Below, piece by piece: positions 1 to 64,000 of a stretch of 64,000 bases of DNA. Origin of the DNA: Agrobacterium cucumeris (GTDB lineage: Bacteria; Pseudomonadota; Alphaproteobacteria; Rhizobiales; Rhizobiaceae); assembly GCF_030036535.1 (NCBI RefSeq), contig NZ_CP080389.1, positions 186,001 to 250,000 on the forward strand, written 5' to 3'. A program made the position numbers and the translations under genes. Each line of letters opens with the position of its first letter. The first letter of the stretch is position 1. The notes under the pieces were generated by a model. It saw only the letters and a program-made list of their open reading frames with translations. It did not search any database and was not told the origin of the DNA.

Positions 1-624
1 GAGGTTGCCCGCACCTATCCGTCTCCACGGGTGCCGCTTCGGCCGCTGAGCATGTACACAATGCTGCTGCTGGCCTATTGCGCAGGCTTGCGGCGCGGCG
101 AGCTTGCCCGGCTCGATCTTGGTGACGTTGACCTGCGGGACGGTACGGTAACCGTCCGGCAGACCAAGTTCTTCAAGACTCGGATACTGCCGCTTCCCGA
201 CAGCGTTGTAGTCGAGCTTCGCGCCTACGTCGATGCACGGCGTCGTGCCGGTGGATCACAGGACGCGCGCTCCGGCTTGTTCTGGCACGAGCGAGGCGAC
301 GGTCACTACACGCCGGAAATGATCACGTGGTTGCTCTCTGACGTCATACGTCGCGCTGGGTTGAAGCCATTGCGAGGAAAAGCGGGCCCTCGCGTTCATG
401 ACCTGCGCCACTCGATGGTCGTGAACAGAATCCTGGAATGGTACCGGACGGGCATCAACCCGCAGGATCGCCTGCCGTTCCTCGCGACCTATCTCGGCCA
501 TAGGGATATCAACTCTACATTGGTCTACATCACCGTCACGCAGGAGCTGCTGCATTACGCGAATGAGCGGTTCCGGGCAGTTGGCGCACCGTGCCTCAGC
601 ATGGGGCAGGAGATGCGGCCATGA
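1..624 (+). CDS. Tyrosine recombinase (RitB-like), 5' end missing
   Basis: Site-specific DNA recombinase of the phage-integrase family, presumably catalysing strand exchange for the RIT element. The frame is open to the first base, so the gene is cut by the window edge; a GTG at 31 is only an internal valine or a fallback start. The catalytic domain is complete: the first arginine in GLRRGEL, a basic strand with TKFFKTR, the HDLRHS box (HxxR) and LGHRDINSTLVYI, which contains the last histidine and the nucleophile tyrosine. Its stop overlaps the next gene's start (ATGA at 621-624), which implies translational coupling with the third recombinase. Confidence 0.85.
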   Translation, partial: EVARTYPSPRVPLRPLSMYTMLLLAYCAGLRRGELARLDLGDVDLRDGTVTVRQTKFFKTRILPLPDSVVVELRAYVDARRRAGGSQDARSGLFWHERGDGHYTPEMITWLLSDVIRRAGLKPLRGKAGPRVHDLRHSMVVNRILEWYRTGINPQDRLPFLATYLGHRDINSTLVYITVTQELLHYANERFRAVGAPCLSMGQEMRP

Positions 625-1625
625 GCAAGGTTGACCGGTTCCCGGCCCTGCTGCGCGCGTTCTTCTACGAATGGCTGGTCGAGCAGCGCAACGCATCCAT
701 CCATACAGTCCGATCATACCGCGATACCTGGCGGTTGTTGCTCCGGTTCGTCGCCCAGCGTACTGGGAAGAAGGTGGCTATGATCACGCTGGCCGATCTG
801 GCCGCCAGCGAGGTCGCCGCGTTCCTCAGTCACGCCGAACATGACCGTGGCGGTACGATCGGCACGCGCAACTGCCGGCTTGCGGCGATCCGCAGCTTCT
901 TCCACTTCGTGGCCACAAGGGATCCTGGATCGATCGCGCAATGCGTGGAAATCCTCAACATACCGATCAAGCGCGCTCCGGTGTCGGAACCGAGCTATCT
1001 GGATCCGGCGGAAGTGACGGCGATCCTCGCTCAGCCAGATCGTTCGACCATTGAGGGCATGCGGGATCATGCGCTGCTCTCGTTCCTCTACAACAGCGGC
1101 GCACGAATACAGGAAGCGCTCGACCTTTGCCCAGAAGCAATCCGGTTCGAAAGCCCGAGTTGCGTGCGTTTGACCGGTAAGGGACGGAAGGAACGTATCT
1201 GTCCGCTCTGGCCAGAAACCGTGATGTTGCTGCGGAAACTGCTTGAACGGCAACCACGGGCGCCCGACCAGCGGCTGTTCGTCAACCGCTATGGCGAGCC
1301 GCTCAGCGCCTCCGGGGTCCGGTTCAAGCTCGCCGCCTACGTGAAGGCGGCGGCCGAAACCATGCCAACGCTGCGTGCCAAGCACGTAACGCCACACGCC
1401 TTCCGGCACGCCACCGCCGTGCACCTCATCTCGGCCGGCGTCGACATTACGGTCATCCGAAGCTGGCTCGGTCATGTCAGCCTCGACACGACCAACCACT
1501 ATGCCAGGGCCAATCTGGAAACGAAGCGGAAAGCCCTGGAAAAGGTCGCCGTTCCAGCCACACCCGGCAGCCAGCCATCCTGGAAGCGCGATGCCAGCGT
1601 GCTCGCCTGGCTCGACACACTCTGA
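621..1625 (+). CDS. Tyrosine recombinase (RitC-like), 334 aa
   Basis: Third recombinase of the RIT trio. An N-terminal SAM-like core-binding domain (about residues 10-100) is followed by the catalytic domain with Arg in YNSGARIQEAL, Lys in GKGRKERICPL, the HAFRHATAVHL box and WLGHVSLDTTNHYA with the tyrosine nucleophile. All canonical residues are visible, so the protein looks functional. I chose ATG 621, not an earlier in-frame start at 591, because it makes an ATGA overlap with the previous gene and has caggag just upstream. Length fits the roughly 330 aa usual for this member of RIT elements. Confidence 0.85.
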   Translation: MSKVDRFPALLRAFFYEWLVEQRNASIHTVRSYRDTWRLLLRFVAQRTGKKVAMITLADLAASEVAAFLSHAEHDRGGTIGTRNCRLAAIRSFFHFVATRDPGSIAQCVEILNIPIKRAPVSEPSYLDPAEVTAILAQPDRSTIEGMRDHALLSFLYNSGARIQEALDLCPEAIRFESPSCVRLTGKGRKERICPLWPETVMLLRKLLERQPRAPDQRLFVNRYGEPLSASGVRFKLAAYVKAAAETMPTLRAKHVTPHAFRHATAVHLISAGVDITVIRSWLGHVSLDTTNHYARANLETKRKALEKVAVPATPGSQPSWKRDASVLAWLDTL

Positions 1626-1627
1626 AA

Positions 1628-1692
1628 TAATGCGGAGGAACATCGACAAGAACGGCGAAAATCCGCCGATCAGGCCGCGCTCCTCCGCATTA
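1628..1692. repeat. 12-bp perfect inverted repeat at RIT end
   Basis: taatgcggagga at 1628-1639 is the exact reverse complement of tcctccgcatta at 1681-1692, directly after the last recombinase stop. The spacing is 41 nt. Such paired repeats are expected near RIT termini and probably form the recombinase binding site. It could also act as a hairpin terminator, but no T-run follows. Confidence 0.6.
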
Positions 1693-1709
1693 CGACGACC
1701 TCGTGATTA

Positions 1710-2492
1710 GTGAAGCGCCAGAAGAACGATGCCGCGGATGCCGAAGCGATCGTTATCGCCGCGCAGCGACCTGAGATGCGCTTCATCACGCCGAAGGCAG
1801 AGGAACAGCAAGCGCAAGCGCTTCTGTTCCGCGGAAGAGAGCGACTTGTGCGTCAGCGTACGGAGCTAGTGAACGCGCTGCGCTCAATCCTTTACGAGTT
1901 CGGGCATCCGACTCCGCAGGGCATCGGGCATTTGAAGCAGATTGAGGCGATCGTCGAAGCCGAGAACAGCGATCTGCCAGTACTGGTTCGCGAGGAGTGC
2001 CTTGATCTTCTGCTGCAGGTCGCCGAGAAGACGCAGCGAATTGAGACCAGGACCAAACAGATCGGCGCTCTGGCAGCACAGACTGACACCGCGCGTCGGC
2101 TGCAAACGATGCCGGGCATCGGACCGATGAGCGCGTTGGCCGTCGAGGCTTTCGCACCGCCAATGGAGAGCTTTCGACGCGGGCGAGACTTCGCAGCGTG
2201 GTTGGGCTTGGTGCCGCGGCAGCACTCGTCCGGAGGAAAAGAGCGGCTTGGGCGCATATCGAAGGCCGGACAAGCCGACATCAGGCGGTTGCTGATCATG
2301 GGAGCAATGTCTCGTTTGAACTGGCTCGGGCGAAAGACGATCTCGGAAAGATCGTGGCTGTCCCGGATGTTGGCTAGGAAGCCGAGGATGCTTGTGGCCA
2401 TTGCGCTGGCAAACAAGATGGCGCGAGCGATCTGGGCCATGCTGACGAAGGAGGAGGACTATCACAATCCGGCGCAGGCTGCTGCTGCATGA
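1710..2492 (+). pseudogene. IS110-family transposase lacking its N-terminus
   Basis: The first readable residues, VKRQKNDAADAEAI, correspond to a motif normally about 80-90 residues into IS110 transposases. The start of the DEDD (RuvC-like) domain is therefore absent. The rest is intact: coiled region, then the Tnp_20 (IS116/IS110/IS902) domain with MPGIGPMSALA, AAWLGLVPRQ and SSGGKERLGRISKAG. A GTG at 1710 opens the frame but has no ribosome-binding site. The break falls 18 bp after the RIT inverted repeat, so RIT insertion into the IS is the simplest explanation, with the missing piece expected left of the window. Confidence 0.75.
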
Positions 2493-2820
2493 CGGAGGTG
2501 CAATGCGGGGCAGTTTAGTGTCGATGACGGAGGTGTGAGAACGTCGATGACCCATATGGGCAAAATGATCGAACAGATCTGGATCAGGAAAACCAGTTCG
2601 GGGCTAGGAGCCATTCAGCTCGCTGAATAGATTTGGACCTGATCCGCTGATCACCATATCGGCCAGCGGCTTCCAAAGTGCCGCATTTGAAGGCCTGACA
2701 GAAGACCGCACTCGATCACACCTCAATGGCTCAGAAACTTCTTGCATCACGGGCGGCAACCACAGAAGCCCCTAGATTTGTAGACGCCTTCTTTCCTAAT
2801 TTTGAGGCAGGAAGAGCATC
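2493..2820. other. Non-coding stretch between two transposase remnants
   Basis: No credible gene is seen. A 12-bp direct repeat atgacggaggtg occurs at 2489-2500 and 2524-2535. This may be the 3' end of the IS110 copy, but I cannot define its boundary. The last 100 bp should contain the left end of the IS3-type element whose orfA begins at 2821; a matching right end was not found. Confidence 0.35.
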
Positions 2821-2975
2821 ATGAGCAAAACGAATTTCACCGAAGAATTTAAGCGCGACGCTGTTCGCCAGATCACCGAGCGAGGTTATCCGGTTGCGGA
2901 GGTTTCGCAGCGCCTCGGCGTGAGCCAACATTCCCTGTATGAATGGAAGAAGAAGTTTGCTGCGTCGAACGCCAA
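2821..2975 (+). pseudogene. IS3-family orfA fragment (HTH_Tnp_1)
   Basis: The first 50 or so residues are a textbook IS3 OrfA N-terminus: MSKTNFTEEFKRDAVRQI, then a helix-turn-helix in YPVAEVSQRLGVSQHSLYEWKKKFA. Homology stops abruptly at about codon 51, where the DNA becomes the tail of an ABC ATPase read in another frame. The coiled-coil part of OrfA and all of OrfB are missing, so the element is dead. aggaagagc precedes the ATG as a plausible ribosome-binding site, so a short hybrid peptide could still be made up to a stop near 3069. Confidence 0.7.
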
Positions 2976-3245
2976 GCCCTTTTACTGGACGAGATCACGT
3001 CTGCACTCGATCCAGAACTTGTCGCAGAGGTCCTCGATATTCTTCGTGATCTGGCAGGGCAGGGAATGACAATGATCCTCGCTACCCACGAAATGCAGTT
3101 CGCAAAAGAGGTCTCGAACCTCGTCGTCTTCCTGGAACAGGGCCGACTCCTCGAGGCCGGGCCGCCGGCCCAGATCTTCGGATCCCCTACCCAGGAACGC
3201 ACGCGCGCATTCCTTAAGCAGATCATCGACGCAGGGCGTCTCTAA
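2975..3245 (+). pseudogene. C-terminal fragment of a GlnQ-type amino-acid ABC ATPase
   Basis: The translation contains Walker B and D-loop (LLLDEITSALDPELV), the H-loop (ILATHEMQFAKEV) and the usual C-terminal tail of polar amino-acid importers. Walker A, the Q-loop and the signature motif are missing, so it cannot bind ATP properly. The 5' part was replaced at about 2975 by the IS3 orfA fragment. It is a remnant of a formerly longer transporter locus and is not part of the ABC systems further right. Confidence 0.75.
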
Positions 3246-3268
3246 GACAGGCACCAATCCTGCCTGTC
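3246..3268. terminator. Hairpin after the ABC ATPase remnant
   Basis: gacaggca (3246-3253) and tgcctgtc (3261-3268) form a perfect 8-bp stem with a 7-nt loop directly after the stop codon. No T-run follows, so it is a weak intrinsic-terminator candidate. Confidence 0.4.
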
Positions 3269-3382
3269 GAGACTGGCGATTACCAGTGGCCCGGTGGAGG
3301 CCGTTACGCGGCCCTCGCTTCTGATGCAGGCAGTGCGCGAGGCGGCGGGCGAGTTACTGGAGGGGAGGACGGAGGCTGCCTC

Positions 3383-5596
<2,214 letters not shown>

Positions 5597-6120
5597 ACGG
5601 CAACGAGTGCGGGCAAATATCGCTCCACAAGATCCCCCATCGTGGCCATCGAGGCGGCGAGCCCGACATTGAGAGCGGCGATCGTCTGACCACGCACGTT
5701 TTTCAGCGGCACGGCGATGGAGCGAAGCCCGATTTCGACTTCCTGATTGATCAGCGCATAACCGCGATGGGCGGTCACCCCGATTTCGACGAGCAAGGCG
5801 TCCATGTCTGTGATCGTCTTTTCCGTACGGGCGACGGGCCGGGAGGCTTCGAGAATGTTGCGCTGCCGCTCGGGCGTTTGCACCGAAAGCGGAACGCGTC
5901 TGCTTGCGGCTTGGTGATTTACTGACTCCGGTCCTGTCTGCGCATGGGCCACCATGAAGACATTGCTCTCATATCCTCGATGACCACGGAGGGCATGTAG
6001 AATGGCTGACAACTGCTCTTATCTGGCGCGGCCGTTGACCGACTATCCAATGGTCCGTTCCTCTCCGACCCGACCGACCGAAGCACGTTCCTCCTTGGCC
6101 GCTCACCTGAGGGGCCACTG

Positions 6121-7155
6121 CTACAATTCTTCAACTTTGGATCTGCGGGCAGGGCTGCTGCCGGTCCAGCCCTTGAAAGCCCGTGAGAACACAGTCGATT
6201 CGGCGTAGCCAAGCGCCGCTGAAATCTCTTCCATTGATACATTGCCCTGCGCCAAATATGCAGTCGCCATCTGCTCGCGATAAACCCTCAAAATCGCACG
6301 CAACGACGTCCCCTCGTCCGAAAGGCGTCGTTGGAGAGTGCGCGGGGTGATTCCCATTTCCGAGGCAAGGTCGGCCAATTCGACAGACGAGATTCCCAAT
6401 CGAACGCTTATCAGTGCCTTAACTTGCTCGGTAGCAGACATCTCCTGGTTGCTCGCCGCTATGACAGAGGCCATATGCTGGTTTAGGATGTTAATGAACT
6501 CTCGGTCCTCAACCCTGTACTGTCGATCGGCGTCAGAAGGGTCGATAATTATGCAGTTCCTATTCTGGGTGAATTGAATCGGCGCACCGAAGATGCGCTG
6601 CAGCGCGGCTTCTTGGCCAACAGACCCGTGCTCGAAATGGACCTCTAGGGGCCTCCAGTTGCCGTCAAAGGCGGTTCGGAGTTGACTGCATATGCACGCG
6701 AGAGTGAATTCCGTGTCCTGTCGCAGAAGGTTCCTTGGCCTTATGTCATCGTGGATTTTATAACTGCACATCAAACCTTCCGGGGAGACCTGGACCGAAA
6801 ATGTTGTGGCCGTCTGAAACGCTGTGGCGTAACGTGCATAGTAACTCAGAGCCGATCCGATTGAACTTGCTTGCATTAGCAGCAATCCGATCGGCCAGAG
6901 ATCTCCCGGGCGCAACGCGAACCCGAGTCGAGCGCCCAGCACTGGGTCTTCAAACGTCCTCGCGGCGTCTTCAAAAAACTCAAGGTAATCACGCATGTCG
7001 ACACGTGCATTCGGATCGCCGATGCGCGCATCCGAAAGGCCGTGACGCGTGAGCAATTCTTTCAGGTGGATGCCAGCGCTTGGAAGGTTCTGGATAATCG
7101 CCTGCAAAACGAACACCCGGATGGATGCGGTTCGGTGCGTGGTGTTAGGCGCCAT
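6121..7155 (-). CDS. AraC-family regulator with arabinose-binding-like domain (OruR/ArgR type)
   Basis: Regulator of 344 aa. Residues about 20-200 form the AraC N-terminal ligand domain seen in OruR-type proteins (LLTRHGLSDARI, ARLGFALRPGDLWPIGLL). The C-terminus is an HTH pair: VELADLASEMGITPRTLQRRLSDEG and MEEISAALGYAESTVFSRAFKGWTG. ATG 7155 was chosen because ggagga lies 5 bp upstream, although the frame is open to 7239. It is divergent from a permease and aminotransferase pair at 7278-10190, so it probably controls uptake and transamination of an amino compound. The 120-bp gap holds both promoters. Confidence 0.8.
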   Translation of the reverse strand: MAPNTTHRTASIRVFVLQAIIQNLPSAGIHLKELLTRHGLSDARIGDPNARVDMRDYLEFFEDAARTFEDPVLGARLGFALRPGDLWPIGLLLMQASSIGSALSYYARYATAFQTATTFSVQVSPEGLMCSYKIHDDIRPRNLLRQDTEFTLACICSQLRTAFDGNWRPLEVHFEHGSVGQEAALQRIFGAPIQFTQNRNCIIIDPSDADRQYRVEDREFINILNQHMASVIAASNQEMSATEQVKALISVRLGISSVELADLASEMGITPRTLQRRLSDEGTSLRAILRVYREQMATAYLAQGNVSMEEISAALGYAESTVFSRAFKGWTGSSPARRSKVEEL

Positions 7156-7277
7156 GTGTCCTCCGTTTCGCGAATTGTCGTGAATTGTCATCTTCCTGGC
7201 ATGCTCTGTAATGGACCCGGCGCACAGCGCGCGCATCATACACTAACAAAAATCAAGCAAACTTGCAGGGGAACCAC

Positions 7278-8735
7278 ATGTCAGATAACGAAGTATCTAA
7301 ATTTGGGAAACGAAGCCTCGCAGCCAACTCAGTCGGAGTGGCGCATATTGTTTTCTTTGTCGTGGCCGCTGCGGCGCCCATGGCTGCGGTAGTCGGTGCC
7401 ACACCTCCTGCCTTTGTCTTCGGTAACATTGGCGTTCCCGGCGCGTTCATTTTGGTGGGGCTACTATACCTTATCTTCTCCGCTGGCTTCACGGCTATGG
7501 CACGCCATGTGAGCAGCGCGGGCGGATTCTATGCCTACATTTCTAAGGGACTCGGCCGACCATTCGGCGTGGCGGGCGCATTCCTCGCGATGGTGACCTA
7601 CTTTGCCATCCAGATCGGGGTCTACGCCCAAGTCGGTGTCTTCGCTCGTGCAGCCCTGGAGCCATTGGGGATCGGTCTGCCTTGGTGGTCCTGGTCGCTT
7701 CTCGTACTGGCGGCGGTCCTCTGGTGCGGCCAGCGGCATATCGTTTTCTCCGGGCGGCTCCTCGGCATCTGCATGATAGCGGAGCTGCTGATCTTGTCGC
7801 TGTTCGCACTTGGCGTGGTCCTGTCCGGTGGTGGCAGCGAAGGCTTGACCGCCTCGGGCCTACAACCGTCCGACGTCTTTGCGCCGGGACTTGGTGTGAC
7901 GCTGATATTTGTCGTTAGCGCTTTCATTGGTTTCGAGGCGACTGCCATATTCGGGGAAGAGGCCGCTCATCCGGACCAGGCAATTCCACGAGCAACCGTC
8001 GCGGCCGTCATTATCATCACCGTGTTCTACGCATTCGTCAGTTGGGCAGTCATTCAGTATTATGGGTTCTCCGCCGTTGCCGCCAAGGCGGGCGAATCGA
8101 TGGAGAACTTTTATATCGGCGCGATCGCCGGAGTGCTCGGCGGCTGGTCCACCGTGGCCGTGAACATCCTGCTGCTGACAAGCCTTTTTGCTTGCTTGCT
8201 CTCGTTCCACAATACGCTCAACCGGTATTTCTATGCGCTCGGTCGGGATGGCCTCTTGTGGACCGGGCTCTCGTCCGTCCACCACGCGAATGGCTCGCCG
8301 AATGTAGCCGGCCGCGTTCAGTCTATTCTTGTCGCCGCTGTCCTCATAGGCTTTTCCCTCATCGGCGCTGATCCCTACGCGGTCGTCTATGCCTGGACTT
8401 TGGCCTTCGCAGGTATCGGCATTCTGGCTGTCCAAGTCCTGGTATCGATCTCCATTGTCTCCTTCTTCCGGACGGAACGACGCGGCTTCTCGACTATGCG
8501 CGTGGTGATCGCTCCGGCTGTCTCAGGCATGGCCCTTGCTGCCGCCTTCTTTCAGGTCTCGAGAAACCTGCCGCTGCTCACCGGCAGCGAGAGCCCGATC
8601 GTGACCTCCTTTCCAATATGCGTAATCCTCATCGCGGTGGCTGGCATTCTTATCGCCCTGCACATCCGACGCACCAACCCCGCCCTATACGACCGGCTCG
8701 ACCGCACCTTCGCCGAGGCGACGGCCGAGACCTGA
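7278..8735 (+). CDS. APC-superfamily amino-acid permease, 485 aa
   Basis: Inner-membrane secondary transporter with about 12 hydrophobic segments. It opens with SLAANSVGVAHIVFFVVAAAAPMA, typical of APC transporters in which the first helix is broken by a small-residue motif, and later has FIGFEATAIFGEEAAHPDQAIPRA, the conserved cytoplasmic loop. The start ATG 7278 is preceded by aggggaa. It is probably cotranscribed with the aminotransferase 108 bp downstream and controlled by the divergent AraC regulator. The substrate is presumably an amino acid or amine; the sequence alone does not say which. Confidence 0.85.
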   Translation: MSDNEVSKFGKRSLAANSVGVAHIVFFVVAAAAPMAAVVGATPPAFVFGNIGVPGAFILVGLLYLIFSAGFTAMARHVSSAGGFYAYISKGLGRPFGVAGAFLAMVTYFAIQIGVYAQVGVFARAALEPLGIGLPWWSWSLLVLAAVLWCGQRHIVFSGRLLGICMIAELLILSLFALGVVLSGGGSEGLTASGLQPSDVFAPGLGVTLIFVVSAFIGFEATAIFGEEAAHPDQAIPRATVAAVIIITVFYAFVSWAVIQYYGFSAVAAKAGESMENFYIGAIAGVLGGWSTVAVNILLLTSLFACLLSFHNTLNRYFYALGRDGLLWTGLSSVHHANGSPNVAGRVQSILVAAVLIGFSLIGADPYAVVYAWTLAFAGIGILAVQVLVSISIVSFFRTERRGFSTMRVVIAPAVSGMALAAAFFQVSRNLPLLTGSESPIVTSFPICVILIAVAGILIALHIRRTNPALYDRLDRTFAEATAET

Positions 8736-8843
8736 GCCGTTGCTTCGGCCGGTAACCACCCAGCCGAGCATCGGAGCCCACGTAAGACAATGACCCATTC
8801 CGGGATGGACTGAGTTCGTGCCCTGAAATGAACGGAGCAAAAA

Positions 8844-10190
8844 ATGAAACTCGACTATGAGACGTCTCTCCAGAACTTTTCGGAGACATTCCATCTTTCC
8901 AAAATCGAGACACGGAAGGGCAGAGACTTCGTTCCCGGCGGCTTCAGCAGACGAACCTTCAATTATGGTCCTCATGCGGTTTTCGCCGAGCGCGGCGAGG
9001 GGCAGTACATCCATACGATCGACGGACAGAAGCTTCTCGACCTCAACAACAATTTCTCCACTAATGTCCTAGGCCACAATCACCCCGCGGTCATTAGGGC
9101 TATCGAGGAGCTTCTTTCTTCCGGGTTCTCGTTTGGCAACCCAACTGGCCACGAGCTCGAGCTTGCGGAATTGCTTTGCGATCGCATTGAGTCGGTCGAG
9201 CAAGTAAAGTTCTTTTGTTCCGCCAGCGAGGCCTGCCTCGGCGCGATCCGCATTGCGAGGGGGTATACAGGCAGGAAGAAGATCGCCAAGTTCGAAGGCG
9301 GCTATCATGGCTTTACCGATGACCTCGCCATCTCCACGCATCCAAGCCCGACCAACTTTCCCGGTCCCGACTTCAGTCCGAGGTCGGTCCCGGACTCCGA
9401 CGGCATTCCTGGGTACAAGATCGATAATGTCATCACTTTGGTTCAAAATGACTATAGGGCGTGCGAGAGCATTCTGAAACGGCACGCCGGCGACATCGCG
9501 TGCATCATCATGGAACTTCAGTCTTGCGCCGGCGGTATCGTCTCCCTCGACAAGGAGTTTGTGCGCAAGTTTGGCGATCTCGCGAAGGAACTCGGCATCC
9601 TGCTGATATTCGACGAAACGATCACGCTGCGTGCCGCCTACGGCGGTCTGCAGAGCCTCTACGAGACCAAGCCGGATCTGACAGTCATGGGCAAAATGAT
9701 TGGTGGCGGCCTTCCGATCGGCGCTGTCGGGGGTTCGCGCCAGATATTCCGTGTCGTCGAAGAAAACCAGGTCATGATGTCAGGTACTCACCATGGCCAT
9801 CCGATGGCCTGTGCGGCCGGTCTTGCAACCATGAAGGTCATGGACCGTGACGCCTACCAGAAGCTCAACGCGATGGCGAACTCGGTCCGTGATGAGCTGA
9901 ATTCGTGGTCGAAGGAGAAACGCTATCCCTTTGTCGTGTTCGGTGGCTTTTCGGTCCTCGGCTACGCCTTCACCAAGGAGCCCGGTCAGACGATTAAGAC
10001 GCACAGGGATTACTGGAACAAGATCGATGACGAAAAGATGACGATCTATGCGTTGGAGATGGCGACGCGCGGCTATTTTCCCGTCCATCGCGGACAACTC
10101 GGCCTTACGCTTCCTATGACGGAGGAAGATATCGCTGGGTATATCGAGACCACAAAAAACATCATCACTGAAATTTACGCGCCGAACTAA
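8844..10190 (+). CDS. Class III PLP-dependent aminotransferase (GSA-aminomutase-like), 448 aa
   Basis: The fold-type I enzyme shows GHNHPAVIRAIEE, the cofactor-binding AIRIARGYTGRKKIAKFEGGYHG stretch, LIFDETITLR with the PLP aspartate, and MGKMIGGGLPIGAVGG with the Schiff-base lysine. It most resembles proteins annotated as glutamate-1-semialdehyde 2,1-aminomutase-like, but its place behind a permease points to a catabolic aminotransferase. SASEACLGAI replaces the more usual SGTEA-type motif, so substrate preference may differ. gaacggagc precedes the ATG. An IS66-type element begins 104 bp after its stop. Confidence 0.8.
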   Translation: MKLDYETSLQNFSETFHLSKIETRKGRDFVPGGFSRRTFNYGPHAVFAERGEGQYIHTIDGQKLLDLNNNFSTNVLGHNHPAVIRAIEELLSSGFSFGNPTGHELELAELLCDRIESVEQVKFFCSASEACLGAIRIARGYTGRKKIAKFEGGYHGFTDDLAISTHPSPTNFPGPDFSPRSVPDSDGIPGYKIDNVITLVQNDYRACESILKRHAGDIACIIMELQSCAGGIVSLDKEFVRKFGDLAKELGILLIFDETITLRAAYGGLQSLYETKPDLTVMGKMIGGGLPIGAVGGSRQIFRVVEENQVMMSGTHHGHPMACAAGLATMKVMDRDAYQKLNAMANSVRDELNSWSKEKRYPFVVFGGFSVLGYAFTKEPGQTIKTHRDYWNKIDDEKMTIYALEMATRGYFPVHRGQLGLTLPMTEEDIAGYIETTKNIITEIYAPN

Positions 10191-10286
10191 GTGCGAGGAC
10201 CCCGTCAGCGCCCCGACAGGTGGAGGATGTCCCAGCCCTGGACAAGCCGGCGCGACCCAGGCGGCCTAAAATGTCCGGTTCGACTC

Positions 10287-10294
10287 TTTACAGG
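10287..10294. repeat. Target-site duplication, left copy
   Basis: tttacagg directly abuts the left terminal repeat of the IS66 element and is identical to 12791-12798. Eight base pairs is the known duplication length of IS66. Confidence 0.9.
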
Positions 10295-10307
10295 GTAAGC
10301 GGTGTTC

Positions 10308-11840
10308 TCAGACCACGGCCTTGAGGATCGGCTTCTCGGCATAAGCCCAGGGCATAAGGTCATCGATCCGGCCGTTGGGATGGCCGTTGACGACCCTCGT
10401 GATCACGTCGGTAAGATAGGCCATGGGCTCGACGTCATTGAGCTTGGCGGTTTCGATGAGCGAGGCGATGGTCGCCCAGTGCTCAGCGCCCGCATCAGAA
10501 CCAGCGAACAACGCATTTTTCCGATTGAGGGCTATAGGCCTGATGGAACGCTCTACGGTGTTGGAGTCGATCTCGATACGGCCGACATCGATGAAGCGGG
10601 TCAGCCCGTCAGAACGTGAGAGCGTGTAGCGGATGGCTTCGGCGAGCTTGGTCTTCTGGCTGATGAGGGCGAGCTGCTCGGTCAGCCAAGGCGCGAGGTC
10701 GTCAACGATCGGGCGGCTCTTGTCCTGCCGGACGGCGCGGCGTTCCTCGTGCGTCCTGCCGCGGATATCGTCCTCGATCTTGTAGAGCTCGGCGATACGC
10801 CTGAGCGCTTCGCTGGCGATGGGCGCAGGACCGGCGGCCGACAACTCATAAAATCGCCGTCGCACATGGCTCCAGCAGAATGCCAGAGACACGCTGTTGC
10901 CGGCGGCGAGCGCTCGATAGCCCACGTATCCGTCCACCTGCAGGACGCCGACGAAGCCATTGAGATGCGCCATTGGGCGTTCGCTCTTGCGATCAGGCGC
11001 ATAGACATAGACGACGCCGGGCGGATCGGCTCCCTGCCATGGTCGGTCATCGCGAGCGTATGCCCATAGCTGCCCGGTCTTCGTCCTTCCCCGACCCGGA
11101 TCGAGCACCGGGGCGGTCGTCTCGTCGGCGAAGAGCTTGGACGAGGCCTTCAGATGCTCGAGCAACCTTTGATGAACCGGGCGCAGGTGCCAGGCAGCGC
11201 GACCGACCCAGTCGGCAAGTGTCGAGCGGTCGAGGTCGATCCTCTGGCGCTTGTAGATTTGCGCCTGTCTGTAGAGCGGCAGGTGATCGGCGTATTTGGA
11301 AACCAGCACCTGGGCGACGGTCGCTTCAGTCGGAATGCCACCTTCGATCAACCGCGCGGGAGCTGCCGCCTGGACGACGACTTCCTCGCAGGCCCGGCAT
11401 GCATATTTGGGACGACGCGTTACCAGAACGCGGAACTGGGCTGGCACGATGTCGAGCTTCTCGCTGACGTCTTCGCCGATCCGATGCAGGCCTTTGCCGC
11501 AGCAGGGGCAGTCATGGCTCTCGATGTCGATGACCACATCGATGCGCGGCAGATGGGCAGGAAGGGCACCACGGTTTGTCCGCCGCTTGGCAACCCGCTC
11601 CCGGCGCAGATCGCTCGATGCGTGCTCCTTGTCTTCCAGACCGTCCGCCTCGACCTGCTCGGCTTCCTCGAGCCCAAGGAGAAGCTGATCCTCTGGAAGC
11701 GTCTCGGCGCGACGGCCAAAGCGATGACGCTGCAATTCCTTGATGATCTGGCGCAGCCGGGCATTCTCCGCCTCGCGCGAAAGCACCATGGCCTTGAGCG
11801 CGTTCAGGTCGTCGGGAAGCTCGTCGGCCGTCATCGTCAT
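10308..11840 (-). CDS. tnpC: IS66 transposase TnpC
   Basis: DDE transposase of about 510 aa. An N-terminal leucine-rich/coiled region (residues about 10-45) precedes a zinc-binding motif CPCCGKGLHRIGED with CRACEE, then the catalytic core with Asp in FADETTAPVLDPG, Asp in LQVDGYVGY and Glu in SNTVERSIRPIALNRKNAL. The IS66 C-terminal domain ends near TRVVNGHPNGRIDDLMPW. I use ATG 11840; an ATG ten codons upstream is possible. No frameshift, so it looks active. Confidence 0.93.
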   Translation of the reverse strand: MTMTADELPDDLNALKAMVLSREAENARLRQIIKELQRHRFGRRAETLPEDQLLLGLEEAEQVEADGLEDKEHASSDLRRERVAKRRTNRGALPAHLPRIDVVIDIESHDCPCCGKGLHRIGEDVSEKLDIVPAQFRVLVTRRPKYACRACEEVVVQAAAPARLIEGGIPTEATVAQVLVSKYADHLPLYRQAQIYKRQRIDLDRSTLADWVGRAAWHLRPVHQRLLEHLKASSKLFADETTAPVLDPGRGRTKTGQLWAYARDDRPWQGADPPGVVYVYAPDRKSERPMAHLNGFVGVLQVDGYVGYRALAAGNSVSLAFCWSHVRRRFYELSAAGPAPIASEALRRIAELYKIEDDIRGRTHEERRAVRQDKSRPIVDDLAPWLTEQLALISQKTKLAEAIRYTLSRSDGLTRFIDVGRIEIDSNTVERSIRPIALNRKNALFAGSDAGAEHWATIASLIETAKLNDVEPMAYLTDVITRVVNGHPNGRIDDLMPWAYAEKPILKAVV

Positions 11841-11911
11841 GGAATGACAACAGCATAATCGGCCAACCAAAACGAGGGCGTGGATGAGGCTGATTCAATT
11901 GGTCGCGGCGG

Positions 11912-12268
11912 CTATCCAGCCGTCTGCGGGACACGCGCCTCGATCGGCGCATGAACGCGCTTCCAGTCCAGCCCCTCGAACAAGGCCGAGAACTGGGCGG
12001 CCGTCAGGCGCATCGCACCGTCCTGCATTTTGGGCCAATGGAACTCGCCATCCTCAAGCCGCTTGGACACCAGGCAGACGCCGCTGCCGTCCCAAAAGAC
12101 CAGCTTGATCCGATCCGCGCGCTTGGCTCGGAACACGTAGATCGTGCCGGAGAACGGGTCGGCACCCATCTCGGCCTTGACCAGCGCCGCCAGGCCCTCC
12201 GCACCTTTGCGGAAGTCGACAGGTCGGGTGGCGACCATGACCTTCACCGCTCCGGAAGGCCCGATCAC
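11912..12268 (-). CDS. tnpB: IS66 accessory protein TnpB (Orf2)
   Basis: At 118 aa it has the full TnpB family signature: VMVATRPVDFRKGAEGLAAL, DPFSGTIYVFRAKRADRIK, FWDGSGVCLVSKRLEDG and FHWPK. The protein is required for IS66 transposition, but its biochemical role is unclear. Its start overlaps the tnpA stop by four bases, so translation is probably coupled. A 71-bp gap separates it from tnpC. Confidence 0.93.
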   Translation of the reverse strand: MIGPSGAVKVMVATRPVDFRKGAEGLAALVKAEMGADPFSGTIYVFRAKRADRIKLVFWDGSGVCLVSKRLEDGEFHWPKMQDGAMRLTAAQFSALFEGLDWKRVHAPIEARVPQTAG

Positions 12269-12714
12269 GACTGCGCCTTCACGGCCTGAATCACCGCGGC
12301 AATCGTGGCGGCGTCCGCACCGGAGGCGATCCTGACGATCGCCCCGCCGATCTCCAATTCGATTGCGCCGCTGCTCGACTTCTTTCTCGAGGCACGCGCC
12401 GGTTCCGGCTCTTTCGCTTCAGGCTTCGTAGGCACGTCAAGGATCGCTGGCGCAAACATCGGAACGACCTCGACGACCGGCACAGCTTCGAGCGGCTTGC
12501 GGGCGAGCCGACGCCACGTGAACAATTGCTGCGGGGTCAATCCATGACGCCGCGCCACTGCGCAAACCGTCACGCCCGGCTCATAACTCTCGGCGACGAT
12601 CTGCGCCTTGCGCTCGTCGCTCCACTCCCGCCGTCGGCCGCTTCCCGTGAAAACCTCAAACCGGCGCACCGGCTCTTTATCGCTGGATGTAAGCGTAAGC
12701 TCTGAAATCGACAT
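12265..12714 (-). CDS. tnpA: IS66 accessory protein TnpA (Orf1)
   Basis: Of 149 aa, the N-terminal half carries a helix-turn-helix (EWSDERKAQIVAESYEPGVT, AVARRHGLTPQQLFTWRR) like other IS66 Orf1 proteins. The rest is a less conserved linker and a C-terminal IRIASGADAATIAAVIQA helix. ATG 12714 is preferred to the upstream in-frame extension, which would run into the element's terminal region. Confidence 0.88.
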   Translation of the reverse strand: MSISELTLTSSDKEPVRRFEVFTGSGRRREWSDERKAQIVAESYEPGVTVCAVARRHGLTPQQLFTWRRLARKPLEAVPVVEVVPMFAPAILDVPTKPEAKEPEPARASRKKSSSGAIELEIGGAIVRIASGADAATIAAVIQAVKAQS

Positions 12715-12790
12715 ATGTCCAAGCCCTCTTTCGGGCTCAACATCGTCAATCACGCCGTGATCCGAAAGGTGGGTGCAAAACACCGCTTAC

Positions 12791-12798
12791 TTTACAGG
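12791..12798. repeat. Target-site duplication, right copy
   Basis: tttacagg, identical to 10287-10294, directly follows the right terminal repeat of the IS66 element. Confidence 0.9.
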
Positions 12799-13008
12799 AG
12801 CTTGCATGAGATCTAGATATATGTGTGACTGAGACGGATACATATGTATGTGCCTATGTCATGCCAATCGCATAAGGCGATCTCCTCTATGACTGTTCCG
12901 CGTCGAGAAAGGCAAGATTGTCGAACATTGGGACATGTCAGAAGCAATTCCACCGAGGTCCGGATCTAATCTCTAGGAGTCCCATGCCCAGATTTTTGGA
13001 GAAGCACC

Positions 13009-13314
13009 ATGACAACGACATCGGTTATCGAAGTTGTAACCCTGACCATTCGCGACGGCCTCTCGATTGAGCAGTTTTCGACTCTGGATCAGACCGTGGA
13101 GCGAGAACATGTTGCTTTGCAGCCAGGCTTTATCTCGCGGGAATCTGCTCCGGGAGAGAGCGGGACTTGGCTTGTTATCGTGGACTGGGCGCCCGTGGCG
13201 GATTCGGAGGCTTCTATGTCTTCGTTCTCTTATGCGGCGGCCGCTTCGGCTTTCATGAACGCCATTAAACCAGACAGTATGGTTATGACGCGCTATGGAG
13301 GTACCTTAGCGTAA
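13009..13314 (+). CDS. Small antibiotic-biosynthesis-monooxygenase-fold (ABM-like) protein, 101 aa
   Basis: The predicted strands and helices (VIEVVTLTIRDGLSIEQF, REHVALQPGFISRES, WLVIVDWAPVADSEAS, AAASAFMNAIKPDSM) fit a ferredoxin-like dimeric alpha-beta barrel. Such proteins act as small monooxygenases, isomerases or unassigned stress proteins. There is no signal peptide. ggagaagcacc precedes the ATG. It lies 218 bp beyond the IS66 element and is not obviously linked to a neighbour, so no substrate can be proposed. Confidence 0.6.
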   Translation: MTTTSVIEVVTLTIRDGLSIEQFSTLDQTVEREHVALQPGFISRESAPGESGTWLVIVDWAPVADSEASMSSFSYAAAASAFMNAIKPDSMVMTRYGGTLA

Positions 13315-13766
13315 AGTTTCATATTGCGCCGAATTTTGATTCAGAATCGATAGAGCCGATATGACCTGATTGCTTCGAGTGGTGCGTGATCCAGTCATTA
13401 CTATCCACACGCCCAGGTCTATCGCACGCGTCTTTAATTGGCGCGTGCTGAACGGCATGTAAGGGTGCTGCTGCCGAGAGCCCCACGGTGCGACGTGGCC
13501 GTCCTCCAAAATCTCGCATTTGCTTCAGCAAAGGGCTTAGCACGATCGCGATCTGATCGACGGCGCACTTCTCCAAGCTGCCTCTCCCTCCTATGACGCG
13601 GTCGCGGTGGATATGATCCCAACTTGCCTCAATCAGGCTGTGGTTTCGCGCTTATATGCCCTAGCGCTTCGCAGACGGCATTGCGTAGCGGCAACTCCGC
13701 CTTAGGCTGGCAACGGGGCGCATGTATAGTTCGCCGACCCGCGGTGCGCTCTGACACGCGCTCGCA
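13315..13766. other. 452 bp without a recognisable gene
   Basis: Short open frames exist on the minus strand (for example 13319-13576), but none has a convincing start signal or known motif. The base composition is coding-like in the middle (about 13480-13640), so this may be a decayed gene. I see no repeat or RNA gene in it. Confidence 0.4.
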
Positions 13767-14417
13767 TTAACGGCGCAAGTACGCGAGCACCATGTCTACC
13801 GCTTGCTCGCGTTGGCCGACAATATGTTTCGAACTCTGAAAATCCTCGTCCAATACAATCGAAAGCGTATGCGTGTTCGAAAAATAGAAATACCCCAAAG
13901 CCGAAATCGAGACGTATAGATGTTTTAGATCGACGTTTTCTCTGAACAAACCCTGTTGTTGGCCAATTCTAATAACGTTGCTGAGCTTTTCCAGGAGTGG
14001 TGTATACAGAAGTTTGATGCTGAGGGCTTGCTTCAAAAAACGTGCATTCTGTACGTTCTCGTGAGTCATCATCCTTACGATCTGCGGGTTATTGGCAAAC
14101 GTATTGAAGGTCGATTCGACAAGTTTCCGCATGGAATTGACGGGGTCGTTCTCATCGAGGTCGATCTCGTGCTGGGATGCACGAAGCCGCTCATATGTAT
14201 GTGACAGGCTTGCTATGTATAGCTCATCCTTGCTTGTGAAGTATTTGTAGATGAGGCTTTTGTTCGTTTGAGATTGCTCGGCAATCGCGTCAATGCGCGC
14301 CCCATCAAATCCCCGCTCGGTAAACTCGTCGATAGCGCACTCAATTATGTGCTGTTGCGTCCGGCGCGGATCGCGAATTCTCTTCTTTTTGGCTCCCACC
14401 TCGGTCTCGATACGCAT
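13767..14417 (-). CDS. TetR-family regulator, about 216 aa
   Basis: The N-terminal HTH is typical of TetR (RRTQQHIIECAIDEFTERG, ARIDAIAEQSQTNKSLIYKYF), followed by an all-helical ligand domain ending in a TetR C-terminal region (LYVSISALGYFYFSNTHTLS). The start is uncertain: ATG 14417 gives an N-terminus with a basic KKKRIRDPRRT segment, and the frame stays open to a TTG at 14471. It is divergent from an ABC transporter plus hydantoinase-type operon beginning at 14664, and probably regulates it in response to a substrate or intermediate. Confidence 0.8.
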   Translation of the reverse strand: MRIETEVGAKKKRIRDPRRTQQHIIECAIDEFTERGFDGARIDAIAEQSQTNKSLIYKYFTSKDELYIASLSHTYERLRASQHEIDLDENDPVNSMRKLVESTFNTFANNPQIVRMMTHENVQNARFLKQALSIKLLYTPLLEKLSNVIRIGQQQGLFRENVDLKHLYVSISALGYFYFSNTHTLSIVLDEDFQSSKHIVGQREQAVDMVLAYLRR

Positions 14418-14627
14418 TCCCTGATCCAATACGTTGTGAATGCCCCGTGAACAGGGCTTCGAAACAAACAATTAATCCGAAACCAAGCCGCCACGCAAAT
14501 CGCTAGATCCTGCGCGTGATTATCGCCGTTTCGTCAGTTAAGTTGCTGATATCGCAACATAAACGAACTAAATTCATGCCCTCCAAAAAAATTCTGTTGA
14601 CTCATTTCGACAAAGGGACTAGCTCTC

Positions 14628-14657
14628 TCGTTAATAAACTAAATAGTTCTATAACGA
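14628..14657. promoter_or_regulatory. Candidate TetR operator before the ABC/hydantoinase operon
   Basis: tcgtta at 14628-14633 and taacga at 14652-14657 are inverted arms with an AT-rich 18-bp spacer, just upstream of the ATG at 14664. The position fits repression by the divergent TetR protein, but the arms are short and could occur by chance. Confidence 0.3.
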
Positions 14658-14663
14658 ACAAAA

Positions 14664-15683
14664 ATGGGTGCGTCAATGAAACTGGGTGGGAATCCATTGA
14701 AGATATCGCGCAGGGCCTTTCTCGGATTTTCCATCGGAATGGTCGCTGCGCCTGCTATCGGTCGTCCGCAAGGCCTTCAGCCGTTGTCGGCGCGCATGGA
14801 CTTCGCCCCCTGGGGCGTTCAGGCGGCCATGCATCTCTGTCAGGTTAAGGGCTGGTTCAAGGATGTCGGCCTTGAGGTCGATGTGCAGGACGGCCGAGGT
14901 TCGGGCAACACGCTGCAGCTGGTAAATGCAGGCCAGGTCGATGTCGGACAGGTACAGTTGGGCCTCGTTCCGCAAGCGCGCGTCAAGAGTGCGCTAGTAA
15001 AAGGGATTGCCGGATTTGGTCGCGCCACTGACCTAGCCGCGGTTGTCGACCGGGATTCCGACTACAAAACGGTCGCCGATTTCAAAGGCAAGAGCATCGT
15101 CTGTTTTGCTGCAAGCCCATGGGCGCCCTTCATTGATTTCTGGCTCGCGCAGGGCGGCTTGGATCGCTCCACCGTGGAATTGCTTCTGGTTGATCCGGCC
15201 GCGCTCTGGAGCACCTATACGACACGCCGCGCGGATGTGATCCTCTCAACCGGACCGTCGATCATCCCTCCAGCGGAAGCCGTGCGACCGTCGAGAGGCA
15301 TCCTGGCCAGCGATGCGGGCGTGAACTTTCCGAGCTATGGCCTGATTGCAAGCGACGCGACGATTTCAAAGCGAGGTGATGCCCTCAAGGCGCTTGTGGC
15401 ATCCCAGCAGAAGGCCTGGGCGTATCTACGCGATGGAAACGCGGCGGAAGGCGCTGAAGCTATGATACAGCAGCGTCCGAATGCAAAATTGATCAAGGAC
15501 GTCCTTATCCGTCAGATCGATATGACCATCGAGACCTTCAATACCGAAGCCACCAAAGGCAAGCTGATCGGCTGGCAGGCCGAGGAAGACTGGCAGGCCG
15601 CTCTCGGCACAATGGAAAAGGCAAGCGCAATCCCATCGGGCCTCGCGCTCTCCGACATTTTCACCAACGAATTCATCGGGTGA
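14664..15683 (+). CDS. ABC transporter substrate-binding protein, NMT1/SsuA type, Tat signal
   Basis: Periplasmic binding protein of about 339 aa from the nitrate/sulfonate/taurine/thiamine-precursor class. The N-terminus has a twin-arginine signal, ISRRAFLGFSIG, so it is probably exported folded. The mature part shows DFAPWGVQAAMHLCQVKGWF, VQDGRGSGNTLQLVNAGQVDVG and a KTVADFKGKSIV hinge strand, all usual for NMT1-like proteins. An alternative start is ATG 14676. It is the first gene of an operon with the ATPase (7-bp gap) and permease, followed by the HyuA/HyuB genes, so its ligand may be the cyclic amide or acid these enzymes process. Confidence 0.8.
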   Translation: MGASMKLGGNPLKISRRAFLGFSIGMVAAPAIGRPQGLQPLSARMDFAPWGVQAAMHLCQVKGWFKDVGLEVDVQDGRGSGNTLQLVNAGQVDVGQVQLGLVPQARVKSALVKGIAGFGRATDLAAVVDRDSDYKTVADFKGKSIVCFAASPWAPFIDFWLAQGGLDRSTVELLLVDPAALWSTYTTRRADVILSTGPSIIPPAEAVRPSRGILASDAGVNFPSYGLIASDATISKRGDALKALVASQQKAWAYLRDGNAAEGAEAMIQQRPNAKLIKDVLIRQIDMTIETFNTEATKGKLIGWQAEEDWQAALGTMEKASAIPSGLALSDIFTNEFIG

Positions 15684-15690
15684 AGCCACG

Positions 15691-16479
15691 ATGCTTGATC
15701 AGGTCAGAGACAACTACATCCAGGTTGCCGACGTCGACAAGCGCTATGGCGGCAACGAGGGTTTGCTCGTTCTAGAGAACATAAACCTCGACATTAAGAA
15801 GGGTGAATTCGTCAGTATCCTCGGTCCCAGCGGCTGCGGCAAAAGCACCTTGCTCAAGTGTATCGCGGGGCTGGAACCAATTTCCGGAGGCGGCATATCC
15901 ACGCGGGGGCAGGCCATCAATGGTCCGCCGCACGGTCTTGGAATGGTGTTTCAGCGGGACATGCTCCTCGATTGGCGCACGATACTCGAAAACGTTCTTT
16001 TCACGGTCGAAATCAAGGGCAAGGTAACTGCTGAGATGAAGGCGCGTGCCAGCGCGCAACTCGCTCGCTTCGGCCTTGGTGGATATGAAAATAAACGGCC
16101 ATGGGAATTGTCAGGTGGTATGCGCCAGAGAGCGTCAATCTGTAGAGCCCTCCTGACAGATCCCGACATTCTCCTGATGGATGAACCGTTCGGAGCGCTT
16201 GACGCCATGACACGTGACGACCTCAACGTGGAGGTGGCGCGCATCTGGCAGGAGACGCACAAGACGATCCTCTTCATCACGCACAGCATCAGCGAAGCAG
16301 TTTTCCTCTCGGATCGCGTGGTGATCCTTGATCGGCATCCCGGGCGGATCGTCGAAATCCTCGATATCGACCTCCCACGTCCGCGCGAACTGTCAGTGCG
16401 GGAGACCCCGGAATTTGGTCGTTATAGCGGTCACATCCGCCAGGTGTTCACGAAGCTGGGGATTTTCAAGAATGCGTGA
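15691..16479 (+). CDS. ABC transporter ATP-binding protein, SsuB/TauB/NrtD type
   Basis: A 262-aa cytoplasmic ATPase energising the importer. Visible motifs in order: Walker A GPSGCGKSTLLK (about residue 47), Q-loop GMVFQRD, signature LSGGMRQRASICRAL, Walker B DILLMDEPFGALD and H-loop ILFITHSISEAVFLSDR. The last motif is characteristic of nitrate/taurine-type ATPases. Its end overlaps the permease start by 8 bp, implying coupled translation. Confidence 0.9.
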   Translation: MLDQVRDNYIQVADVDKRYGGNEGLLVLENINLDIKKGEFVSILGPSGCGKSTLLKCIAGLEPISGGGISTRGQAINGPPHGLGMVFQRDMLLDWRTILENVLFTVEIKGKVTAEMKARASAQLARFGLGGYENKRPWELSGGMRQRASICRALLTDPDILLMDEPFGALDAMTRDDLNVEVARIWQETHKTILFITHSISEAVFLSDRVVILDRHPGRIVEILDIDLPRPRELSVRETPEFGRYSGHIRQVFTKLGIFKNA

Positions 16480-17245
16480 CAAGACATCAATCGCCGCCCG
16501 CTTACTTCCCGGCTTCGTTATGCTGGTTTCCGCACTGGCTGTCTGGGAGCTGTCCGTAAGGTTCTTTGCGATTTCGCCGATCCTGCTCCCGTCCCCCTCG
16601 GCGGTTTGGGCGGAGTTCTGGAGAATGCCATCATTCTTTTTGTACAATGCAGGGGTGACCTTGGCCGTAACCGTGATTGGTTTTCTTCTTGCGACAGTTT
16701 TCGGGGTTCTACTGGCAATCGTCATCGTATCGTCGAAGACGCTTGAACGACCAGTATTTTCTTTCCTCGTGGCCCTGAACTCAGTGCCTAAAGTCGCACT
16801 GGCACCGCTTTTTGTGGTCTGGATGGGTATAGGACCGGAACCGAAAATCGCCATTGCGGTCATGCTTGCGATCTTCGCCATCGTAATCGACACGGTACTT
16901 GGCCTTCGATCCGTCGACCCCGACATGATCAATCTGGCGCGCGTCGGCCGCGCCAGCAAGTGGCAAATTCTCACGAAAATCCGGCTTCCCTGTGCTTTGC
17001 CGAGCATGTTCGCCGGGCTGAAGGTGGCGATCTCGCTAGCGCTGATCGGCGCAATCATCGGTGAGTTTGTCGGCGGCTCCTCAGGGCTCGGATTCGCAAT
17101 TCTCTCGGCACAAGGGCAATTCGACACGCCCGGCCTGTTCGTCAGTCTGGCGCTCCTCATCGCAATGGGATCGCTGTTGTTCAACATCATGGAAGGGATA
17201 GAGCGGCTGTCGATCCCTTGGCATACGTCAGTCCGCTCTCACTGA
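16472..17245 (+). CDS. ABC transporter permease, SsuC/TauC type
   Basis: Inner-membrane permease of 257 aa with about six hydrophobic segments and the binding-protein-dependent EAA-like loop (INLARVGRASKWQILTKIRLPCALPSMFAGLK). ATG 16472 inside the ATPase 3' end was chosen; the frame is open further upstream, but a longer form would overlap the ATPase by over 150 bp. It completes the binding protein-ATPase-permease set. Confidence 0.88.
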   Translation: MRDKTSIAARLLPGFVMLVSALAVWELSVRFFAISPILLPSPSAVWAEFWRMPSFFLYNAGVTLAVTVIGFLLATVFGVLLAIVIVSSKTLERPVFSFLVALNSVPKVALAPLFVVWMGIGPEPKIAIAVMLAIFAIVIDTVLGLRSVDPDMINLARVGRASKWQILTKIRLPCALPSMFAGLKVAISLALIGAIIGEFVGGSSGLGFAILSAQGQFDTPGLFVSLALLIAMGSLLFNIMEGIERLSIPWHTSVRSH

Positions 17246-17344
17246 CCAAGAAAATTCACCTACAAACCACCCAACGGACGGGGTTTACCCCGGCTGCGGG
17301 AGAACTTGACCCGATAAACGGCGCGGATGCGCAGGAGGCAAACG

Positions 17345-19417
17345 ATGGACAACGCACGCATTGGCGTTGATATTGGCGGAACTTTCACCGACTTGGTGCT
17401 ATTTGGTGACGCTGGCGAAACCTTTTTCACGAAGGTCCCCTCGACACCCGCCAAGCCTGAACAGGCTGTCCTGACCGGTATTCGTCAAATCACGGAGACG
17501 GCCGGCCTGGACGTTAGCAAGGTGGCTGAAGTCGTTCATGGCACGACAGTCGGTTCAAATACGCTTCTGCAAAAGGTCGGGGCCAAGACGGGCCTCATCA
17601 CGACCAAGGGCTTTCGCGACGTCTTAGAAATCGGCCGCGTTCGCACGCCGACCATGTTCGATCTGAGCTGGGAAAAGGCCGTGCCCCTGATTGCGCGCCG
17701 CTACCGCCTGGAAGTTGACGAGCGTTCGACCGCCGACGGTCGTGTGCTCAAGCCGCTCAACGAGCAGGAAGTTATCGAGATCGGCCGCTTCTTCGAAAGC
17801 GAGGGCGTTGAATCCGTCGCTATCTGCTTCCTGAACTCCTACCGCAATCCGGAAAACGAGACGCGCGCGCTCGAGGTGATGAACAAGCACTTCCCGAACA
17901 TGTGGGTGACCGCGTCCGTTTCCGTTTTGCCGGAAATCCGCGAATACGAGCGCACCTCCACGACGGCGGTTAACGCTTACGTCCTGCCGTCGCTGCGCGC
18001 CTACTTCGAACGTCTCGAAAACGGACTGCGGGAAATCGGCGTCTCGGCGCCCCTCCTGATCAGCAACTCCAACGGCGGCCTTTCAAGCGCTAAGATGGCG
18101 CAGGAAAAGCCGGTCTTCTTCATTTCCTCGGGCCGCTCCGCCGGTGTGGTTGGCGCTGGCCGTCTCGGCGAGGCCATGGGTGAAAAGGATCTCGTGGTCT
18201 TCGATATGGGCGGAACAACCGCTTCCGCCTCGCTAATCCACAAGGGCGAACTGTCGCGTGCCAACGAATACGAGTTCCGCGCCGGTATTTCGACGCCGAG
18301 CCGCTTCATCAAGGCCGGCGGCTATCTCATGCGCGTGCCGACCGTCGACGTTGCCGAAGTTGGCAGCGGTGCGGGCTCCATCGCAAGCATCGACGAAGGG
18401 GGCCTCATGCACGTGGGCCCGCTGTCGGCTGGCGCCGATCCTGGCCCTGTCTGCTACGGTATCGGCGGGCAGTCGCCGACCGTCACGGACGCCAACGTCG
18501 TCCTCGGTTTTCTGCCTTCAGCGCTCGCCGGCGGCAGCATGAAACTTGACGTTGAAGGTGCTCGCGCGGCCATAAAGCGCGACCTCGCCGACAGGCTGGG
18601 CCTGTCGATCGAGGACGCGGCTTTCGGCATCCGTGAAGTGGTCAACATCAACATGGCTCGCACGATCAAGGCAGTCACAGTAGAACGCGGCGTTGATCCA
18701 CGCGACTTCGCGATCCTTGCCTTCGGCGGATCTGGCCCGGTGCACGCCTGCGACCTAGCACGTACGCTCAACATCTCCCGCGTCATATTTCCGAAATCTC
18801 CCGGCGTCTTCACGGCGACCGGTATGCTGGCCGCCAAGGTGGAGCGCTACTTCCTGCGCAGCCTGAACGGCATGCTGGACCAGCTTCCGATCGACCAAGT
18901 CAACAGCCTGCTCAGGGACATGCGTGCGGAGGCCGTAGCCTCGCTTGCCGAAGAAGGCTACAGCCCCGAACAAATCGAATGCGGCTTCGAGGCCGATCTT
19001 CGCTTCAAGGGCCAGGATTTCGAACTCCCGATTGCTCTGCCGGAAACGGTCACAGAGCGCGATCGCGATCTGCTTCGTGCGGCGTTCCTTGAGGCCTACA
19101 AGGGGATCTACGGCTATGCCTCGGACGATAGGGTTGAGATCGTCAACATTCGTCTGAACGCGAGCGGCAATCAGGGCAATCGGCTGAGCTTCGTTCCGCA
19201 TGCGCCGGACACTGCCACAGCAGAAGCCACGAGCCGCAAGATCTATCATTCTCGCACGGACGGCTGGGTGGATACGCCGATCTACGAGCGCAGCACCTTC
19301 AAGGGTGGCGTGCAGGGACCGCTCATCATTCAGAGCCCGGACACCACCATCGTCATACCTCCGCGTGCCACCGCTGACCTCGACGCCTTCGGCAACGTTG
19401 TCGCCACACTTGCTTGA
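17345..19417 (+). CDS. Hydantoinase/oxoprolinase family protein, A subunit (HyuA-like)
   Basis: At 690 aa this matches N-methylhydantoinase A/acetone-carboxylase/5-oxoprolinase alpha-type ASKHA enzymes, which phosphorylate a cyclic amide or carbonyl with ATP. N-terminal GVDIGGTFTDLVLF is the first phosphate motif; VVHGTTVGSNTLLQ and VFDMGGTTASASLI are further nucleotide-site segments; GGSGPVHACDLA lies near the C-terminal third. caggaggcaaacg precedes ATG 17345. Only 22 bp separate it from the B subunit. The family includes hydantoin, 5-oxoproline, acetophenone and caprolactam enzymes, so the substrate stays open. Confidence 0.88.
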   Translation: MDNARIGVDIGGTFTDLVLFGDAGETFFTKVPSTPAKPEQAVLTGIRQITETAGLDVSKVAEVVHGTTVGSNTLLQKVGAKTGLITTKGFRDVLEIGRVRTPTMFDLSWEKAVPLIARRYRLEVDERSTADGRVLKPLNEQEVIEIGRFFESEGVESVAICFLNSYRNPENETRALEVMNKHFPNMWVTASVSVLPEIREYERTSTTAVNAYVLPSLRAYFERLENGLREIGVSAPLLISNSNGGLSSAKMAQEKPVFFISSGRSAGVVGAGRLGEAMGEKDLVVFDMGGTTASASLIHKGELSRANEYEFRAGISTPSRFIKAGGYLMRVPTVDVAEVGSGAGSIASIDEGGLMHVGPLSAGADPGPVCYGIGGQSPTVTDANVVLGFLPSALAGGSMKLDVEGARAAIKRDLADRLGLSIEDAAFGIREVVNINMARTIKAVTVERGVDPRDFAILAFGGSGPVHACDLARTLNISRVIFPKSPGVFTATGMLAAKVERYFLRSLNGMLDQLPIDQVNSLLRDMRAEAVASLAEEGYSPEQIECGFEADLRFKGQDFELPIALPETVTERDRDLLRAAFLEAYKGIYGYASDDRVEIVNIRLNASGNQGNRLSFVPHAPDTATAEATSRKIYHSRTDGWVDTPIYERSTFKGGVQGPLIIQSPDTTIVIPPRATADLDAFGNVVATLA

Positions 19418-19439
19418 GTCTTTCGGAAGGAACAGCCTC

Positions 19440-21173
19440 ATGGCCCAGAAAACCAACGATCCGATCACCTTCGCTGTCATCAAAAATGCGCTCGACACCA
19501 TCGTCGACGACATGGCCTTCGCCGTCATGCGCACCGCACGCTCCCCGATCGTCCGGGACGTTCTCGATTACTCCGTCACGCTTTGCGACAAGCATGGGCG
19601 CATCCTGTCGCAGGCAAAAACGGTCGCGTTGCATCTTGGCGCCGTGCCGGATGCAATGGACGTCATCATGGCAAAGTACGCCGACAACCTGGCTCCCGGC
19701 GACGTGATCGTTTTCAACGACCCGTATGAAGGGGGCATGCATCTTCCGGACATCTTCATGATCCGGCCCATCTTCCACGCCGATACGCTTCGTGGATTCT
19801 CGGTGGTCATTGCGCATCATTGTGACGTCGGCGGCCGCGTCCCCGGCTCGAATGCAGCGGACTCGACCGAGATCTACCAGGAAGGTCTTCGTATTGCGCC
19901 GATGAAGCTTTACGACAAGGGCGTTCTCAACGATACGCTGATACGCATCATCACCAAGAACGTGCGTCTGCCGGAACTGGTCCTCGGCGACCTCGAAGCG
20001 CAGTTCGCCACCTGCAATCTCGGCGAGCGTGAGTTGCTCCGCCTGATCGAGCGTTATGGTGCGGATGAGCTGGACAGCTATTTCGACGACCTGATCGACT
20101 ACGGCGAGCAGCTCACGCGTGCCGCTATCCGCTCGTGGCCGGATGGCGACTACTATTTCGAGGATTTCATCGACGGCGACGGGTTTTCAACGGACGCAAT
20201 CCCGATCAAGGTCAAGCTCACCGTCAAGGGTGATCACCTCGATGTCGATTTCGCGGGGTCTTCGCCGCAGGTTAAGGGCGCGATCAACTCGACGCTATCC
20301 TTCGTCAAGTCGGCAACTTATCTGTCCGTGCGCTGCGCGCTCGACGCGGAGGTGCCGAACAATGCTGGCGTGTATCGCGCCATCACTATCACCGCGCCGG
20401 GAGGTTCGATCCTCAACCCGCAGATGCCGGCGCCGGTGGCAGCCCGGGCTCTAACCGGCTATCGCGTGGTTGACACCGTCCTGGGAGCGTTGTCGCAGAT
20501 CGCACCCAAAAAGGTCATGGCGGCGGGCGAGGGCGGCAACACAGTTCTGGCCTTCGGCGGCTGGGATAAAGAAACCCGCGAACCATTCGTTCTGGTCGAC
20601 ATGATCAACGGCGCCTGGGGCGGCCGCTGGAACAAGGATGGGGTCGAGGGCGTCACCAACCCCTCGCAGAACATGTCGAACCTGCCGGTGGAAACGCTAG
20701 AGGTCCGTTATCCGCTTATGATGGACGAATACAGCCTGCGCCCCGATTCATGCGGAGCCGGAGAGTATCGCGGGGGCCTCGGCCTGATCCGCACTTACCG
20801 CCTCCTCGCCGAGGAAGCCGTTTTGCAGATTCGCGCGGACCGGCATGATCATGCGCCCTACGGCCTGTTCGGCGGCAAGCCGGCAGCACCTTGCGTCAAT
20901 ATCCTTGATCCGGAGGGCGAAAACACTCGCCTTCCCGCCAAGATCACCCGCACCATCGGCCGCGATGTCGTGATCCGCCACGAACAGGCTGGCGGCGGCG
21001 GCTACGGGGATCCGCTAAAGCGCTCGCTCGAGCTCATCGCCGACGATCTCTCGAATGGCAAAATCACTGCCGCCTTTGCCCGTGAACACCACGGCATCGT
21101 GTTCGAAGAAGACGGTATCACCATCAATGCAGCAGCAACCGGCGCACGACGCGCACAGGAGGCTTTCGCGTGA
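19440..21173 (+). CDS. Hydantoinase/oxoprolinase family protein, B subunit (HyuB-like)
   Basis: Partner of HyuA, 577 aa. It shows PITFAVIKNALDTIVDDMA, FNDPYEGGMHLPDIFM, IAHHCDVGGRVPGSNAADST and the C-terminal GGLGLIRTYRLL and GGGGYGDP segments usual for this subunit. ATG 19440 follows ggaagga; a longer frame from 19200 would overlap HyuA and lacks similarity. Its stop overlaps the next start (GTGA), so HyuA, HyuB and the isomerase-like protein form a coupled unit. Confidence 0.88.
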   Translation: MAQKTNDPITFAVIKNALDTIVDDMAFAVMRTARSPIVRDVLDYSVTLCDKHGRILSQAKTVALHLGAVPDAMDVIMAKYADNLAPGDVIVFNDPYEGGMHLPDIFMIRPIFHADTLRGFSVVIAHHCDVGGRVPGSNAADSTEIYQEGLRIAPMKLYDKGVLNDTLIRIITKNVRLPELVLGDLEAQFATCNLGERELLRLIERYGADELDSYFDDLIDYGEQLTRAAIRSWPDGDYYFEDFIDGDGFSTDAIPIKVKLTVKGDHLDVDFAGSSPQVKGAINSTLSFVKSATYLSVRCALDAEVPNNAGVYRAITITAPGGSILNPQMPAPVAARALTGYRVVDTVLGALSQIAPKKVMAAGEGGNTVLAFGGWDKETREPFVLVDMINGAWGGRWNKDGVEGVTNPSQNMSNLPVETLEVRYPLMMDEYSLRPDSCGAGEYRGGLGLIRTYRLLAEEAVLQIRADRHDHAPYGLFGGKPAAPCVNILDPEGENTRLPAKITRTIGRDVVIRHEQAGGGGYGDPLKRSLELIADDLSNGKITAAFAREHHGIVFEEDGITINAAATGARRAQEAFA

Positions 21174-22006
21174 CCCAGTACGATCTTACGCGCTTTGCGA
21201 TCAATCAGATCACGACCCCCACATGGACCATGCCTCAGGCGATCGAAGGCTATTCGCGCCAAGGAATCAGAGGTATAGCGGTGTGGCGGAACTTCCTCGA
21301 CGATTATGGCGTCGAACAAACCGCCAAGCACCTGCGCGACGCACAGATGTGGGTTGCTTCGCTCTGCACGAGTGCATGGGTCAGCGAAACCGATCCGGCA
21401 GCTTACCGAGCCAAGATCGATGAGAACCGCCGGATCATCGACCAGGCGGCTGCCATCGGCGCCCCCTGCGTCGTCATGGTAATCGGCGGCTTGCCGCAGG
21501 GTGACAAAGACTTGCCCGCCCAGCGCAGGCGCATTCACGATGCTTTTGCCGAACTCGCGCCTTACGCGGCGGCCTCAGGGGTAAAACTCGGACTTGAGCC
21601 GCTGCATCCGATGTATTGTGGCGATCGCAGCGCACTCAACCTGATCACGGATGCCAATGATCTTATCGACGAGTTAGGTGACAAAGCTGCCAGCCTGGTC
21701 GCGGACGTCTATCATTGCTGGTGGGACCCCGCATTTGAGCGAGAGCTTCGCCGTGCCGGGAAAGACCGCATCCACACGTTCCACTATTGCGACTGGCTAG
21801 TCCCGACGCGGAACCTCCGTGATCGTGGCATGGTGGGCGATGGGGTGATTGATTTCGCTACCATTCGGGGATGGCTTGATGACATCGGTTACGACGGTCC
21901 GTTCGAGCTGGAACTTTTCTCTGAACTGGACTGGTGGGAACGGGATCCAGAAGAGACTGTGCGTATCGCCATCGAGCGTTGTGGCCCATTCGTAGGCCCG
22001 CGCTAA
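21170..22006 (+). CDS. Sugar phosphate isomerase/epimerase-like TIM-barrel protein, 278 aa
   Basis: Xylose-isomerase-like (AP endonuclease family 2) barrel. Possible metal ligands are Glu in GVKLGLEPLHPMY, Asp/His in SLVADVYHCWWDP, His in IHTFHYCDW and the final Glu in GPFELELFSELDW. It starts with GTG overlapping the hyuB stop. In this operon it may isomerise or hydrolyse a product of the ATP-dependent ring-opening step; that is inference from position only. Confidence 0.72.
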   Translation: MTQYDLTRFAINQITTPTWTMPQAIEGYSRQGIRGIAVWRNFLDDYGVEQTAKHLRDAQMWVASLCTSAWVSETDPAAYRAKIDENRRIIDQAAAIGAPCVVMVIGGLPQGDKDLPAQRRRIHDAFAELAPYAAASGVKLGLEPLHPMYCGDRSALNLITDANDLIDELGDKAASLVADVYHCWWDPAFERELRRAGKDRIHTFHYCDWLVPTRNLRDRGMVGDGVIDFATIRGWLDDIGYDGPFELELFSELDWWERDPEETVRIAIERCGPFVGPR

Positions 22007-22086
22007 TATCGCGTCTGGCCCGCGAGCTTGTGGGTCGGACGTTCCCTAACCGCCTGTTGGATCAGGCTTCGATTCAGGAGACCCTG

Positions 22087-22854
22087 ATGACAGACCAAAG
22101 CTTCATTTCGATACGAAACCTGCAAAAAAGCTATGCGCAGGGACAGATTAAAGTCCTGAATGGCTTGAACCTCGACATGCAGAAAACTGACCGCTTGCTT
22201 GTAATCGGTCCCAGCGGCGGAGGAAAAAGTACGCTTCTCCGCTGCGTCATGGGGCTCGAGGATGTCCAGGGCGGTGAGATCAAAGTCGACGGCAAAAACT
22301 ATATCGCCGGCGCGCCGAAAAAAACGACCATTAACGCCGAAATGCAAAAGCAGATCGGCATGGTTTTTCAGAGTTACACGCTCTTTCCTCACCTCACCGT
22401 GCTTGGTAACCTCACTCTTGCGCCCGTTAGGTCACGTGGCGTGAGGCGTGATGAGGCAGAAGCGCGCGCACTCGAATTGCTCAACCGGTTTGGGCTCAAG
22501 GCCAAGGCCAAGGCCTATCCGGCTGCTCTTTCCGGCGGTCAAAAACAGCGCGTCGCGATCGCAAGGGCGTTGATGCTCGACCCGAAACTGATGCTGTTCG
22601 ATGAAGTGACATCGGCACTCGATCCGGAACTCGTGAACGAAGTGATTAGCATGGTGACCGAGCTCGCGGACGGCGGCATGCCGATGATGATTGTCACGCA
22701 CGATATGTGGTTCGCAAAGAAGATCGCAACTAGAGTGGTCTTCTGCGATGGCGGTGTCGTTGCCGATGACGCTCCACCTGACGAATTCTTCCGTGCGCCG
22801 AAGACCGCCAGGGCGCGTGACTTCATCCACAACGTGCTGCATGCAGATCGCTGA
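22087..22854 (+). CDS. Polar amino-acid ABC transporter ATP-binding protein
   Basis: A GlnQ/HisP-type ATPase of 255 aa. Walker A GPSGGGKSTLLRC, Q-loop GMVFQSYTLFPHLTV, signature LSGGQKQRVAIARAL, Walker B KLMLFDEVTSALD and MMIVTHDMWFAKKIA are all present. ATG 22087 follows caggagacc; the frame is open further upstream into the preceding gene. Two permeases follow within 16 and 4 bp. The matching binding protein is probably the one at 25353, separated by an SDR gene. Confidence 0.88.
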   Translation: MTDQSFISIRNLQKSYAQGQIKVLNGLNLDMQKTDRLLVIGPSGGGKSTLLRCVMGLEDVQGGEIKVDGKNYIAGAPKKTTINAEMQKQIGMVFQSYTLFPHLTVLGNLTLAPVRSRGVRRDEAEARALELLNRFGLKAKAKAYPAALSGGQKQRVAIARALMLDPKLMLFDEVTSALDPELVNEVISMVTELADGGMPMMIVTHDMWFAKKIATRVVFCDGGVVADDAPPDEFFRAPKTARARDFIHNVLHADR

Positions 22855-22869
22855 GATGGACGAACGACC

Positions 22870-23538
22870 ATGCAAAACATCGATTTCTTTTTCGTCCTCA
22901 ATGCCTGGCCCGCGCTTCTGGAGGGATTAAAAATCACCCTCCAGCTCACGGTGTGGGCAAACATCATCGGGCTTGTTGCCGGGTTTCCTCTAGCCCTGCT
23001 CTCGAATGCCCGCATCGCACCGATACGGTGGATCGCGCGCTTCTATATCGACCTGTTTCGGTGTACGCCCGTCCTCGTTCAGGTCGTGTGGTTCTTCTTC
23101 TGTATACCGATGATCTTCGAGGTGTGGTGGTCGCCGGTATTCATGGGGGTCCTCATCCTCGGAATGAACCAGACGGCGTTCAACGGTGAAGCATTCAGGG
23201 CTGCCATCCAATCCATTCCCGCAGCGCAAAGGGATGCTGGTGTCGCACTTGGCCTCGGCCGTTGGAACTACACCAGATACATCGTGCTACCCCAGGCAAT
23301 CAGGACTGCGACGCCGGTCCTGATCACAAATGCGATTGGTATCTTTCAGCAAAGCTCGCTTGTTGCACTCGTGGGTGTTGCCGACCTGATGTATCAGGGC
23401 AAGCAGCTCTCGACCCAGACCTACCGCCCAATCGAGACGTTTACCTTCCTCGCGGCGTTTTATCTGGTTGTCGCGATCCCCTTTGGTCGTCTAGCCGCGT
23501 TCTTTGAACACCGGCTGGAGCGTATGAACAAGGTGTAA
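22870..23538 (+). CDS. Amino-acid ABC transporter permease 1
   Basis: HisM/GlnP-type membrane protein of 222 aa with about five hydrophobic segments. Signature pieces are LEGLKITLQLTVWANIIGL, FYIDLFRCTPVLVQVVWFFF and the loop AAIQSIPAAQRDAGVALGLGRWNYTRYIVLPQA (quoted in part). It pairs with the permease directly downstream to form the heterodimeric channel. Confidence 0.87.
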   Translation: MQNIDFFFVLNAWPALLEGLKITLQLTVWANIIGLVAGFPLALLSNARIAPIRWIARFYIDLFRCTPVLVQVVWFFFCIPMIFEVWWSPVFMGVLILGMNQTAFNGEAFRAAIQSIPAAQRDAGVALGLGRWNYTRYIVLPQAIRTATPVLITNAIGIFQQSSLVALVGVADLMYQGKQLSTQTYRPIETFTFLAAFYLVVAIPFGRLAAFFEHRLERMNKV

Positions 23539-23542
23539 GATC

Positions 23543-24211
23543 ATGCAAGATCTCGATTTCTCTGTTGTTCTGCAATACGGTCCGGCGTTGCTCAAAGGGC
23601 TCGTTCTGACCCTCCAGATTACGGTGCTTTGCGGACTGGCAAGCGTTGTGTTCGGCTTTCTCATCGGTGTTGGACGCAAGTCCAACGTTCGACCGGTCCG
23701 CTGGGCCTGCTCTCTCTATGTCGAGGTGCTGCGCGGTACGCCGGTCCTGATTACCTTGTTCTGGGTCTTCTTCTGTTTCCCGATCATTCTCGACGTTGAG
23801 CTCAGTCCCTTCATCTCGGCCGTGATTGCCCTGACACTCTATACATCGGCGATCACCAGCGAGTCCTTTCGGGCTGCCTTGGGATCGATCGGGCAAGATC
23901 AGCACGATGCTTGCAAAGCGCTTGGTCTGAGCCGTTTTTCGAAGATGATGTATGTGGTCGCGCCACAGACAATCGTACGCGCCATTCCCAACCTGATGTC
24001 GAACCTGGTGAGCCTGTTCAAGGAGAGTGCGCTCGTTTCGGCAGTCGGCGTGGTCGAACTTATGTACACGGCTCAAAACATATCGAACGTGACTGCGAGA
24101 CCTGTCGAGGTACTGACCACCGCGGCTCTCGTCTACTTTGTTATCGGCTGGGTGCTCACGCGACTGGTCAATGCCGCGGAAACGCGCCTGCTCGTCAAAA
24201 TGGCAGTGTGA
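23543..24211 (+). CDS. Amino-acid ABC transporter permease 2
   Basis: Also 222 aa and similar in layout to its upstream neighbour, so the two probably arose by duplication: LLKGLVLTLQITVLCGLAS, EVLRGTPVLITLFWVFF and SIGQDQHDACKALGLSRFSK. It begins 4 bp after the preceding stop. An 85-bp gap with a small tcacgc/gcgtga hairpin (24252-24266) separates it from the SDR gene. Confidence 0.87.
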   Translation: MQDLDFSVVLQYGPALLKGLVLTLQITVLCGLASVVFGFLIGVGRKSNVRPVRWACSLYVEVLRGTPVLITLFWVFFCFPIILDVELSPFISAVIALTLYTSAITSESFRAALGSIGQDQHDACKALGLSRFSKMMYVVAPQTIVRAIPNLMSNLVSLFKESALVSAVGVVELMYTAQNISNVTARPVEVLTTAALVYFVIGWVLTRLVNAAETRLLVKMAV

Positions 24212-24296
24212 ACCCTCAAGGCAAACGGGCCCTCCGTTAAGCCACCCACCTTCACGCATAGCGTGACATGAAAAAAGATTTTTAAGGAGATCAGCA

Positions 24297-25091
24297 ATGG
24301 CAAGTACAAATGAACAAACCTCTTCGCCGCTCGCGGTTGTCACCGGCGGCGCAAGCGGGATTGGCGAGGCCAGTGTGCGCGGCTTCGTGTCTGCCGGCTG
24401 GCGGGTTGTTATCGCAGACATCAACGACGAACGGGGAAAGGCAATCGCTGCCGAATTGGGTGCCGCGGTCAGCTACCGTCATCTTGATGTGTCCGACGAG
24501 CAGGCGGTGAGGCAATTCAAAGAGGCGGTCTATGCAGAGCATGGACTTGTGTCGGCACTTGTGAACTCTGGCGGCATTTTGCAGAACGCCACCAAGGTGA
24601 CGAAGATGCCGGTCGAAGAGTTCGATCGCATCATCGACGTCAACCTTCGCGGAACGATGCTCACTGCGCGCGCCTTCGGCGAAGAGATGGCGCAATCGGG
24701 CGGCGGATCGATTGTGAACCTCTGCTCGCTGACCACTTTCCAGCCCTGGCCACAGCCGGCATATGCCATGAGCAAGTCGGCGCTGAAGATGCTGACCGAA
24801 ATCATGGCCGCCGAACTTGGTCCGCAGGGTGTCCGTGTCAATGCGGTAGCGCCTGGATATACGATGACCGAAGCGATGAAGAGCCGCATCGATCGCGGCG
24901 AACGCGACCCCTCTGTTGTCATTTCCAGGTCCGCGCTGCGACGGTTCGTCGAGCCGAGGGAGGTTGCAGATGCAATCCTCTTCCTGTGCTCTCCGTCCGC
25001 GTCCGCCATCACTGGGATCACCATGCCGATCGATGCGGGCTGGCTGGTCTATACGTCCTATATGAGCGCGGCCGCGCGACCAGCGGACTAA
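24297..25091 (+). CDS. Short-chain dehydrogenase/reductase, 264 aa
   Basis: Classical SDR using NAD(P)H. The cofactor motif TGGASGIG is near residue 17 and the catalytic YAMSK (Tyr/Lys) is near residue 153, with serine in VNLCSLT. LVNSGGI replaces the usual NNAG. VIADIND after the second strand has an acidic residue, which suggests NAD(H). aaggagatcagca precedes ATG 24297. It sits between the ABC permeases and their probable binding protein, so it may oxidise an imported hydroxy compound. Confidence 0.83.
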   Translation: MASTNEQTSSPLAVVTGGASGIGEASVRGFVSAGWRVVIADINDERGKAIAAELGAAVSYRHLDVSDEQAVRQFKEAVYAEHGLVSALVNSGGILQNATKVTKMPVEEFDRIIDVNLRGTMLTARAFGEEMAQSGGGSIVNLCSLTTFQPWPQPAYAMSKSALKMLTEIMAAELGPQGVRVNAVAPGYTMTEAMKSRIDRGERDPSVVISRSALRRFVEPREVADAILFLCSPSASAITGITMPIDAGWLVYTSYMSAAARPAD

Positions 25092-25195
25092 CACAGCAGG
25101 TAGCAACCGGCGTCCCGACACATCACGGGAGCCGGCCGGGTCTCTAGTGCAGAGCATTGCACGGAAAAAATTCTGCCCGCAACACCTAAAGGGCT

Positions 25196-25207
25196 ATTGT
25201 CGACAAT
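25196..25207. promoter_or_regulatory. Candidate GntR/FCD operator attgtcgacaat (site 1)
   Basis: The perfect 12-bp palindrome lies about 146 bp before the binding-protein start. Its flank ggctattgtcgacaat matches the left arm and centre of the longer palindrome at 28840-28865 beside the GntR gene. TTGTCGACAA-like palindromes suit FadR/FCD-type GntR proteins. I infer binding by the regulator encoded at 28085-28759. Confidence 0.6.
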
Positions 25208-25352
25208 TGCAATCGGTGCCAAGATCGCTTTTAGCCAGGCCGAGCGCCGATTGGACACGATAGAAAGGAAACCAACCCAGCAGAACCCACCGAACAGATG
25301 CATGCGAATAAAAGCAATCAACGGAACAGCAGCAACAATTGGGAGTGTTAAA

Positions 25353-26180
25353 ATGAAACTTACGAAGCTCATCACCGGGTTGATCCTCGGCGCAACAGTT
25401 CTCGCTGGAGCAGGTCAGGCCAATGCCCAGTCTGCCGAAGGTTACTGGCAGGAAATCCAGAAGCGCGGAACGCTCCGTTGCGGCGCGGCAGTCGCGCCCC
25501 CGCACGTTATTCGCGATCCTCAAAGCGGCGAATACAGCGGTACATTCGTCGACCTCTGCAAGAAGTTTGCTCAGGACGCCCTTGGCGTAAAAGCTGAAAT
25601 CGTCGACACGACCTGGGACAACATCGTTGCCGGCTTGCAGGCCAATCGCTGGGACCTGTCCATGGCTTTGAACCAGAATCCCAAGCGGGCTATGGCGATC
25701 GCCTTCAGTCAGCCGGTCGTTCAGTACGAAGTTTCCGGCGTTTACGACAAGGCAAATCCGAAGTTTTCCACGGCACCGAAGTCTATCGCAGATCTCGACG
25801 TCGCCGGCGTGACGATCATCATCATGTCGGGCACGGCAATCGACGGAACACTTACGCGCCAGATCAAGAATGCAACGATCCTGCGCCTGCCCGATATCGA
25901 CGCCACTCGCCTGGCGCTCTCTTCACGGAGAGGCGACATCCTCGTCGATGACAGCGACAGCAACACGCTGTTTTCAGCGACGGGCAAGGATCGCTGGGTG
26001 ACGCTTAACCCCGAGCCTGCTATCTCGAAGCAGGGCATCGCGTTTGGCCTGCGTCGTGATGCTTCGTATTCGGATATCCAGTCGCTGAACTTCTTCATCC
26101 AGGAGCAGACCGCGATCGGCGAAGTCGACCGCATCGCGAGCGGATACATCGACAAGCTCGCGGGCGAAATCAAGAAATAG
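25353..26180 (+). CDS. Amino-acid ABC transporter substrate-binding protein
   Basis: Periplasmic binding protein of 275 aa. A Sec signal peptide (KLTKLITGLILGATVLAGAG, cleavage near QANAQ) precedes a HisJ/GlnH-like domain with RGTLRCGAAVAPPHVI and TWDNIVAGLQANRWDLSMAL. ATG 25353 was chosen because of the signal peptide and gggagtg upstream; the open frame extends left without similarity. It probably serves the ATPase/permeases at 22087-24211. The ligand is unknown. Confidence 0.85.
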   Translation: MKLTKLITGLILGATVLAGAGQANAQSAEGYWQEIQKRGTLRCGAAVAPPHVIRDPQSGEYSGTFVDLCKKFAQDALGVKAEIVDTTWDNIVAGLQANRWDLSMALNQNPKRAMAIAFSQPVVQYEVSGVYDKANPKFSTAPKSIADLDVAGVTIIIMSGTAIDGTLTRQIKNATILRLPDIDATRLALSSRRGDILVDDSDSNTLFSATGKDRWVTLNPEPAISKQGIAFGLRRDASYSDIQSLNFFIQEQTAIGEVDRIASGYIDKLAGEIKK

Positions 26181-26287
26181 CGACAGTCTGGCGAGGCGCT
26201 GCAATCTGCGGCGTCTCGCCAATACCGTTCCGACGAATAGTGAATGCAACCCATCGCTCTCGAAGATGGCGGGGAGGGGTGCTTCGA

Positions 26288-28027
26288 ATGGAGAACATGA
26301 TGACCGTCGACAAAAAACCTCTCCGTAGCGAGGCATGGTTCAAGCGCATTGACAATACCGGGTATGAGCACCGCACCCACCTCAAGGCGCGTGGTGCGCT
26401 ACCAGATATGTTCGAGGGCAAACCCGTAATCGGCATTGCCAACTCGGCATCCGATCTGGTCCCCTGCAACGCCCATCTCACGGAACTGGCGGAATGGGTT
26501 GCTCGCGGTGTGCTCGAAGCTGGCGGCTTCCCGCTTGTGTTTTCCACTATGTCGATCGGCGACTCCATCATGCGTCCGAGCGGAATGCTTTTCCGCAATA
26601 TGATGAGTATGGAGCTCGAGGCGACACTTCGCGCAAACCCGCTCGACGGCGTGGTTTTGCTAACAGGATGCGACAATACGGCGCCCGCCTACATGATGGG
26701 GGCAGCCAGCGTCGATCTCCCGACCATCGTCGTGCACGGTGGGACGATGCTGAGCGGTCGCGTTGGGATGCGGCAGGTAGGTTCGGGTTCCGACATTTTT
26801 CGTATGCACGGCGAATACAAGGCAGGGCGTATGACGAAGGACGCTTTCCTTGCGTCGGAATACGGAATGTCGCGCAGTAACGGCGCCTGTAACACGATGG
26901 GGACGGCAACGACGATGGGCTGTATCGCAGAAGCCCTCGGCCTCAGTCTCACGGGATCTGCTGCCATTCCCGCGGTTGATGGGCGTCGGAAGGGCTCCGC
27001 GCAGTTGTCTGGTCGGCGAATCGTCGAGATGGTCAGAGAAGATCTGGCGTTCTCTAAGATCGTCGATCGATCGGCGCTTGAGAATGCAATCCGAGTCAAC
27101 GCTGCCCTCGGCGGGAGCACGAATGCAATCATTCATTTGCTGGCTTTGGCGGGGCGCCTGGAGATTGAACTGACCCTTGCCGACTTCGAAGAAAACAGCC
27201 GGTCAATCCCGCTTCTTGCCAACATCCTTCCGAACGGCAAGTACCTCGTCGAGGAATTCTTCTCCGCGGGTGGATTGCCGGCCGTCATGGCATCGCTTGG
27301 GGAGAGGCTCAACCTTGATGCGCGTACCGCAGGCGGAACGACGCTGCGGGAGGAACTCGCTGGCGTCGAAAGCCTTGACCACGACGTCATCGCGCCGTTC
27401 GACAAACCGATCAAGCCGCAGAACGCGCTGCGCATCATCAGGGGCAACATTGCACCAAACGGTGCTGTGATGAAACCATCAGCCGCAAGTCCGCACCTGA
27501 TGAAACATACGGGCCGTGCCGTCGTGTTCGAATCCGTGGAAGATCTCGACAAGCGCATCGATGATCCGTCTCTGAATATCGACGAGACCTGCGTACTCGT
27601 TCTGAAGGGGATTGGCCCCAGAGGTTATCCGGGCATGCCGGAACTTGGAAATATCCGTTTGCCCAAGCATATTCTCGAAAAGGGCGTCACCGATATGGTC
27701 AGGATTTCGGACGGCCGCATGAGTGGCACGGCTTATGGTACGGTCGTGCTTCACGTTGCGCCCGAATCCTCGATCGGTGGTCCGCTGGCTCTGATCCGTG
27801 ATGGTGACCTGATTTCGCTGGACGTCGAGGCGGGCACATTGTCGGTCAATCTCACCGATGACGAACTTGAACTGCGGCGGTCGCAAGCCTCCTTTGCGCC
27901 CATCAGCCATAAGCGCGGTTACGAGCGCCTCTTTGTTGAGCATGTCTTGCAGGCTGATAAGGGGCTCGATTTTGATTTCCTGGTGGGGCGAAGCGGGAAC
28001 GAAGCTCCGACGAGACGACCGTTCTAA
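26288..28027 (+). CDS. IlvD/Edd-family dehydratase (sugar-acid or dihydroxy-acid type), 579 aa
   Basis: Iron-sulfur dehydratase removing water from a 2,3-dihydroxy acid to give a 2-oxo acid. Visible family motifs: IGIANSASDLVPCNAHL, LLTGCDNTAPAYMMGA with a cluster cysteine, SRSNGACNTMGTATTM with a second cysteine, ALGGSTNAIIHLLA and VRISDGRMSGTAYGTVVLHVAPES. It differs from true IlvD by sugar-acid-type spacing, so I favour an aldonate or hydroxy-acid substrate. Start options are ATG 26288 (used) or 26297/26300. It follows the binding protein by 107 bp and probably shares the promoter carrying operator site 1. Confidence 0.83.
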   Translation: MENMMTVDKKPLRSEAWFKRIDNTGYEHRTHLKARGALPDMFEGKPVIGIANSASDLVPCNAHLTELAEWVARGVLEAGGFPLVFSTMSIGDSIMRPSGMLFRNMMSMELEATLRANPLDGVVLLTGCDNTAPAYMMGAASVDLPTIVVHGGTMLSGRVGMRQVGSGSDIFRMHGEYKAGRMTKDAFLASEYGMSRSNGACNTMGTATTMGCIAEALGLSLTGSAAIPAVDGRRKGSAQLSGRRIVEMVREDLAFSKIVDRSALENAIRVNAALGGSTNAIIHLLALAGRLEIELTLADFEENSRSIPLLANILPNGKYLVEEFFSAGGLPAVMASLGERLNLDARTAGGTTLREELAGVESLDHDVIAPFDKPIKPQNALRIIRGNIAPNGAVMKPSAASPHLMKHTGRAVVFESVEDLDKRIDDPSLNIDETCVLVLKGIGPRGYPGMPELGNIRLPKHILEKGVTDMVRISDGRMSGTAYGTVVLHVAPESSIGGPLALIRDGDLISLDVEAGTLSVNLTDDELELRRSQASFAPISHKRGYERLFVEHVLQADKGLDFDFLVGRSGNEAPTRRPF

Positions 28028-28047
28028 TCCTGATCACTATTAAGCAG

Positions 28048-28081
28048 CGCCGCTACTCCCGCGCGTCCGGGAATAGCGGCG
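28048..28081. terminator. Hairpin between convergent dehydratase and GntR genes
   Basis: cgccgctactccc (28048-28060) pairs with gggaatagcggcg (28069-28081) with one mismatch and an 8-nt loop, between two converging genes. It probably terminates transcription from one or both sides. Confidence 0.6.
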
Positions 28082-28084
28082 TTC

Positions 28085-28759
28085 TCAGTCGCCGTCGGGA
28101 CGTGATAACGAACCGGTGAGCTTTTGACCTTCTGTAATGTTGTGTTGCTCAGCCAACGTCCCAGCAAGAACCGAATCCCGTTCACGGATAGCATTCCAGA
28201 TCGGTTCATGCTGGACGATAATCTCCAAGGGATCTTCTATCAGAAGATTGCTTGATCGGATGAACACGCGGATTTGCTGCTCTATCAGCTTATATTGTTG
28301 TTTTAGGCGGCTATGCCCGGACTCGTCGATGATCGATTTGTGAAAACCGAAATCGGCCTCAGCAATTGTTTCAGAGCTCTCCGTCACTGTATTTTTCAGC
28401 CGGTCAAATGCGGCCTCAATACGCGACATCGCCTCATTGTCGGCATTGGTCGCAGCAAACTGTGCCGCCAGACGTTCGATAGCACCTCGTAGCGTGTAGA
28501 GCTCCCAAACATCCTGATGGGTGAGTTCAACGACCGTCCAACCCGTGTAGGGAACGAGACTGACGAGCCCTTCTTTTCCAAGCTGATGCAGCGCCGTGCG
28601 GACAGTGGCACGGGAAAGACCCATGCCCTCCGAAAGCTGGACCTCTGTCAAGCGCGATCCCGGTCGGATCGATCCGTCCACGATTTGGGATCTCAATACG
28701 CCAAGCGCTCGCACGTCCGCTGGCATTTTTTCGATTTTTGGTAGCTTCATTTGCGTCAT
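28085..28759 (-). CDS. GntR-family regulator with FCD domain, 224 aa
   Basis: The winged HTH occupies residues about 12-75 (LRSQIVDGSIRPGSRLTEVQL, MGLSRATVRTALHQLGKEGL), followed by the all-helical FCD ligand domain (ELYTLRGAIERLAA, DFGFHKSIIDESGHSRL, HEPIWNAIRERD) with histidines that usually hold a metal. FCD proteins bind small organic acids. It is divergent from the kinase/enolase operon, with the 26-bp palindrome between them, and convergent to the dehydratase. It is the likely regulator of both operons and of itself. Confidence 0.87.
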   Translation of the reverse strand: MTQMKLPKIEKMPADVRALGVLRSQIVDGSIRPGSRLTEVQLSEGMGLSRATVRTALHQLGKEGLVSLVPYTGWTVVELTHQDVWELYTLRGAIERLAAQFAATNADNEAMSRIEAAFDRLKNTVTESSETIAEADFGFHKSIIDESGHSRLKQQYKLIEQQIRVFIRSSNLLIEDPLEIIVQHEPIWNAIRERDSVLAGTLAEQHNITEGQKLTGSLSRPDGD

Positions 28760-28839
28760 CGTCGGCCCACAGTTGCTTGAAATTCAACATTAACGCTCCC
28801 CCAAGGGGCGAACAAGAGAACTATATCGAATTCCCGCGC

Positions 28840-28865
28840 AAAGGCTATTGTCGACAATAGCCTTT
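28840..28865. promoter_or_regulatory. Perfect 26-bp palindrome, candidate GntR/FCD operator (site 2)
   Basis: The arms aaaggctattgtc and gacaatagccttt are exact reverse complements with no spacer. The site lies between the divergent GntR start (28759) and the kinase operon start (28957). The central attgtcgacaat recurs at 25196. The longer symmetric copy is probably the primary, autoregulatory site. Confidence 0.75.
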
Positions 28866-28956
28866 TAGGCTATTTATGAGCGTATGAAAATGGCCGGCCT
28901 CAAGAAAAGGCCTGATCGCAATTACGAATTCAAAACAAGTCGGAGGAGCTGTCCGG

Positions 28957-30375
28957 ATGTTCAGGGCGAACAAAATTCGAAACGCTGACGAGATTGCCGC
29001 TCACGGGGATGCGGCGTCACGCCAGATTGTCCTTGAAATCGCGGACCGGACACTTGAGCGGCTCGATAGCTACAAGCGCATCCGCAGCATCATGCGACTT
29101 GAGGGCGATATCCTGCACATCGGCACGAAGTCGTGGGACCTGTCGAAGAAGCGCAACATCTACCTCTTTGGTGCGGGCAAGGCCTGCAACCACATGGCCA
29201 TGGCGGTGGATCACGTCCTTGGCGACCGCCTCACGCGCGGAATAGCCATCGTGAAGATCCACGAGGAAACCGATCGTTTCAACAAGACCGAGGTTTACGT
29301 TGGCGGCCATCCTCTGCCGAACGAGGCAGGCTACCAGGCATCCAGGAAGATGATCGAGATCATCGACCAGGCGGGTCCGGACGACCTTTTTATCGGAGTC
29401 ATCAGCGGTGGCAGTTCCGCTTTGATGTCCTGCCCAATCGACGGTATTTCGCTGCAGGACGAGATCGACACGACCGACGTACTGCTGAAATCCGGCGCCG
29501 GAATCTACGAAATCAACGCGGTGCGCCGGCACATATCCGCGCTGAACGGGGGCATGCTCGCCAAGCGCATTCAGGACGTGGGCGCGGAGCTGATCGGCTT
29601 CGGCATCAGCGATGCCGTCGGCTCACCGGCAACCGGTGACATCGCCGTCCCCTACGCTGCCTATAAAAGCACGCCCATTGGGCCCGATGCGACGACACTG
29701 GATGATGCGCGCGCTACCATCGTCAATTATGACGTGGCCGACCGCCTGCCAAAGAGCGTCGTCGACTACCTGATGAATGCCGGGCCGGACAAGGAAACGC
29801 CGAAGGCCTTTCCGAACAACACCTATTTCTTGCTCAACACCCTGCCGGATTCCTGCATCTCCGCCAAGGAAATCTGTGAGGAGATGGGTATTCCTGCCAT
29901 TATCGTCTCTTCTTTCCTGGAAGGTGAAAGCAAGGACGCAGGCACGTTCTTCGCTTCGATGGCGCGTGAGATCCAGACTTACGGCAACCCGGTCAAGGCG
30001 CCGTGCGTGCTGCTCAGTTCTGGCGAGGTCACGACTCAGATTCTCGACAACAGCGTCATCCGCGGGCACGGCGGACCGGGCCAGGAGATGACGATCAGCT
30101 TTGCGATCACCGCCGCGAAAACAAAGGGCGCGTGCCTTCTGTCGATTGACAGCGAAGGAACCGACGGGACGGCCAAGGTGGCCGGCGGCATCACCGATTC
30201 CGCCAGTCTGGCGGCTGCTGCGGGAAAGGGCATCAATCTCCATCAGACGCTGCGCGAGCACAGTTGTTTCGAGGCGCTCGACGCTATCGGCTCCGCTGTC
30301 TTCACCGGCAACACCGGCACCAACCTGTGCGACCTCAACATTCTTTACGTACCAGCCCTGAAGGAGGGCCAGTAA
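28957..30375 (+). CDS. Glycerate 2-kinase family (MOFRL) protein, 472 aa
   Basis: The N-terminal DUF4147-type domain (residues about 25-260, with IYLFGAGKACNHMAMAV, VGGHPLPNEAGYQASRKM and VISGGSSALMSCP) precedes the MOFRL domain (PCVLLSSGEVTTQI, GHGGPGQEMTISFAI, IDSEGTDGTAKVAGGITDS). Known members phosphorylate D-glycerate to 2-phosphoglycerate. aagtcggaggagc precedes ATG 28957. It is directly followed by an enolase paralogue, which suggests that its product is a 2-phospho-hydroxy acid on which the second enzyme acts. Confidence 0.87.
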   Translation: MFRANKIRNADEIAAHGDAASRQIVLEIADRTLERLDSYKRIRSIMRLEGDILHIGTKSWDLSKKRNIYLFGAGKACNHMAMAVDHVLGDRLTRGIAIVKIHEETDRFNKTEVYVGGHPLPNEAGYQASRKMIEIIDQAGPDDLFIGVISGGSSALMSCPIDGISLQDEIDTTDVLLKSGAGIYEINAVRRHISALNGGMLAKRIQDVGAELIGFGISDAVGSPATGDIAVPYAAYKSTPIGPDATTLDDARATIVNYDVADRLPKSVVDYLMNAGPDKETPKAFPNNTYFLLNTLPDSCISAKEICEEMGIPAIIVSSFLEGESKDAGTFFASMAREIQTYGNPVKAPCVLLSSGEVTTQILDNSVIRGHGGPGQEMTISFAITAAKTKGACLLSIDSEGTDGTAKVAGGITDSASLAAAAGKGINLHQTLREHSCFEALDAIGSAVFTGNTGTNLCDLNILYVPALKEGQ

Positions 30376-30376
30376 C

Positions 30377-31651
30377 ATGGAAGACAGGATTGCCTCAATC
30401 TTCGCCCAGCAGATCATCGACTGCAAATGCCGCCCAGCGGTAGAGGTGGAAATCCGCACCGAAAGCGGTGCTGTCGGCCGCGGCGCGGCTCCGACCGGGA
30501 GCTCGGTCGGCATGCACGAAGCCTTCGTGCTGCGCGACGGCGACAAGTCGACCTATGGCGGCCTTAGTGTTCACAAGGCGGTCCAGAAGGTCGAGACGAT
30601 CATCGCACCAGCGCTCATCGGGATGGACGTCTTCGATCAGCGCGCCATTGACGAGAAGATGATCGCGATCGACGGTACGCCAGATAAGGGGAGCCTTGGC
30701 GGCAACACGATATATTCGGTATCGATCGCGGCTTTCCGTGCTGCGGCCGATGCGCTGCGCATTCCGCTCTATGACCACATTGCGGGCGGTACGATCAAGA
30801 CTGTGCCTGTTCCCTGCTTCAACGTCATCAATGGCGGAAAATACGACGGTTTCATCCAGTCCTTCAACGAGTTCCTGATCGTTCCCTACGGTACGGACAG
30901 TATCGACGTTTCGATCGAGATGGCGGTTACCGTTTTCCAGGAGCTCTCGCACGTGCTCACCAGACACCTCGGCCACAAACCGCAGGTCGCTAGCTCTTAC
31001 GGTTACGCAGCGCCCTCGGACGATCCGGAAGTGCTTCTCGATCTCATGCAGCAGGCTATCGACGCCTGCGGCTACACCGGGCGCATCGCTTTCGCTCTCG
31101 ATTGCGCGTCGAGCGAGTTTTTCGACGCTGAGAGCCGTACGTATCTTCTGAAAGGGCAACGCGTGACCAGTGACGAGCTGATCGCTTACGCCAAGCGCCT
31201 GACGGAAAAATACGACTTCGTTTTTATCGAGGACCTCCTCGATGAGAACGACTGGGATGGCTATGTTAAAGCAAACCGCGAGATTGACCGGACGATCATC
31301 CTTGGTGACGACCTAACGGTAACCAAGCTCCAATACCTCAAGCGCGCTTTCGAAACCAAAGCTGTCGGCGGCTTTATCCTGAAGCCCAATCAGGTCGGCA
31401 CGATCACAGAAGCGATGGACGCTCACCGCTACGCGAGCGAACATGGCATAATTTCCGTCCCCTCAGGGCGCTCCGGCGGTGTCGTTGACGATGTCGTGAT
31501 GGATTTCTCGGTCGGACTTCAGGTTCCGTTTCAGAAGAACGGCGCGCCTCGTTCCGGCGAGCGCATCGAAAAGCTGAACTTCCTGATGCGTGCCAATGCC
31601 CGCAGCGCCGGATGCCGCCTTTACGACATCAAGCCTCTCCTAAAATTCTGA
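30377..31651 (+). CDS. Enolase paralogue with altered active site, 424 aa
   Basis: The overall sequence aligns along its length with enolase: loop PTGSSVGMHEA with LRDGDKS, metal ligands Asp242 (LDCASSEF), Glu285 (IEDLLDE) and Asp311 (LGDDL), catalytic-base Lys336 (FILKPNQVGT), and Arg365/Ser366. Three residues essential in true enolases are changed: the His of GGEHAD is Tyr156, the Glu of VGDEGGYAP is Ser207, and the His of SHRSGE is Gly364. The comparison with E. coli enolase is from memory. It starts one base after the kinase stop. I infer a beta-elimination on a 2-phospho acid other than 2-phosphoglycerate, or a different enolase-superfamily reaction. Confidence 0.8.
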   Translation: MEDRIASIFAQQIIDCKCRPAVEVEIRTESGAVGRGAAPTGSSVGMHEAFVLRDGDKSTYGGLSVHKAVQKVETIIAPALIGMDVFDQRAIDEKMIAIDGTPDKGSLGGNTIYSVSIAAFRAAADALRIPLYDHIAGGTIKTVPVPCFNVINGGKYDGFIQSFNEFLIVPYGTDSIDVSIEMAVTVFQELSHVLTRHLGHKPQVASSYGYAAPSDDPEVLLDLMQQAIDACGYTGRIAFALDCASSEFFDAESRTYLLKGQRVTSDELIAYAKRLTEKYDFVFIEDLLDENDWDGYVKANREIDRTIILGDDLTVTKLQYLKRAFETKAVGGFILKPNQVGTITEAMDAHRYASEHGIISVPSGRSGGVVDDVVMDFSVGLQVPFQKNGAPRSGERIEKLNFLMRANARSAGCRLYDIKPLLKF

Positions 31652-31699
31652 CGATCAAGAAATCAGCCGATCGAACCTTCATCCATAGGGAGCTCCATT

Positions 31700-32821
31700 A
31701 TGACCACGAAAATCGACTTTCTCTACCTTTCCGAACCCGACATGATCGCCGCCGGTGTCAACGACGCAAAGCGTTGCGTGGAAATCTGCGAGGAGACTTT
31801 CAGCCTGCTGGGCGAGGGCGACTACCTCATGGGCGGTGCCAACCACAACAGCCATGGCCTCAACATCGTCTTTCCGAAGGAAACGAAGTTCCCGAACATG
31901 CCCGTCGCCGGCCCGGACCGGCGTTTCGCCGCCATGCCCGGTTATCTCGGCGGCCGCTTCGACGTCTGCGGCAACAAGTGGTACGGCTCGAACCATGCCA
32001 ATACCCAGAAGGGCCTTCCGCGCTCGATCCTAACGATGATGCTGAACGACAAGGAAACCGGCGCGCCGATGGCGCTGATGTCAGCGAACCTGCTCAGCGC
32101 CGCGCGCACAGGCGCCGTACCGGGCGTCGCGGCAAAGCACCTCGCCAACAAGGATGCTAAGATCGTCTCCATTGTCGGTTGCGGTCCGATCAACAAGGCC
32201 TGCTTCACCGCCATCATGACCCAGCTTCCCGCCGTCGAGAAAGTCGTCTGCTTCGACGTGTTCCTGGACAAGGCAAATGAACTCGCGCGCTGGGTCGCGG
32301 AGACCTACAAGGTCAAGGCCGTCGGCGTCGACGAGGCCGAGGCAGGCTTCCGCAACATCGACGTCATCACCGTGGCGGCTTCGCGCCTCAAGCCGCTCTA
32401 CTTCAAGGACGAGTGGATCAAGGAAGGCGCGACCATCCTCGTTTCCGGTCCGTTCAACACGGACGAGTCCTTCCTCACTGGGGCGACGATCGTCTACGAT
32501 CACACGCCGCTTCAGGAAGCCTATGTCGAGGACGCTATCGCCTCGGGCAACAAGGATGCCTACTACGGCGGCGTGATTGGCGGTCCGTTCTTCCGTCTCA
32601 TCGACGCTGGCAAGTTGCCGGCTCTCAAAGACTCGACCGGCCTTGGCGACGTGGTCAACGGCAAGAAGCCGGGCCGCGAAAGCGCCAAGGATCGGGTCAT
32701 CTTCATCGCTTGCGGCATGGCTGTCTTCGACATCAGCTGGGGCTTCGAAATGTATGAGAACGCCAAGAAGAACGGCATCGGCCAGTCCCTCAATCTCTGG
32801 GACAAGCCCGCCCTCGCTTGA
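31700..32821 (+). CDS. Ornithine cyclodeaminase/mu-crystallin family protein, 373 aa
   Basis: An NAD(P)-binding Rossmann segment, VSIVGCGPINKACFTAI, follows an N-terminal substrate domain (LMGGANHNSHGLNIVFP, GNKWYGSNHANTQKGLPRS). Family members include ornithine cyclodeaminase, imine reductases, opine-type dehydrogenases and SbnB, which makes or oxidises N-substituted amino acids. gggagctccatt precedes ATG 31700. Within this operon it could reduce or deaminate an imino or amino acid, with glutamate dehydrogenase downstream recycling the nitrogen. Confidence 0.8.
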   Translation: MTTKIDFLYLSEPDMIAAGVNDAKRCVEICEETFSLLGEGDYLMGGANHNSHGLNIVFPKETKFPNMPVAGPDRRFAAMPGYLGGRFDVCGNKWYGSNHANTQKGLPRSILTMMLNDKETGAPMALMSANLLSAARTGAVPGVAAKHLANKDAKIVSIVGCGPINKACFTAIMTQLPAVEKVVCFDVFLDKANELARWVAETYKVKAVGVDEAEAGFRNIDVITVAASRLKPLYFKDEWIKEGATILVSGPFNTDESFLTGATIVYDHTPLQEAYVEDAIASGNKDAYYGGVIGGPFFRLIDAGKLPALKDSTGLGDVVNGKKPGRESAKDRVIFIACGMAVFDISWGFEMYENAKKNGIGQSLNLWDKPALA

Positions 32822-32958
32822 TCAGGCGCCGGCCGCGTCGTTTCTGGCGACGCGGCCGGCAAACGGATGGGTCCGTAGGTTCGCCCGGTGCAGCCCTTGC
32901 ATCCGCTGTCCGGGGCCCGGTCTGCCGCTCGATGTACAAGCCATGATGAGGAACGCGC

Positions 32959-33651
32959 ATGCTTTCGTTGGCCGACCCGGTTCAAGCGACCAGCACGGAT
33001 CATTTCTTCGGTCCATCCATATCGGAGATACATATTGAGGAAGGTTCCCGGGGCAAGCGGCCCAAGGCTCTCAAACATGTCATCAGGGCCATGGAGAACA
33101 GTGTTCTCGGTCAAAATCCCGACGTACCCGGCACTTTGCCAGCCTGCAAGATGCTCAATCTTCTTCAGGCCAGTGGCGTTCGCAGCGTGTCCGGACCACG
33201 CTTGCAGCCCGAGTTTCGGCTCCGCGGCGAATTTAACACCGCGTTGAACAGTTTGGCTAACGAAGGCCCGAACTCTCAGTTCCTGGCGGCAGCGCTGGAT
33301 GAACTTGAAGATGGCCTCGTCTGGTATTCGGCAAAGAGCGGTCCGTTTGCCAGCCTCAATTTCGAGCGAAACCACGCTCATGCCGTTTTGGGGGCGCCCA
33401 AGACAGATAGTAGCGACAAGGTGTTGCTGGGCATCACAATCATGGCGCCATACACCCGCTTTCCGGACTACGTCCTGCGCTTGCCGCGGGTGATGTTTCC
33501 TCTTTCGCCTGGAGAGTACAAATCGATCAGCGGTGAGTGGAAGAGCCACCAGATCGGTTCCCCGATTGTCTGCGCCGCAGGTCGTGAGTTTGCGATGCGG
33601 TGCGCGTCGCAGCCGCTTCTTTCCCTATGGTGCCAGAGGCTGGCGACCTGA
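32959..33651 (+). CDS. DMSP-lyase-type (DddQ-like) cupin without its metal ligands, 230 aa
   Basis: The C-terminal half matches the DddQ family plan: GITIMAPYTRFPDY, VMFPLSPGEYKS, SGEWKS, then AAGREFAMRC and PLLSLWCQRL. From memory, family members have MAPHTRYPDHxHPPEEVY and GIVHAMR; here the histidines of the first box are Tyr171 and Leu173, the glutamate is Arg177, and the last histidine is Phe211. Metal binding therefore looks lost. gatgaggaac precedes the ATG. It may be a binding or regulatory protein, or an enzyme of changed mechanism. The reading frame is undamaged, which argues against simple decay. Confidence 0.6.
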   Translation: MLSLADPVQATSTDHFFGPSISEIHIEEGSRGKRPKALKHVIRAMENSVLGQNPDVPGTLPACKMLNLLQASGVRSVSGPRLQPEFRLRGEFNTALNSLANEGPNSQFLAAALDELEDGLVWYSAKSGPFASLNFERNHAHAVLGAPKTDSSDKVLLGITIMAPYTRFPDYVLRLPRVMFPLSPGEYKSISGEWKSHQIGSPIVCAAGREFAMRCASQPLLSLWCQRLAT

Positions 33652-33731
33652 TCGAACCCGCGTGCAATTCAACAGAGCGGAAGGGCTTGTCCCTGGCCAG
33701 CTCCGCGACCCCAACCTCGAGGACCGTACAA

Positions 33732-35168
33732 TTGGATACTGCAACCATCCCTCAGCCCGATCAAATCGACGCGCCATTTCTTCAGAGCGTTGAGGCCTAT
33801 ATCGATAATGCTATGACGCATCTGTCCCTTACCGAGGGGCTTGCCGAGCGGATCAAGGCTTGCAACTCGACCTACACAGTCCGTTTCGGCGTCCGGTTGC
33901 GCGGCAGAATGTTTAGCTTTACCGGCTGGCGCTCGGTGCACAGTGAGCATGTCGAGCCGGCAAAAGGCGGAATTCGATACTCGATCCACTCCGATCAGGA
34001 AGAAGTCGAGGCGCTCGCTGCGCTCATGAGCCTGAAGTGCGCGGTCGTCGACGTACCGTTCGGAGGGTCGAAAGGTGCGCTCAAAATTGATCCCACCGAA
34101 TGGGATGCCCATGAGCTGGAGCGTATCACGCGCCGATTTACCCAGGAACTCGCTAAGCGCAATCTCATATGCCCGGGCCGAAACGTCCCCGCGCCAGACA
34201 TGGGCACAAGTGAACAGACCATGGCCTGGATGGCGGATGAATACAAGCGCACTGGTCCATCCGACATCATGAATGCCAACGCCTGCGTTACCGGCAAGCC
34301 ACTGGCCAGTGGCGGGATCGCAGGAAGAACCGAAGCGACGGGCAGGGGGGTTCAATACGCTATCCAAAGTTACCTGCGCGACGCCCAGGAAAACGGCATA
34401 GACGGGCGCCGGGATTTGCGGACCATGTCCGTTGTCGTCCAGGGATTTGGCAACGTCGGGTACCACGCAGCCAAATTCCTGAGTGAAGACGATGGTGCCA
34501 GGATCATCGCGGTCGTTGAGCGCGATGGATACGTCACCAATGCCGACGGGCTGGCCATAGAAGAGCTCAAACGCTTCCACGGTGAACATGGGACTATCCT
34601 TGGATTTCCGGGGGCGCAGAGCTATACCGACCGGGCCGCAGGTCTCGAACTTCCGTGCGACATCCTCATTCCAGCGGCTATGGAAAACGCCATCACGCTT
34701 GAAAACGTCGGCCGCATTCGAGCAAAGTTCATCGCTGAAGCAGCAAATGGACCCATCAGCTTCGAGGCTGAGCGACAGTTGTCCGATCGCGGCGTGGTCG
34801 TTCTGCCCGACCTCTTCGTGAATGCCGGCGGTGTAGCGGTGAGCTACTTCGAATGGGTCAAAAACATTACACACATCCCTTTCGGGCTGATGGAGCGCCG
34901 GCGCCGTGAGCGCAGGAATCTCCATATCACACACGCTCTCGAAGCGATGACTGAGCGGTCATTTCCGAGCGACATCCGCGACGAATTCCTGGAGGGCGGC
35001 GCGGAAATCGATCTGGTCAGGTCGGGGCTGGAGGACGTGATGCGCAACGCCTACCAGAAGATTGCCGAGGTGAAGCGCTCATCTGCGGAAATCAAGACTT
35101 TCCGAACGGCAGCTTATGTCATCGCCATCAGGAAGATCGCCGACGCTTATCAGGCTATCGGTATCTGA
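33732..35168 (+). CDS. Glutamate (Glu/Leu/Phe/Val) dehydrogenase, 478 aa
   Basis: Oxidative deamination of glutamate to 2-oxoglutarate and ammonia, or the reverse. Motifs: PAKGGIRYS with the substrate lysine, PFGGSKGAL with the second lysine, PAPDMGTSEQTMAWM with the catalytic aspartate, GRTEATGRGV, and the Rossmann segment VVVQGFGNVGYHAAKF. The frame is open from 33600, but homology begins near residue 1 of TTG 33732 (LDTATIPQPDQ), preceded by gagg. Length and layout fit alphaproteobacterial GDH. It may dispose of amino nitrogen from the compound degraded by this operon. Confidence 0.87.
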   Translation: MDTATIPQPDQIDAPFLQSVEAYIDNAMTHLSLTEGLAERIKACNSTYTVRFGVRLRGRMFSFTGWRSVHSEHVEPAKGGIRYSIHSDQEEVEALAALMSLKCAVVDVPFGGSKGALKIDPTEWDAHELERITRRFTQELAKRNLICPGRNVPAPDMGTSEQTMAWMADEYKRTGPSDIMNANACVTGKPLASGGIAGRTEATGRGVQYAIQSYLRDAQENGIDGRRDLRTMSVVVQGFGNVGYHAAKFLSEDDGARIIAVVERDGYVTNADGLAIEELKRFHGEHGTILGFPGAQSYTDRAAGLELPCDILIPAAMENAITLENVGRIRAKFIAEAANGPISFEAERQLSDRGVVVLPDLFVNAGGVAVSYFEWVKNITHIPFGLMERRRRERRNLHITHALEAMTERSFPSDIRDEFLEGGAEIDLVRSGLEDVMRNAYQKIAEVKRSSAEIKTFRTAAYVIAIRKIADAYQAIGI

Positions 35169-35208
35169 ACCGGTCTCGCTGCAGGATCGTAGATTTAAGG
35201 AGAAGCAA

Positions 35209-35406
35209 ATGCCCGTCATACGTGTCGATTGGCTTTCTGGCCGCAGCCAGGAGCAAAAGAAGGAAGTTGCCTCGGTGTTTACCCGGGAATTGGCCCGCAT
35301 CGCCAAATGCGGACCGGACGATGTCCAGATCGTGTTCATGGACGTTGAGCGCAAGAACTGGTCCGTTGGCGGCGTGTTTGCGGAAGACCCGACACTCGAA
35401 AAGTAG
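35209..35406 (+). CDS. 4-oxalocrotonate-tautomerase-family protein, 65 aa
   Basis: After removal of Met1 the chain starts with proline (PVIRVDWLSGRSQEQK), the catalytic base of 4-OT enzymes. The length fits the family, and a beta-alpha-beta fold with DDVQIVFMDVERKNW is visible. aaggagaagcaa precedes ATG 35209. It may interconvert enol and keto acids or dehalogenate; in this operon, enol/keto conversion of a 2-oxo-acid intermediate is plausible. Confidence 0.8.
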   Translation: MPVIRVDWLSGRSQEQKKEVASVFTRELARIAKCGPDDVQIVFMDVERKNWSVGGVFAEDPTLEK

Positions 35407-35578
35407 CCGGTAAAGGTATCAACGAGCGAACTCCTTTGCCTTTCGCGAGATGAAAGGTGTACTTGCCGCAATCTACTCCACTGAAGAATTGGAGCCTGCG
35501 GATATCACCTCTGAGGCCGCGCAGGTTGAGAGGGGTGTGACATGCGTTTCGGGCAACGAGTTCCTCCAAGGAGACGTC

Positions 35579-38500
35579 ATGCCAATCACAAAAATACTTG
35601 TTGCCAACCGATCCGAAATTGCGATCCGCGTTTTCCGGGCAGCCAACGAGCTCGGGATAAAAACCGTTGCGATTTGGGCGGAAGAGGACAAGCTGTCTTT
35701 GCACCGCTTCAAAGCGGACGAGTCCTATCAGGTCGGCAGGGGGCCGCATCTCGCCAAGGATATGGGACCGATCGAGAGCTATCTTTCGATCGAGGAGGTT
35801 ATCCGCGTTGCGAAGCTCTCCGGAGCGGACGCGATTCATCCCGGTTACGGTCTTCTGTCTGAAAGCCCCGAATTCGTGGAGGCCTGCAACAAGGCGGGCA
35901 TCACCTTCATCGGACCGACGGCGGATACGATGCGCCAGCTCGGCAACAAGGTTGCAGCGCGCAATCTCGCGATTTCGGTTGGCGTTCCTGTTGTTCCCGC
36001 CACCGACCCACTACCGGGCGACATGGCGGAAGTGGAGCGTATGGCGGAGGAGATCGGTTATCCCGTCATGCTCAAGGCCTCCTGGGGCGGTGGTGGCCGT
36101 GGCATGCGCGCCATCCGTAAAAAGGAAGACCTAGCCCGCGAGGTGACGGAAGCCAAGCGCGAGGCCAAGGCCGCCTTCGGCAAGGACGAAGTCTATCTCG
36201 AAAAGCTGGTCGAGCGTGCGCGTCACGTCGAAAGCCAGATTCTCGGCGACACGCACGGCAATGTCGTGCATCTGTTCGAGCGTGATTGTTCGATCCAGCG
36301 GCGTAATCAAAAGGTCGTCGAGCGTGCGCCCGCGCCCTATCTGAGCGAAGCACAGCGTCAGGAGCTCGCCTCCTACTCCCTGAAGATTGCGGGTGCCACG
36401 AATTATATCGGTGCGGGCACGGTCGAATATCTGATGGATGCCGATACCGGCAAATTCTACTTCATCGAGGTCAATCCGCGCATTCAGGTGGAACATACCG
36501 TTACGGAAGTCGTCACCGGTATCGATATCGTCAAGGCGCAGATTCACATTCTGGAAGGCGCGGCCATCGGCACGCAGGAATCCGGGGTGCCGAGGCAGGA
36601 GGATATCCGCCTGAATGGCCACGCCCTCCAGTGCCGCATTACGACGGAAGACCCGGAACACAACTTCATTCCGGATTATGGCCGTATCACCGCTTATCGC
36701 TCCGCTTCAGGCTTCGGTATCCGTCTGGATGGCGGCACGTCCTATACTGGCGCTGTCATCACCCGCTACTACGATCCGTTGCTTGTGAAGGTGACGGCCT
36801 GGGCGCCGCGGCCTGACGAGGCGATCAACCGTATGGATCGCGCTTTGCGCGAATTCCGTATCCGCGGGGTGGCGACCAACCTCACATTCCTAGAGGCCAT
36901 CATCGGCCATGACAGTTTCCGCAACAATACCTATACGACGCGCTTCATCGATTCGACGCCCGAGCTTTTCGCCCAGGTCAAACGGCAGGACCGCGCTACC
37001 AAGCTTTTGACCTATCTCGCCTATGTGACCGTGAACGGCCACCCGGAAACCAAGGGACGCGCAAGGCCCTCGGACAAGGCGGCAAAGCCCATCGTGCCCT
37101 ATATCGATGCGCCGACGCCCGACGGCACCAAGCAGTTGCTGGACAAGCTCGGCCCGAAGGGTTTCGCAGACTGGATGCGCAACGAAAAGCGGGTACTCGT
37201 CACGGACACGACGATGCGCGACGGACATCAGTCGCTGCTTGCGACCCGCGTCCGCACCCATGATATCGTCCGCGTCGCCAGCGCCTATCCCAAGGCGCTG
37301 CCACAGCTTCTGTCGCTGGAGTGCTGGGGCGGTGCGACATTCGACGTTTCCATGCGCTTCCTGACAGAAGACCCGTGGGAGCGTCTGGCGCTGATCCGCG
37401 AAGGTGCTCCCAACCTGCTGCTGCAGATGCTTCTGCGCGGGGCAAACGGCGTCGGGTACAAGAACTACCCGGATAACGTCGTGAAGTATTTTGTCCGTCA
37501 GGCCGCAAAGGGCGGCATTGATCTTTTCCGTGTCTTCGATTGCCTGAACTGGGTGGAGAATATGCGGGTCTCGATGGATGCCATCTCGGAGGAAAACAAG
37601 CTCTGTGAAGCGGCCATCTGCTACACCGGAGACATCCTCAATTCGGCGCGTCCGAAATACGACCTGAAATATTACACCAATCTCGCCCAGGAACTGGAAC
37701 GCGCGGGCGCGCATATTATTGCCGTCAAGGATATGGCGGGCCTGCTGAAACCGGCTGCCGCCAAGGTTCTGTTCAAGGCGCTGCGGGAAGAAACGGGTCT
37801 GCCGATCCATTTCCACACCCATGATACGTCAGGAATTGCGGCAGCGACGGTTCTTGCCGCCGTGGATGCGGGCGTCGACGCGGTCGATGCCGCGATGGAC
37901 GCCTTCTCTGGCAATACGTCGCAGCCGTGCCTTGGTTCGATCGTGGAAGCGCTTGCCGGGTCGGAACGCGATACGGGCCTTGATACCGAATGGATTCGCC
38001 GCATTTCCTTCTATTGGGAGGCCGTGCGCAACCAGTATGCGGCTTTCGAAAGCGATCTCAAGGGGCCGGCGTCCGAAGTCTATCTGCACGAAATGCCGGG
38101 TGGTCAGTTCACCAACCTCAAGGAGCAGGCGCGTTCGCTGGGTCTCGAAAGCCGTTGGCACGAAGTGGCGCAGGCTTATGCCGATGCCAACAGGATGTTC
38201 GGCGATATCGTCAAGGTGACGCCGTCTTCGAAAGTCGTCGGTGACATGGCGCTGATGATCGTCAGCCAGGACCTGACAGTGGCCGACGTACGGAATCCCG
38301 AGCGCGAGGTCTCTTTCCCGGAGTCCGTGGTTTCCATGCTGAAGGGCGATCTCGGACAATCGCCCGGCGGTTGGCCGGAAGCCCTGCAGAAAAAAGCGTT
38401 GAAGGGCGAAGCGCCCTATACCGTTCGTCCGGGTTCACTATTGGCGGATGCCGATCTCGATGCCGAACGGAAGACCATCGAGACCAAGCTGGAGCGCAAG

Positions 38501-39067
38501 GTCGATGATTTCGAGTTCGCGTCCTATCTGATGTATCCGAAGGTATTCACGGATTTCGCGCTCACCGCCGAAACCTATGGTCCGGTCTCGGTGCTTCCCA
38601 CCCATGCCTATTTCTACGGAATGGAGGATGGCGAGGAACTGTTTGCCGATATCGAGCGCGGCAAGACGCTGGTCATCGTCAATCAGGCTTCGTCCGGCGT
38701 TGACGACAAGGGCATGGTGACGGTGTTTTTCGAAATCAATGGTCAGCCGCGCCGTATCAAGGTGCCGGATCGGACGCATGGTGCTTCCGGCTCTGCCGTG
38801 CGCCGCAAGGCCGAACCTGGCAACGCGTCGCATGTCGGGGCACCTATGCCGGGTGTCATCAGCCGCGTCTTCGTCAATCAAGGCCAGGAGGTCAAGGCTG
38901 GCGATGTGTTGCTCTCCATCGAGGCGATGAAGATGGAAACGGCGCTTCACGCCGAGCGGGATGGCAAGATCGCGGAAGTTCTCGTGCGCCCGGGCGACCA
39001 GATCGATGCGAAGGATCTACTGATCGCTTACGACCATGGGGCTGTTGGGGCTTCCGGTGATCAGTGA
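35579..39067 (+). CDS. pyc: Pyruvate carboxylase
   Basis: Biotin-dependent enzyme making oxaloacetate from pyruvate, bicarbonate and ATP. Its 1162 aa match the single-chain type. Order: biotin carboxylase (residues 1 to about 460, KASWGGGGRGMRAI and EVNPRIQVEHTVTEVV), carboxyltransferase (about 540-810, TDTTMRDGHQSLLATRVRT, FDCLNWVENM and HFHTHDTSG), a tetramerisation region, and a biotinyl domain at the C-terminus with biotin lysine in EAMKMET. aaggagacgtc precedes ATG 35579. Its place in a catabolic operon suggests an anaplerotic role when the substrate is broken down to pyruvate or PEP. Confidence 0.95.
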   Translation: MPITKILVANRSEIAIRVFRAANELGIKTVAIWAEEDKLSLHRFKADESYQVGRGPHLAKDMGPIESYLSIEEVIRVAKLSGADAIHPGYGLLSESPEFVEACNKAGITFIGPTADTMRQLGNKVAARNLAISVGVPVVPATDPLPGDMAEVERMAEEIGYPVMLKASWGGGGRGMRAIRKKEDLAREVTEAKREAKAAFGKDEVYLEKLVERARHVESQILGDTHGNVVHLFERDCSIQRRNQKVVERAPAPYLSEAQRQELASYSLKIAGATNYIGAGTVEYLMDADTGKFYFIEVNPRIQVEHTVTEVVTGIDIVKAQIHILEGAAIGTQESGVPRQEDIRLNGHALQCRITTEDPEHNFIPDYGRITAYRSASGFGIRLDGGTSYTGAVITRYYDPLLVKVTAWAPRPDEAINRMDRALREFRIRGVATNLTFLEAIIGHDSFRNNTYTTRFIDSTPELFAQVKRQDRATKLLTYLAYVTVNGHPETKGRARPSDKAAKPIVPYIDAPTPDGTKQLLDKLGPKGFADWMRNEKRVLVTDTTMRDGHQSLLATRVRTHDIVRVASAYPKALPQLLSLECWGGATFDVSMRFLTEDPWERLALIREGAPNLLLQMLLRGANGVGYKNYPDNVVKYFVRQAAKGGIDLFRVFDCLNWVENMRVSMDAISEENKLCEAAICYTGDILNSARPKYDLKYYTNLAQELERAGAHIIAVKDMAGLLKPAAAKVLFKALREETGLPIHFHTHDTSGIAAATVLAAVDAGVDAVDAAMDAFSGNTSQPCLGSIVEALAGSERDTGLDTEWIRRISFYWEAVRNQYAAFESDLKGPASEVYLHEMPGGQFTNLKEQARSLGLESRWHEVAQAYADANRMFGDIVKVTPSSKVVGDMALMIVSQDLTVADVRNPEREVSFPESVVSMLKGDLGQSPGGWPEALQKKALKGEAPYTVRPGSLLADADLDAERKTIETKLERKVDDFEFASYLMYPKVFTDFALTAETYGPVSVLPTHAYFYGMEDGEELFADIERGKTLVIVNQASSGVDDKGMVTVFFEINGQPRRIKVPDRTHGASGSAVRRKAEPGNASHVGAPMPGVISRVFVNQGQEVKAGDVLLSIEAMKMETALHAERDGKIAEVLVRPGDQIDAKDLLIAYDHGAVGASGDQ

Positions 39068-39134
39068 ACTGTTAGTGCAGCAATTGCCCAACAAGGCGGG
39101 TAGCGGGGAAGTCGATAGATCGGGAAGGCCGAAA

Positions 39135-39923
39135 ATGATCTCTGGCAGCACGAAGACTTTCTACATGATCGCTCATCCGATCCACCACGTCCGGACACCG
39201 GAGATTATCAATCCGGTATTCGAAGCGCGAGGGATCGACGCCATTATGGTCCCAGTCCATTTTACACCCGAGGACTTCAAGACCGGTTGGGAGGCGATAA
39301 GGCGCACTCAGAATCTGGGTGGGATCGTCGTCAGCGTTCCCTTCAAGGAGCTTGCATACGAACTTTCCGACGAAGTCGATGAGATGGCGCGCCCGCTTGG
39401 CGCTGTGAATGTCGTGCGCCGGACCGGCGCGGGAAAAATGGTCGCGACCAACCTTGATGGTGACGGTTTCCTTGGCGGCATGTTGAATGGCGGCCACGAC
39501 GCGAAGGGACGCAAAACCCTGGTTATCGGCGCCGGAGGCGCCGGGAAGGCAATCTCATTCGCACTTGCCGGTAGCGGTTGTGCCTCATTGAGGATTACAG
39601 ACGTAAACGGGGATAGAGCAGCGGCATTGGTGGATGATATCAGCAGGCGATATGGAGATCTGGATGTTGCGGTCTCGGGCAACGCTTTATCCGATGCCGA
39701 TCTGGTCGTAAATGCAACGCCCTGCGGCCTCCATCCTGAGACTGATCCGCTTCCACTGGATACCGACCTGCTTCGGCCTGGAATGATCGTGGCCGACATC
39801 GTTATGAAACCGAGAGAGACCCCGTTGCTGAAGGCGGCCGTCTCCGCAGGGTGCGACGTTCGATACGGCGCGGGGATGCTGGACGCTCAGATCGATCTGA
39901 TGATCTCATATTTCGGGCTATAG
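39135..39923 (+). CDS. Shikimate-dehydrogenase-like (AroE family) protein, 262 aa
   Basis: The two-domain AroE plan is clear: SVPFKE with catalytic Lys71, TNLDGDGF with Asp108, and the nucleotide motif VIGAGGAGKAISFAL. However, the substrate-carboxylate serines of the HSxSP box are Val19 and Thr21 (HPIHHVRTPEI), so shikimate is unlikely to be the substrate. DVNGDRA after the second strand suggests NAD rather than NADP. ATG 39135 has gggaagg upstream. Being last in a catabolic operon, it probably oxidises another hydroxy acid. Confidence 0.8.
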   Translation: MISGSTKTFYMIAHPIHHVRTPEIINPVFEARGIDAIMVPVHFTPEDFKTGWEAIRRTQNLGGIVVSVPFKELAYELSDEVDEMARPLGAVNVVRRTGAGKMVATNLDGDGFLGGMLNGGHDAKGRKTLVIGAGGAGKAISFALAGSGCASLRITDVNGDRAAALVDDISRRYGDLDVAVSGNALSDADLVVNATPCGLHPETDPLPLDTDLLRPGMIVADIVMKPRETPLLKAAVSAGCDVRYGAGMLDAQIDLMISYFGL

Positions 39924-39926
39924 AGG

Positions 39927-39955
39927 AGCAGTCTGCGCAAAGGGCGCAGACTGCT
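39927..39955 (+). terminator. Strong hairpin terminator ending the kinase-AroE operon
   Basis: agcagtctgcgc and gcgcagactgct form a perfect 12-bp stem with a 5-nt loop, directly after the AroE-like stop and before the end of a converging gene. No long T-run is seen, but its stability and position support bidirectional termination. Confidence 0.75.
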
Positions 39956-39964
39956 ATCCCGGCG

Positions 39965-40996
39965 CTACAACTCTATCTGCGCCAACCGATTGACCGATGA
40001 CCAAACATTCCTCGCGTAATGTGGATCGAACAGCGCATGGTATCCGCCGGTATGCCAGAACACGATCGGCCCCTTCAGTTCGTTTCTCGACGCAAGATCC
40101 ACGATGGCGGCAATCGCCTTCCCACTGTAAACCGGGTCGGTGAGTATCCCTTCTGTGGTTGCTAATAGATCGATCGCGTCGTAGACACGGGGCGACGGAC
40201 GGCCGTACCCTTCACCAAGATATTTCTCTGTGAGCTTGATATCCTCTCGCCGAAGTTCGTAATGGGCGCCAATAAGGTCTGCTCCGCCGCGCGCAAAAGC
40301 AAGATATTGCCCAACGACGTCAGGGTAAACCTCCCCTGCGACGACGATCCCGCGAATATTCCACTCAGATCCATGAAGCGCATTGCCAAGGACCAGGCCC
40401 GCATGGGTGCCCCCCGACGAACTGGCATGCACGATGGTTCCGGCCGGGCGTCCGGCTTTGATCATCTGGTCGCGGAGCTCGTTGAATCCGATGGCAAAGC
40501 CGAGGCAGCTTCGCTCCGACGCACATCCTATCGGTAACCGGTAGACGCGCTCACCAGAACGCTCCAACTCCTCGACGACGCCAGCCGCCCTCCTGGAGAG
40601 TTCATGCCAATCGATATCTCCAACGAACCTGAGCTCGGCGCCCAACAATCCGTCGAGCATGAGGTTGCCGACGGGTTGTTTGGGATCGTCATGGCAAAGC
40701 ACCAAGGTGCATTTCAGCCCGAGCGCGGCGCTCGCCGCCGCCACAGCGCGGGTTGCGTTGGAAAGACGTGAGCCTTCGGCCACGAGATGTGTCGCCCCCT
40801 GAGAGAGCGCGTGGGCCAGTTCGACTTCGAGTTTACGAACCTTGTTTCCGGCAAGCCCGACTGAGCCGATGTCATCGCGCTTGCACCAGACCTCGGCGCC
40901 GATGGCGGCACTAAATCGCTCCAGATATTGGACCGGAGAAACGAAGCCCCGCAGATCGAGGCGTGGAACCTGTTCAAGGGCATGCAAAGCAGACAT
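39965..40996 (-). CDS. D-cysteine desulfhydrase/ACC-deaminase family PLP enzyme, 343 aa
   Basis: Fold-type II PLP protein. IWCKRDD-like segment VWCKRDDIGSVGLAGNKVRKLEVEL contains the PLP lysine (NKVRK), and HASSSGGTHAGLVLG is the phosphate-binding loop. Known activities are alpha,beta-elimination of D-cysteine or ring opening of 1-aminocyclopropane-1-carboxylate. aggagg lies 6-7 bp before ATG 40996. It is divergent from an AraC regulator at 41091, which probably controls it. GTDP-type ACC deaminase residues could not be judged by eye. Confidence 0.82.
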   Translation of the reverse strand: MSALHALEQVPRLDLRGFVSPVQYLERFSAAIGAEVWCKRDDIGSVGLAGNKVRKLEVELAHALSQGATHLVAEGSRLSNATRAVAAASAALGLKCTLVLCHDDPKQPVGNLMLDGLLGAELRFVGDIDWHELSRRAAGVVEELERSGERVYRLPIGCASERSCLGFAIGFNELRDQMIKAGRPAGTIVHASSSGGTHAGLVLGNALHGSEWNIRGIVVAGEVYPDVVGQYLAFARGGADLIGAHYELRREDIKLTEKYLGEGYGRPSPRVYDAIDLLATTEGILTDPVYSGKAIAAIVDLASRNELKGPIVFWHTGGYHALFDPHYARNVWSSVNRLAQIEL

Positions 40997-41090
40997 GTAA
41001 TCCTCCTGTCGCGCAGTTTCACAATGGTCTATAGTGCAAAGCGGATATCGAAATCCGGACACTGGATCATTGCAATCGGACAAAAGCGCT

Positions 41091-41885
41091 ATGACCCGTT
41101 CACTTTGCAAATGTGCCGACCTGGATCTGGGCGACGTCGTCGCCAGGCTTGTCGAAATATCCGAAGTCACGACCTTCGCAATGGAGCGCCATCCATGGGG
41201 CCAGTTCGTGTATGCCTATGCCGGAGCAATCGAGCTGAAGGTGGAGGGAAGGAGATACGCCGCGCCGCCTGACTACGGTTTGTGGTTGCCCAAGGCGACG
41301 GAGCATCTTGCCTGGGCCGTGCCCGGAACATCCTATGCCCTCATCGATGTCGACCCTAGCTTATGTGAAAATCTGCCAACAGTTGCCACGGCTATCTCGG
41401 TCAGTCCGATTGCCGACGCTATATTCCAGGAATTGCGCAGGCGAGGAGGCTTTGATGTTGGAAGGCCCCAGAACGAGCGCCTCCTTCGCGTGCTGCTCGA
41501 CCAGTTGAGTGAAGGGACTGCAAGCGACGATTTCCTTCCGTTGTCAGAAGATCGTTTCCTGTCGCTGGTCCTCGAAGCCCTGATCTGCGATCCCGGCGAC
41601 AGGAGGTCGCTTTCCGACTGGGCGCGCCATGTGAATGCCACCGAGCGGACCCTGGCGCGCAGATGCCTTCGTGATCTGGGCATGACGTTTCAGGATTGGC
41701 GGCAGCAACTGCGGCTGTCACGCGCTGTTGCTATGCTGTCAGAAGGCCGTTCGGTTCGCGTAATATCAGAGGCTCTGGGTTACCGTACGCCGTCGGCCTT
41801 CATCACCATGTTCACTGCGGCCAAGGGCTGCACACCCAGCGTATACCGCGCTCAACTGGCTGCAGGACACGCCGACTGTCCCTAA
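41091..41885 (+). CDS. AraC-family regulator with cupin N-domain, 264 aa
   Basis: The N-terminal cupin-like ligand domain shows RHPWGQFVYAYAGAIEL and APPDYGLWLPKATEH; the C-terminal HTH pair is SLSDWARHVNATERTLARRC and VRVISEALGYRTPSAFITMF. The layout is that of AraC regulators with an AraC_binding cupin. ATG 41091 gives a normal length; GTG 41034 in frame is an alternative that would add 19 residues. Divergent arrangement with the PLP enzyme (94-bp gap) suggests control of that gene. Confidence 0.78.
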   Translation: MTRSLCKCADLDLGDVVARLVEISEVTTFAMERHPWGQFVYAYAGAIELKVEGRRYAAPPDYGLWLPKATEHLAWAVPGTSYALIDVDPSLCENLPTVATAISVSPIADAIFQELRRRGGFDVGRPQNERLLRVLLDQLSEGTASDDFLPLSEDRFLSLVLEALICDPGDRRSLSDWARHVNATERTLARRCLRDLGMTFQDWRQQLRLSRAVAMLSEGRSVRVISEALGYRTPSAFITMFTAAKGCTPSVYRAQLAAGHADCP

Positions 41886-41929
41886 CGCCAGCGGTGACAC
41901 AATGATCGATGGGTCGACCGTAGCTTTTC

Positions 41930-42028
41930 ATCTCGATCAACGAACCGAACAAGGCGCTGGTTCGTGCATTCGTCATGCTGGTCAATGGACAGATGGAGAA
42001 GCTTACGACCTACTTCGACGGCGGATGA
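41930..42028 (+). pseudogene. Possible remnant of an NTF2/SnoaL-like protein
   Basis: A short frame reading NKALVRAFVMLVNGQMEKL then TTYFDGG and a stop resembles the first helices of SnoaL-like proteins. It has no start codon and stops after about 33 codons. The rest of the 349-bp gap (41886-42234) holds no other gene, only the AT-rich operator-like sequence at its right end. Confidence 0.3.
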
Positions 42029-42193
42029 TATCGGTCGCCTTTATCGTCAGTTGAACTAAGACGGGGACACTTGCTTCGAACCGGATCTCGAACGCTTTAG
42101 CCGCACCCGCTTCGTCACCTCTCTTTCGCATCTTACATTTCGCCTTGTTCTTTCGACGGTGGGCTACTTGACTCATCTATAAGCAATATTTCA

Positions 42194-42204
42194 ATATTCC
42201 AATA
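42194..42204. promoter_or_regulatory. AT-rich operator candidate before the Gfo/Idh operon
   Basis: atattccaata is the reverse complement of tattggaatat, which differs at one base from tattggtatat found twice beside the GntR gene at 55206. It is 31 bp before the start codon, in a run of related aatatt repeats (42185-42208). Confidence 0.5.
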
Positions 42205-42234
42205 TATTGCAGGTCGATAGCGCGAGGGGTGTCC

Positions 42235-43215
42235 ATGAAGGTTTGTATGGTTGGCCATGGCATGATGGGCACGTGGCACTCCGACAGCCTGAAGGAGGAG
42301 GATTGCGTGCTCCATACGTTGGTCGGGCGCGAACCCGATGACACCGCGGAGTTTGCGCAGACGTTTGGCTATCGAAAGTGGACCGTGGACTACGCGGAAG
42401 CGCTCGCCTCTGATATCGACGTGGTCATTATTGCAGGGCCGAGCGCAACGCATGCCGCCATGGCTATTGAAGCGCTCGACGCGGGAAAACATGTGCTCGT
42501 AGAGATCCCGCTCGCCATGAACTACAAAGACGCCGAAGCGGTTGTTGCCAAGGCTGAACAAAAAGGACTGGCACTCGGCGTCGTGCACCCCATGCGTTTT
42601 CGAAGCGAGCATATTGAACTCTGCAGAAGGGTTGCTGAGGGCACCGAAAGAATCCGCCACGTTCACTCGCGGCTGTTTCTCCACCGCCTTGAAAATATCG
42701 GCTCAACCGGTCTTCGAAGAACCTGGACAGACAACCTCCTCTGGCACCACGGCGCCCATCTGGTCGATGTCGGACTGTGGCTTTGCGGTGGTGGCGATCC
42801 CGAAGCCGCCGCCAGCCGGATTTCGCGGTCTTTCTCGATAATGCCGCCACCGCTTCCTCAAACGGGTATTCCGATGGAACTGGCTGCAATCGTCGAAACG
42901 GATGAGCATCAATCGATCGTGTGCACGGGATCCTATTACTCACGCGAGAGGATCTTTGATGTTTTCGCGGTGACTGATAGGGATTCTTACCGCCTGGATA
43001 TCTTAAAGGGATTTATGTCAGTTGGCGGGCAAGAGCATTCCGTTCTGTCCGAACAGGACAACAATGCTCAGGTCAGTCGGGATTTTATCAACGCAGTTCG
43101 AGAGGGGAGAGCCCCTCGCGTCACCGGTCGATCTGTCCTTCCGGCTATGCGTCTTCTTCAGGACATCGAGGATCAACAGTCGCAATGGTGGGCCAATCAT
43201 GCGCAAGAAAACTGA
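42235..43215 (+). CDS. Gfo/Idh/MocA-family oxidoreductase, 326 aa
   Basis: NAD(P)-dependent dehydrogenase of sugars or inositols. The N-terminal Rossmann motif is KVCMVGHGMMGTWH; IIAGPSATHAAMAIEALDAGKHVLVEIPLA carries the EKP-equivalent motif, here VEIP, so the usual catalytic lysine of EKP is replaced by isoleucine. HHGAHLVDVGLWL holds the conserved HxxD-type histidine and aspartate. gagggg is 6 bp before ATG 42235. It is the first gene of an operon with the amidohydrolase and dehydratase that follow. Confidence 0.82.
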   Translation: MKVCMVGHGMMGTWHSDSLKEEDCVLHTLVGREPDDTAEFAQTFGYRKWTVDYAEALASDIDVVIIAGPSATHAAMAIEALDAGKHVLVEIPLAMNYKDAEAVVAKAEQKGLALGVVHPMRFRSEHIELCRRVAEGTERIRHVHSRLFLHRLENIGSTGLRRTWTDNLLWHHGAHLVDVGLWLCGGGDPEAAASRISRSFSIMPPPLPQTGIPMELAAIVETDEHQSIVCTGSYYSRERIFDVFAVTDRDSYRLDILKGFMSVGGQEHSVLSEQDNNAQVSRDFINAVREGRAPRVTGRSVLPAMRLLQDIEDQQSQWWANHAQEN

Positions 43216-44140
43216 TCCGATGACGAAAGATCCGGTTCTCGGCGTCGCCCACAGCGAAATTATTAGCAATGTCCCCCGGGGTGCTTGCGACTGTCACGTC
43301 CATGTCTTCGGAAATGATGCCGAGTTTCCGATGTGGAACGGCCGTTCCTACACGCCGCCGCCGGCGCCCGTCGAAGCTTTGGCAGCTCATCAACGCGCCT
43401 TGAGCTTCGATCGCGTTGTTATTGTCCAGCCGAGTATCTATGGAACCGACAATCGGTGCACACTCGACGCAGTTGCCAAGATCGGCCCCGGTGCGCGAGC
43501 GATCGCAGTGGTGGATAACGAGACGCCTTCGCGCGACCTTCAAGACCTGGCACATGGCGGCGTTGTAGGTATGAGGCTCAATCTGGCGGCCGCCGCGGCC
43601 GCAGATCTCGACAGGATTCGAAAGCAACTCTATCAAGCGATTGAAATCGCGGAACCTCTTGGGTGGCATGTCCAGATCTTCACCGAGCTCAAGATCGTGG
43701 CTGCGTTGGAGAACGATTTCAGACAGGCACCGACGCCTTTGGTGATCGATCACTTTGGCCGCGCGAACGCTGGTGAAGGTATCGAGCAGCCCGGCTTCGA
43801 CGTCTTGCTCGATCTTGTCGCAGCGGGGCATGTATATGTGAAACTCTCCGCACCCTACCTCGTGTCGTCATCTCCAACGCAAGACGACGTTATGCCGCTC
43901 GTTCGAGCACTGGTTCGCGCCAATAGCTCCAGGCTCCTCTGGGGATCGAACTGGCCACATCCAGGTGCCGGCACCGGGATCCCTGCGGAAGGGATCGTTC
44001 CTTTCCGCCCGATCGATGACGGGGCAGCAATCGACAATTTCGCCTCGCAGCTGAACGACCAAGAGGTCTTCAGGCGCATTCTCGTAGACAATCCGGCAAA
44101 GCTGTTCGGCTTTTCGGATACGGATGGATTGGTCCCATGA
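43199..44140 (+). CDS. Amidohydrolase, COG3618 (LigI/galactarolactone-isomerase-like), 313 aa
   Basis: TIM-barrel metal hydrolase: DCHVHVF is the first metal motif, IVQPSIYGTDN, GMRLNL, WHVQIF, LVIDHFGRA and LLWGSNWPHP follow in the order of 2-pyrone-4,6-dicarboxylate hydrolase. Agrobacterium D-galactarolactone isomerase belongs to the same group, which fits the acid-sugar genes around it. ATG 43199 overlaps the upstream gene by 17 bp; ATG 43220 is an alternative. Its end overlaps the dehydratase start (ATGA). Confidence 0.8.
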   Translation: MRKKTDPMTKDPVLGVAHSEIISNVPRGACDCHVHVFGNDAEFPMWNGRSYTPPPAPVEALAAHQRALSFDRVVIVQPSIYGTDNRCTLDAVAKIGPGARAIAVVDNETPSRDLQDLAHGGVVGMRLNLAAAAAADLDRIRKQLYQAIEIAEPLGWHVQIFTELKIVAALENDFRQAPTPLVIDHFGRANAGEGIEQPGFDVLLDLVAAGHVYVKLSAPYLVSSSPTQDDVMPLVRALVRANSSRLLWGSNWPHPGAGTGIPAEGIVPFRPIDDGAAIDNFASQLNDQEVFRRILVDNPAKLFGFSDTDGLVP

Positions 44141-45867
44141 AAAAGGCTCCCGAAACGTTGAGAAGCGCCAGATGGTTCGCTCCTGACGACCTCAAAGGGT
44201 TTGGACATCGATCGCGCATCATGCAGATGGGCTACGATGTGGAAGACTGGGCCGGGCGGCCTGTCATCGCGATCATCAATACATGGTCAGATATCAACCC
44301 CTGCCACGCCCACTTCAAGACCAGGGTCGACGATATCAAGCGGGGTGTGTTTCAGGCTGGTGGCTTTCCGATAGAGCTGCCTGCGCTTTCGCTGTCAGAA
44401 AACTTCGTGAAGCCCACGACCATGCTTTATCGAAACATGCTCGCTATGGATACCGAAGAGCTTATTCGATCGCATCCAGTCGATGGCGTGGTGCTTATGG
44501 GCGGCTGTGACAAAACCACGCCCGGATTGATAATGGGAGCGATCAGCGCGGGCGTCCCGGCTATCTATGTTCCTGCGGGACCAATGCTCCGCGGCAATTG
44601 GAAAGGCAAGACGCTTGGCTCCGGTTCGGATGCCTGGAAGTTCTGGGATGAACGCCGTGCCGGGAACATTACCGACAAGGACTGGCAGGATATCGAGGGT
44701 GGCATCGCAAGAAGCCATGGCCACTGCATGACCATGGGTACGGCGTCAACGATGACGGCCATCGCCGAATCGATAGGCATGACGTTGCCCGGCGCATCGT
44801 CTATCCCGGCCGCTGACGTCAACCACATCCGCATGTGTGCCGAAGCCGGGCGCCGCTGCGTCGATATGGTCTGGGACGATCTCACACCTTCCAAGATCTT
44901 GACCCGCAACGCCTTCGACAATGCCATTGTGGTTTCGATGGCCATGGGCTGTTCGACCAATGCGGTGATTCATCTGGTCGCCATGGCACGTCGCGCAGGA
45001 CACGATGTGACCCTCAACGACTTCGACCGGGCAAGCCGCATCATCCCCGTCATCGCCAATGTCCGGCCGAGCGGAGATACTTACCTGATGGAGGACTTCT
45101 ATTACGCCGGCGGGCTGCCAGCGCTTATGAAGCGTCTGGAGGCCAGTCTGTTTCTTGAAGAACGCACCGTCAACGGCAATACCATCGGTGAGAATATTGC
45201 CGGCGCCGAGGTCTACAATGACGATGTCATCCGGCCGCTGGACAATCCGATCTACGCCGAGGGCGCGCTGGCGGTCCTCAAGGGAAATCTTGCCGAGGAC
45301 GGCGCGGTCATCAAGCCGAGCGCCTGCTCCCCGCAATATCTCAAGCACACCGGTCCAGCTCTCGTCTTCGATGATTTTCCTGCCATGAAGGCCGTCATCG
45401 ATTCTGATGATCTCGAGGTGACCGCAGATCACGTGCTGATCTTGCGCAATGCGGGACCTCAAGGCGGGCCAGGCATGCCTGAGTGGGGCATGCTTCCAAT
45501 ACCGAAAAAGCTTGTGAAGCAGGGTGTCCGTGACATGGTGCGCATTTCCGATGCGCGGATGAGCGGGACCAGTTATGGAGCATGCATCCTTCACGTGGCG
45601 CCGGAAGCATACATCGGCGGCACGTTGGCCCTTGTCAGGACTGGCGATATGATCTCGATCGACGTCCCCAACCGGACGATCAAACTGGAGCTAGACGATG
45701 ACGAGATCGCTCGCCGCCGCGCCACATATCAACCGCTCCCGCCACGTTTTACCCGAGGGTACGGAGCAATGTTCTCGAAGCACATTCAGCAAGCTGACAA
45801 AGGCTGCGACTTTGACTTCCTGGAATCGGCTTACGGCGGCCCGACCGATGAGCCCGCGATATTCTGA
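44137..45867 (+). CDS. IlvD/Edd-family sugar-acid dehydratase, 576 aa
   Basis: Second dehydratase of this family in the window and clearly different from the one at 26288. Motifs: NTWSDINPCHAHF, LMGGCDKTTPGLIMGA, SHGHCMTMGTASTM, AMGCSTNAVIHL and VRISDARMSGTSYG. The WSDINPCH motif and lengths are typical of L-arabinonate/D-xylonate/galactonate dehydratases of rhizobia, which carry a [2Fe-2S] cluster. It would convert an aldonate or aldarate to a 2-keto-3-deoxy acid, a fitting substrate for the HpaI-type aldolase on the opposite strand. Confidence 0.87.
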   Translation: MKKAPETLRSARWFAPDDLKGFGHRSRIMQMGYDVEDWAGRPVIAIINTWSDINPCHAHFKTRVDDIKRGVFQAGGFPIELPALSLSENFVKPTTMLYRNMLAMDTEELIRSHPVDGVVLMGGCDKTTPGLIMGAISAGVPAIYVPAGPMLRGNWKGKTLGSGSDAWKFWDERRAGNITDKDWQDIEGGIARSHGHCMTMGTASTMTAIAESIGMTLPGASSIPAADVNHIRMCAEAGRRCVDMVWDDLTPSKILTRNAFDNAIVVSMAMGCSTNAVIHLVAMARRAGHDVTLNDFDRASRIIPVIANVRPSGDTYLMEDFYYAGGLPALMKRLEASLFLEERTVNGNTIGENIAGAEVYNDDVIRPLDNPIYAEGALAVLKGNLAEDGAVIKPSACSPQYLKHTGPALVFDDFPAMKAVIDSDDLEVTADHVLILRNAGPQGGPGMPEWGMLPIPKKLVKQGVRDMVRISDARMSGTSYGACILHVAPEAYIGGTLALVRTGDMISIDVPNRTIKLELDDDEIARRRATYQPLPPRFTRGYGAMFSKHIQQADKGCDFDFLESAYGGPTDEPAIF

Positions 45868-45909
45868 TTGCGGTTCCAATCGGCTTCAGCTGTCGCAACG
45901 GGAAAAGTC

Positions 45910-45928
45910 CCGGCGCATCGAGCGCCGG
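45910..45928. terminator. Hairpin between convergent operons
   Basis: ccggcgc (45910-45916) and gcgccgg (45922-45928) form a 7-bp GC stem with loop atcga, between the dehydratase stop and the hydrolase stop. It lacks a T-run. Confidence 0.45.
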
Positions 45929-45958
45929 AACCGAAGGATTCTTGATTAGCCGGCCTGC

Positions 45959-46720
45959 TCAGGCAATCGTTTCGAACAACGCCTCAGAGAAGATCGCAGG
46001 CTCCTCCCACATGGGATAGTGGCCGCATCCCTTCAGCACGCGGAGTTCGAAATCAGGGAACCAGGAACCGATCGTCTCGCGCAGCCGTTCCGGCACCGCA
46101 CCTGGATCCTTCTCGCCGACGATCACACGCACTGGCACGCGAGCATTCTGAATTTCTTCGGCAAATCCTTTGCCGGTCCACGATGCCATATAGGCTTCCA
46201 GCACGTCGGGACGGGTGCCAGCGAGGCTGGTGTCGCGCAACCTTTCGACCCAGTCATCGGATCGGATGCCGCCGGTGTTTGCACTGATCAGCTTCTTTCT
46301 TGCGTCGGGGTCGCGCACCGCGGCCAGCAAAAGCTCCCTGCGCTGGTCATCAATCCTTGCACCCGAAGCTGGCACAGGTGCCAGCAGGATCGCCGAAAGA
46401 AGCCTCTCCGGAATATCAATGGCCAGACGCTGCGCCGACATCCCGGCCATTGAGTGTCCAATAACATGAAAGCGGTGCCATCTAAGTCGATCGGCGCAGG
46501 CGACAATGTCCGCTGCAATCTGCTCGACAGTATAGGGGCCGTCTTCCTGAATCCGACTGCCATAGCCGCGCGCATCCAGAAGCGCGAAGCTGTAGCGTTG
46601 CTTATCGATCAGCGGCAGGAACGGATCAAACAGACGGTGATCGCCCATCCATCCGGTCACCGCTATTATCTGAGTTGTGCCATTCCCGACAACCTGTGCC
46701 GGCGAAACGTTTACTGTCAT
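45959..46720 (-). CDS. Alpha/beta hydrolase, 253 aa
   Basis: Serine hydrolase: the nucleophile elbow is GHSMAG, the acid is in VIVGEKDPGAV and the final histidine in KGCGHYPMWEEP. No signal peptide, so it is cytosolic. A lactonase or ester-cleaving role in the surrounding sugar-acid pathway is plausible but not shown. It is the last gene of the minus-strand operon, 20 bp after the aldolase. Confidence 0.83.
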   Translation of the reverse strand: MTVNVSPAQVVGNGTTQIIAVTGWMGDHRLFDPFLPLIDKQRYSFALLDARGYGSRIQEDGPYTVEQIAADIVACADRLRWHRFHVIGHSMAGMSAQRLAIDIPERLLSAILLAPVPASGARIDDQRRELLLAAVRDPDARKKLISANTGGIRSDDWVERLRDTSLAGTRPDVLEAYMASWTGKGFAEEIQNARVPVRVIVGEKDPGAVPERLRETIGSWFPDFELRVLKGCGHYPMWEEPAIFSEALFETIA

Positions 46721-46740
46721 TTTTGATTTTTTCTCCCGTT

Positions 46741-47577
46741 TCAGTATGTGCTTTTGCCGCCTGATTGCTTCGTGGGCTCGGTTGCCCCGGTTGACCTTGA
46801 TGCGCTCCTCAGATCACGGAACGTTTTGACACTCGCGGCAGCTGCGCCCGCCAACAACCTGACATCGTTCGAGACCGTGACCATGTCGAATCCCCATTCT
46901 GCAGCTTTGGCTGCATAGGTTGGCGTTCCGCAATGAAGTGCCGCGCTGATCCCGGCGCCGTGCGCCGCACTCAAGATCCGCTTGATGTTCTCGATCAACT
47001 CTGGTTCTTCCCGATCGAAACCGGTCGGGTATTTCATGCCCGTGAGCCCGATCGTCAGATCGGCAGGTCCGATATAGACACCGTCGAGACCGGGTGTCGC
47101 GACGATCTCATCGAGATTTCTCATTGCTTCCGCTGTTTCGATCATCGCAAAGCAAAGTACCTGATCGTCTGCTTCCTGGCCGTAATTGGCGCCCGCCGAG
47201 ATAGCGGCGCGGGACGGTCCAAAGCTACGAACTCCTTTCGGTGGATAGCGAACGTAGGACACGAGCCTTTCAGCCTCGGCTCGCGAATTGATCATCGGGC
47301 AGACAATGCCGTAAGCGCCGGCATCAAGAGCCTTCATGATCAGGGCAGGGTCGAGCCAAGGAACACGAATAAGCGGGACGACGCCGCTTGCTCGCATCGC
47401 CTGCAGCATGGAGACCGCCGCCTGGTAGTCGACAATCCCGTGCTGCAGGTCGATCCCGATACTGTCGTAGCCTTGCTCGGCCATAATTTCCGCCGAAAAG
47501 GCATTGGCGATTGAAAGCCAGCCGTTGAGGACACAGCCACCCTCCGACCAGATCGTTTTGATGGCGTTGGCCTTCAT
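46741..47577 (-). CDS. HpcH/HpaI aldolase, 278 aa
   Basis: Class II metal-dependent aldolase cleaving 2-keto-3-deoxy acids or related 4-hydroxy-2-oxo acids into pyruvate and an aldehyde. Motifs: GIDLQHGIVDYQAAV with the catalytic histidine, VPLIRVPWLDPALIMKALDAGAYGIVCPM, CFAMIETAEAM with the metal glutamate, and GVYIGPADLTIGLG-like YIGPADLTIGL with the metal aspartate. Its start overlaps the mandelate-racemase-family gene (ATGA). Expected to act after the IlvD/Edd dehydratase. Confidence 0.88.
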   Translation of the reverse strand: MKANAIKTIWSEGGCVLNGWLSIANAFSAEIMAEQGYDSIGIDLQHGIVDYQAAVSMLQAMRASGVVPLIRVPWLDPALIMKALDAGAYGIVCPMINSRAEAERLVSYVRYPPKGVRSFGPSRAAISAGANYGQEADDQVLCFAMIETAEAMRNLDEIVATPGLDGVYIGPADLTIGLTGMKYPTGFDREEPELIENIKRILSAAHGAGISAALHCGTPTYAAKAAEWGFDMVTVSNDVRLLAGAAAASVKTFRDLRSASRSTGATEPTKQSGGKSTY

Positions 47578-48689
47578 TGATAGCGGCTCCCTAATACTCG
47601 ACCGTATTTCTTGACGACATCCAGATCGGGCTCGAAGCCGATTCCGGGTTGGTCCGAGACGCGGATCATGTCGCCGTTACGAATACCCTCTACGTCGGCA
47701 AGCCAGGCTTCCGGTTGAACAAAATTGTACTCCAGCGCGGTGATCGATGGACGTGCAGCCGCAACCTGTAGCGAGGCATAAAAGCCTGGGCCGAAGTATG
47801 GGGAATGCGGCATGAGCGTCGTATTGGCCGCATCTGCCAGATCCACAATTCTCAGATACTCGGAAATCCCGCCAACTTTGGTCATGCTCGGCTGCAGAAA
47901 ATCGACAGCGCCTGCGTTCAAAGCTTGCTCGATCTGGAAGCTTGTGCACCAGTTTTCACCGGCGGCGATATTCAACCCCTTGCCGCGGAGCGCAGCCAGT
48001 GCCGAAAAATCCTCAGGTGGGTAAATCGGCTCTTCCAGCCACGTGAGAGCGAGCGCCTTCAGTTCGGCAAGGTTGTTCTCAATGAATTCGCGCGACCAAG
48101 CACAATTGACATCGACGCAGATATCCGTGTGATTTCCCACCGTCCTCCGGCATGCGGTGATCGCAGGCAGCGTGATCTCATGCAGTTTGATGCGGTTGAA
48201 ACCCGCGTCCGTCACCTGCTTTGACGCATCGACCACGAGGTCGTGCTCAGCATACCGAACCAGGCTGGCGTAGAAGGGAATTTCGTGGCGGACCTGGCGC
48301 TCTCCTGCCAGGAGCTGATAAAGCGGCTTTCCGGCTCGTTTCGCCTTGAGATCCCATAGAGCGATGTCAACACCGGAAATCGCGAAGATCGTCACTCCGT
48401 AACGCCCGAACATATGTAACTGGCGCTGCGTCTTTGCATTCCACGCTGGAATGTCATCGATCTCCGTCCCTACCAGAAGCGGCAGGATCAAGCGATCGAT
48501 CACGGATTTGGTGGCGTCTATCAGCGAATAGCCAAAGCCTTCACCCCACCCGACATTTCCGAGCTCGTCCTCCAATCGCACAAGAGCAAATTCCAATGTC
48601 TTCCAGGCGGTAGGCATTATGCCGACCCCCGTTCCGCGCAGTGCAAAGGGTATCTCGACAAGAAAAACTTCGGCCGATATGATCTTCAT
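47574..48689 (-). CDS. Mandelate racemase/muconate lactonizing family enzyme, 371 aa
   Basis: Enolase-superfamily protein. The second half of the barrel shows RIKLHE (a KxH variant of the KxK motif), metal ligands Asp in CVDVNCAW, Glu in TWLEEPIYP and Glu in AAGENW, and a His in MPHSPYFGPGF. Known relatives dehydrate or cycloisomerise acid sugars. The KxH plus HSPYFGPG arrangement does not match galactarolactone cycloisomerase as I remember it, so the specificity is open. Part of the minus-strand operon, 31 bp after the uronate-dehydrogenase-like gene. Confidence 0.85.
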   Translation of the reverse strand: MKIISAEVFLVEIPFALRGTGVGIMPTAWKTLEFALVRLEDELGNVGWGEGFGYSLIDATKSVIDRLILPLLVGTEIDDIPAWNAKTQRQLHMFGRYGVTIFAISGVDIALWDLKAKRAGKPLYQLLAGERQVRHEIPFYASLVRYAEHDLVVDASKQVTDAGFNRIKLHEITLPAITACRRTVGNHTDICVDVNCAWSREFIENNLAELKALALTWLEEPIYPPEDFSALAALRGKGLNIAAGENWCTSFQIEQALNAGAVDFLQPSMTKVGGISEYLRIVDLADAANTTLMPHSPYFGPGFYASLQVAAARPSITALEYNFVQPEAWLADVEGIRNGDMIRVSDQPGIGFEPDLDVVKKYGRVLGSRYQ

Positions 48690-48720
48690 ATATATTCCTC
48701 CCCGTGATTAATCTCTTGCT

Positions 48721-49515
48721 CTAGTCACGCGTCGGTGCGGGCAGCGGGTTAACGGCAAAAAAACCGCCCACTTTCGTCGTCGCCTCGGCGGGCAATTCCG
48801 ATAGCGATCGAAACTCCTCGGCTCTGTGGTCACCGGCGAAATCCTGCGGCCGATAGCCGAGCTGCTCGGCGCGGATGTTGTCGAACACGGCGTTCGGGCA
48901 GTTCGACACGGAATAGACGACGTCACATCCGATCTCGGGATGCATTAATCCGATCTCGATCAGCTGGACCATGTCCCGTCCACTGGTCCAGATCCGTTCG
49001 CGCCGGCCGTCCACCACTTTGGGATCAGCATTGCCTATGCGCAGGAGCATGGTCTTGATGCCGTAGCGTTGGGCATACATTGCGCTGGCAGCTTCGCCAA
49101 AGGCTTTGCTCAGACCATAATAGCCATCGGGCGCGGGCGTAACAGAATGGTCATATTGACGAGCGGAAGGATACTGACCAACAATATGATGACTGCTGGC
49201 GAAAACGAACCGGCCCACTTTCGATGCCCGGCACGCTTCAAGCAGATAAAGAACAGCGCGATAGTTCGGATCAAGCGTATCCTCGAAGTCGACATCGGGC
49301 CCGACCAATCCGGCGAGATGCACAACGCCATCGACACCTCGCACGACCTCCCGGCAGAACGCCGCGGATGTGAGGTCACCGATGACTTTCTCCTCTCCGA
49401 CCTCAGTGGCAAAGTCATTCCGCCCCGTGACCCTGAGCATATAATTATCCTTCATCAGGGGACGGATCAGTCGGCCGACATTTCCAGCGGCTCCGGTAAT
49501 CAGGATCGTTTTCAT
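48721..49515 (-). CDS. NAD-dependent uronate-dehydrogenase-like protein, 264 aa
   Basis: Extended-SDR (epimerase) fold with ITGAAGNVGRLI, GVVHLAGLVGP, FVFASSHHIVGQYP, the catalytic YYGLSK and LLRIGNADP. Length and pattern match Agrobacterium uronate dehydrogenase (about 265 aa), which oxidises galacturonate/glucuronate to the aldarolactone. The combination with a LigI-like lactone isomerase candidate, MR-family enzyme, dehydratase and aldolase supports an oxidative acid-sugar pathway. A decayed DNA copy of its central part occurs at about 56150-56235. Confidence 0.78.
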   Translation of the reverse strand: MKTILITGAAGNVGRLIRPLMKDNYMLRVTGRNDFATEVGEEKVIGDLTSAAFCREVVRGVDGVVHLAGLVGPDVDFEDTLDPNYRAVLYLLEACRASKVGRFVFASSHHIVGQYPSARQYDHSVTPAPDGYYGLSKAFGEAASAMYAQRYGIKTMLLRIGNADPKVVDGRRERIWTSGRDMVQLIEIGLMHPEIGCDVVYSVSNCPNAVFDNIRAEQLGYRPQDFAGDHRAEEFRSLSELPAEATTKVGGFFAVNPLPAPTRD

Positions 49516-49524
49516 GGTGTTGGC

Positions 49525-50295
49525 CTAGTGCAAGAGCTGTCTGAGGAAGGCCCGCGTACGCGCCTCCCTGGGATTGTCGAAAAACGCGGCGGGCCGCGCG
49601 GTCTCCACGATCTTTCCATCTGCCATGAAGATCACACGATCGGCGACCTGTCGTGCAAATCCCATCTCATGGGTGACGCAAAGCATGGTCATTCCGCTCT
49701 CAGCGAGATTGACCATGACGTCGAGAACCTCCCGGATCATTTCCGGGTCGAGTGCGGAGGTCGGCTCATCGAAGAGCATGATTCTCGGCTTCATCGCGAG
49801 AGAACGGGCAATAGCGACGCGCTGCTGCTGGCCGCCTGAAAGTTGTCCTGGATACTTGTTAGCCTGTTCAGGGATCCTCACCTTTTCAAGGAAGCCCATC
49901 GCCACATCGTTGGCCTCGGAACGCGACATGCCCCGCACCGACCTGAGCGCCAGGGTGCAGTTCTCGAGGATCGTCTTGTGTGGGAACAGGTTGAAGTGCT
50001 GAAACACCATTCCGACCTCCCGGCGAACGGCTTCAATCTGCTTCCGTTCGTTGGTCAACTGAACGCCCTCGACCAGAATCCGCCCCTTCTGATGTTGCTC
50101 GAGATGATTGATGCAGCGGATCATCGTTGATTTGCCCGATCCCGAAGGCCCCGCGATGACAATCCTCTCTCCTTCCTTCACCTGAAGGCTGATGTCCGTC
50201 AGGACCTGGTGGTTGCCATACCACTTGGAGACGTTGTCGAACTCCACGGCGCAGTTGGCAGACTTTTCGGCCATCGAAAGCTCCATATTGGTCAC
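49525..50295 (-). CDS. Polar amino-acid ABC transporter ATP-binding protein, up to 256 aa
   Basis: GlnQ/HisP-type ATPase with Walker [15 protein letters not shown]-loop [15 protein letters not shown], signature [15 protein letters not shown], Walker [14 protein letters not shown] and H-loop [14 protein letters not shown]. The start could be GTG 50295 (GTGA overlap with the permease stop), ATG 50286 or ATG 50274; the last has ggag 8 bp upstream. It completes the importer with two permeases and the binding protein upstream in the operon. Confidence 0.9.
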
Positions 50296-51020
50296 GCCTG
50301 CACGACAACCGGCGGCTTACTAGCCGGCGCGACACGATGGCGGAGATGTCGGGTAAGATACAATTCGAGAACGCCCCACAGCCGACGGATCGTTTCCACC
50401 ATCATCAGGTAGAGAACAGCGGCCCATATATAGACCTGGAAATCAAACGATCGCGAGAAGGCCAGCTTCGTGGCCTGCATCAGCTCAGGAACAGTGATAA
50501 CGCTTGCGAGGGCCGAAGCCTTCAACGAAAGGATCAACTCGTTTCCAAGCGGGCGCAACGCAATGATCATCGCTTGGGGGAGAAGGATCTGGAAGAACGT
50601 CGTTGTTTGGCTGAGGCCAAGTGAGTTTGCGGCTTCAAGCTGACCGCGGGGCAGGGAGCTCAGCGCGCCCCGCAGGATTTCAGCCTGGTAGGCGATAGTG
50701 TTCAAGGTGAAAGCGAAGAGCGCGCAGAAATACGCATCCCGGAACAGCCACCAGACTCCAAGGGCTGTCAGTTCAGAACGGATCTGACCTGCACCATAGT
50801 AGATCAGGAATATCTGCCCGAGCAGCGGGGTTCCGCGAAAGAAGACGATATAGGCCTTGGCCAAATAGCGAGGAATTGCATAGCTGCTGTTGCGCACAAT
50901 GGCGAGCGGGAGAGCAAACACCGCGCCGATAAGCGCTGAGGTCAGGACAAGCTGGAGCGTGACAACGAGGCCCCAGAGGATTTTCGGACCGTAATTCGAC
51001 AAAAGCTCGAAATTCATCAA
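50292..51020 (-). CDS. Amino-acid ABC transporter permease, HisM type, 242 aa
   Basis: Membrane protein with about five helices: [40 protein letters not shown] and the loop [20 protein letters not shown]. It overlaps its partner permease upstream by four bases (ATGA) and the ATPase downstream by four, so the three are translationally coupled. Confidence 0.88.
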
Positions 51021-51730
51021 CGGCCTCCCACAATCCCGCGATTGGATCGCGCTTCAAGCAGGCCTATGGCGCCCGACGAAATCATCGAGACGGCGAGATA
51101 GATCAGACAGGCGACGGCATAGAAAAACAGCGGTTCCTTGGTATTCGCGACGGCAAGATTAGTCTGACGCATTAGATCCGAAAGCGAGATAATGGAGACC
51201 AATGACGTATCTTTAAGGAGCACGAACCAAAGATTGCCCAGGCCGGGGAGGGCAAGCCTCCAGAGCTGCGGGCCGATGACGCTTGCAAAAGTGCGCCACC
51301 GCGACAGACCAAGGGCTGCGGCAGCCTCGTGCTGCCCACGCGGAATCGAGCGCAGCGCAGCCACAAATGTCTCGGAGGCGAAGGAGGCGAAAACGATACC
51401 GAGAGCGATCATACCAGCGATAAATCCGCTGAATTCTCCAAAAGGGACACCGAACAGCAGTTGTGAAACACTTTGCAGGACCATTCCGCCGCCGTAGTAG
51501 ATGATGAACAGCGTGAGCAATTCCGGCAGCGCGCGAAATGTCGTCGCAAAGACAGTTGCCGCGCCGGCAAGCCATTTCCGCTTGCCGTTGATCAACAGTG
51601 CGAGACCCAAGCCGAGCAGAAGTCCGAACGGAAGCGTGGCGAGCGCCAGCCTGATCGTCAACGAAAGCCCTTCGAGCAGCGGTCCGCCCCAACCTTCAGG
51701 GTCTAATGAAAGTAAATGAAGAAGATCCAC
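51017..51730 (-). CDS. Amino-acid ABC transporter permease, HisQ type, 237 aa
   Basis: Membrane permease: LLEGLSLTIRLALATLPFGL, FRALPELLTLFIIYYGGG and ALRSIPRGQHEAAAALGLSR. I chose GTG 51730 (VDLLHLLSLDPEGW) because the open frame extending to 51796 would begin inside the hairpin region after the binding-protein stop and lacks similarity. FRALPELL in place of FRGTPxLL is the usual HisQ variant. Confidence 0.83.
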   Translation of the reverse strand: MDLLHLLSLDPEGWGGPLLEGLSLTIRLALATLPFGLLLGLGLALLINGKRKWLAGAATVFATTFRALPELLTLFIIYYGGGMVLQSVSQLLFGVPFGEFSGFIAGMIALGIVFASFASETFVAALRSIPRGQHEAAAALGLSRWRTFASVIGPQLWRLALPGLGNLWFVLLKDTSLVSIISLSDLMRQTNLAVANTKEPLFFYAVACLIYLAVSMISSGAIGLLEARSNRGIVGGR

Positions 51731-51754
51731 CCGTCGTCTCCCGAAAAGATCAAT

Positions 51755-51776
51755 GCCCGGCCATTGCTGGCCGGGC
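51755..51776 (-). other. Intercistronic hairpin between binding protein and permeases
   Basis: gcccggcc (51755-51762) and ggccgggc (51769-51776) form a perfect 8-bp stem with a 6-nt loop. Such hairpins after a binding-protein gene often stabilise its mRNA or partly terminate, giving more binding protein than permease. It is a weak terminator candidate because no T-run follows. Confidence 0.5.
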
Positions 51777-51792
51777 GCCAGGATGATCGGTC

Positions 51793-52554
51793 TCAATAAA
51801 TCGAGAAGGGGAAATACTTCGCATTGATGGTCTTGTAGCTACCATCGGCGAGGATTTCCTTCAGCGCGGCATCGAGCTTCTCACGCAGTGCCGTATCCTC
51901 CTTGCGGACACCAACACCCTTGCCGGCGCCAAACAACGGGTCACGCAGATCGTCGCCGACCAGTTCGCAGCAGGACCCGTCCGACGACTTCTTGAGCCAT
52001 TCGTCGAGCAGGATCTTGTCGGACAGGACAACATCAAGGCGACCAGCGGCCAGGTCGGCGCTTGCATCATCAACGGTTGTGTAGGTCTTGATCGTGGAAT
52101 CTTTGTATTTCGCTTCAAGGAAATTCTGCTGCGTCGTCGACCCCTGGACCCCGATCGTTTTGCCGGCGAGAGCGGCGGGCGAGATATCGGTGACCTTGGC
52201 ATCCTTCGGAGCCATGAACTTCGCAGGCGTGTCGTAGTATTTCGCGGTGAAGTCGATCTTCTTCTTGCGCTCTTCGGTGATGTTCATCGAAGCGACAATG
52301 GCGTCGAACTTGTGCGCGACAAGAGCGGGGATCATGCCGTCCCATTCCTGAGTGACGATCTCGCACTTGAGCTTCGCCTTTTCGCAGAGCGCGTTGGCGA
52401 TGTCGACGTCAAAGCCGGTCAGCTTGCCGCCTTCGACATAGTTGAACGGAGGGTAGACGCCCTCGGTGGCGATCTTGATTGTGTCTTCCGCGTGCGCGGT
52501 AGAAATCAGCGTGAGCGCCAGCGCGCTGGCAGTAGCGATAAGCGAGAGTTTCAT
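51793..52554 (-). CDS. Amino-acid ABC transporter substrate-binding protein, HisJ/ArgT-like, 253 aa
   Basis: Periplasmic protein with a Sec signal (LSLIATASALALTLISTAHA, cleaved before EDTIK). The mature part begins IKIATEGVYPPFNYVEGGKL and contains TGFDVDIANALCEKAKLKCE and WDGMIPALVAHKFDAIVASM, classic for lysine/arginine/ornithine/octopine-type binding proteins, including a cysteine pair usual in this subgroup. A basic or hydroxylated basic amino acid or an opine is therefore a reasonable ligand guess. Gaps of 72 and 62 bp flank it in the operon. Confidence 0.88.
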   Translation of the reverse strand: MKLSLIATASALALTLISTAHAEDTIKIATEGVYPPFNYVEGGKLTGFDVDIANALCEKAKLKCEIVTQEWDGMIPALVAHKFDAIVASMNITEERKKKIDFTAKYYDTPAKFMAPKDAKVTDISPAALAGKTIGVQGSTTQQNFLEAKYKDSTIKTYTTVDDASADLAAGRLDVVLSDKILLDEWLKKSSDGSCCELVGDDLRDPLFGAGKGVGVRKEDTALREKLDAALKEILADGSYKTINAKYFPFSIY

Positions 52555-52626
52555 GTCATTCCCCTTTAGGAAGGTTAAGGATGGCGCGGGTTTTCCCGTC
52601 TTTTGTTTTTGCGTAGGCCCGAGGGC

Positions 52627-53964
52627 CTACGAGAGTTCGGCGAGTACCTCGTCCAAAGCGGACAAGAAGAGGTCGGCGTTTTCCACGGTGAACGGCAAGG
52701 GAGGACGAATCTTCAGGACATGCCCGAATGAACTCGAAGCGCTGATCAGCATGCGCTTTTCACGAAGTCCATTCACAACGCCAAGCGAGAGTTTGCCGTT
52801 CGGCGTCTTCGACTTGCGGTCGGTTACGAACTCCATACCCATGAACAGGCCTGCACCGCGGACCGCGCCGATTTTTTCGTACTTGTCCTGGAGTTTTCGC
52901 ATGCCGCCGACCATGTATTCACCGATCTTGGCGGAATTCTCCATCAGCTTCTCGTCCTTGATGACGTCGAGAACAGCCTGCGCGGCGGCAATGGAAACCG
53001 TATTGGCGCCGAAGGTGTTGAAGTAGCGGATATCGTTGCCGAAGCGCTCCAAAACTTCCGGCTTAGCTGCGACGCCGGCGATCGGCATGCCGTTACCCAT
53101 CGGCTTGCCCATAACCACGAGATCGGGAACGATGCCGTGGCGTTGGAAGCCCCACCAATGCGTACCGGTGCGGCCGAACCCGGGCTGAACTTCGTCAGCG
53201 ATGTAAAGGCCGCCGGCGGTGTGAACGACGTCGACCGTCTTCTTGAGGAAACCTGCTGGTTCGGTCAGGATGCCATCGGTCGAGAAGATGCCGTCTGCGA
53301 TGAAGGCCGCAAGCTTGATACCATGGCGCTGCATCGTCTTGATTGCGTCTTCGACGCGCTGGGCAAACACTTCGCCAACGTCCTCGCCCTCGCTGCGATA
53401 CTGGTCCGGAGCGTCGACCACATAGACATGCTGGCCGATAGGGACATTCGGACCCATCGAAGGCGAGATCTCGGCGACGGCGGTCGTCAGCCCGTGATAG
53501 GCATTGGCGGTGACGATGACACCGGTACCGCCGGTATAGTAGCGAGAGATGCGCAGTGCCAGGTCGACGGCTTCGCTACCCGTGCAGGTATACATGACAT
53601 TGGCGATTTCGCACGGATACGTCGCGAGCAAGTCCTCGGAATATTTGAGGATCGAGTCATGCAGGTAGCGGGTGTGCGTGTTCAGGATAGCGGACTGCTT
53701 GGCTATGGCATCGACGACGCGAGGATGGCAGTGACCGACGGAGGGGACGTTGTTGTAAACGTCCAGGTAAGCATTGCCCTCTGGATCATAGAGCCAAACG
53801 CCTTCCCCCCGCACGACATGTACCGGGTGCTCGTAGAAGAGCTTGTAGGAGGGGCCGAGAAGCTTTCTCCGGCGCGCGATCAGCGCCTGTTCATCGGCGG
53901 GTAGCTTGTCAACGGTGCTGGGATCGAAACCGTTGATCATATATGCGGAAGCGGATGAGGACAT
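52627..53964 (-). CDS. Class III aminotransferase of the ETNPPL/PHYKPL phospho-lyase group, 445 aa
   Basis: PLP enzyme with the segment LNTHTRYLHDSILKYSEDLL, which closely resembles ethanolamine-phosphate and 5-phosphohydroxylysine phospho-lyases (from memory LNTNSRFLHDNIV). Cofactor motifs are TGSEAVDLALRISRYYTGG, IADEVQPGFGRTGTHWWGF with the PLP aspartate, and VVMGKPMGNGMPIAGV with the lysine. aggag precedes ATG 53964; the longer open frame to 54225 lacks homology. The gene is 11 bp from an APH-type kinase of the hydroxylysine-kinase kind, so a kinase/phospho-lyase pair removing ammonia and phosphate is likely. Confidence 0.83.
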   Translation of the reverse strand: MSSSASAYMINGFDPSTVDKLPADEQALIARRRKLLGPSYKLFYEHPVHVVRGEGVWLYDPEGNAYLDVYNNVPSVGHCHPRVVDAIAKQSAILNTHTRYLHDSILKYSEDLLATYPCEIANVMYTCTGSEAVDLALRISRYYTGGTGVIVTANAYHGLTTAVAEISPSMGPNVPIGQHVYVVDAPDQYRSEGEDVGEVFAQRVEDAIKTMQRHGIKLAAFIADGIFSTDGILTEPAGFLKKTVDVVHTAGGLYIADEVQPGFGRTGTHWWGFQRHGIVPDLVVMGKPMGNGMPIAGVAAKPEVLERFGNDIRYFNTFGANTVSIAAAQAVLDVIKDEKLMENSAKIGEYMVGGMRKLQDKYEKIGAVRGAGLFMGMEFVTDRKSKTPNGKLSLGVVNGLREKRMLISASSSFGHVLKIRPPLPFTVENADLFLSALDEVLAELS

Positions 53965-53975
53965 CGAACGTACTC

Positions 53976-55031
53976 CTAGAACGACAATGCGCGAGCAAGC
54001 ATGTCTGCTGCCCGGGAATGGGGGATTTCGGCGAGACGGTGAAATTGGAGCCAGGCCTGCGGTGTATTGCGCAGGATGTAGGCGCGGTTTTCCGGGAACC
54101 GGACAGCCCGCCATTCGGTTATTGCGATGCGCATGACCGTGCGTGCGACAATGGTCGTAAACAGCACGTCGACTTCCTCGGCCAACAACGCGCGTCTGCC
54201 ATGGAAACCCGTGAGGAAATCGCAAGCCGCAGCCATAGGATCATCGGCCTCGGTCAACTGGTAGGCCGCGGCCACCGCGGCATCAAAGATAACCGGTGTG
54301 CGCACCATGTCGCCAAAATCGATGATGCCAACGACTCGGTCGGTTTCATGAGGGTCGACGACGACGTTGTCGCTGTTGAGATCGTTATGGACCACTTGAG
54401 CGCGTAGGGAAGGAATTTTCGGAACGACTTCCATCGCAAAGCGATCCACCCAACTTAGGAGCTCCGCCGCTTTGGACGCATCCTTGATCTCATCGATCAT
54501 CGGCTTCAGGGAGAGCGTGTTCTTGAGATCCCATGTTGAAAAGTGGTCTTCAGCCGGGTGACGGAAATCTTCGAGCGCTTCTTGCAGACGTGCCAGGCTT
54601 GCTCCGATATTCCGGCGCTGCCGACAGGTTTGCGGACTTTTACGCTGCAGCTCGCCCTTGGTGAATGTAACAAGTCGCACGGCGCGACGGTCATCGGGGC
54701 CATAATCAATCTCGAAATCCAAACGTCCATCACGAGTAGGGACCACCCGTTGGACCGGCATCCCCGGATCCCGTTCCTCGACATGCCGTAGTGCCATCGT
54801 GTGCATGTTCGTGACGGCGGGATCTTCCCCTGGATTAACGACTTTCAGCAAATACTCGTCTCCACCTTCGGTGGAGATACGGAAGTTGCTGTCTTTCTCT
54901 CCAGAGAGACGGTGGGCTCGAACTCTGAGACCGTAGTGCTGAAGCGCTATGTCCACGGCCTCGTCAGAAGTCAGCAGAGTTGATTTCGCGGTGAGGGCCG
55001 GCGTGACTGGATTTCGCTTTGATTGGAGCAT
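53976..55031 (-). CDS. APH-family small-molecule kinase (hydroxylysine/ethanolamine-type), 351 aa
   Basis: Phosphotransferase fold: GEKDSNFRISTEGGDEYLLKV is the glycine loop and ATP lysine, VVHNDLNSDNVVVDP the catalytic HxDxxxxN loop and GIIDFGDMVRTP the metal aspartate. The length and motif pattern resemble bacterial homologues of human hydroxylysine kinase. It is the first gene of the ten-gene minus operon, directly upstream of the phospho-lyase-like enzyme. The operator candidate at 55057-55073 lies 26 bp before its start. Confidence 0.82.
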   Translation of the reverse strand: MLQSKRNPVTPALTAKSTLLTSDEAVDIALQHYGLRVRAHRLSGEKDSNFRISTEGGDEYLLKVVNPGEDPAVTNMHTMALRHVEERDPGMPVQRVVPTRDGRLDFEIDYGPDDRRAVRLVTFTKGELQRKSPQTCRQRRNIGASLARLQEALEDFRHPAEDHFSTWDLKNTLSLKPMIDEIKDASKAAELLSWVDRFAMEVVPKIPSLRAQVVHNDLNSDNVVVDPHETDRVVGIIDFGDMVRTPVIFDAAVAAAYQLTEADDPMAAACDFLTGFHGRRALLAEEVDVLFTTIVARTVMRIAITEWRAVRFPENRAYILRNTPQAWLQFHRLAEIPHSRAADMLARALSF

Positions 55032-55056
55032 TCATGAGTTCCCTTGCCCTTCGTTA

Positions 55057-55073
55057 CCGATATATTGGTATAT
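55057..55073. promoter_or_regulatory. AT-rich operator candidate, copy A (kinase side)
   Basis: ccgatatattggtatat matches copy B at 55134-55150 at 16 of 17 positions and lies 77 bp from it in the same orientation. It overlaps the probable promoter of the minus-strand operon. Confidence 0.6.
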
Positions 55074-55133
55074 AAATATTCTGTTGGCAAGCGAGAATCT
55101 CCGGATGCACACCGACAAAAGTTTTGGAGTGTT

Positions 55134-55150
55134 CCGATGTATTGGTATAT
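55134..55150. promoter_or_regulatory. AT-rich operator candidate, copy B (GntR side)
   Basis: ccgatgtattggtatat, 56 bp before the preferred GntR start, suggests autoregulation. The 77-bp distance to copy A is about seven helical turns, compatible with cooperative binding or looping. Confidence 0.6.
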
Positions 55151-55205
55151 TGTTTGGAAAATCGCCGCGTACGCGCGGCTGTCGGAGAGTATCCCAGAGG
55201 TGACC

Positions 55206-55937
55206 GTGGATCAAATCGTGCCGTTGTTTTCCCCCGACCAATTGGATGGTCGGACATCAAAATCGGCGCAGGTGTACGAACTCCTACGCAATGCGATCAT
55301 CTCGCTGAAGATGCCGCCGGACAGTGCCGTGGTTGAAAAGGATATTTGCGCCCAGTTGGGAATTTCACGAACACCATTGCGCGAGGCAATCTTACAGCTA
55401 GCGAAAGAAAGTCTGATCAAAATCGCTCCAAGCGACGGAACTTTCGTGAACAAGATCATCCTCCGGGAAGTGTTGCAGGGCCAGTTGGTCCGGGACACGA
55501 TTGAGATGCGATTGACACAGCTGGCAGCCCGGAATTTCAAACCGGAGTATGAAAAAGAGTTCGAATTGGCGCTGTTCAAGCAGAAAGCCGCGGCGAAGAG
55601 GAAGGATGTTGATGAGTTCTTCGCGCTCGACAACGAGTTCCACAGACTGATATGTGAAACGGCTGGCTTTCCAGATGCGTGGCTGGCGATCCACAACGCA
55701 ACAGGACAACTCGATCGCGTGCGCAGGCAGGCTTTCCCCCTTGAGAGCCATTATTCGGTCGTTTTCGATGAGCACCGTGAGATCTACGAGCGGATAAGGA
55801 AGCGCGACGAGGCGGGCGCTGCAGCGGTTTTCCAGGTGCAACTGGACAGCACTTTTCCGTCCATCCAGATCTTGCGAGAAAAGCGACCGGACCTGATCAG
55901 CGGGGACGCCGATATCTCGGTCACCGACATTCGGTGA
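55206..55937 (+). CDS. GntR-family regulator with FCD domain, about 243 aa
   Basis: Winged HTH near residues 15-80 (KSAQVYELLRNAIISLKMPP, ICAQLGISRTPLREAILQLA) and FCD domain (VRDTIEMRLTQLAARNF, DNEFHRLICETAGFPDAWLA, HREIYERIRKRDEAGA). GTG 55206 with agagg 5 bp upstream keeps both operator-like repeats outside the gene. The frame is open to 55044, and GTG 55200 is another option; a start at or before 55139 would put copy B inside the coding region. Divergent from the kinase operon, it is the expected regulator of it and of the 42235 operon. Confidence 0.82.
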   Translation: MDQIVPLFSPDQLDGRTSKSAQVYELLRNAIISLKMPPDSAVVEKDICAQLGISRTPLREAILQLAKESLIKIAPSDGTFVNKIILREVLQGQLVRDTIEMRLTQLAARNFKPEYEKEFELALFKQKAAAKRKDVDEFFALDNEFHRLICETAGFPDAWLAIHNATGQLDRVRRQAFPLESHYSVVFDEHREIYERIRKRDEAGAAAVFQVQLDSTFPSIQILREKRPDLISGDADISVTDIR

Positions 55938-56149
55938 TGCGAGACTTATTGACGGAACTGGGGTGCTGCCGAACATCGCGTCGGCAGGAGAAAGCGACGG
56001 TGGCTTCGTTCCCGCGATACTGATGCGACGCCTTTCTCGGCTCTGATCTTAATGCGCGCCCAGCGCATCACGATTTGCGTATAGGCCCCGAGCCCTCGCT
56101 TCGATGTTGAATTAAGGCACATATTGAGAATACGGCCTGAGTCCCCACT

Positions 56150-56235
56150 TTGTTCGCCCATAGGCTCGCCGATAAACGCTTCCAGCAAAAGTACGGTGCG
56201 ATAATTCGGTTGGAGCGTATCATCGAGGATCACTC
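56150..56235 (-). pseudogene. Remnant of a uronate-dehydrogenase-like gene
   Basis: The minus-strand reading DDTLQPNYRTVLLLEAF parallels EDTLDPNYRAVLYLLEACR of the intact gene at 48721-49515. The DNA also matches (gcgataattcgg versus gcgatagttcgg, with gcgtat shared nearby). A missing residue in LYLLEA suggests a small deletion. Nothing else of the gene is recognisable. Confidence 0.55.
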
Positions 56236-56476
56236 GCAAGGCGAACGATCTTCGTAGATCTCCTGGCGGGTAATCTCGTTGAAGCCTTGGACGCGATTTG
56301 CGAATTCCTCCCACTGTATATCGAGAAATTTGCGTCAGGAGACGGTTGTGCCTTGCTTGGTTCTGGCCTCAACAACCTTCCGACAGCACTCATGATCCCA
56401 GTCATAAGCAATTTCGACGCACGCCATTTCGATGTGACGGTTCAATGAAAATTTACTGGTCATCGTCAGTATATCG

Positions 56477-56487
56477 ATATATCAATA
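56477..56487. promoter_or_regulatory. AT-rich operator candidate before the chemoreceptor
   Basis: atatatcaata is the reverse complement of tattgatatat, 10 of 11 matches to tattggtatat. It lies only 14 bp before the chemoreceptor start, where a bound repressor would block initiation. Confidence 0.45.
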
Positions 56488-56501
56488 CGTGGGGGTGCGT
56501 G

Positions 56502-58355
56502 ATGAAAGTATATCTTCTTGAGTGCCTGACAAAGCCGATGACCACCATCTCGCTATCGATGCGTGCAAAAGTCGGGATGGCCATGGGGTTGCTACTTCTC
56601 AGCACCATTGGTCTGGGTGTCGCGGGGTTGGATCGATTAAACGCCGTGAACGCGACGGCGACGTTGATAGCGAACAAATGGCTCCCGTCCGCACAAAGCC
56701 TTGGAATGCTGGCCGCCCGCTTCGAGACCGTACGGTCACGTCAATTGCAGCTTCTTCTCTCGGGTGAGGATGATCGCACAAAGGCCGAACGGGAACTCGA
56801 AACCGGTCTGCTCGATATGTCTGACTCCATTAAGGAGTACGGAGCGCTGGCGGTCGGTGATGATGAAACCAAGAACTCCGATAACATTTCCCTCACTTAC
56901 GACGCTTACATAAAATTCACAGCGCCTCTGGCTGGAATGCTTTCAGGTGGCGACTCGGCTGGAGCGCATGACCTACTGCTCGGCCAATCGCAGCCCTACC
57001 TGAAAGGGATTCGAGATGCGATAAAAAGGGGCCAGCGATACCAGAAAGAAAACTCATCATCCGCTGTTGTCTTAGGCACGAGAGCAGCCAAAGAGGCTAA
57101 CTTATTCTTTGTAGTCGGTTTGGCTGTGGTGACCAGTTTGTGCATTGGCGCATTCGCGTGGATGCAGTCGCGTGTTGCATTCCCGATCGTTAGGCTCACG
57201 AACGCGATGCAGGGTCTGGCCACAGGCAATCGAACGATCGCAATTCCCGGTCTCACGCGGCGAGATGAGATCGGTTCAATGGCTCAGGCGCTGGCATTTT
57301 TCCGTAAAGCCCTGGATGAGCGCGAAATTCTTGAAAATGAACAGAGGCGATTACACGATGATACTGATCATCGCTTGCGCTCGACGGAACTGGCATTCGA
57401 GGCTGCCAGCATTGAGCAGCGCCGAGCCCTGTCAGTACTTCGTGACGGGCTGGTCCATCTGTCCAGGGGCGATCTAACGATCCGGATCGACCAGATTCTT
57501 TCAGCTGAGTACGAGGATCTGAAGACAAATTTTAATGACGCGGTTGAGGCATTGGAACAAACGGTCGCTTCCGTCGTCGAGACGGTCGTCGCTGTAAACC
57601 AGACCGCCGCTCAAATGACCGCCATCTCTAATGAACTGGCGAGGCGAACTGAGCAACAAGCAGCTTCTGTCGAGGAGGCCGCGGGTGTACTGTCGGAAAT
57701 TACCTCTACGATCGGGCGGACCGCGGCCGGAGCCTCCAATGCCAACGAGGTTGTCCGGTCAGTCCAAACGGAGGCGAAGCAATCCGAAGCGGTCGTCGAG
57801 GATGCGGTCGCTGCGATGGGCGAGATCGAGGGGTCATCGTCGCAAATGTCGCAAATTATAGCAACAATCGATCAAATTTCGTTCCAAACTAATCTTCTGG
57901 CGCTGAATGCTGGCGTTGAAGCAGCGCGGGCCGGAGAGGCCGGAAAAGGATTCGCAGTGGTCGCTGCCGAAGTTCGTTCGCTCGCCCAAAGCTCGGCAAG
58001 CGCGGCTAAGGAGATCAATAACCTTATTTCGACCTCGGGAGGGCAGGTTGCGCACGGTGTTGAGCTAGTCGCGAAAGCTGGAACGACTCTGAAGCTCATC
58101 GCATCGCGCTTCGAACAAATTGCGCAAATTGTCCACGAAATTTCCGTCGGCTCAAATCATCAGGCGGAAGGCTTGCGCGGCGTTAACGCAGCCGTCGATC
58201 ACATTGACAAGATGACTCGAGAAAACGCTCATCTGGTGGATGATTGGAACAAAACCGTGCAAGAGATCCTGCGCAGGTCACAAGTTCTAAAGGTTGCCGT
58301 GAGCGGCCTCACCCTTCGATCGCGGGCGAGTTTCGAAGAGAGGATGATCGCGTGA
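56502..58355 (+). CDS. Methyl-accepting chemotaxis protein, 617 aa
   Basis: Transmembrane chemoreceptor. The first membrane helix (MAMGLLLLSTIGLGVAGL) is near residue 30, a periplasmic four-helix-type domain (residues about 50-200) follows, then a second helix (LFFVVGLAVVTSLCIGAF). A HAMP domain (RVAFPIVRLTNAMQGLATG), a second HAMP-like linker and the signalling hairpin with IDQISFQTNLLALNAGVEAARAGEAGKGFAVVA come next. ATG 56502 follows gggggtg; ATG 56538 is an alternative. The adjacent operator-like site suggests that it senses a compound of the neighbouring catabolic regulon. Confidence 0.9.
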   Translation: MKVYLLECLTKPMTTISLSMRAKVGMAMGLLLLSTIGLGVAGLDRLNAVNATATLIANKWLPSAQSLGMLAARFETVRSRQLQLLLSGEDDRTKAERELETGLLDMSDSIKEYGALAVGDDETKNSDNISLTYDAYIKFTAPLAGMLSGGDSAGAHDLLLGQSQPYLKGIRDAIKRGQRYQKENSSSAVVLGTRAAKEANLFFVVGLAVVTSLCIGAFAWMQSRVAFPIVRLTNAMQGLATGNRTIAIPGLTRRDEIGSMAQALAFFRKALDEREILENEQRRLHDDTDHRLRSTELAFEAASIEQRRALSVLRDGLVHLSRGDLTIRIDQILSAEYEDLKTNFNDAVEALEQTVASVVETVVAVNQTAAQMTAISNELARRTEQQAASVEEAAGVLSEITSTIGRTAAGASNANEVVRSVQTEAKQSEAVVEDAVAAMGEIEGSSSQMSQIIATIDQISFQTNLLALNAGVEAARAGEAGKGFAVVAAEVRSLAQSSASAAKEINNLISTSGGQVAHGVELVAKAGTTLKLIASRFEQIAQIVHEISVGSNHQAEGLRGVNAAVDHIDKMTRENAHLVDDWNKTVQEILRRSQVLKVAVSGLTLRSRASFEERMIA

Positions 58356-58472
58356 TCTCCAGGCTGTCCAGCTCCGAGAGTACAACAAGTTCCATAAATC
58401 GCATTATGCGAGATGTTATAACGTTACATGAAAAGGAGCGAAGAAGAGATTTCGACTTTCCGAGGCACCTTG

Positions 58473-58501
58473 GCTGCCGTCGACCAGGTCCCGGCGGCAG
58501 C
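58473..58501 (+). terminator. Intrinsic terminator after the chemoreceptor
   Basis: gctgccg (58473-58479) and cggcagc (58495-58501) form a stem with a 15-nt loop and are followed by tcttttt. Position about 120 bp after the chemoreceptor stop fits. Confidence 0.55.
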
Positions 58502-58606
58502 TCTTTTTGTTGGGGCGTCGCCAACTCACCTCCACCGATGTTTCGATGAGGGCACTCGGTGCCACGCTCTCCGCCGACCACGGCGCAACCAACCGCGATT
58601 TTTGTC

Positions 58607-58807
58607 ATGAAGGAATGGATACTTTCGCCGCTTGAAAAGAGCTGCATCCGATGGATTTATCGAGGCAGAACCGTCGCCGAGATCGCATCCCTCGAGGGTA
58701 AGAGCGTTGTTGATATCGAAAACTGCCTGCGAAGTGCTTTACGCACGCTGGAGGCAAAATCGATCGCGGAGGCGCTCCAGAAGGCGAACCTCCCTAACCC
58801 CGATTGA
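58607..58807 (+). CDS. Small stand-alone LuxR-type HTH protein, 66 aa
   Basis: The whole protein is one GerE/LuxR DNA-binding domain: LSPLEKSCIRWIYRGRTVAE, IASLEGKSVVDIENCLRSAL and LRTLEAKSIAEALQKANL. No receiver or autoinducer domain is present. Such short proteins are common in rhizobia and may act as dimer partners or modulators. ATG 58607 has no strong ribosome-binding site; an in-frame extension to 58559 exists but lacks similarity. Confidence 0.6.
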   Translation: MKEWILSPLEKSCIRWIYRGRTVAEIASLEGKSVVDIENCLRSALRTLEAKSIAEALQKANLPNPD

Positions 58808-59116
58808 GGGGCAAATCACTCCCGACGCCCGCTCTTGACTTGAAAACGGAAGCGATCTTGTTGCCGAGAGCCGCGGGAAGCGTCTGGCTCAAATGCGAAT
58901 GCCGTACCCGACAGAGCGTTCCAGCTGGAGCAAACCAATCCCGCTCTTTTGGATGGCGTCCTGGCCCGGTGCCGGATCTTCCACGATCAACCCGCAGGGG
59001 GTCCGCTAGCAAGCTGCGGCCGCTCCGGCTTCGCCTCGCGGTGATCGCGCCCGTCCTCGGGCCTTGTGAGGAGCCATCGAGCGGGAATTGGCCCGCTCCC
59101 GATGGAGCCACTTCAA
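58808..59116. other. Leader region of the plasmid gene block with a hairpin
   Basis: No gene is seen. An imperfect hairpin at 59074-59105 (ccatcg with agcggg paired to cccgct and cgatgg around a two-base bulge) sits 11 bp before the small gene at 59117. It could hide or shape the ribosome-binding region, or be a transcription signal for the whole block. Confidence 0.4.
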
Positions 59117-59293
59117 ATGTCGCACGATCTTTCTCTCGCCCAGTCCCACGCCTTCCAGCTTTCCCGCGACCTGATGGTCCCGGTCACTCTGTTCACGGTC
59201 GACGGCGAATACGGCGTCCTTCCGTCCGACGAAATCGACGCCGACGACGATCTGGAGATCGTCCATGAATTTTTCCCATGGGCGGCTCATTGA
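59117..59293 (+). CDS. Small conserved plasmid protein, 58 aa, function unknown
   Basis: MSHDLSLAQSHAFQLSRDLM then PVTLFTVDGEYGVLPSDEID and a short acidic tail. I recognise this only as a type of small protein at the head of rhizobial plasmid gene blocks; no domain is assigned. ATG 59117 is chosen because the protein pattern begins there. It may be cotranscribed with the DUF3991/Toprim gene 178 bp downstream. Confidence 0.5.
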   Translation: MSHDLSLAQSHAFQLSRDLMVPVTLFTVDGEYGVLPSDEIDADDDLEIVHEFFPWAAH

Positions 59294-59471
59294 GCCGCCG
59301 TTCCTGAGTGCCGCTTGCGAGCGGCAGGCCGCAAGGGAGGCTTCGCCGCGGCCGACCCAGGCATTGCATGATCCGACAATTGTCAGCCGCGCCCTGGCGG
59401 CCTTTGCTCTTCGCGGCTGGTGGAAGCGTGCCCGAGAAGAGACGGGCAAGGAAATGCGAGGAAGAAGAGGC

Positions 59472-60500
59472 ATGGACAGAAGAGAAATAGAGGCGCTCCG
59501 CGAACGGGTGAAGTGTGCTGCCGTTCTCGAGCAGACGGGCTTCGCCATCGATATGAAGGAAAGCACGCGGCGGGCAGTGAAGTTTCGACGGGGGAGCGAG
59601 ATCGTCATCGTCACCCATGAGGGGCGCGGATGGTTCGATCCGCTCAGCGATGCAAAGGGCGACGTGTTCGGTCTCGTCGCGCATCTCGACCATGTCGACT
59701 TTCTCGAATGCGCCGGACGTGTTGCCGCGCTCGTCGGTATTTCGATCACGGAACCGGAATGGCGGTCTCCAAAGATAGAGCAAGACTACGACCTCTCTTT
59801 ATCCGAGCGATGGCAAACACGCCGCCGTCCATGGCCCGGTTCGTCGACCTGGGCTTATCTCGATGGTCAGCGTTTCCTGCCGGCATCTTTGCTTCGCGCC
59901 GCGATCCGGCAAGATCGTCTGCGCGAGGGGCCATATGCCAGCATGTGGGCAGCGCATACCGACAGCGCCGGAGCCGTCACCGGTTGGGAGGCGCGGGGTC
60001 CCGAGTATCGCGGTTTTGCCTCCGGAGGGACAAAGGTTCTCTTCCGCCTGGGGCAGGACACGGCGTTGCGCCTGGCTGTCACGGAAGCTGCGATCGACGC
60101 CATGAGCCTCGCCGCCATCGAGGGGTTGCGGGATGGAACGCTCTATCTCAGCACCGGCGGCGGATGGTCGCCGTCGACGGAGGCGGCGCTGCGGCAGATG
60201 GCATCGCGGCCCGAGGCTCTGCTAGTTGCGGCGACAGACGCCAATCCGCAAGGCGAGATGTTTGCCGAGCGGTTACGGGCGCTCGCTGACGACGTCGGCT
60301 GCAACTGGTCGCGCCTTCGCCCGCCGGCGGACGACTGGAACGAGGCCCTGAAAATCAGGGAGAAAGAAAGGAGGGAGAGGAAGGAAGGCGGCGTGCCGCA
60401 TTCGCTTCGCCCGCGTCAAGGGAGGCTTCGCCCGGCGGAGCCGGCCCTTGACCCGGCCGGTCGCGATGCCGGCGGCCCGGAAGGTGTCATGAAGGACTGA
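59472..60500 (+). CDS. DUF3991 and Toprim domain protein, 342 aa
   Basis: A primase-like plasmid protein. An N-terminal segment (REIEALRERVKCAAVLEQTG, AVKFRRGSEIVIVTHEGRGW) resembles a CHC2-type primase fold without the zinc ligands. DUF3991 spans about residues 120-190 (YLDGQRFLPASLLRAAI, GWEARGPEYRGFASG), and the Toprim part has AVTEAAIDAMSLAA with the glutamate and VAATDANPQG with acidic residues. The C-terminal tail is low-complexity. ATG 59472 follows aggaagaag; an in-frame ATG at 59265 would add 69 residues overlapping the previous gene. Probably acts in plasmid replication or transfer. Confidence 0.78.
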   Translation: MDRREIEALRERVKCAAVLEQTGFAIDMKESTRRAVKFRRGSEIVIVTHEGRGWFDPLSDAKGDVFGLVAHLDHVDFLECAGRVAALVGISITEPEWRSPKIEQDYDLSLSERWQTRRRPWPGSSTWAYLDGQRFLPASLLRAAIRQDRLREGPYASMWAAHTDSAGAVTGWEARGPEYRGFASGGTKVLFRLGQDTALRLAVTEAAIDAMSLAAIEGLRDGTLYLSTGGGWSPSTEAALRQMASRPEALLVAATDANPQGEMFAERLRALADDVGCNWSRLRPPADDWNEALKIREKERRERKEGGVPHSLRPRQGRLRPAEPALDPAGRDAGGPEGVMKD

Positions 60501-60566
60501 AGAGGATGGCAAGGTCGGAAGGACAGTGCCGCACTTCGGTCCGGAACCACTCCGAAGGAGCCGCAG

Positions 60567-61172
60567 ATGAATCCCTCTTCCGCAATCCGCAAAGTCTTCC
60601 AGGGCGTCGCCTCACGCCAGCAAATGTACCGGATGTTCGATCGTCACGCCCAGCGTCCGAACCGCTGGGAGGATGACGCTGCCCCGCTCTATGCCGGCGA
60701 ATGGTTCGAGATCGCCGATACCGAACATGACTACATGTTCGAAATCCTGCCGCCGCTCTGGATCCGTGGATCGATGTTTGCGATGCGCGAGTTTCTGACA
60801 GGATCGGTGACATCGGTGTTCTTTGCGCTGCGGATCGACGGCGTCATCCGGCATTTCCATGGCTATTGCGATCTTTCCGACCGCCAGGCCGTTGAACGCA
60901 TGCGGGTCGAAATCATCGAGCGCGAGAGCCGGCCGGTGCGCGCCATGTCGCGCGAGGAACGGCTTGAGCATATCTGGAGTATGACGGCGGACGACTATCG
61001 TGGTTATGCTGGCGAGCGCTGGCCGGAGGAGTCGCGTGGCAAGCGCACGATCATGCTTTACGGCGGCCAGACGGGCAGCACCCTGAAGCTGCTGGACGAT
61101 CTCTCCGACGACGAAATCGCAGCCAAGCTGCCGGTGCAACTGCGCCACCTCCCCTCGCCGATCGCCGCATGA
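60567..61172 (+). CDS. DUF1419-type plasmid protein, 201 aa
   Basis: The sequence RQQMYRMFDRHAQRPNRWED, YAGEWFEIADTEHDYMFEIL, PPLWIRGSMFAMREFLTGSV and SVFFALRI fits the DUF1419 proteins found on rhizobial plasmids. Function is unknown. There is no signal peptide or membrane segment. ggagccgcag precedes the ATG. It is followed 13 bp later by the DUF3085 gene. Confidence 0.75.
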   Translation: MNPSSAIRKVFQGVASRQQMYRMFDRHAQRPNRWEDDAAPLYAGEWFEIADTEHDYMFEILPPLWIRGSMFAMREFLTGSVTSVFFALRIDGVIRHFHGYCDLSDRQAVERMRVEIIERESRPVRAMSREERLEHIWSMTADDYRGYAGERWPEESRGKRTIMLYGGQTGSTLKLLDDLSDDEIAAKLPVQLRHLPSPIAA

Positions 61173-61185
61173 AGGAGGTCGCGCC

Positions 61186-61587
61186 ATGCTTTCCTTCCCG
61201 CTCACATCCGTCCGCGCGGTGATTGCCCGCGGTCGGGCCGATGCGGAGGCCAATGGTGGCTTTCGTGATCTCTATTACGGCCTGCGCCCTGGCAAGGACG
61301 AGAAGCCGGGCCTCTGGCTCGTCGGCGATCACGGCGTTTATCTGATGTCCAACGGCAAGCTGCTCGATGGCGCCAAGCCCTTGGTCGTCTATGCCGAGGA
61401 GTGCGATCCCAGCACCAATGACGACTGGTTCGACGTCAAACGCCGGACATTCGGCGGCGACGACGGCGTCGATTTCATCGACGCGGAACAGCTGGAACCG
61501 ATGATGGCGGCGGCTCCAGAGGCGACGCACCTTCGCATCGCATTTCATCAGGACTCGATGCAGCTCACCCTGATCGCGAAGTCCTGA
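61186..61587 (+). CDS. DUF3085-type plasmid protein, 133 aa
   Basis: Contains LYYGLRPGKDEKPGLWLVGD, HGVYLMSNGKLLDG and VYAEECDPSTNDDWFDVKR, the DUF3085 pattern. The acidic, tryptophan-containing patch suggests a small globular cytosolic protein; no catalytic residues can be named. gaaggaggtcgcgcc precedes ATG 61186. It is part of the same block as DUF1419 and the methylase/helicase gene. Confidence 0.75.
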   Translation: MLSFPLTSVRAVIARGRADAEANGGFRDLYYGLRPGKDEKPGLWLVGDHGVYLMSNGKLLDGAKPLVVYAEECDPSTNDDWFDVKRRTFGGDDGVDFIDAEQLEPMMAAAPEATHLRIAFHQDSMQLTLIAKS

Positions 61588-61699
61588 TCACTGAGACCAC
61601 CGGCCCCCGTCAGGCCACCAATCCCTGAACCCAGAGCGTACTTCAATCCCGCGAGCTTTTCCGCGGGTGATGACGCTCGCCTTTCCCGAGGAGAACTTC

Positions 61700-64000
61700 A
61701 TGAGCAACGATCCCTTCACTCTCGACATGTTCGGCAGCAGCGCGCTGTCGTCCGGCCTTGGCCTCGGCGGCGTCACAGCATTTGGCGGTTTCGATGCCGT
61801 TGCTGCCAATGACGACGACCCCGAACCGACACCGCCCTCTTCTGCCCCGGCCTTGCCGGTCGCGACGGCAAAGCGTCCGGCGCCGCGGCGACAGGGCGGC
61901 CGGTCCAACTTCTACCTCGACGATGCCGATCGCGTTCTTGCGGCGACGTGGAAGGAACGGGCGCGCATCAATGTCGCGGCGATCCTGATCGCAAACAACA
62001 TCGAGAAGCAGGACCGGCCGGCCACTCGCGAGGAGCAGCAGCGGTTGATCCGCTTTACAGGCTTTGGCGCATCGGAACTTGCGAACACGATATTCCGTCG
62101 TCCGGGCGAGCCTGACTTCCGCGCCGGCTGGAGCGAGCTTGGCACTTCGCTCCAGAGTGCGGTTTCGGAGGGAGACTACGCGTCCCTTGCCCGCTGCACG
62201 CAATATGCGCATTTCACGCCGGAGTTCATCATCCGGTCCATCTGGGCGAGCTTGCAGCGCCTTGGCTGGCGTGGCGGCCGGGTGCTCGAGCCTGGCATCG
62301 GCACCGGCCTGTTCCCCGCGCTGATGCCGAAAGCATTGCGCGATCGGAGTTTCTTCACCGGTATCGAGCTTGACCCTGTCACCGCCAGGATCGTCCGCCT
62401 GCTACAGCCGAAGGCGCGGATCATCAACGGCGACTTTGCGCGCGCCGATCTGGCGCCGATTTACGATCTCGCCATCGGCAATCCGCCTTTCTCCGACCGG
62501 ACCGTCCGATCCGACCGGGCCTATCGCTCGCTGGGCTTGCGGCTGCATGACTATTTCATCGCCCGTTCGATCGACCTCCTGAAACCCGGCGCGCTCGGCG
62601 CCTTCGTCACCAGCGCCGGCACGATGGACAAGGCGGATGCGACAGCACGCGAACACATCGCCAAAACCGCGGACCTGATCGCCGCGATCCGCCTGCCGGA
62701 GGGCACCTTCCGCCGCGATGCCGGCACGGACGTCGTGGTTGACCTGCTCTTCTTCCGCAAGCGCAAGACCGGGGAGGCTGAGGGAGACCTCTCCTGGCTC
62801 GCCCTTGAGGAGGTGCGACCGGCGACGCAAGACGACGGCGCAATTCGGGTGAACCGCTGGTTTGCGCGACATCCTGATTTCGTGCTTGGCGATCATGCCC
62901 TGACCTCCGGCCCCTTTGGCGAGACCTACACCTGCCGACCGCGTGCCGGCGAGGACCTTGAGGCGGCTTTGCAGCAGGCGATCCTCCTGCTTCCCGAGGG
63001 CCGCTATGACGGCGAGCCGACCGAAATCGACATCGACCTCGAGACCGAGCTCGGCGAGATCGTCGACCTTCGCCCCGACAGTCGACAGGTCCGGGAGGGT
63101 AGCTTCCTCATCGACATCAGACGCGGTCTCATGCAGATGGTCGACGGCGCGCCGGTCGAAGTCCAGGTGCGCAAGGGCCGCACCGGCGACGGCATGCCGG
63201 AAAAGCACGTCCGCATCATCAAGAAACTGATCCCGATCCGCGACGCCGTGCGCGATGTGCTGAAGGCCCAGGAACAGGATCGGCCGTGGCGCGATCTGCA
63301 GGTTCGCCTACGAATCGCCTGGTCGAGTTTCGTGCGCGATTTCGGGCCGATCAACCACACCACCGTCAGCATCACTGAGGATCCCGAAACCGGCGAGGTG
63401 CGCGAAACGCACCGCCGCCCGAACCTGCAGCCCTTTCTTGACGACCCCGATTGCTGGCTGGTCGCCTCAATCGAGGATTACGATCTCGACACCGACACGG
63501 CCAAGCCCGGCCCGATCTTTTCCGAACGGGTGATTTCGCCCCCTGCCCCGCCGGTAATCACCAGCGCCGCCGATGCACTCGCTGTTGTCCTCAACGAACG
63601 TGGTCGCGTCGATATCGAGCATATCGCCGAACTGCTGCACAGACATGCCGATGCGGTCGTCGATGAACTCGGCGATTCAATCTTCCGGGATCCTGACGAC
63701 GGGTCCTGGCAGACGGCCGACGCCTATCTCGCCGGCCCGGTCCGCACCAAGCTCGCTGTCGCTGAAGCGGCCGCGGGACTGGATCCAGCCTATGAGCGCA
63801 ACGTTCGTGCGCTTCGGGCCGTACAGCCCGGCGACCTTCGCCCCTCCGACATCACCGCACGTCTGGGTGCGCCGTGGATTCCGGCGAGCCATGTCGTGGC
63901 TTTCGTCAAGGAGAGGATGGGCGCCGACATCAGGATCCACCATATGCCGGAGCTTGGCAACTGGACCGTGGAGGCGCGGCAGCTTGGCTACAGTGCCGCC
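61700..64000 (+). CDS. Giant plasmid DNA methyltransferase/helicase protein, 3' end beyond window
   Basis: The first 767 codons are open to the last base. After a low-complexity N-terminus (residues 1-70), LIRFTGFGASELANTIF leads to an adenine methyltransferase domain: SAM motif LEPGIGTGLFP (about residue 196) and catalytic IGNPPFSD (about residue 253). Later parts contain RLPEGTFRRDAGTDVVVDLLFF and a spacer region. In rhizobial plasmids such proteins run to about 1,600-1,700 aa with a DEAD/SNF2-like helicase half, which would lie right of the window. gaggagaacttc precedes ATG 61700. A role in protecting or processing transferred DNA is likely but unproven. Confidence 0.82.
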   Translation, partial: MSNDPFTLDMFGSSALSSGLGLGGVTAFGGFDAVAANDDDPEPTPPSSAPALPVATAKRPAPRRQGGRSNFYLDDADRVLAATWKERARINVAAILIANNIEKQDRPATREEQQRLIRFTGFGASELANTIFRRPGEPDFRAGWSELGTSLQSAVSEGDYASLARCTQYAHFTPEFIIRSIWASLQRLGWRGGRVLEPGIGTGLFPALMPKALRDRSFFTGIELDPVTARIVRLLQPKARIINGDFARADLAPIYDLAIGNPPFSDRTVRSDRAYRSLGLRLHDYFIARSIDLLKPGALGAFVTSAGTMDKADATAREHIAKTADLIAAIRLPEGTFRRDAGTDVVVDLLFFRKRKTGEAEGDLSWLALEEVRPATQDDGAIRVNRWFARHPDFVLGDHALTSGPFGETYTCRPRAGEDLEAALQQAILLLPEGRYDGEPTEIDIDLETELGEIVDLRPDSRQVREGSFLIDIRRGLMQMVDGAPVEVQVRKGRTGDGMPEKHVRIIKKLIPIRDAVRDVLKAQEQDRPWRDLQVRLRIAWSSFVRDFGPINHTTVSITEDPETGEVRETHRRPNLQPFLDDPDCWLVASIEDYDLDTDTAKPGPIFSERVISPPAPPVITSAADALAVVLNERGRVDIEHIAELLHRHADAVVDELGDSIFRDPDDGSWQTADAYLAGPVRTKLAVAEAAAGLDPAYERNVRALRAVQPGDLRPSDITARLGAPWIPASHVVAFVKERMGADIRIHHMPELGNWTVEARQLGYSAA

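Follow-up and report, generated by a model that had tools for sequence, protein, structure and literature searches.

The leaving-group side of an enolase active site has been rebuilt, and its proton-abstraction side kept, in a conserved group of enolase paralogues that are coupled to a kinase of the glycerate 2-kinase family. One such pair lies in a 64,000-nucleotide stretch of Agrobacterium cucumeris DNA (the window), taken from a contig of 301,850 bases in a 5.7 Mb genome (Table 1). A first-pass annotation of this DNA had described a glycerate-2-kinase homologue followed one base later by an enolase homologue, and the open reading frames agree, with a full-length paralogue and a single base between the kinase stop and the paralogue ATG. 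The closest copies in the database carry the name Agrobacterium (97% and 96% identity), and the gene set with the pair is plasmid-like; eight records of a plasmid collection were matched, from which three regions were retrieved, two of them with annotation. We propose, tentatively and from sequence comparison, that the two enzymes act on a 3-substituted 2-hydroxy acid, which would be phosphorylated and would then yield phosphoenolpyruvate (PEP) by losing a group that is not water.

Table 1. Genes and active-site codons of the kinase–paralogue locus, in window positions.
Feature	Position	Strand	Evidence
HyuA-type ATP-dependent hydantoinase/oxoprolinase subunit; may belong to the wider pathway	17345..19417	+	tblastn
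HyuB subunit; relative in L042	19440..21173	+	tblastn
Xylose-isomerase-like TIM barrel; relatives in 19/46 loci including the window	21170..22006	+	tblastn
Amino-acid-type ABC transporter, ATPase and two permeases	21934..24211	+	one permease scanned; rest by tblastn grouping and by eye
Solute-binding protein of the amino-acid-type ABC transporter type	25350..26180	+	curated models, Pfam
IlvD/Edd-family dehydratase; L008 and L033 also have relatives close to the unit	26297..28027	+	curated models, Pfam, tblastn
GntR/FCD regulator, divergent from the kinase	28085..28759	-	curated models, Pfam
Kinase (MOFRL/DUF4147), a subfamily of its own with the class-II glycerate 2-kinase fold, 472 aa	28957..30375	+	ORF, Pfam, motifs
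Enolase paralogue, 424 aa	30377..31651	+	ORF, Pfam Enolase_N and Enolase_C, alignment, AlphaFold2, fold search
Codon of Tyr156 (E. coli His159)	30842..30844	+	alignment
Codon of Ser207 (E. coli Glu209, general acid)	30995..30997	+	alignment
Codon of Lys336 (E. coli Lys342, base; kept)	31382..31384	+	alignment
Codon of Gly364 (E. coli His370)	31466..31468	+	alignment
Third conserved gene, ornithine cyclodeaminase/mu-crystallin family protein	31700..32821	+	curated models, Pfam, fold match, tblastn
Glu/Leu/Phe/Val dehydrogenase (GDH); relatives near the unit in 8/46 loci including the window	33600..35168	+	curated models, Pfam, tblastn
Pyruvate carboxylase, second copy, 96% identical to the copy on contig C1 (start taken two codons inside the ORF for this comparison)	35579..39067	+	ORF, genome comparison
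Shikimate-dehydrogenase-like (AroE-like) protein; relatives in 19/46 loci including the window	39036..39923	+	tblastn

Alignment with E. coli Eno places Tyr156, Ser207 and Gly364 of the paralogue at His159, Glu209 and His370, as had been read from the sequence at first, and equates the retained Asp242, Glu285, Asp311 and Lys336 with Asp246, Glu290, Asp317 and Lys342. No residue close by is seen to take the place of those lost, the three motifs aligning without gaps with the genome's own canonical enolase. In a first alignment of the window and 41 related loci (aligned positions in E. coli numbering), position 159 was Tyr, with Cys in one, position 209 was Ser, with Ala in one, and position 370 was Gly in 42/42; His, Glu and His occupied these sites in 14/14 canonical rows. 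A wider alignment held 91 rows, namely 21 canonical enolases and 70 paralogues, 53 of the latter from loci and 17 from among 240 proteins listed (L121 gives two rows, L120 and L076-L078 none, and P0122 duplicates L034). Glu168, Asp246, Glu290, Asp317, Lys342, Arg371 and Lys393 were kept in 70/70 paralogue rows, and Ser42 in all except three with Thr. His159, Asp208, Glu209, His370 and Glu374 were all present in 21/21 canonical rows and absent from 70/70 paralogue rows; the changes, found in every paralogue row and in 0/21 canonical ones, are more than chance would produce. The paralogues have Tyr (63), Asn (6) or Cys (1) at position 159, Ser (67), Tyr (2) or Ala (1) at 209, Gly (68) or Gln (2) at 370, and Gly throughout at 374. 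Position 208, which is Asp in the canonical rows, is acidic in 0/70 paralogue rows and Arg or Lys in 13/70. The residue after Ser207 is usually Tyr, but Phe in 3/70 rows and His or Cys in a single row each; because it varies, Glu209 has not been replaced by a conserved acid. The losses of Asp208 and Glu374, like the third gene at 31700-32821, are absent from the first-pass annotation.

The fold itself is that of enolase. An unliganded AlphaFold2 model of the paralogue had a mean pLDDT of 94.3, and the best 50 entries shown by a fold search against solved structures were enolases (2pa6 among them), matched over 395-421 residues at 1.4-2.1 Å, with no finer functional hint in those 50 rows. On the usual correspondence of yeast and M. 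tuberculosis residue numbers to E. coli numbers, E204 is taken to be the Glu209 position. Excerpts of two studies (PMC4450660, PMC10619443) assign enolase residues to the leaving hydroxyl or to the carboxylate, phosphate and C2 proton; yeast Glu211 is described there as the general acid that aids hydroxide departure (PMC4450660), and the M. tuberculosis alanine mutants at Asp241, Glu163, Glu204 and Lys335, E204A among them, are given as non-functional in a PEP-to-2PG assay (PMC10619443). On this basis the residues lost from the paralogue would be those that serve the departing hydroxyl, and those kept would hold the substrate by its carboxylate and phosphate and abstract the proton at C2. Glu168, which is kept, could in principle play an acid role via a water. 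The substrate had been suspected from the outset to be something other than 2-phosphoglycerate, and 2-phosphoglycerate is indeed unlikely. The loss of the hydroxide acid speaks against the accompanying suggestion that water is eliminated; with Glu209 gone in all 70 rows, a leaving group that needs no such acid fits better than water.

The coupling to the kinase is a general feature of the group. By tblastn, the kinase lies beside the paralogue in 45/46 loci of a first set and at most 2 kb away in 11/11 loci of a second; L096 is common to both, and the ten loci added to the first 46 come from the family of a Cuneatibacter genome and from genome G186. In the combined sets the kinase is within 2 kb in 55/56 loci and directly adjacent or fused in 53/56, which supports the functional pair envisaged earlier; the 56 loci are partly dependent (L010 and L077 are from the same species, L115 and L116 from one genome, and L096 and L122 from another), L115 and L005 have partial kinase matches only, the partial match L072 is left out, and L119, whose enolase match has two in-frame TAA and may be broken, is counted as found. 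L030 lacks the kinase because its contig begins 174 bases before the enolase, and one gene separates kinase from enolase in L118 and L120. The distance from kinase stop to enolase start is 0-2 bases in 20/45 loci, other values including stop-finding artefacts (many of -112) and being left unused. Further, one 895-aa ORF in L116 holds both proteins, P0173 joins a paralogue to a kinase C-terminus (alignment), and P0183 and P0226 carry a MOFRL domain on the paralogue (Pfam). No such kinase was found in 30 loci (~19 kb each) with canonical-type enolases of 36-42% identity, a control set whose residues were verified in 12 of the 30.

In a maximum-likelihood tree, 31 paralogue rows stand apart from 14 canonical enolases (100/100); seven or more of the rows are database proteins of unknown context, the fusion P0173 being the only P row that has one. 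L121a, L121b and L122 form no single clade, and the branches of L122 and of the canonical enolases are long and their join may be false. The gene set is rare and patchy, and the paralogue group spans at least three phyla; relatives occur in Pantoea and Sinorhizobium, and Synergistota proteins are among the members. At E 1e-140 it was found in 1/297 genomes of the window's family, 2/391 of the class to which the Cuneatibacter genome belongs and 1/199 of the Planctomycetota phylum, and at E 1e-110 in 9/348 of the family of the Cuneatibacter genome, all draws at strict E-values with the seed genome counted.

The kinase has the DUF4147 and MOFRL domains by which class-II glycerate 2-kinases (solved relatives 1x3l and 2b8n) are recognised, and shares with them the GKA, EINxVRxHIS and GTDG motifs. 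It differs in having SGGSSAL for SGGGSAL, SSGE for GGE, GNTGTN for GPTGTN and SEGTDG for TDGTDG, changes that recur in nearly all paired kinases aligning at those sites; the motifs of the kinase have changed along with the paralogue. One might still suppose that kinase and paralogue are a diverged isoenzyme pair in the ordinary serine/glycerate route to PEP, given that the characterised kinases of the family make 2-phosphoglycerate (excerpt of PMC2063504) and that the curated NCBI eno model accepts the paralogue as phosphopyruvate hydratase (373.3 bits against a cut-off of 300). However, the alanine mutants described above had lost function, the kinase scores 170.2 and 140.4 against two (narrow) NCBIfam glycerate 2-kinase models with cut-offs of 550 and 670, its motifs are altered as well, and a second, canonical enolase is kept in 8/8 genomes checked. 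In the window's genome this is the one further enolase, on another contig and with canonical residues, and the seven other genomes have one paralogue and one canonical enolase each. An isoenzyme is therefore very unlikely.

A third gene, which in the window starts 48 bases past the paralogue, accompanies the pair in 50/56 loci (43/46 of the first set and 7/10 of the further loci, with the match in L115 partial) and is missing from the stretch read in L003, L034, L096, L119, L121 and L122. Its product exceeds the cut-off of PRK06199, an ornithine cyclodeaminase family model (530 bits against 362), whose 'tyramine oxidase subunit B' is a label only. The nearest solved structure is 4m54, called there a 'putative ornithine cyclodeaminase' and presumably SbnB. 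The family is described, in an excerpt of PMC4113996, as acting on amino-acid ketimines, and this gives a foothold to a different kind of chemistry with no elimination at C3: C2 would be epimerised, or the beta-phosphate of a phosphorylated hydroxy-amino acid would be expelled and the resulting imine reduced by the third-gene protein. The frequency of the third gene and the RidA-like relatives near 9/46 loci fit such a scheme, but Arg371 and Lys393, through which enolase holds phosphate and carboxylate, are kept in 70/70 rows, the six paired loci just listed have no third gene, and pyruvate kinase neighbours (see below) would go unexplained. We regard it as improbable.

The remaining neighbours vary. 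Their counts come from tblastn maps of 46 loci including the window, for which about 20 kb was read on each side, as against about 10 kb or less for most other loci. The families found are the TIM barrel (19/46), AroE-like (19), DadA-like (18), two types of proline-racemase-like protein (16 and 13), HyuB (14), HyuA (12), RidA (9) and GDH (8). Most can be learnt from the simplest arrangements, those of L113 and of L035, L036 and L070 from Planctomycetota, which have the kinase, the paralogue, the third gene, a TRAP-type transporter (named by eye) and a LarA-type racemase as 2-hydroxy-acid neighbour, with GDH also in L113 and L070. Proteins of the 2-hydroxyacid-dehydrogenase family occur in L034, L035 and L118, all under the models' curated cut-offs, L119 has a nickel-pincer isomerase and HyuAB, and L117 has an NCS1 allantoin-like permease. 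In Pseudomonadota HyuAB stands beside the pair, as it does at 37-39% identity in L096 and L119, and it therefore probably belongs to the route in some of its versions. The first of the two proline-racemase-like types seems to have Ser for the first Cys (by eye, in one sequence), with the second Cys motif in 17/17; a Ser at that site is reported for some 4-hydroxyproline epimerases (excerpt of PMC4113996). Transporter types range over amino acid, sugar, TRAP, Tct, DcuC, GltS and NCS1, and because they vary so widely the context fixes no substrate; the AKR in L096, GltS in L119, TRAP subunits, LivK-type binding proteins and the Tct permeases in L121 were named by eye.

Some neighbours point to an outlet in central metabolism. 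In 2/46 loci, L005 from Cupriavidus and L032 from Pseudomonas, a pyruvate kinase gene comes after the third gene. The two enzymes are 44% identical and each is one of several copies (four and three genome matches, respectively), so pyruvate kinase was probably recruited twice at the same place. In the window, the second pyruvate carboxylase lies 3.9 kb downstream of the pair; no other locus gave a full-length match, most being read for ~10 kb on each side. Both neighbours are few, and both fit a route ending in PEP or pyruvate; a C3 product is suggested because they use these compounds. They also bear on whether a larger 2-phospho-2,3-dihydroxy acid (of the erythronate, threonate or tartrate kind) loses water to give the enol phosphate of a 2-oxo-3-deoxy acid, with Gly364 and Ser207 making room for the chain. 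The two smaller pocket residues agree with this, as do the IlvD-type dehydratases of the window, L008 and L033 and the galactonate-dehydratase-like MR/MLE proteins that adjoin the divergent pairs L121 and L122. Yet the acid that expels hydroxide is gone in 70/70 rows with no conserved substitute, and pyruvate kinase and pyruvate carboxylase suggest PEP itself, so that dehydration of a larger acid seems unlikely.

The favoured alternative, loss of a non-water group, can be cast as the end of a catabolic route made up of the three genes, a tentative reading of reaction, product and leaving group built on the observed pairing and fusion, the conserved residue changes, the normal enolase kept alongside and the neighbours. 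The kinase would phosphorylate the 2-hydroxyl of X-CH2-CH(OH)-COOH, where X is not OH. The paralogue would hold the carboxylate, the phosphate and two metals as enolase does, Lys336 would take the C2 proton, and X would leave C3 without help from the glutamate that serves enolase as acid for hydroxide. The PEP formed would enter central metabolism via pyruvate kinase and pyruvate carboxylase. Enzymes of the ornithine-cyclodeaminase family and glutamate-dehydrogenase-like enzymes would convert the substrate between its amino, keto and hydroxy forms, a task that 2-hydroxy-acid racemases or dehydrogenases may share in some lineages. As Asp208, Glu209 and Glu374 are lost and position 208 is Arg or Lys in 13/70 rows, a cationic amine is a less likely X than an anionic group or a bulky neutral one. 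HyuAB and the proline-racemase-like, DadA-like and AroE-like neighbours go beyond a simple X-lactate route and are not explained by it.

Several specific substrates were considered. Phosphosulfolactate synthase ComA, run in reverse, converts 2-phospho-3-sulfolactate to PEP and sulfite; it exemplifies the proposed chemistry and is likened to the paralogue by its reaction rather than by sequence. For sulfolactate or cysteate, the charge and the neighbours of the 2-hydroxyacid- and type-2-malate-dehydrogenase families fit, whereas HyuAB and the proline racemases do not, and these compounds serve as examples only. On inspection of the neighbours no sulfite-handling gene was recognised, which weakens the case for sulfonate as X. 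Isoserine, or another amine as leaving group, is less likely given that three acidic residues vanish. Hydroxyproline was set aside as a direct substrate: 4-hydroxyproline-type enzymes are near many proteobacterial loci, but none was found beside the Bacillota and Planctomycetota pairs (tblastn, 1e-15), so they would form a neighbouring or upstream module.

Enolase proper is commonly regarded as a one-reaction family. The paralogue shares with enolase (TIGR01060, PF03952 and PF00113; phosphopyruvate hydratase, EC 4.2.1.11) the Enolase_N and Enolase_C fold, the metal ligands, the base lysine (Lys342), the phosphate arginine, the carboxylate lysine and the Ser42 loop, but lacks the general acid Glu209, both histidines (His159 and His370), Asp208 and Glu374, and it is kinase-paired or fused and additional to the host's enolase. 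The MR/MLE subgroup belongs to the same enolase superfamily and follows the same proton-abstraction logic; the paralogue has a weak MR_MLE_C match (Pfam), but it can be aligned over its full length with enolase proper, whose phosphate site it retains. Relatives are named enolase, enolase C-terminal domain-like protein or phosphopyruvate hydratase in their sources. A full-text literature search, with subscription journals and preprints outside its scope, returned no description of the pair, in keeping with the original impression that the route was undescribed.

More tentatively still, the group may represent a widespread, unrecognised second branch of true enolases with kinases of their own, which would release groups other than hydroxide from 3-substituted 2-phospholactates and deliver the carbon as PEP, a general way of cutting a C3-X bond with the phosphate-bond energy kept. 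If so, X could be, for example, a sulfonate, a carboxylate-bearing or a heterocyclic group. The group would serve as a natural experiment on the enolase residues that determine the leaving group, and annotations that could mislead metabolic models would be corrected. Finally, it would point to an undescribed entry into PEP for some acid of soil, plant-associated or gut environments.

The kinase–enolase pair varies in form among other genomes. The two tandem enolase paralogues of genome G924 differ at the acid position, with Ser in one and Tyr in the other, and possibly serve two substrates or form a heteromer. The second pair of genome G186 encodes an enolase that is 47% identical to the database protein P0233 and carries Tyr at position 209 (E. 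coli enolase numbering), the site of the general-acid Glu in canonical enolase, and Cys at position 210. Beside this pair lie genes for a DcuC carrier and for an MR/MLE protein that resembles galactonate dehydratase. The gene forms extend to a fusion (L116) and to an enolase gene (L119) that may be broken.

The genes for HyuA and HyuB and one for a TIM barrel resembling xylose isomerase are co-located in many of the kinase–enolase loci, as they are in the window. The second acid-sugar-like cluster of the window includes an IlvD-type dehydratase (47% match). Further members, assigned by eye alone, are an aldolase of the HpcH type, an SDR, an MR/MLE-like protein and an ABC transporter of the amino-acid type. 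The duplicated pyruvate carboxylase gene also sits within the catabolic island.

Features of the window and of related loci (L prefix)
Feature	Coordinates	Remarks
Kinase, then two tandem enolase paralogues (G924)	L121:8487-12492	
Second kinase–enolase pair (G186)	L122:9679-12384	
Kinase–enolase paralogue fusion	L116:180-2867	single 895-aa ORF
Enolase match	L119:9367-10566	two in-frame TAA codons
HyuA, HyuB, TIM barrel	17345-22006	
Second acid-sugar-like cluster	42229-52554	dehydratase by tblastn
Pyruvate carboxylase, recent duplicate	35579-39067	96% identical to copy on contig C1 of the same genome
Probable IS66-type transposase genes	10308-12783	by eye
Recombinase-like ORFs	31-1625	by eye

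Together, the probable transposase genes and the recombinase-like ORFs suggest that the island is mobile or of recent assembly.
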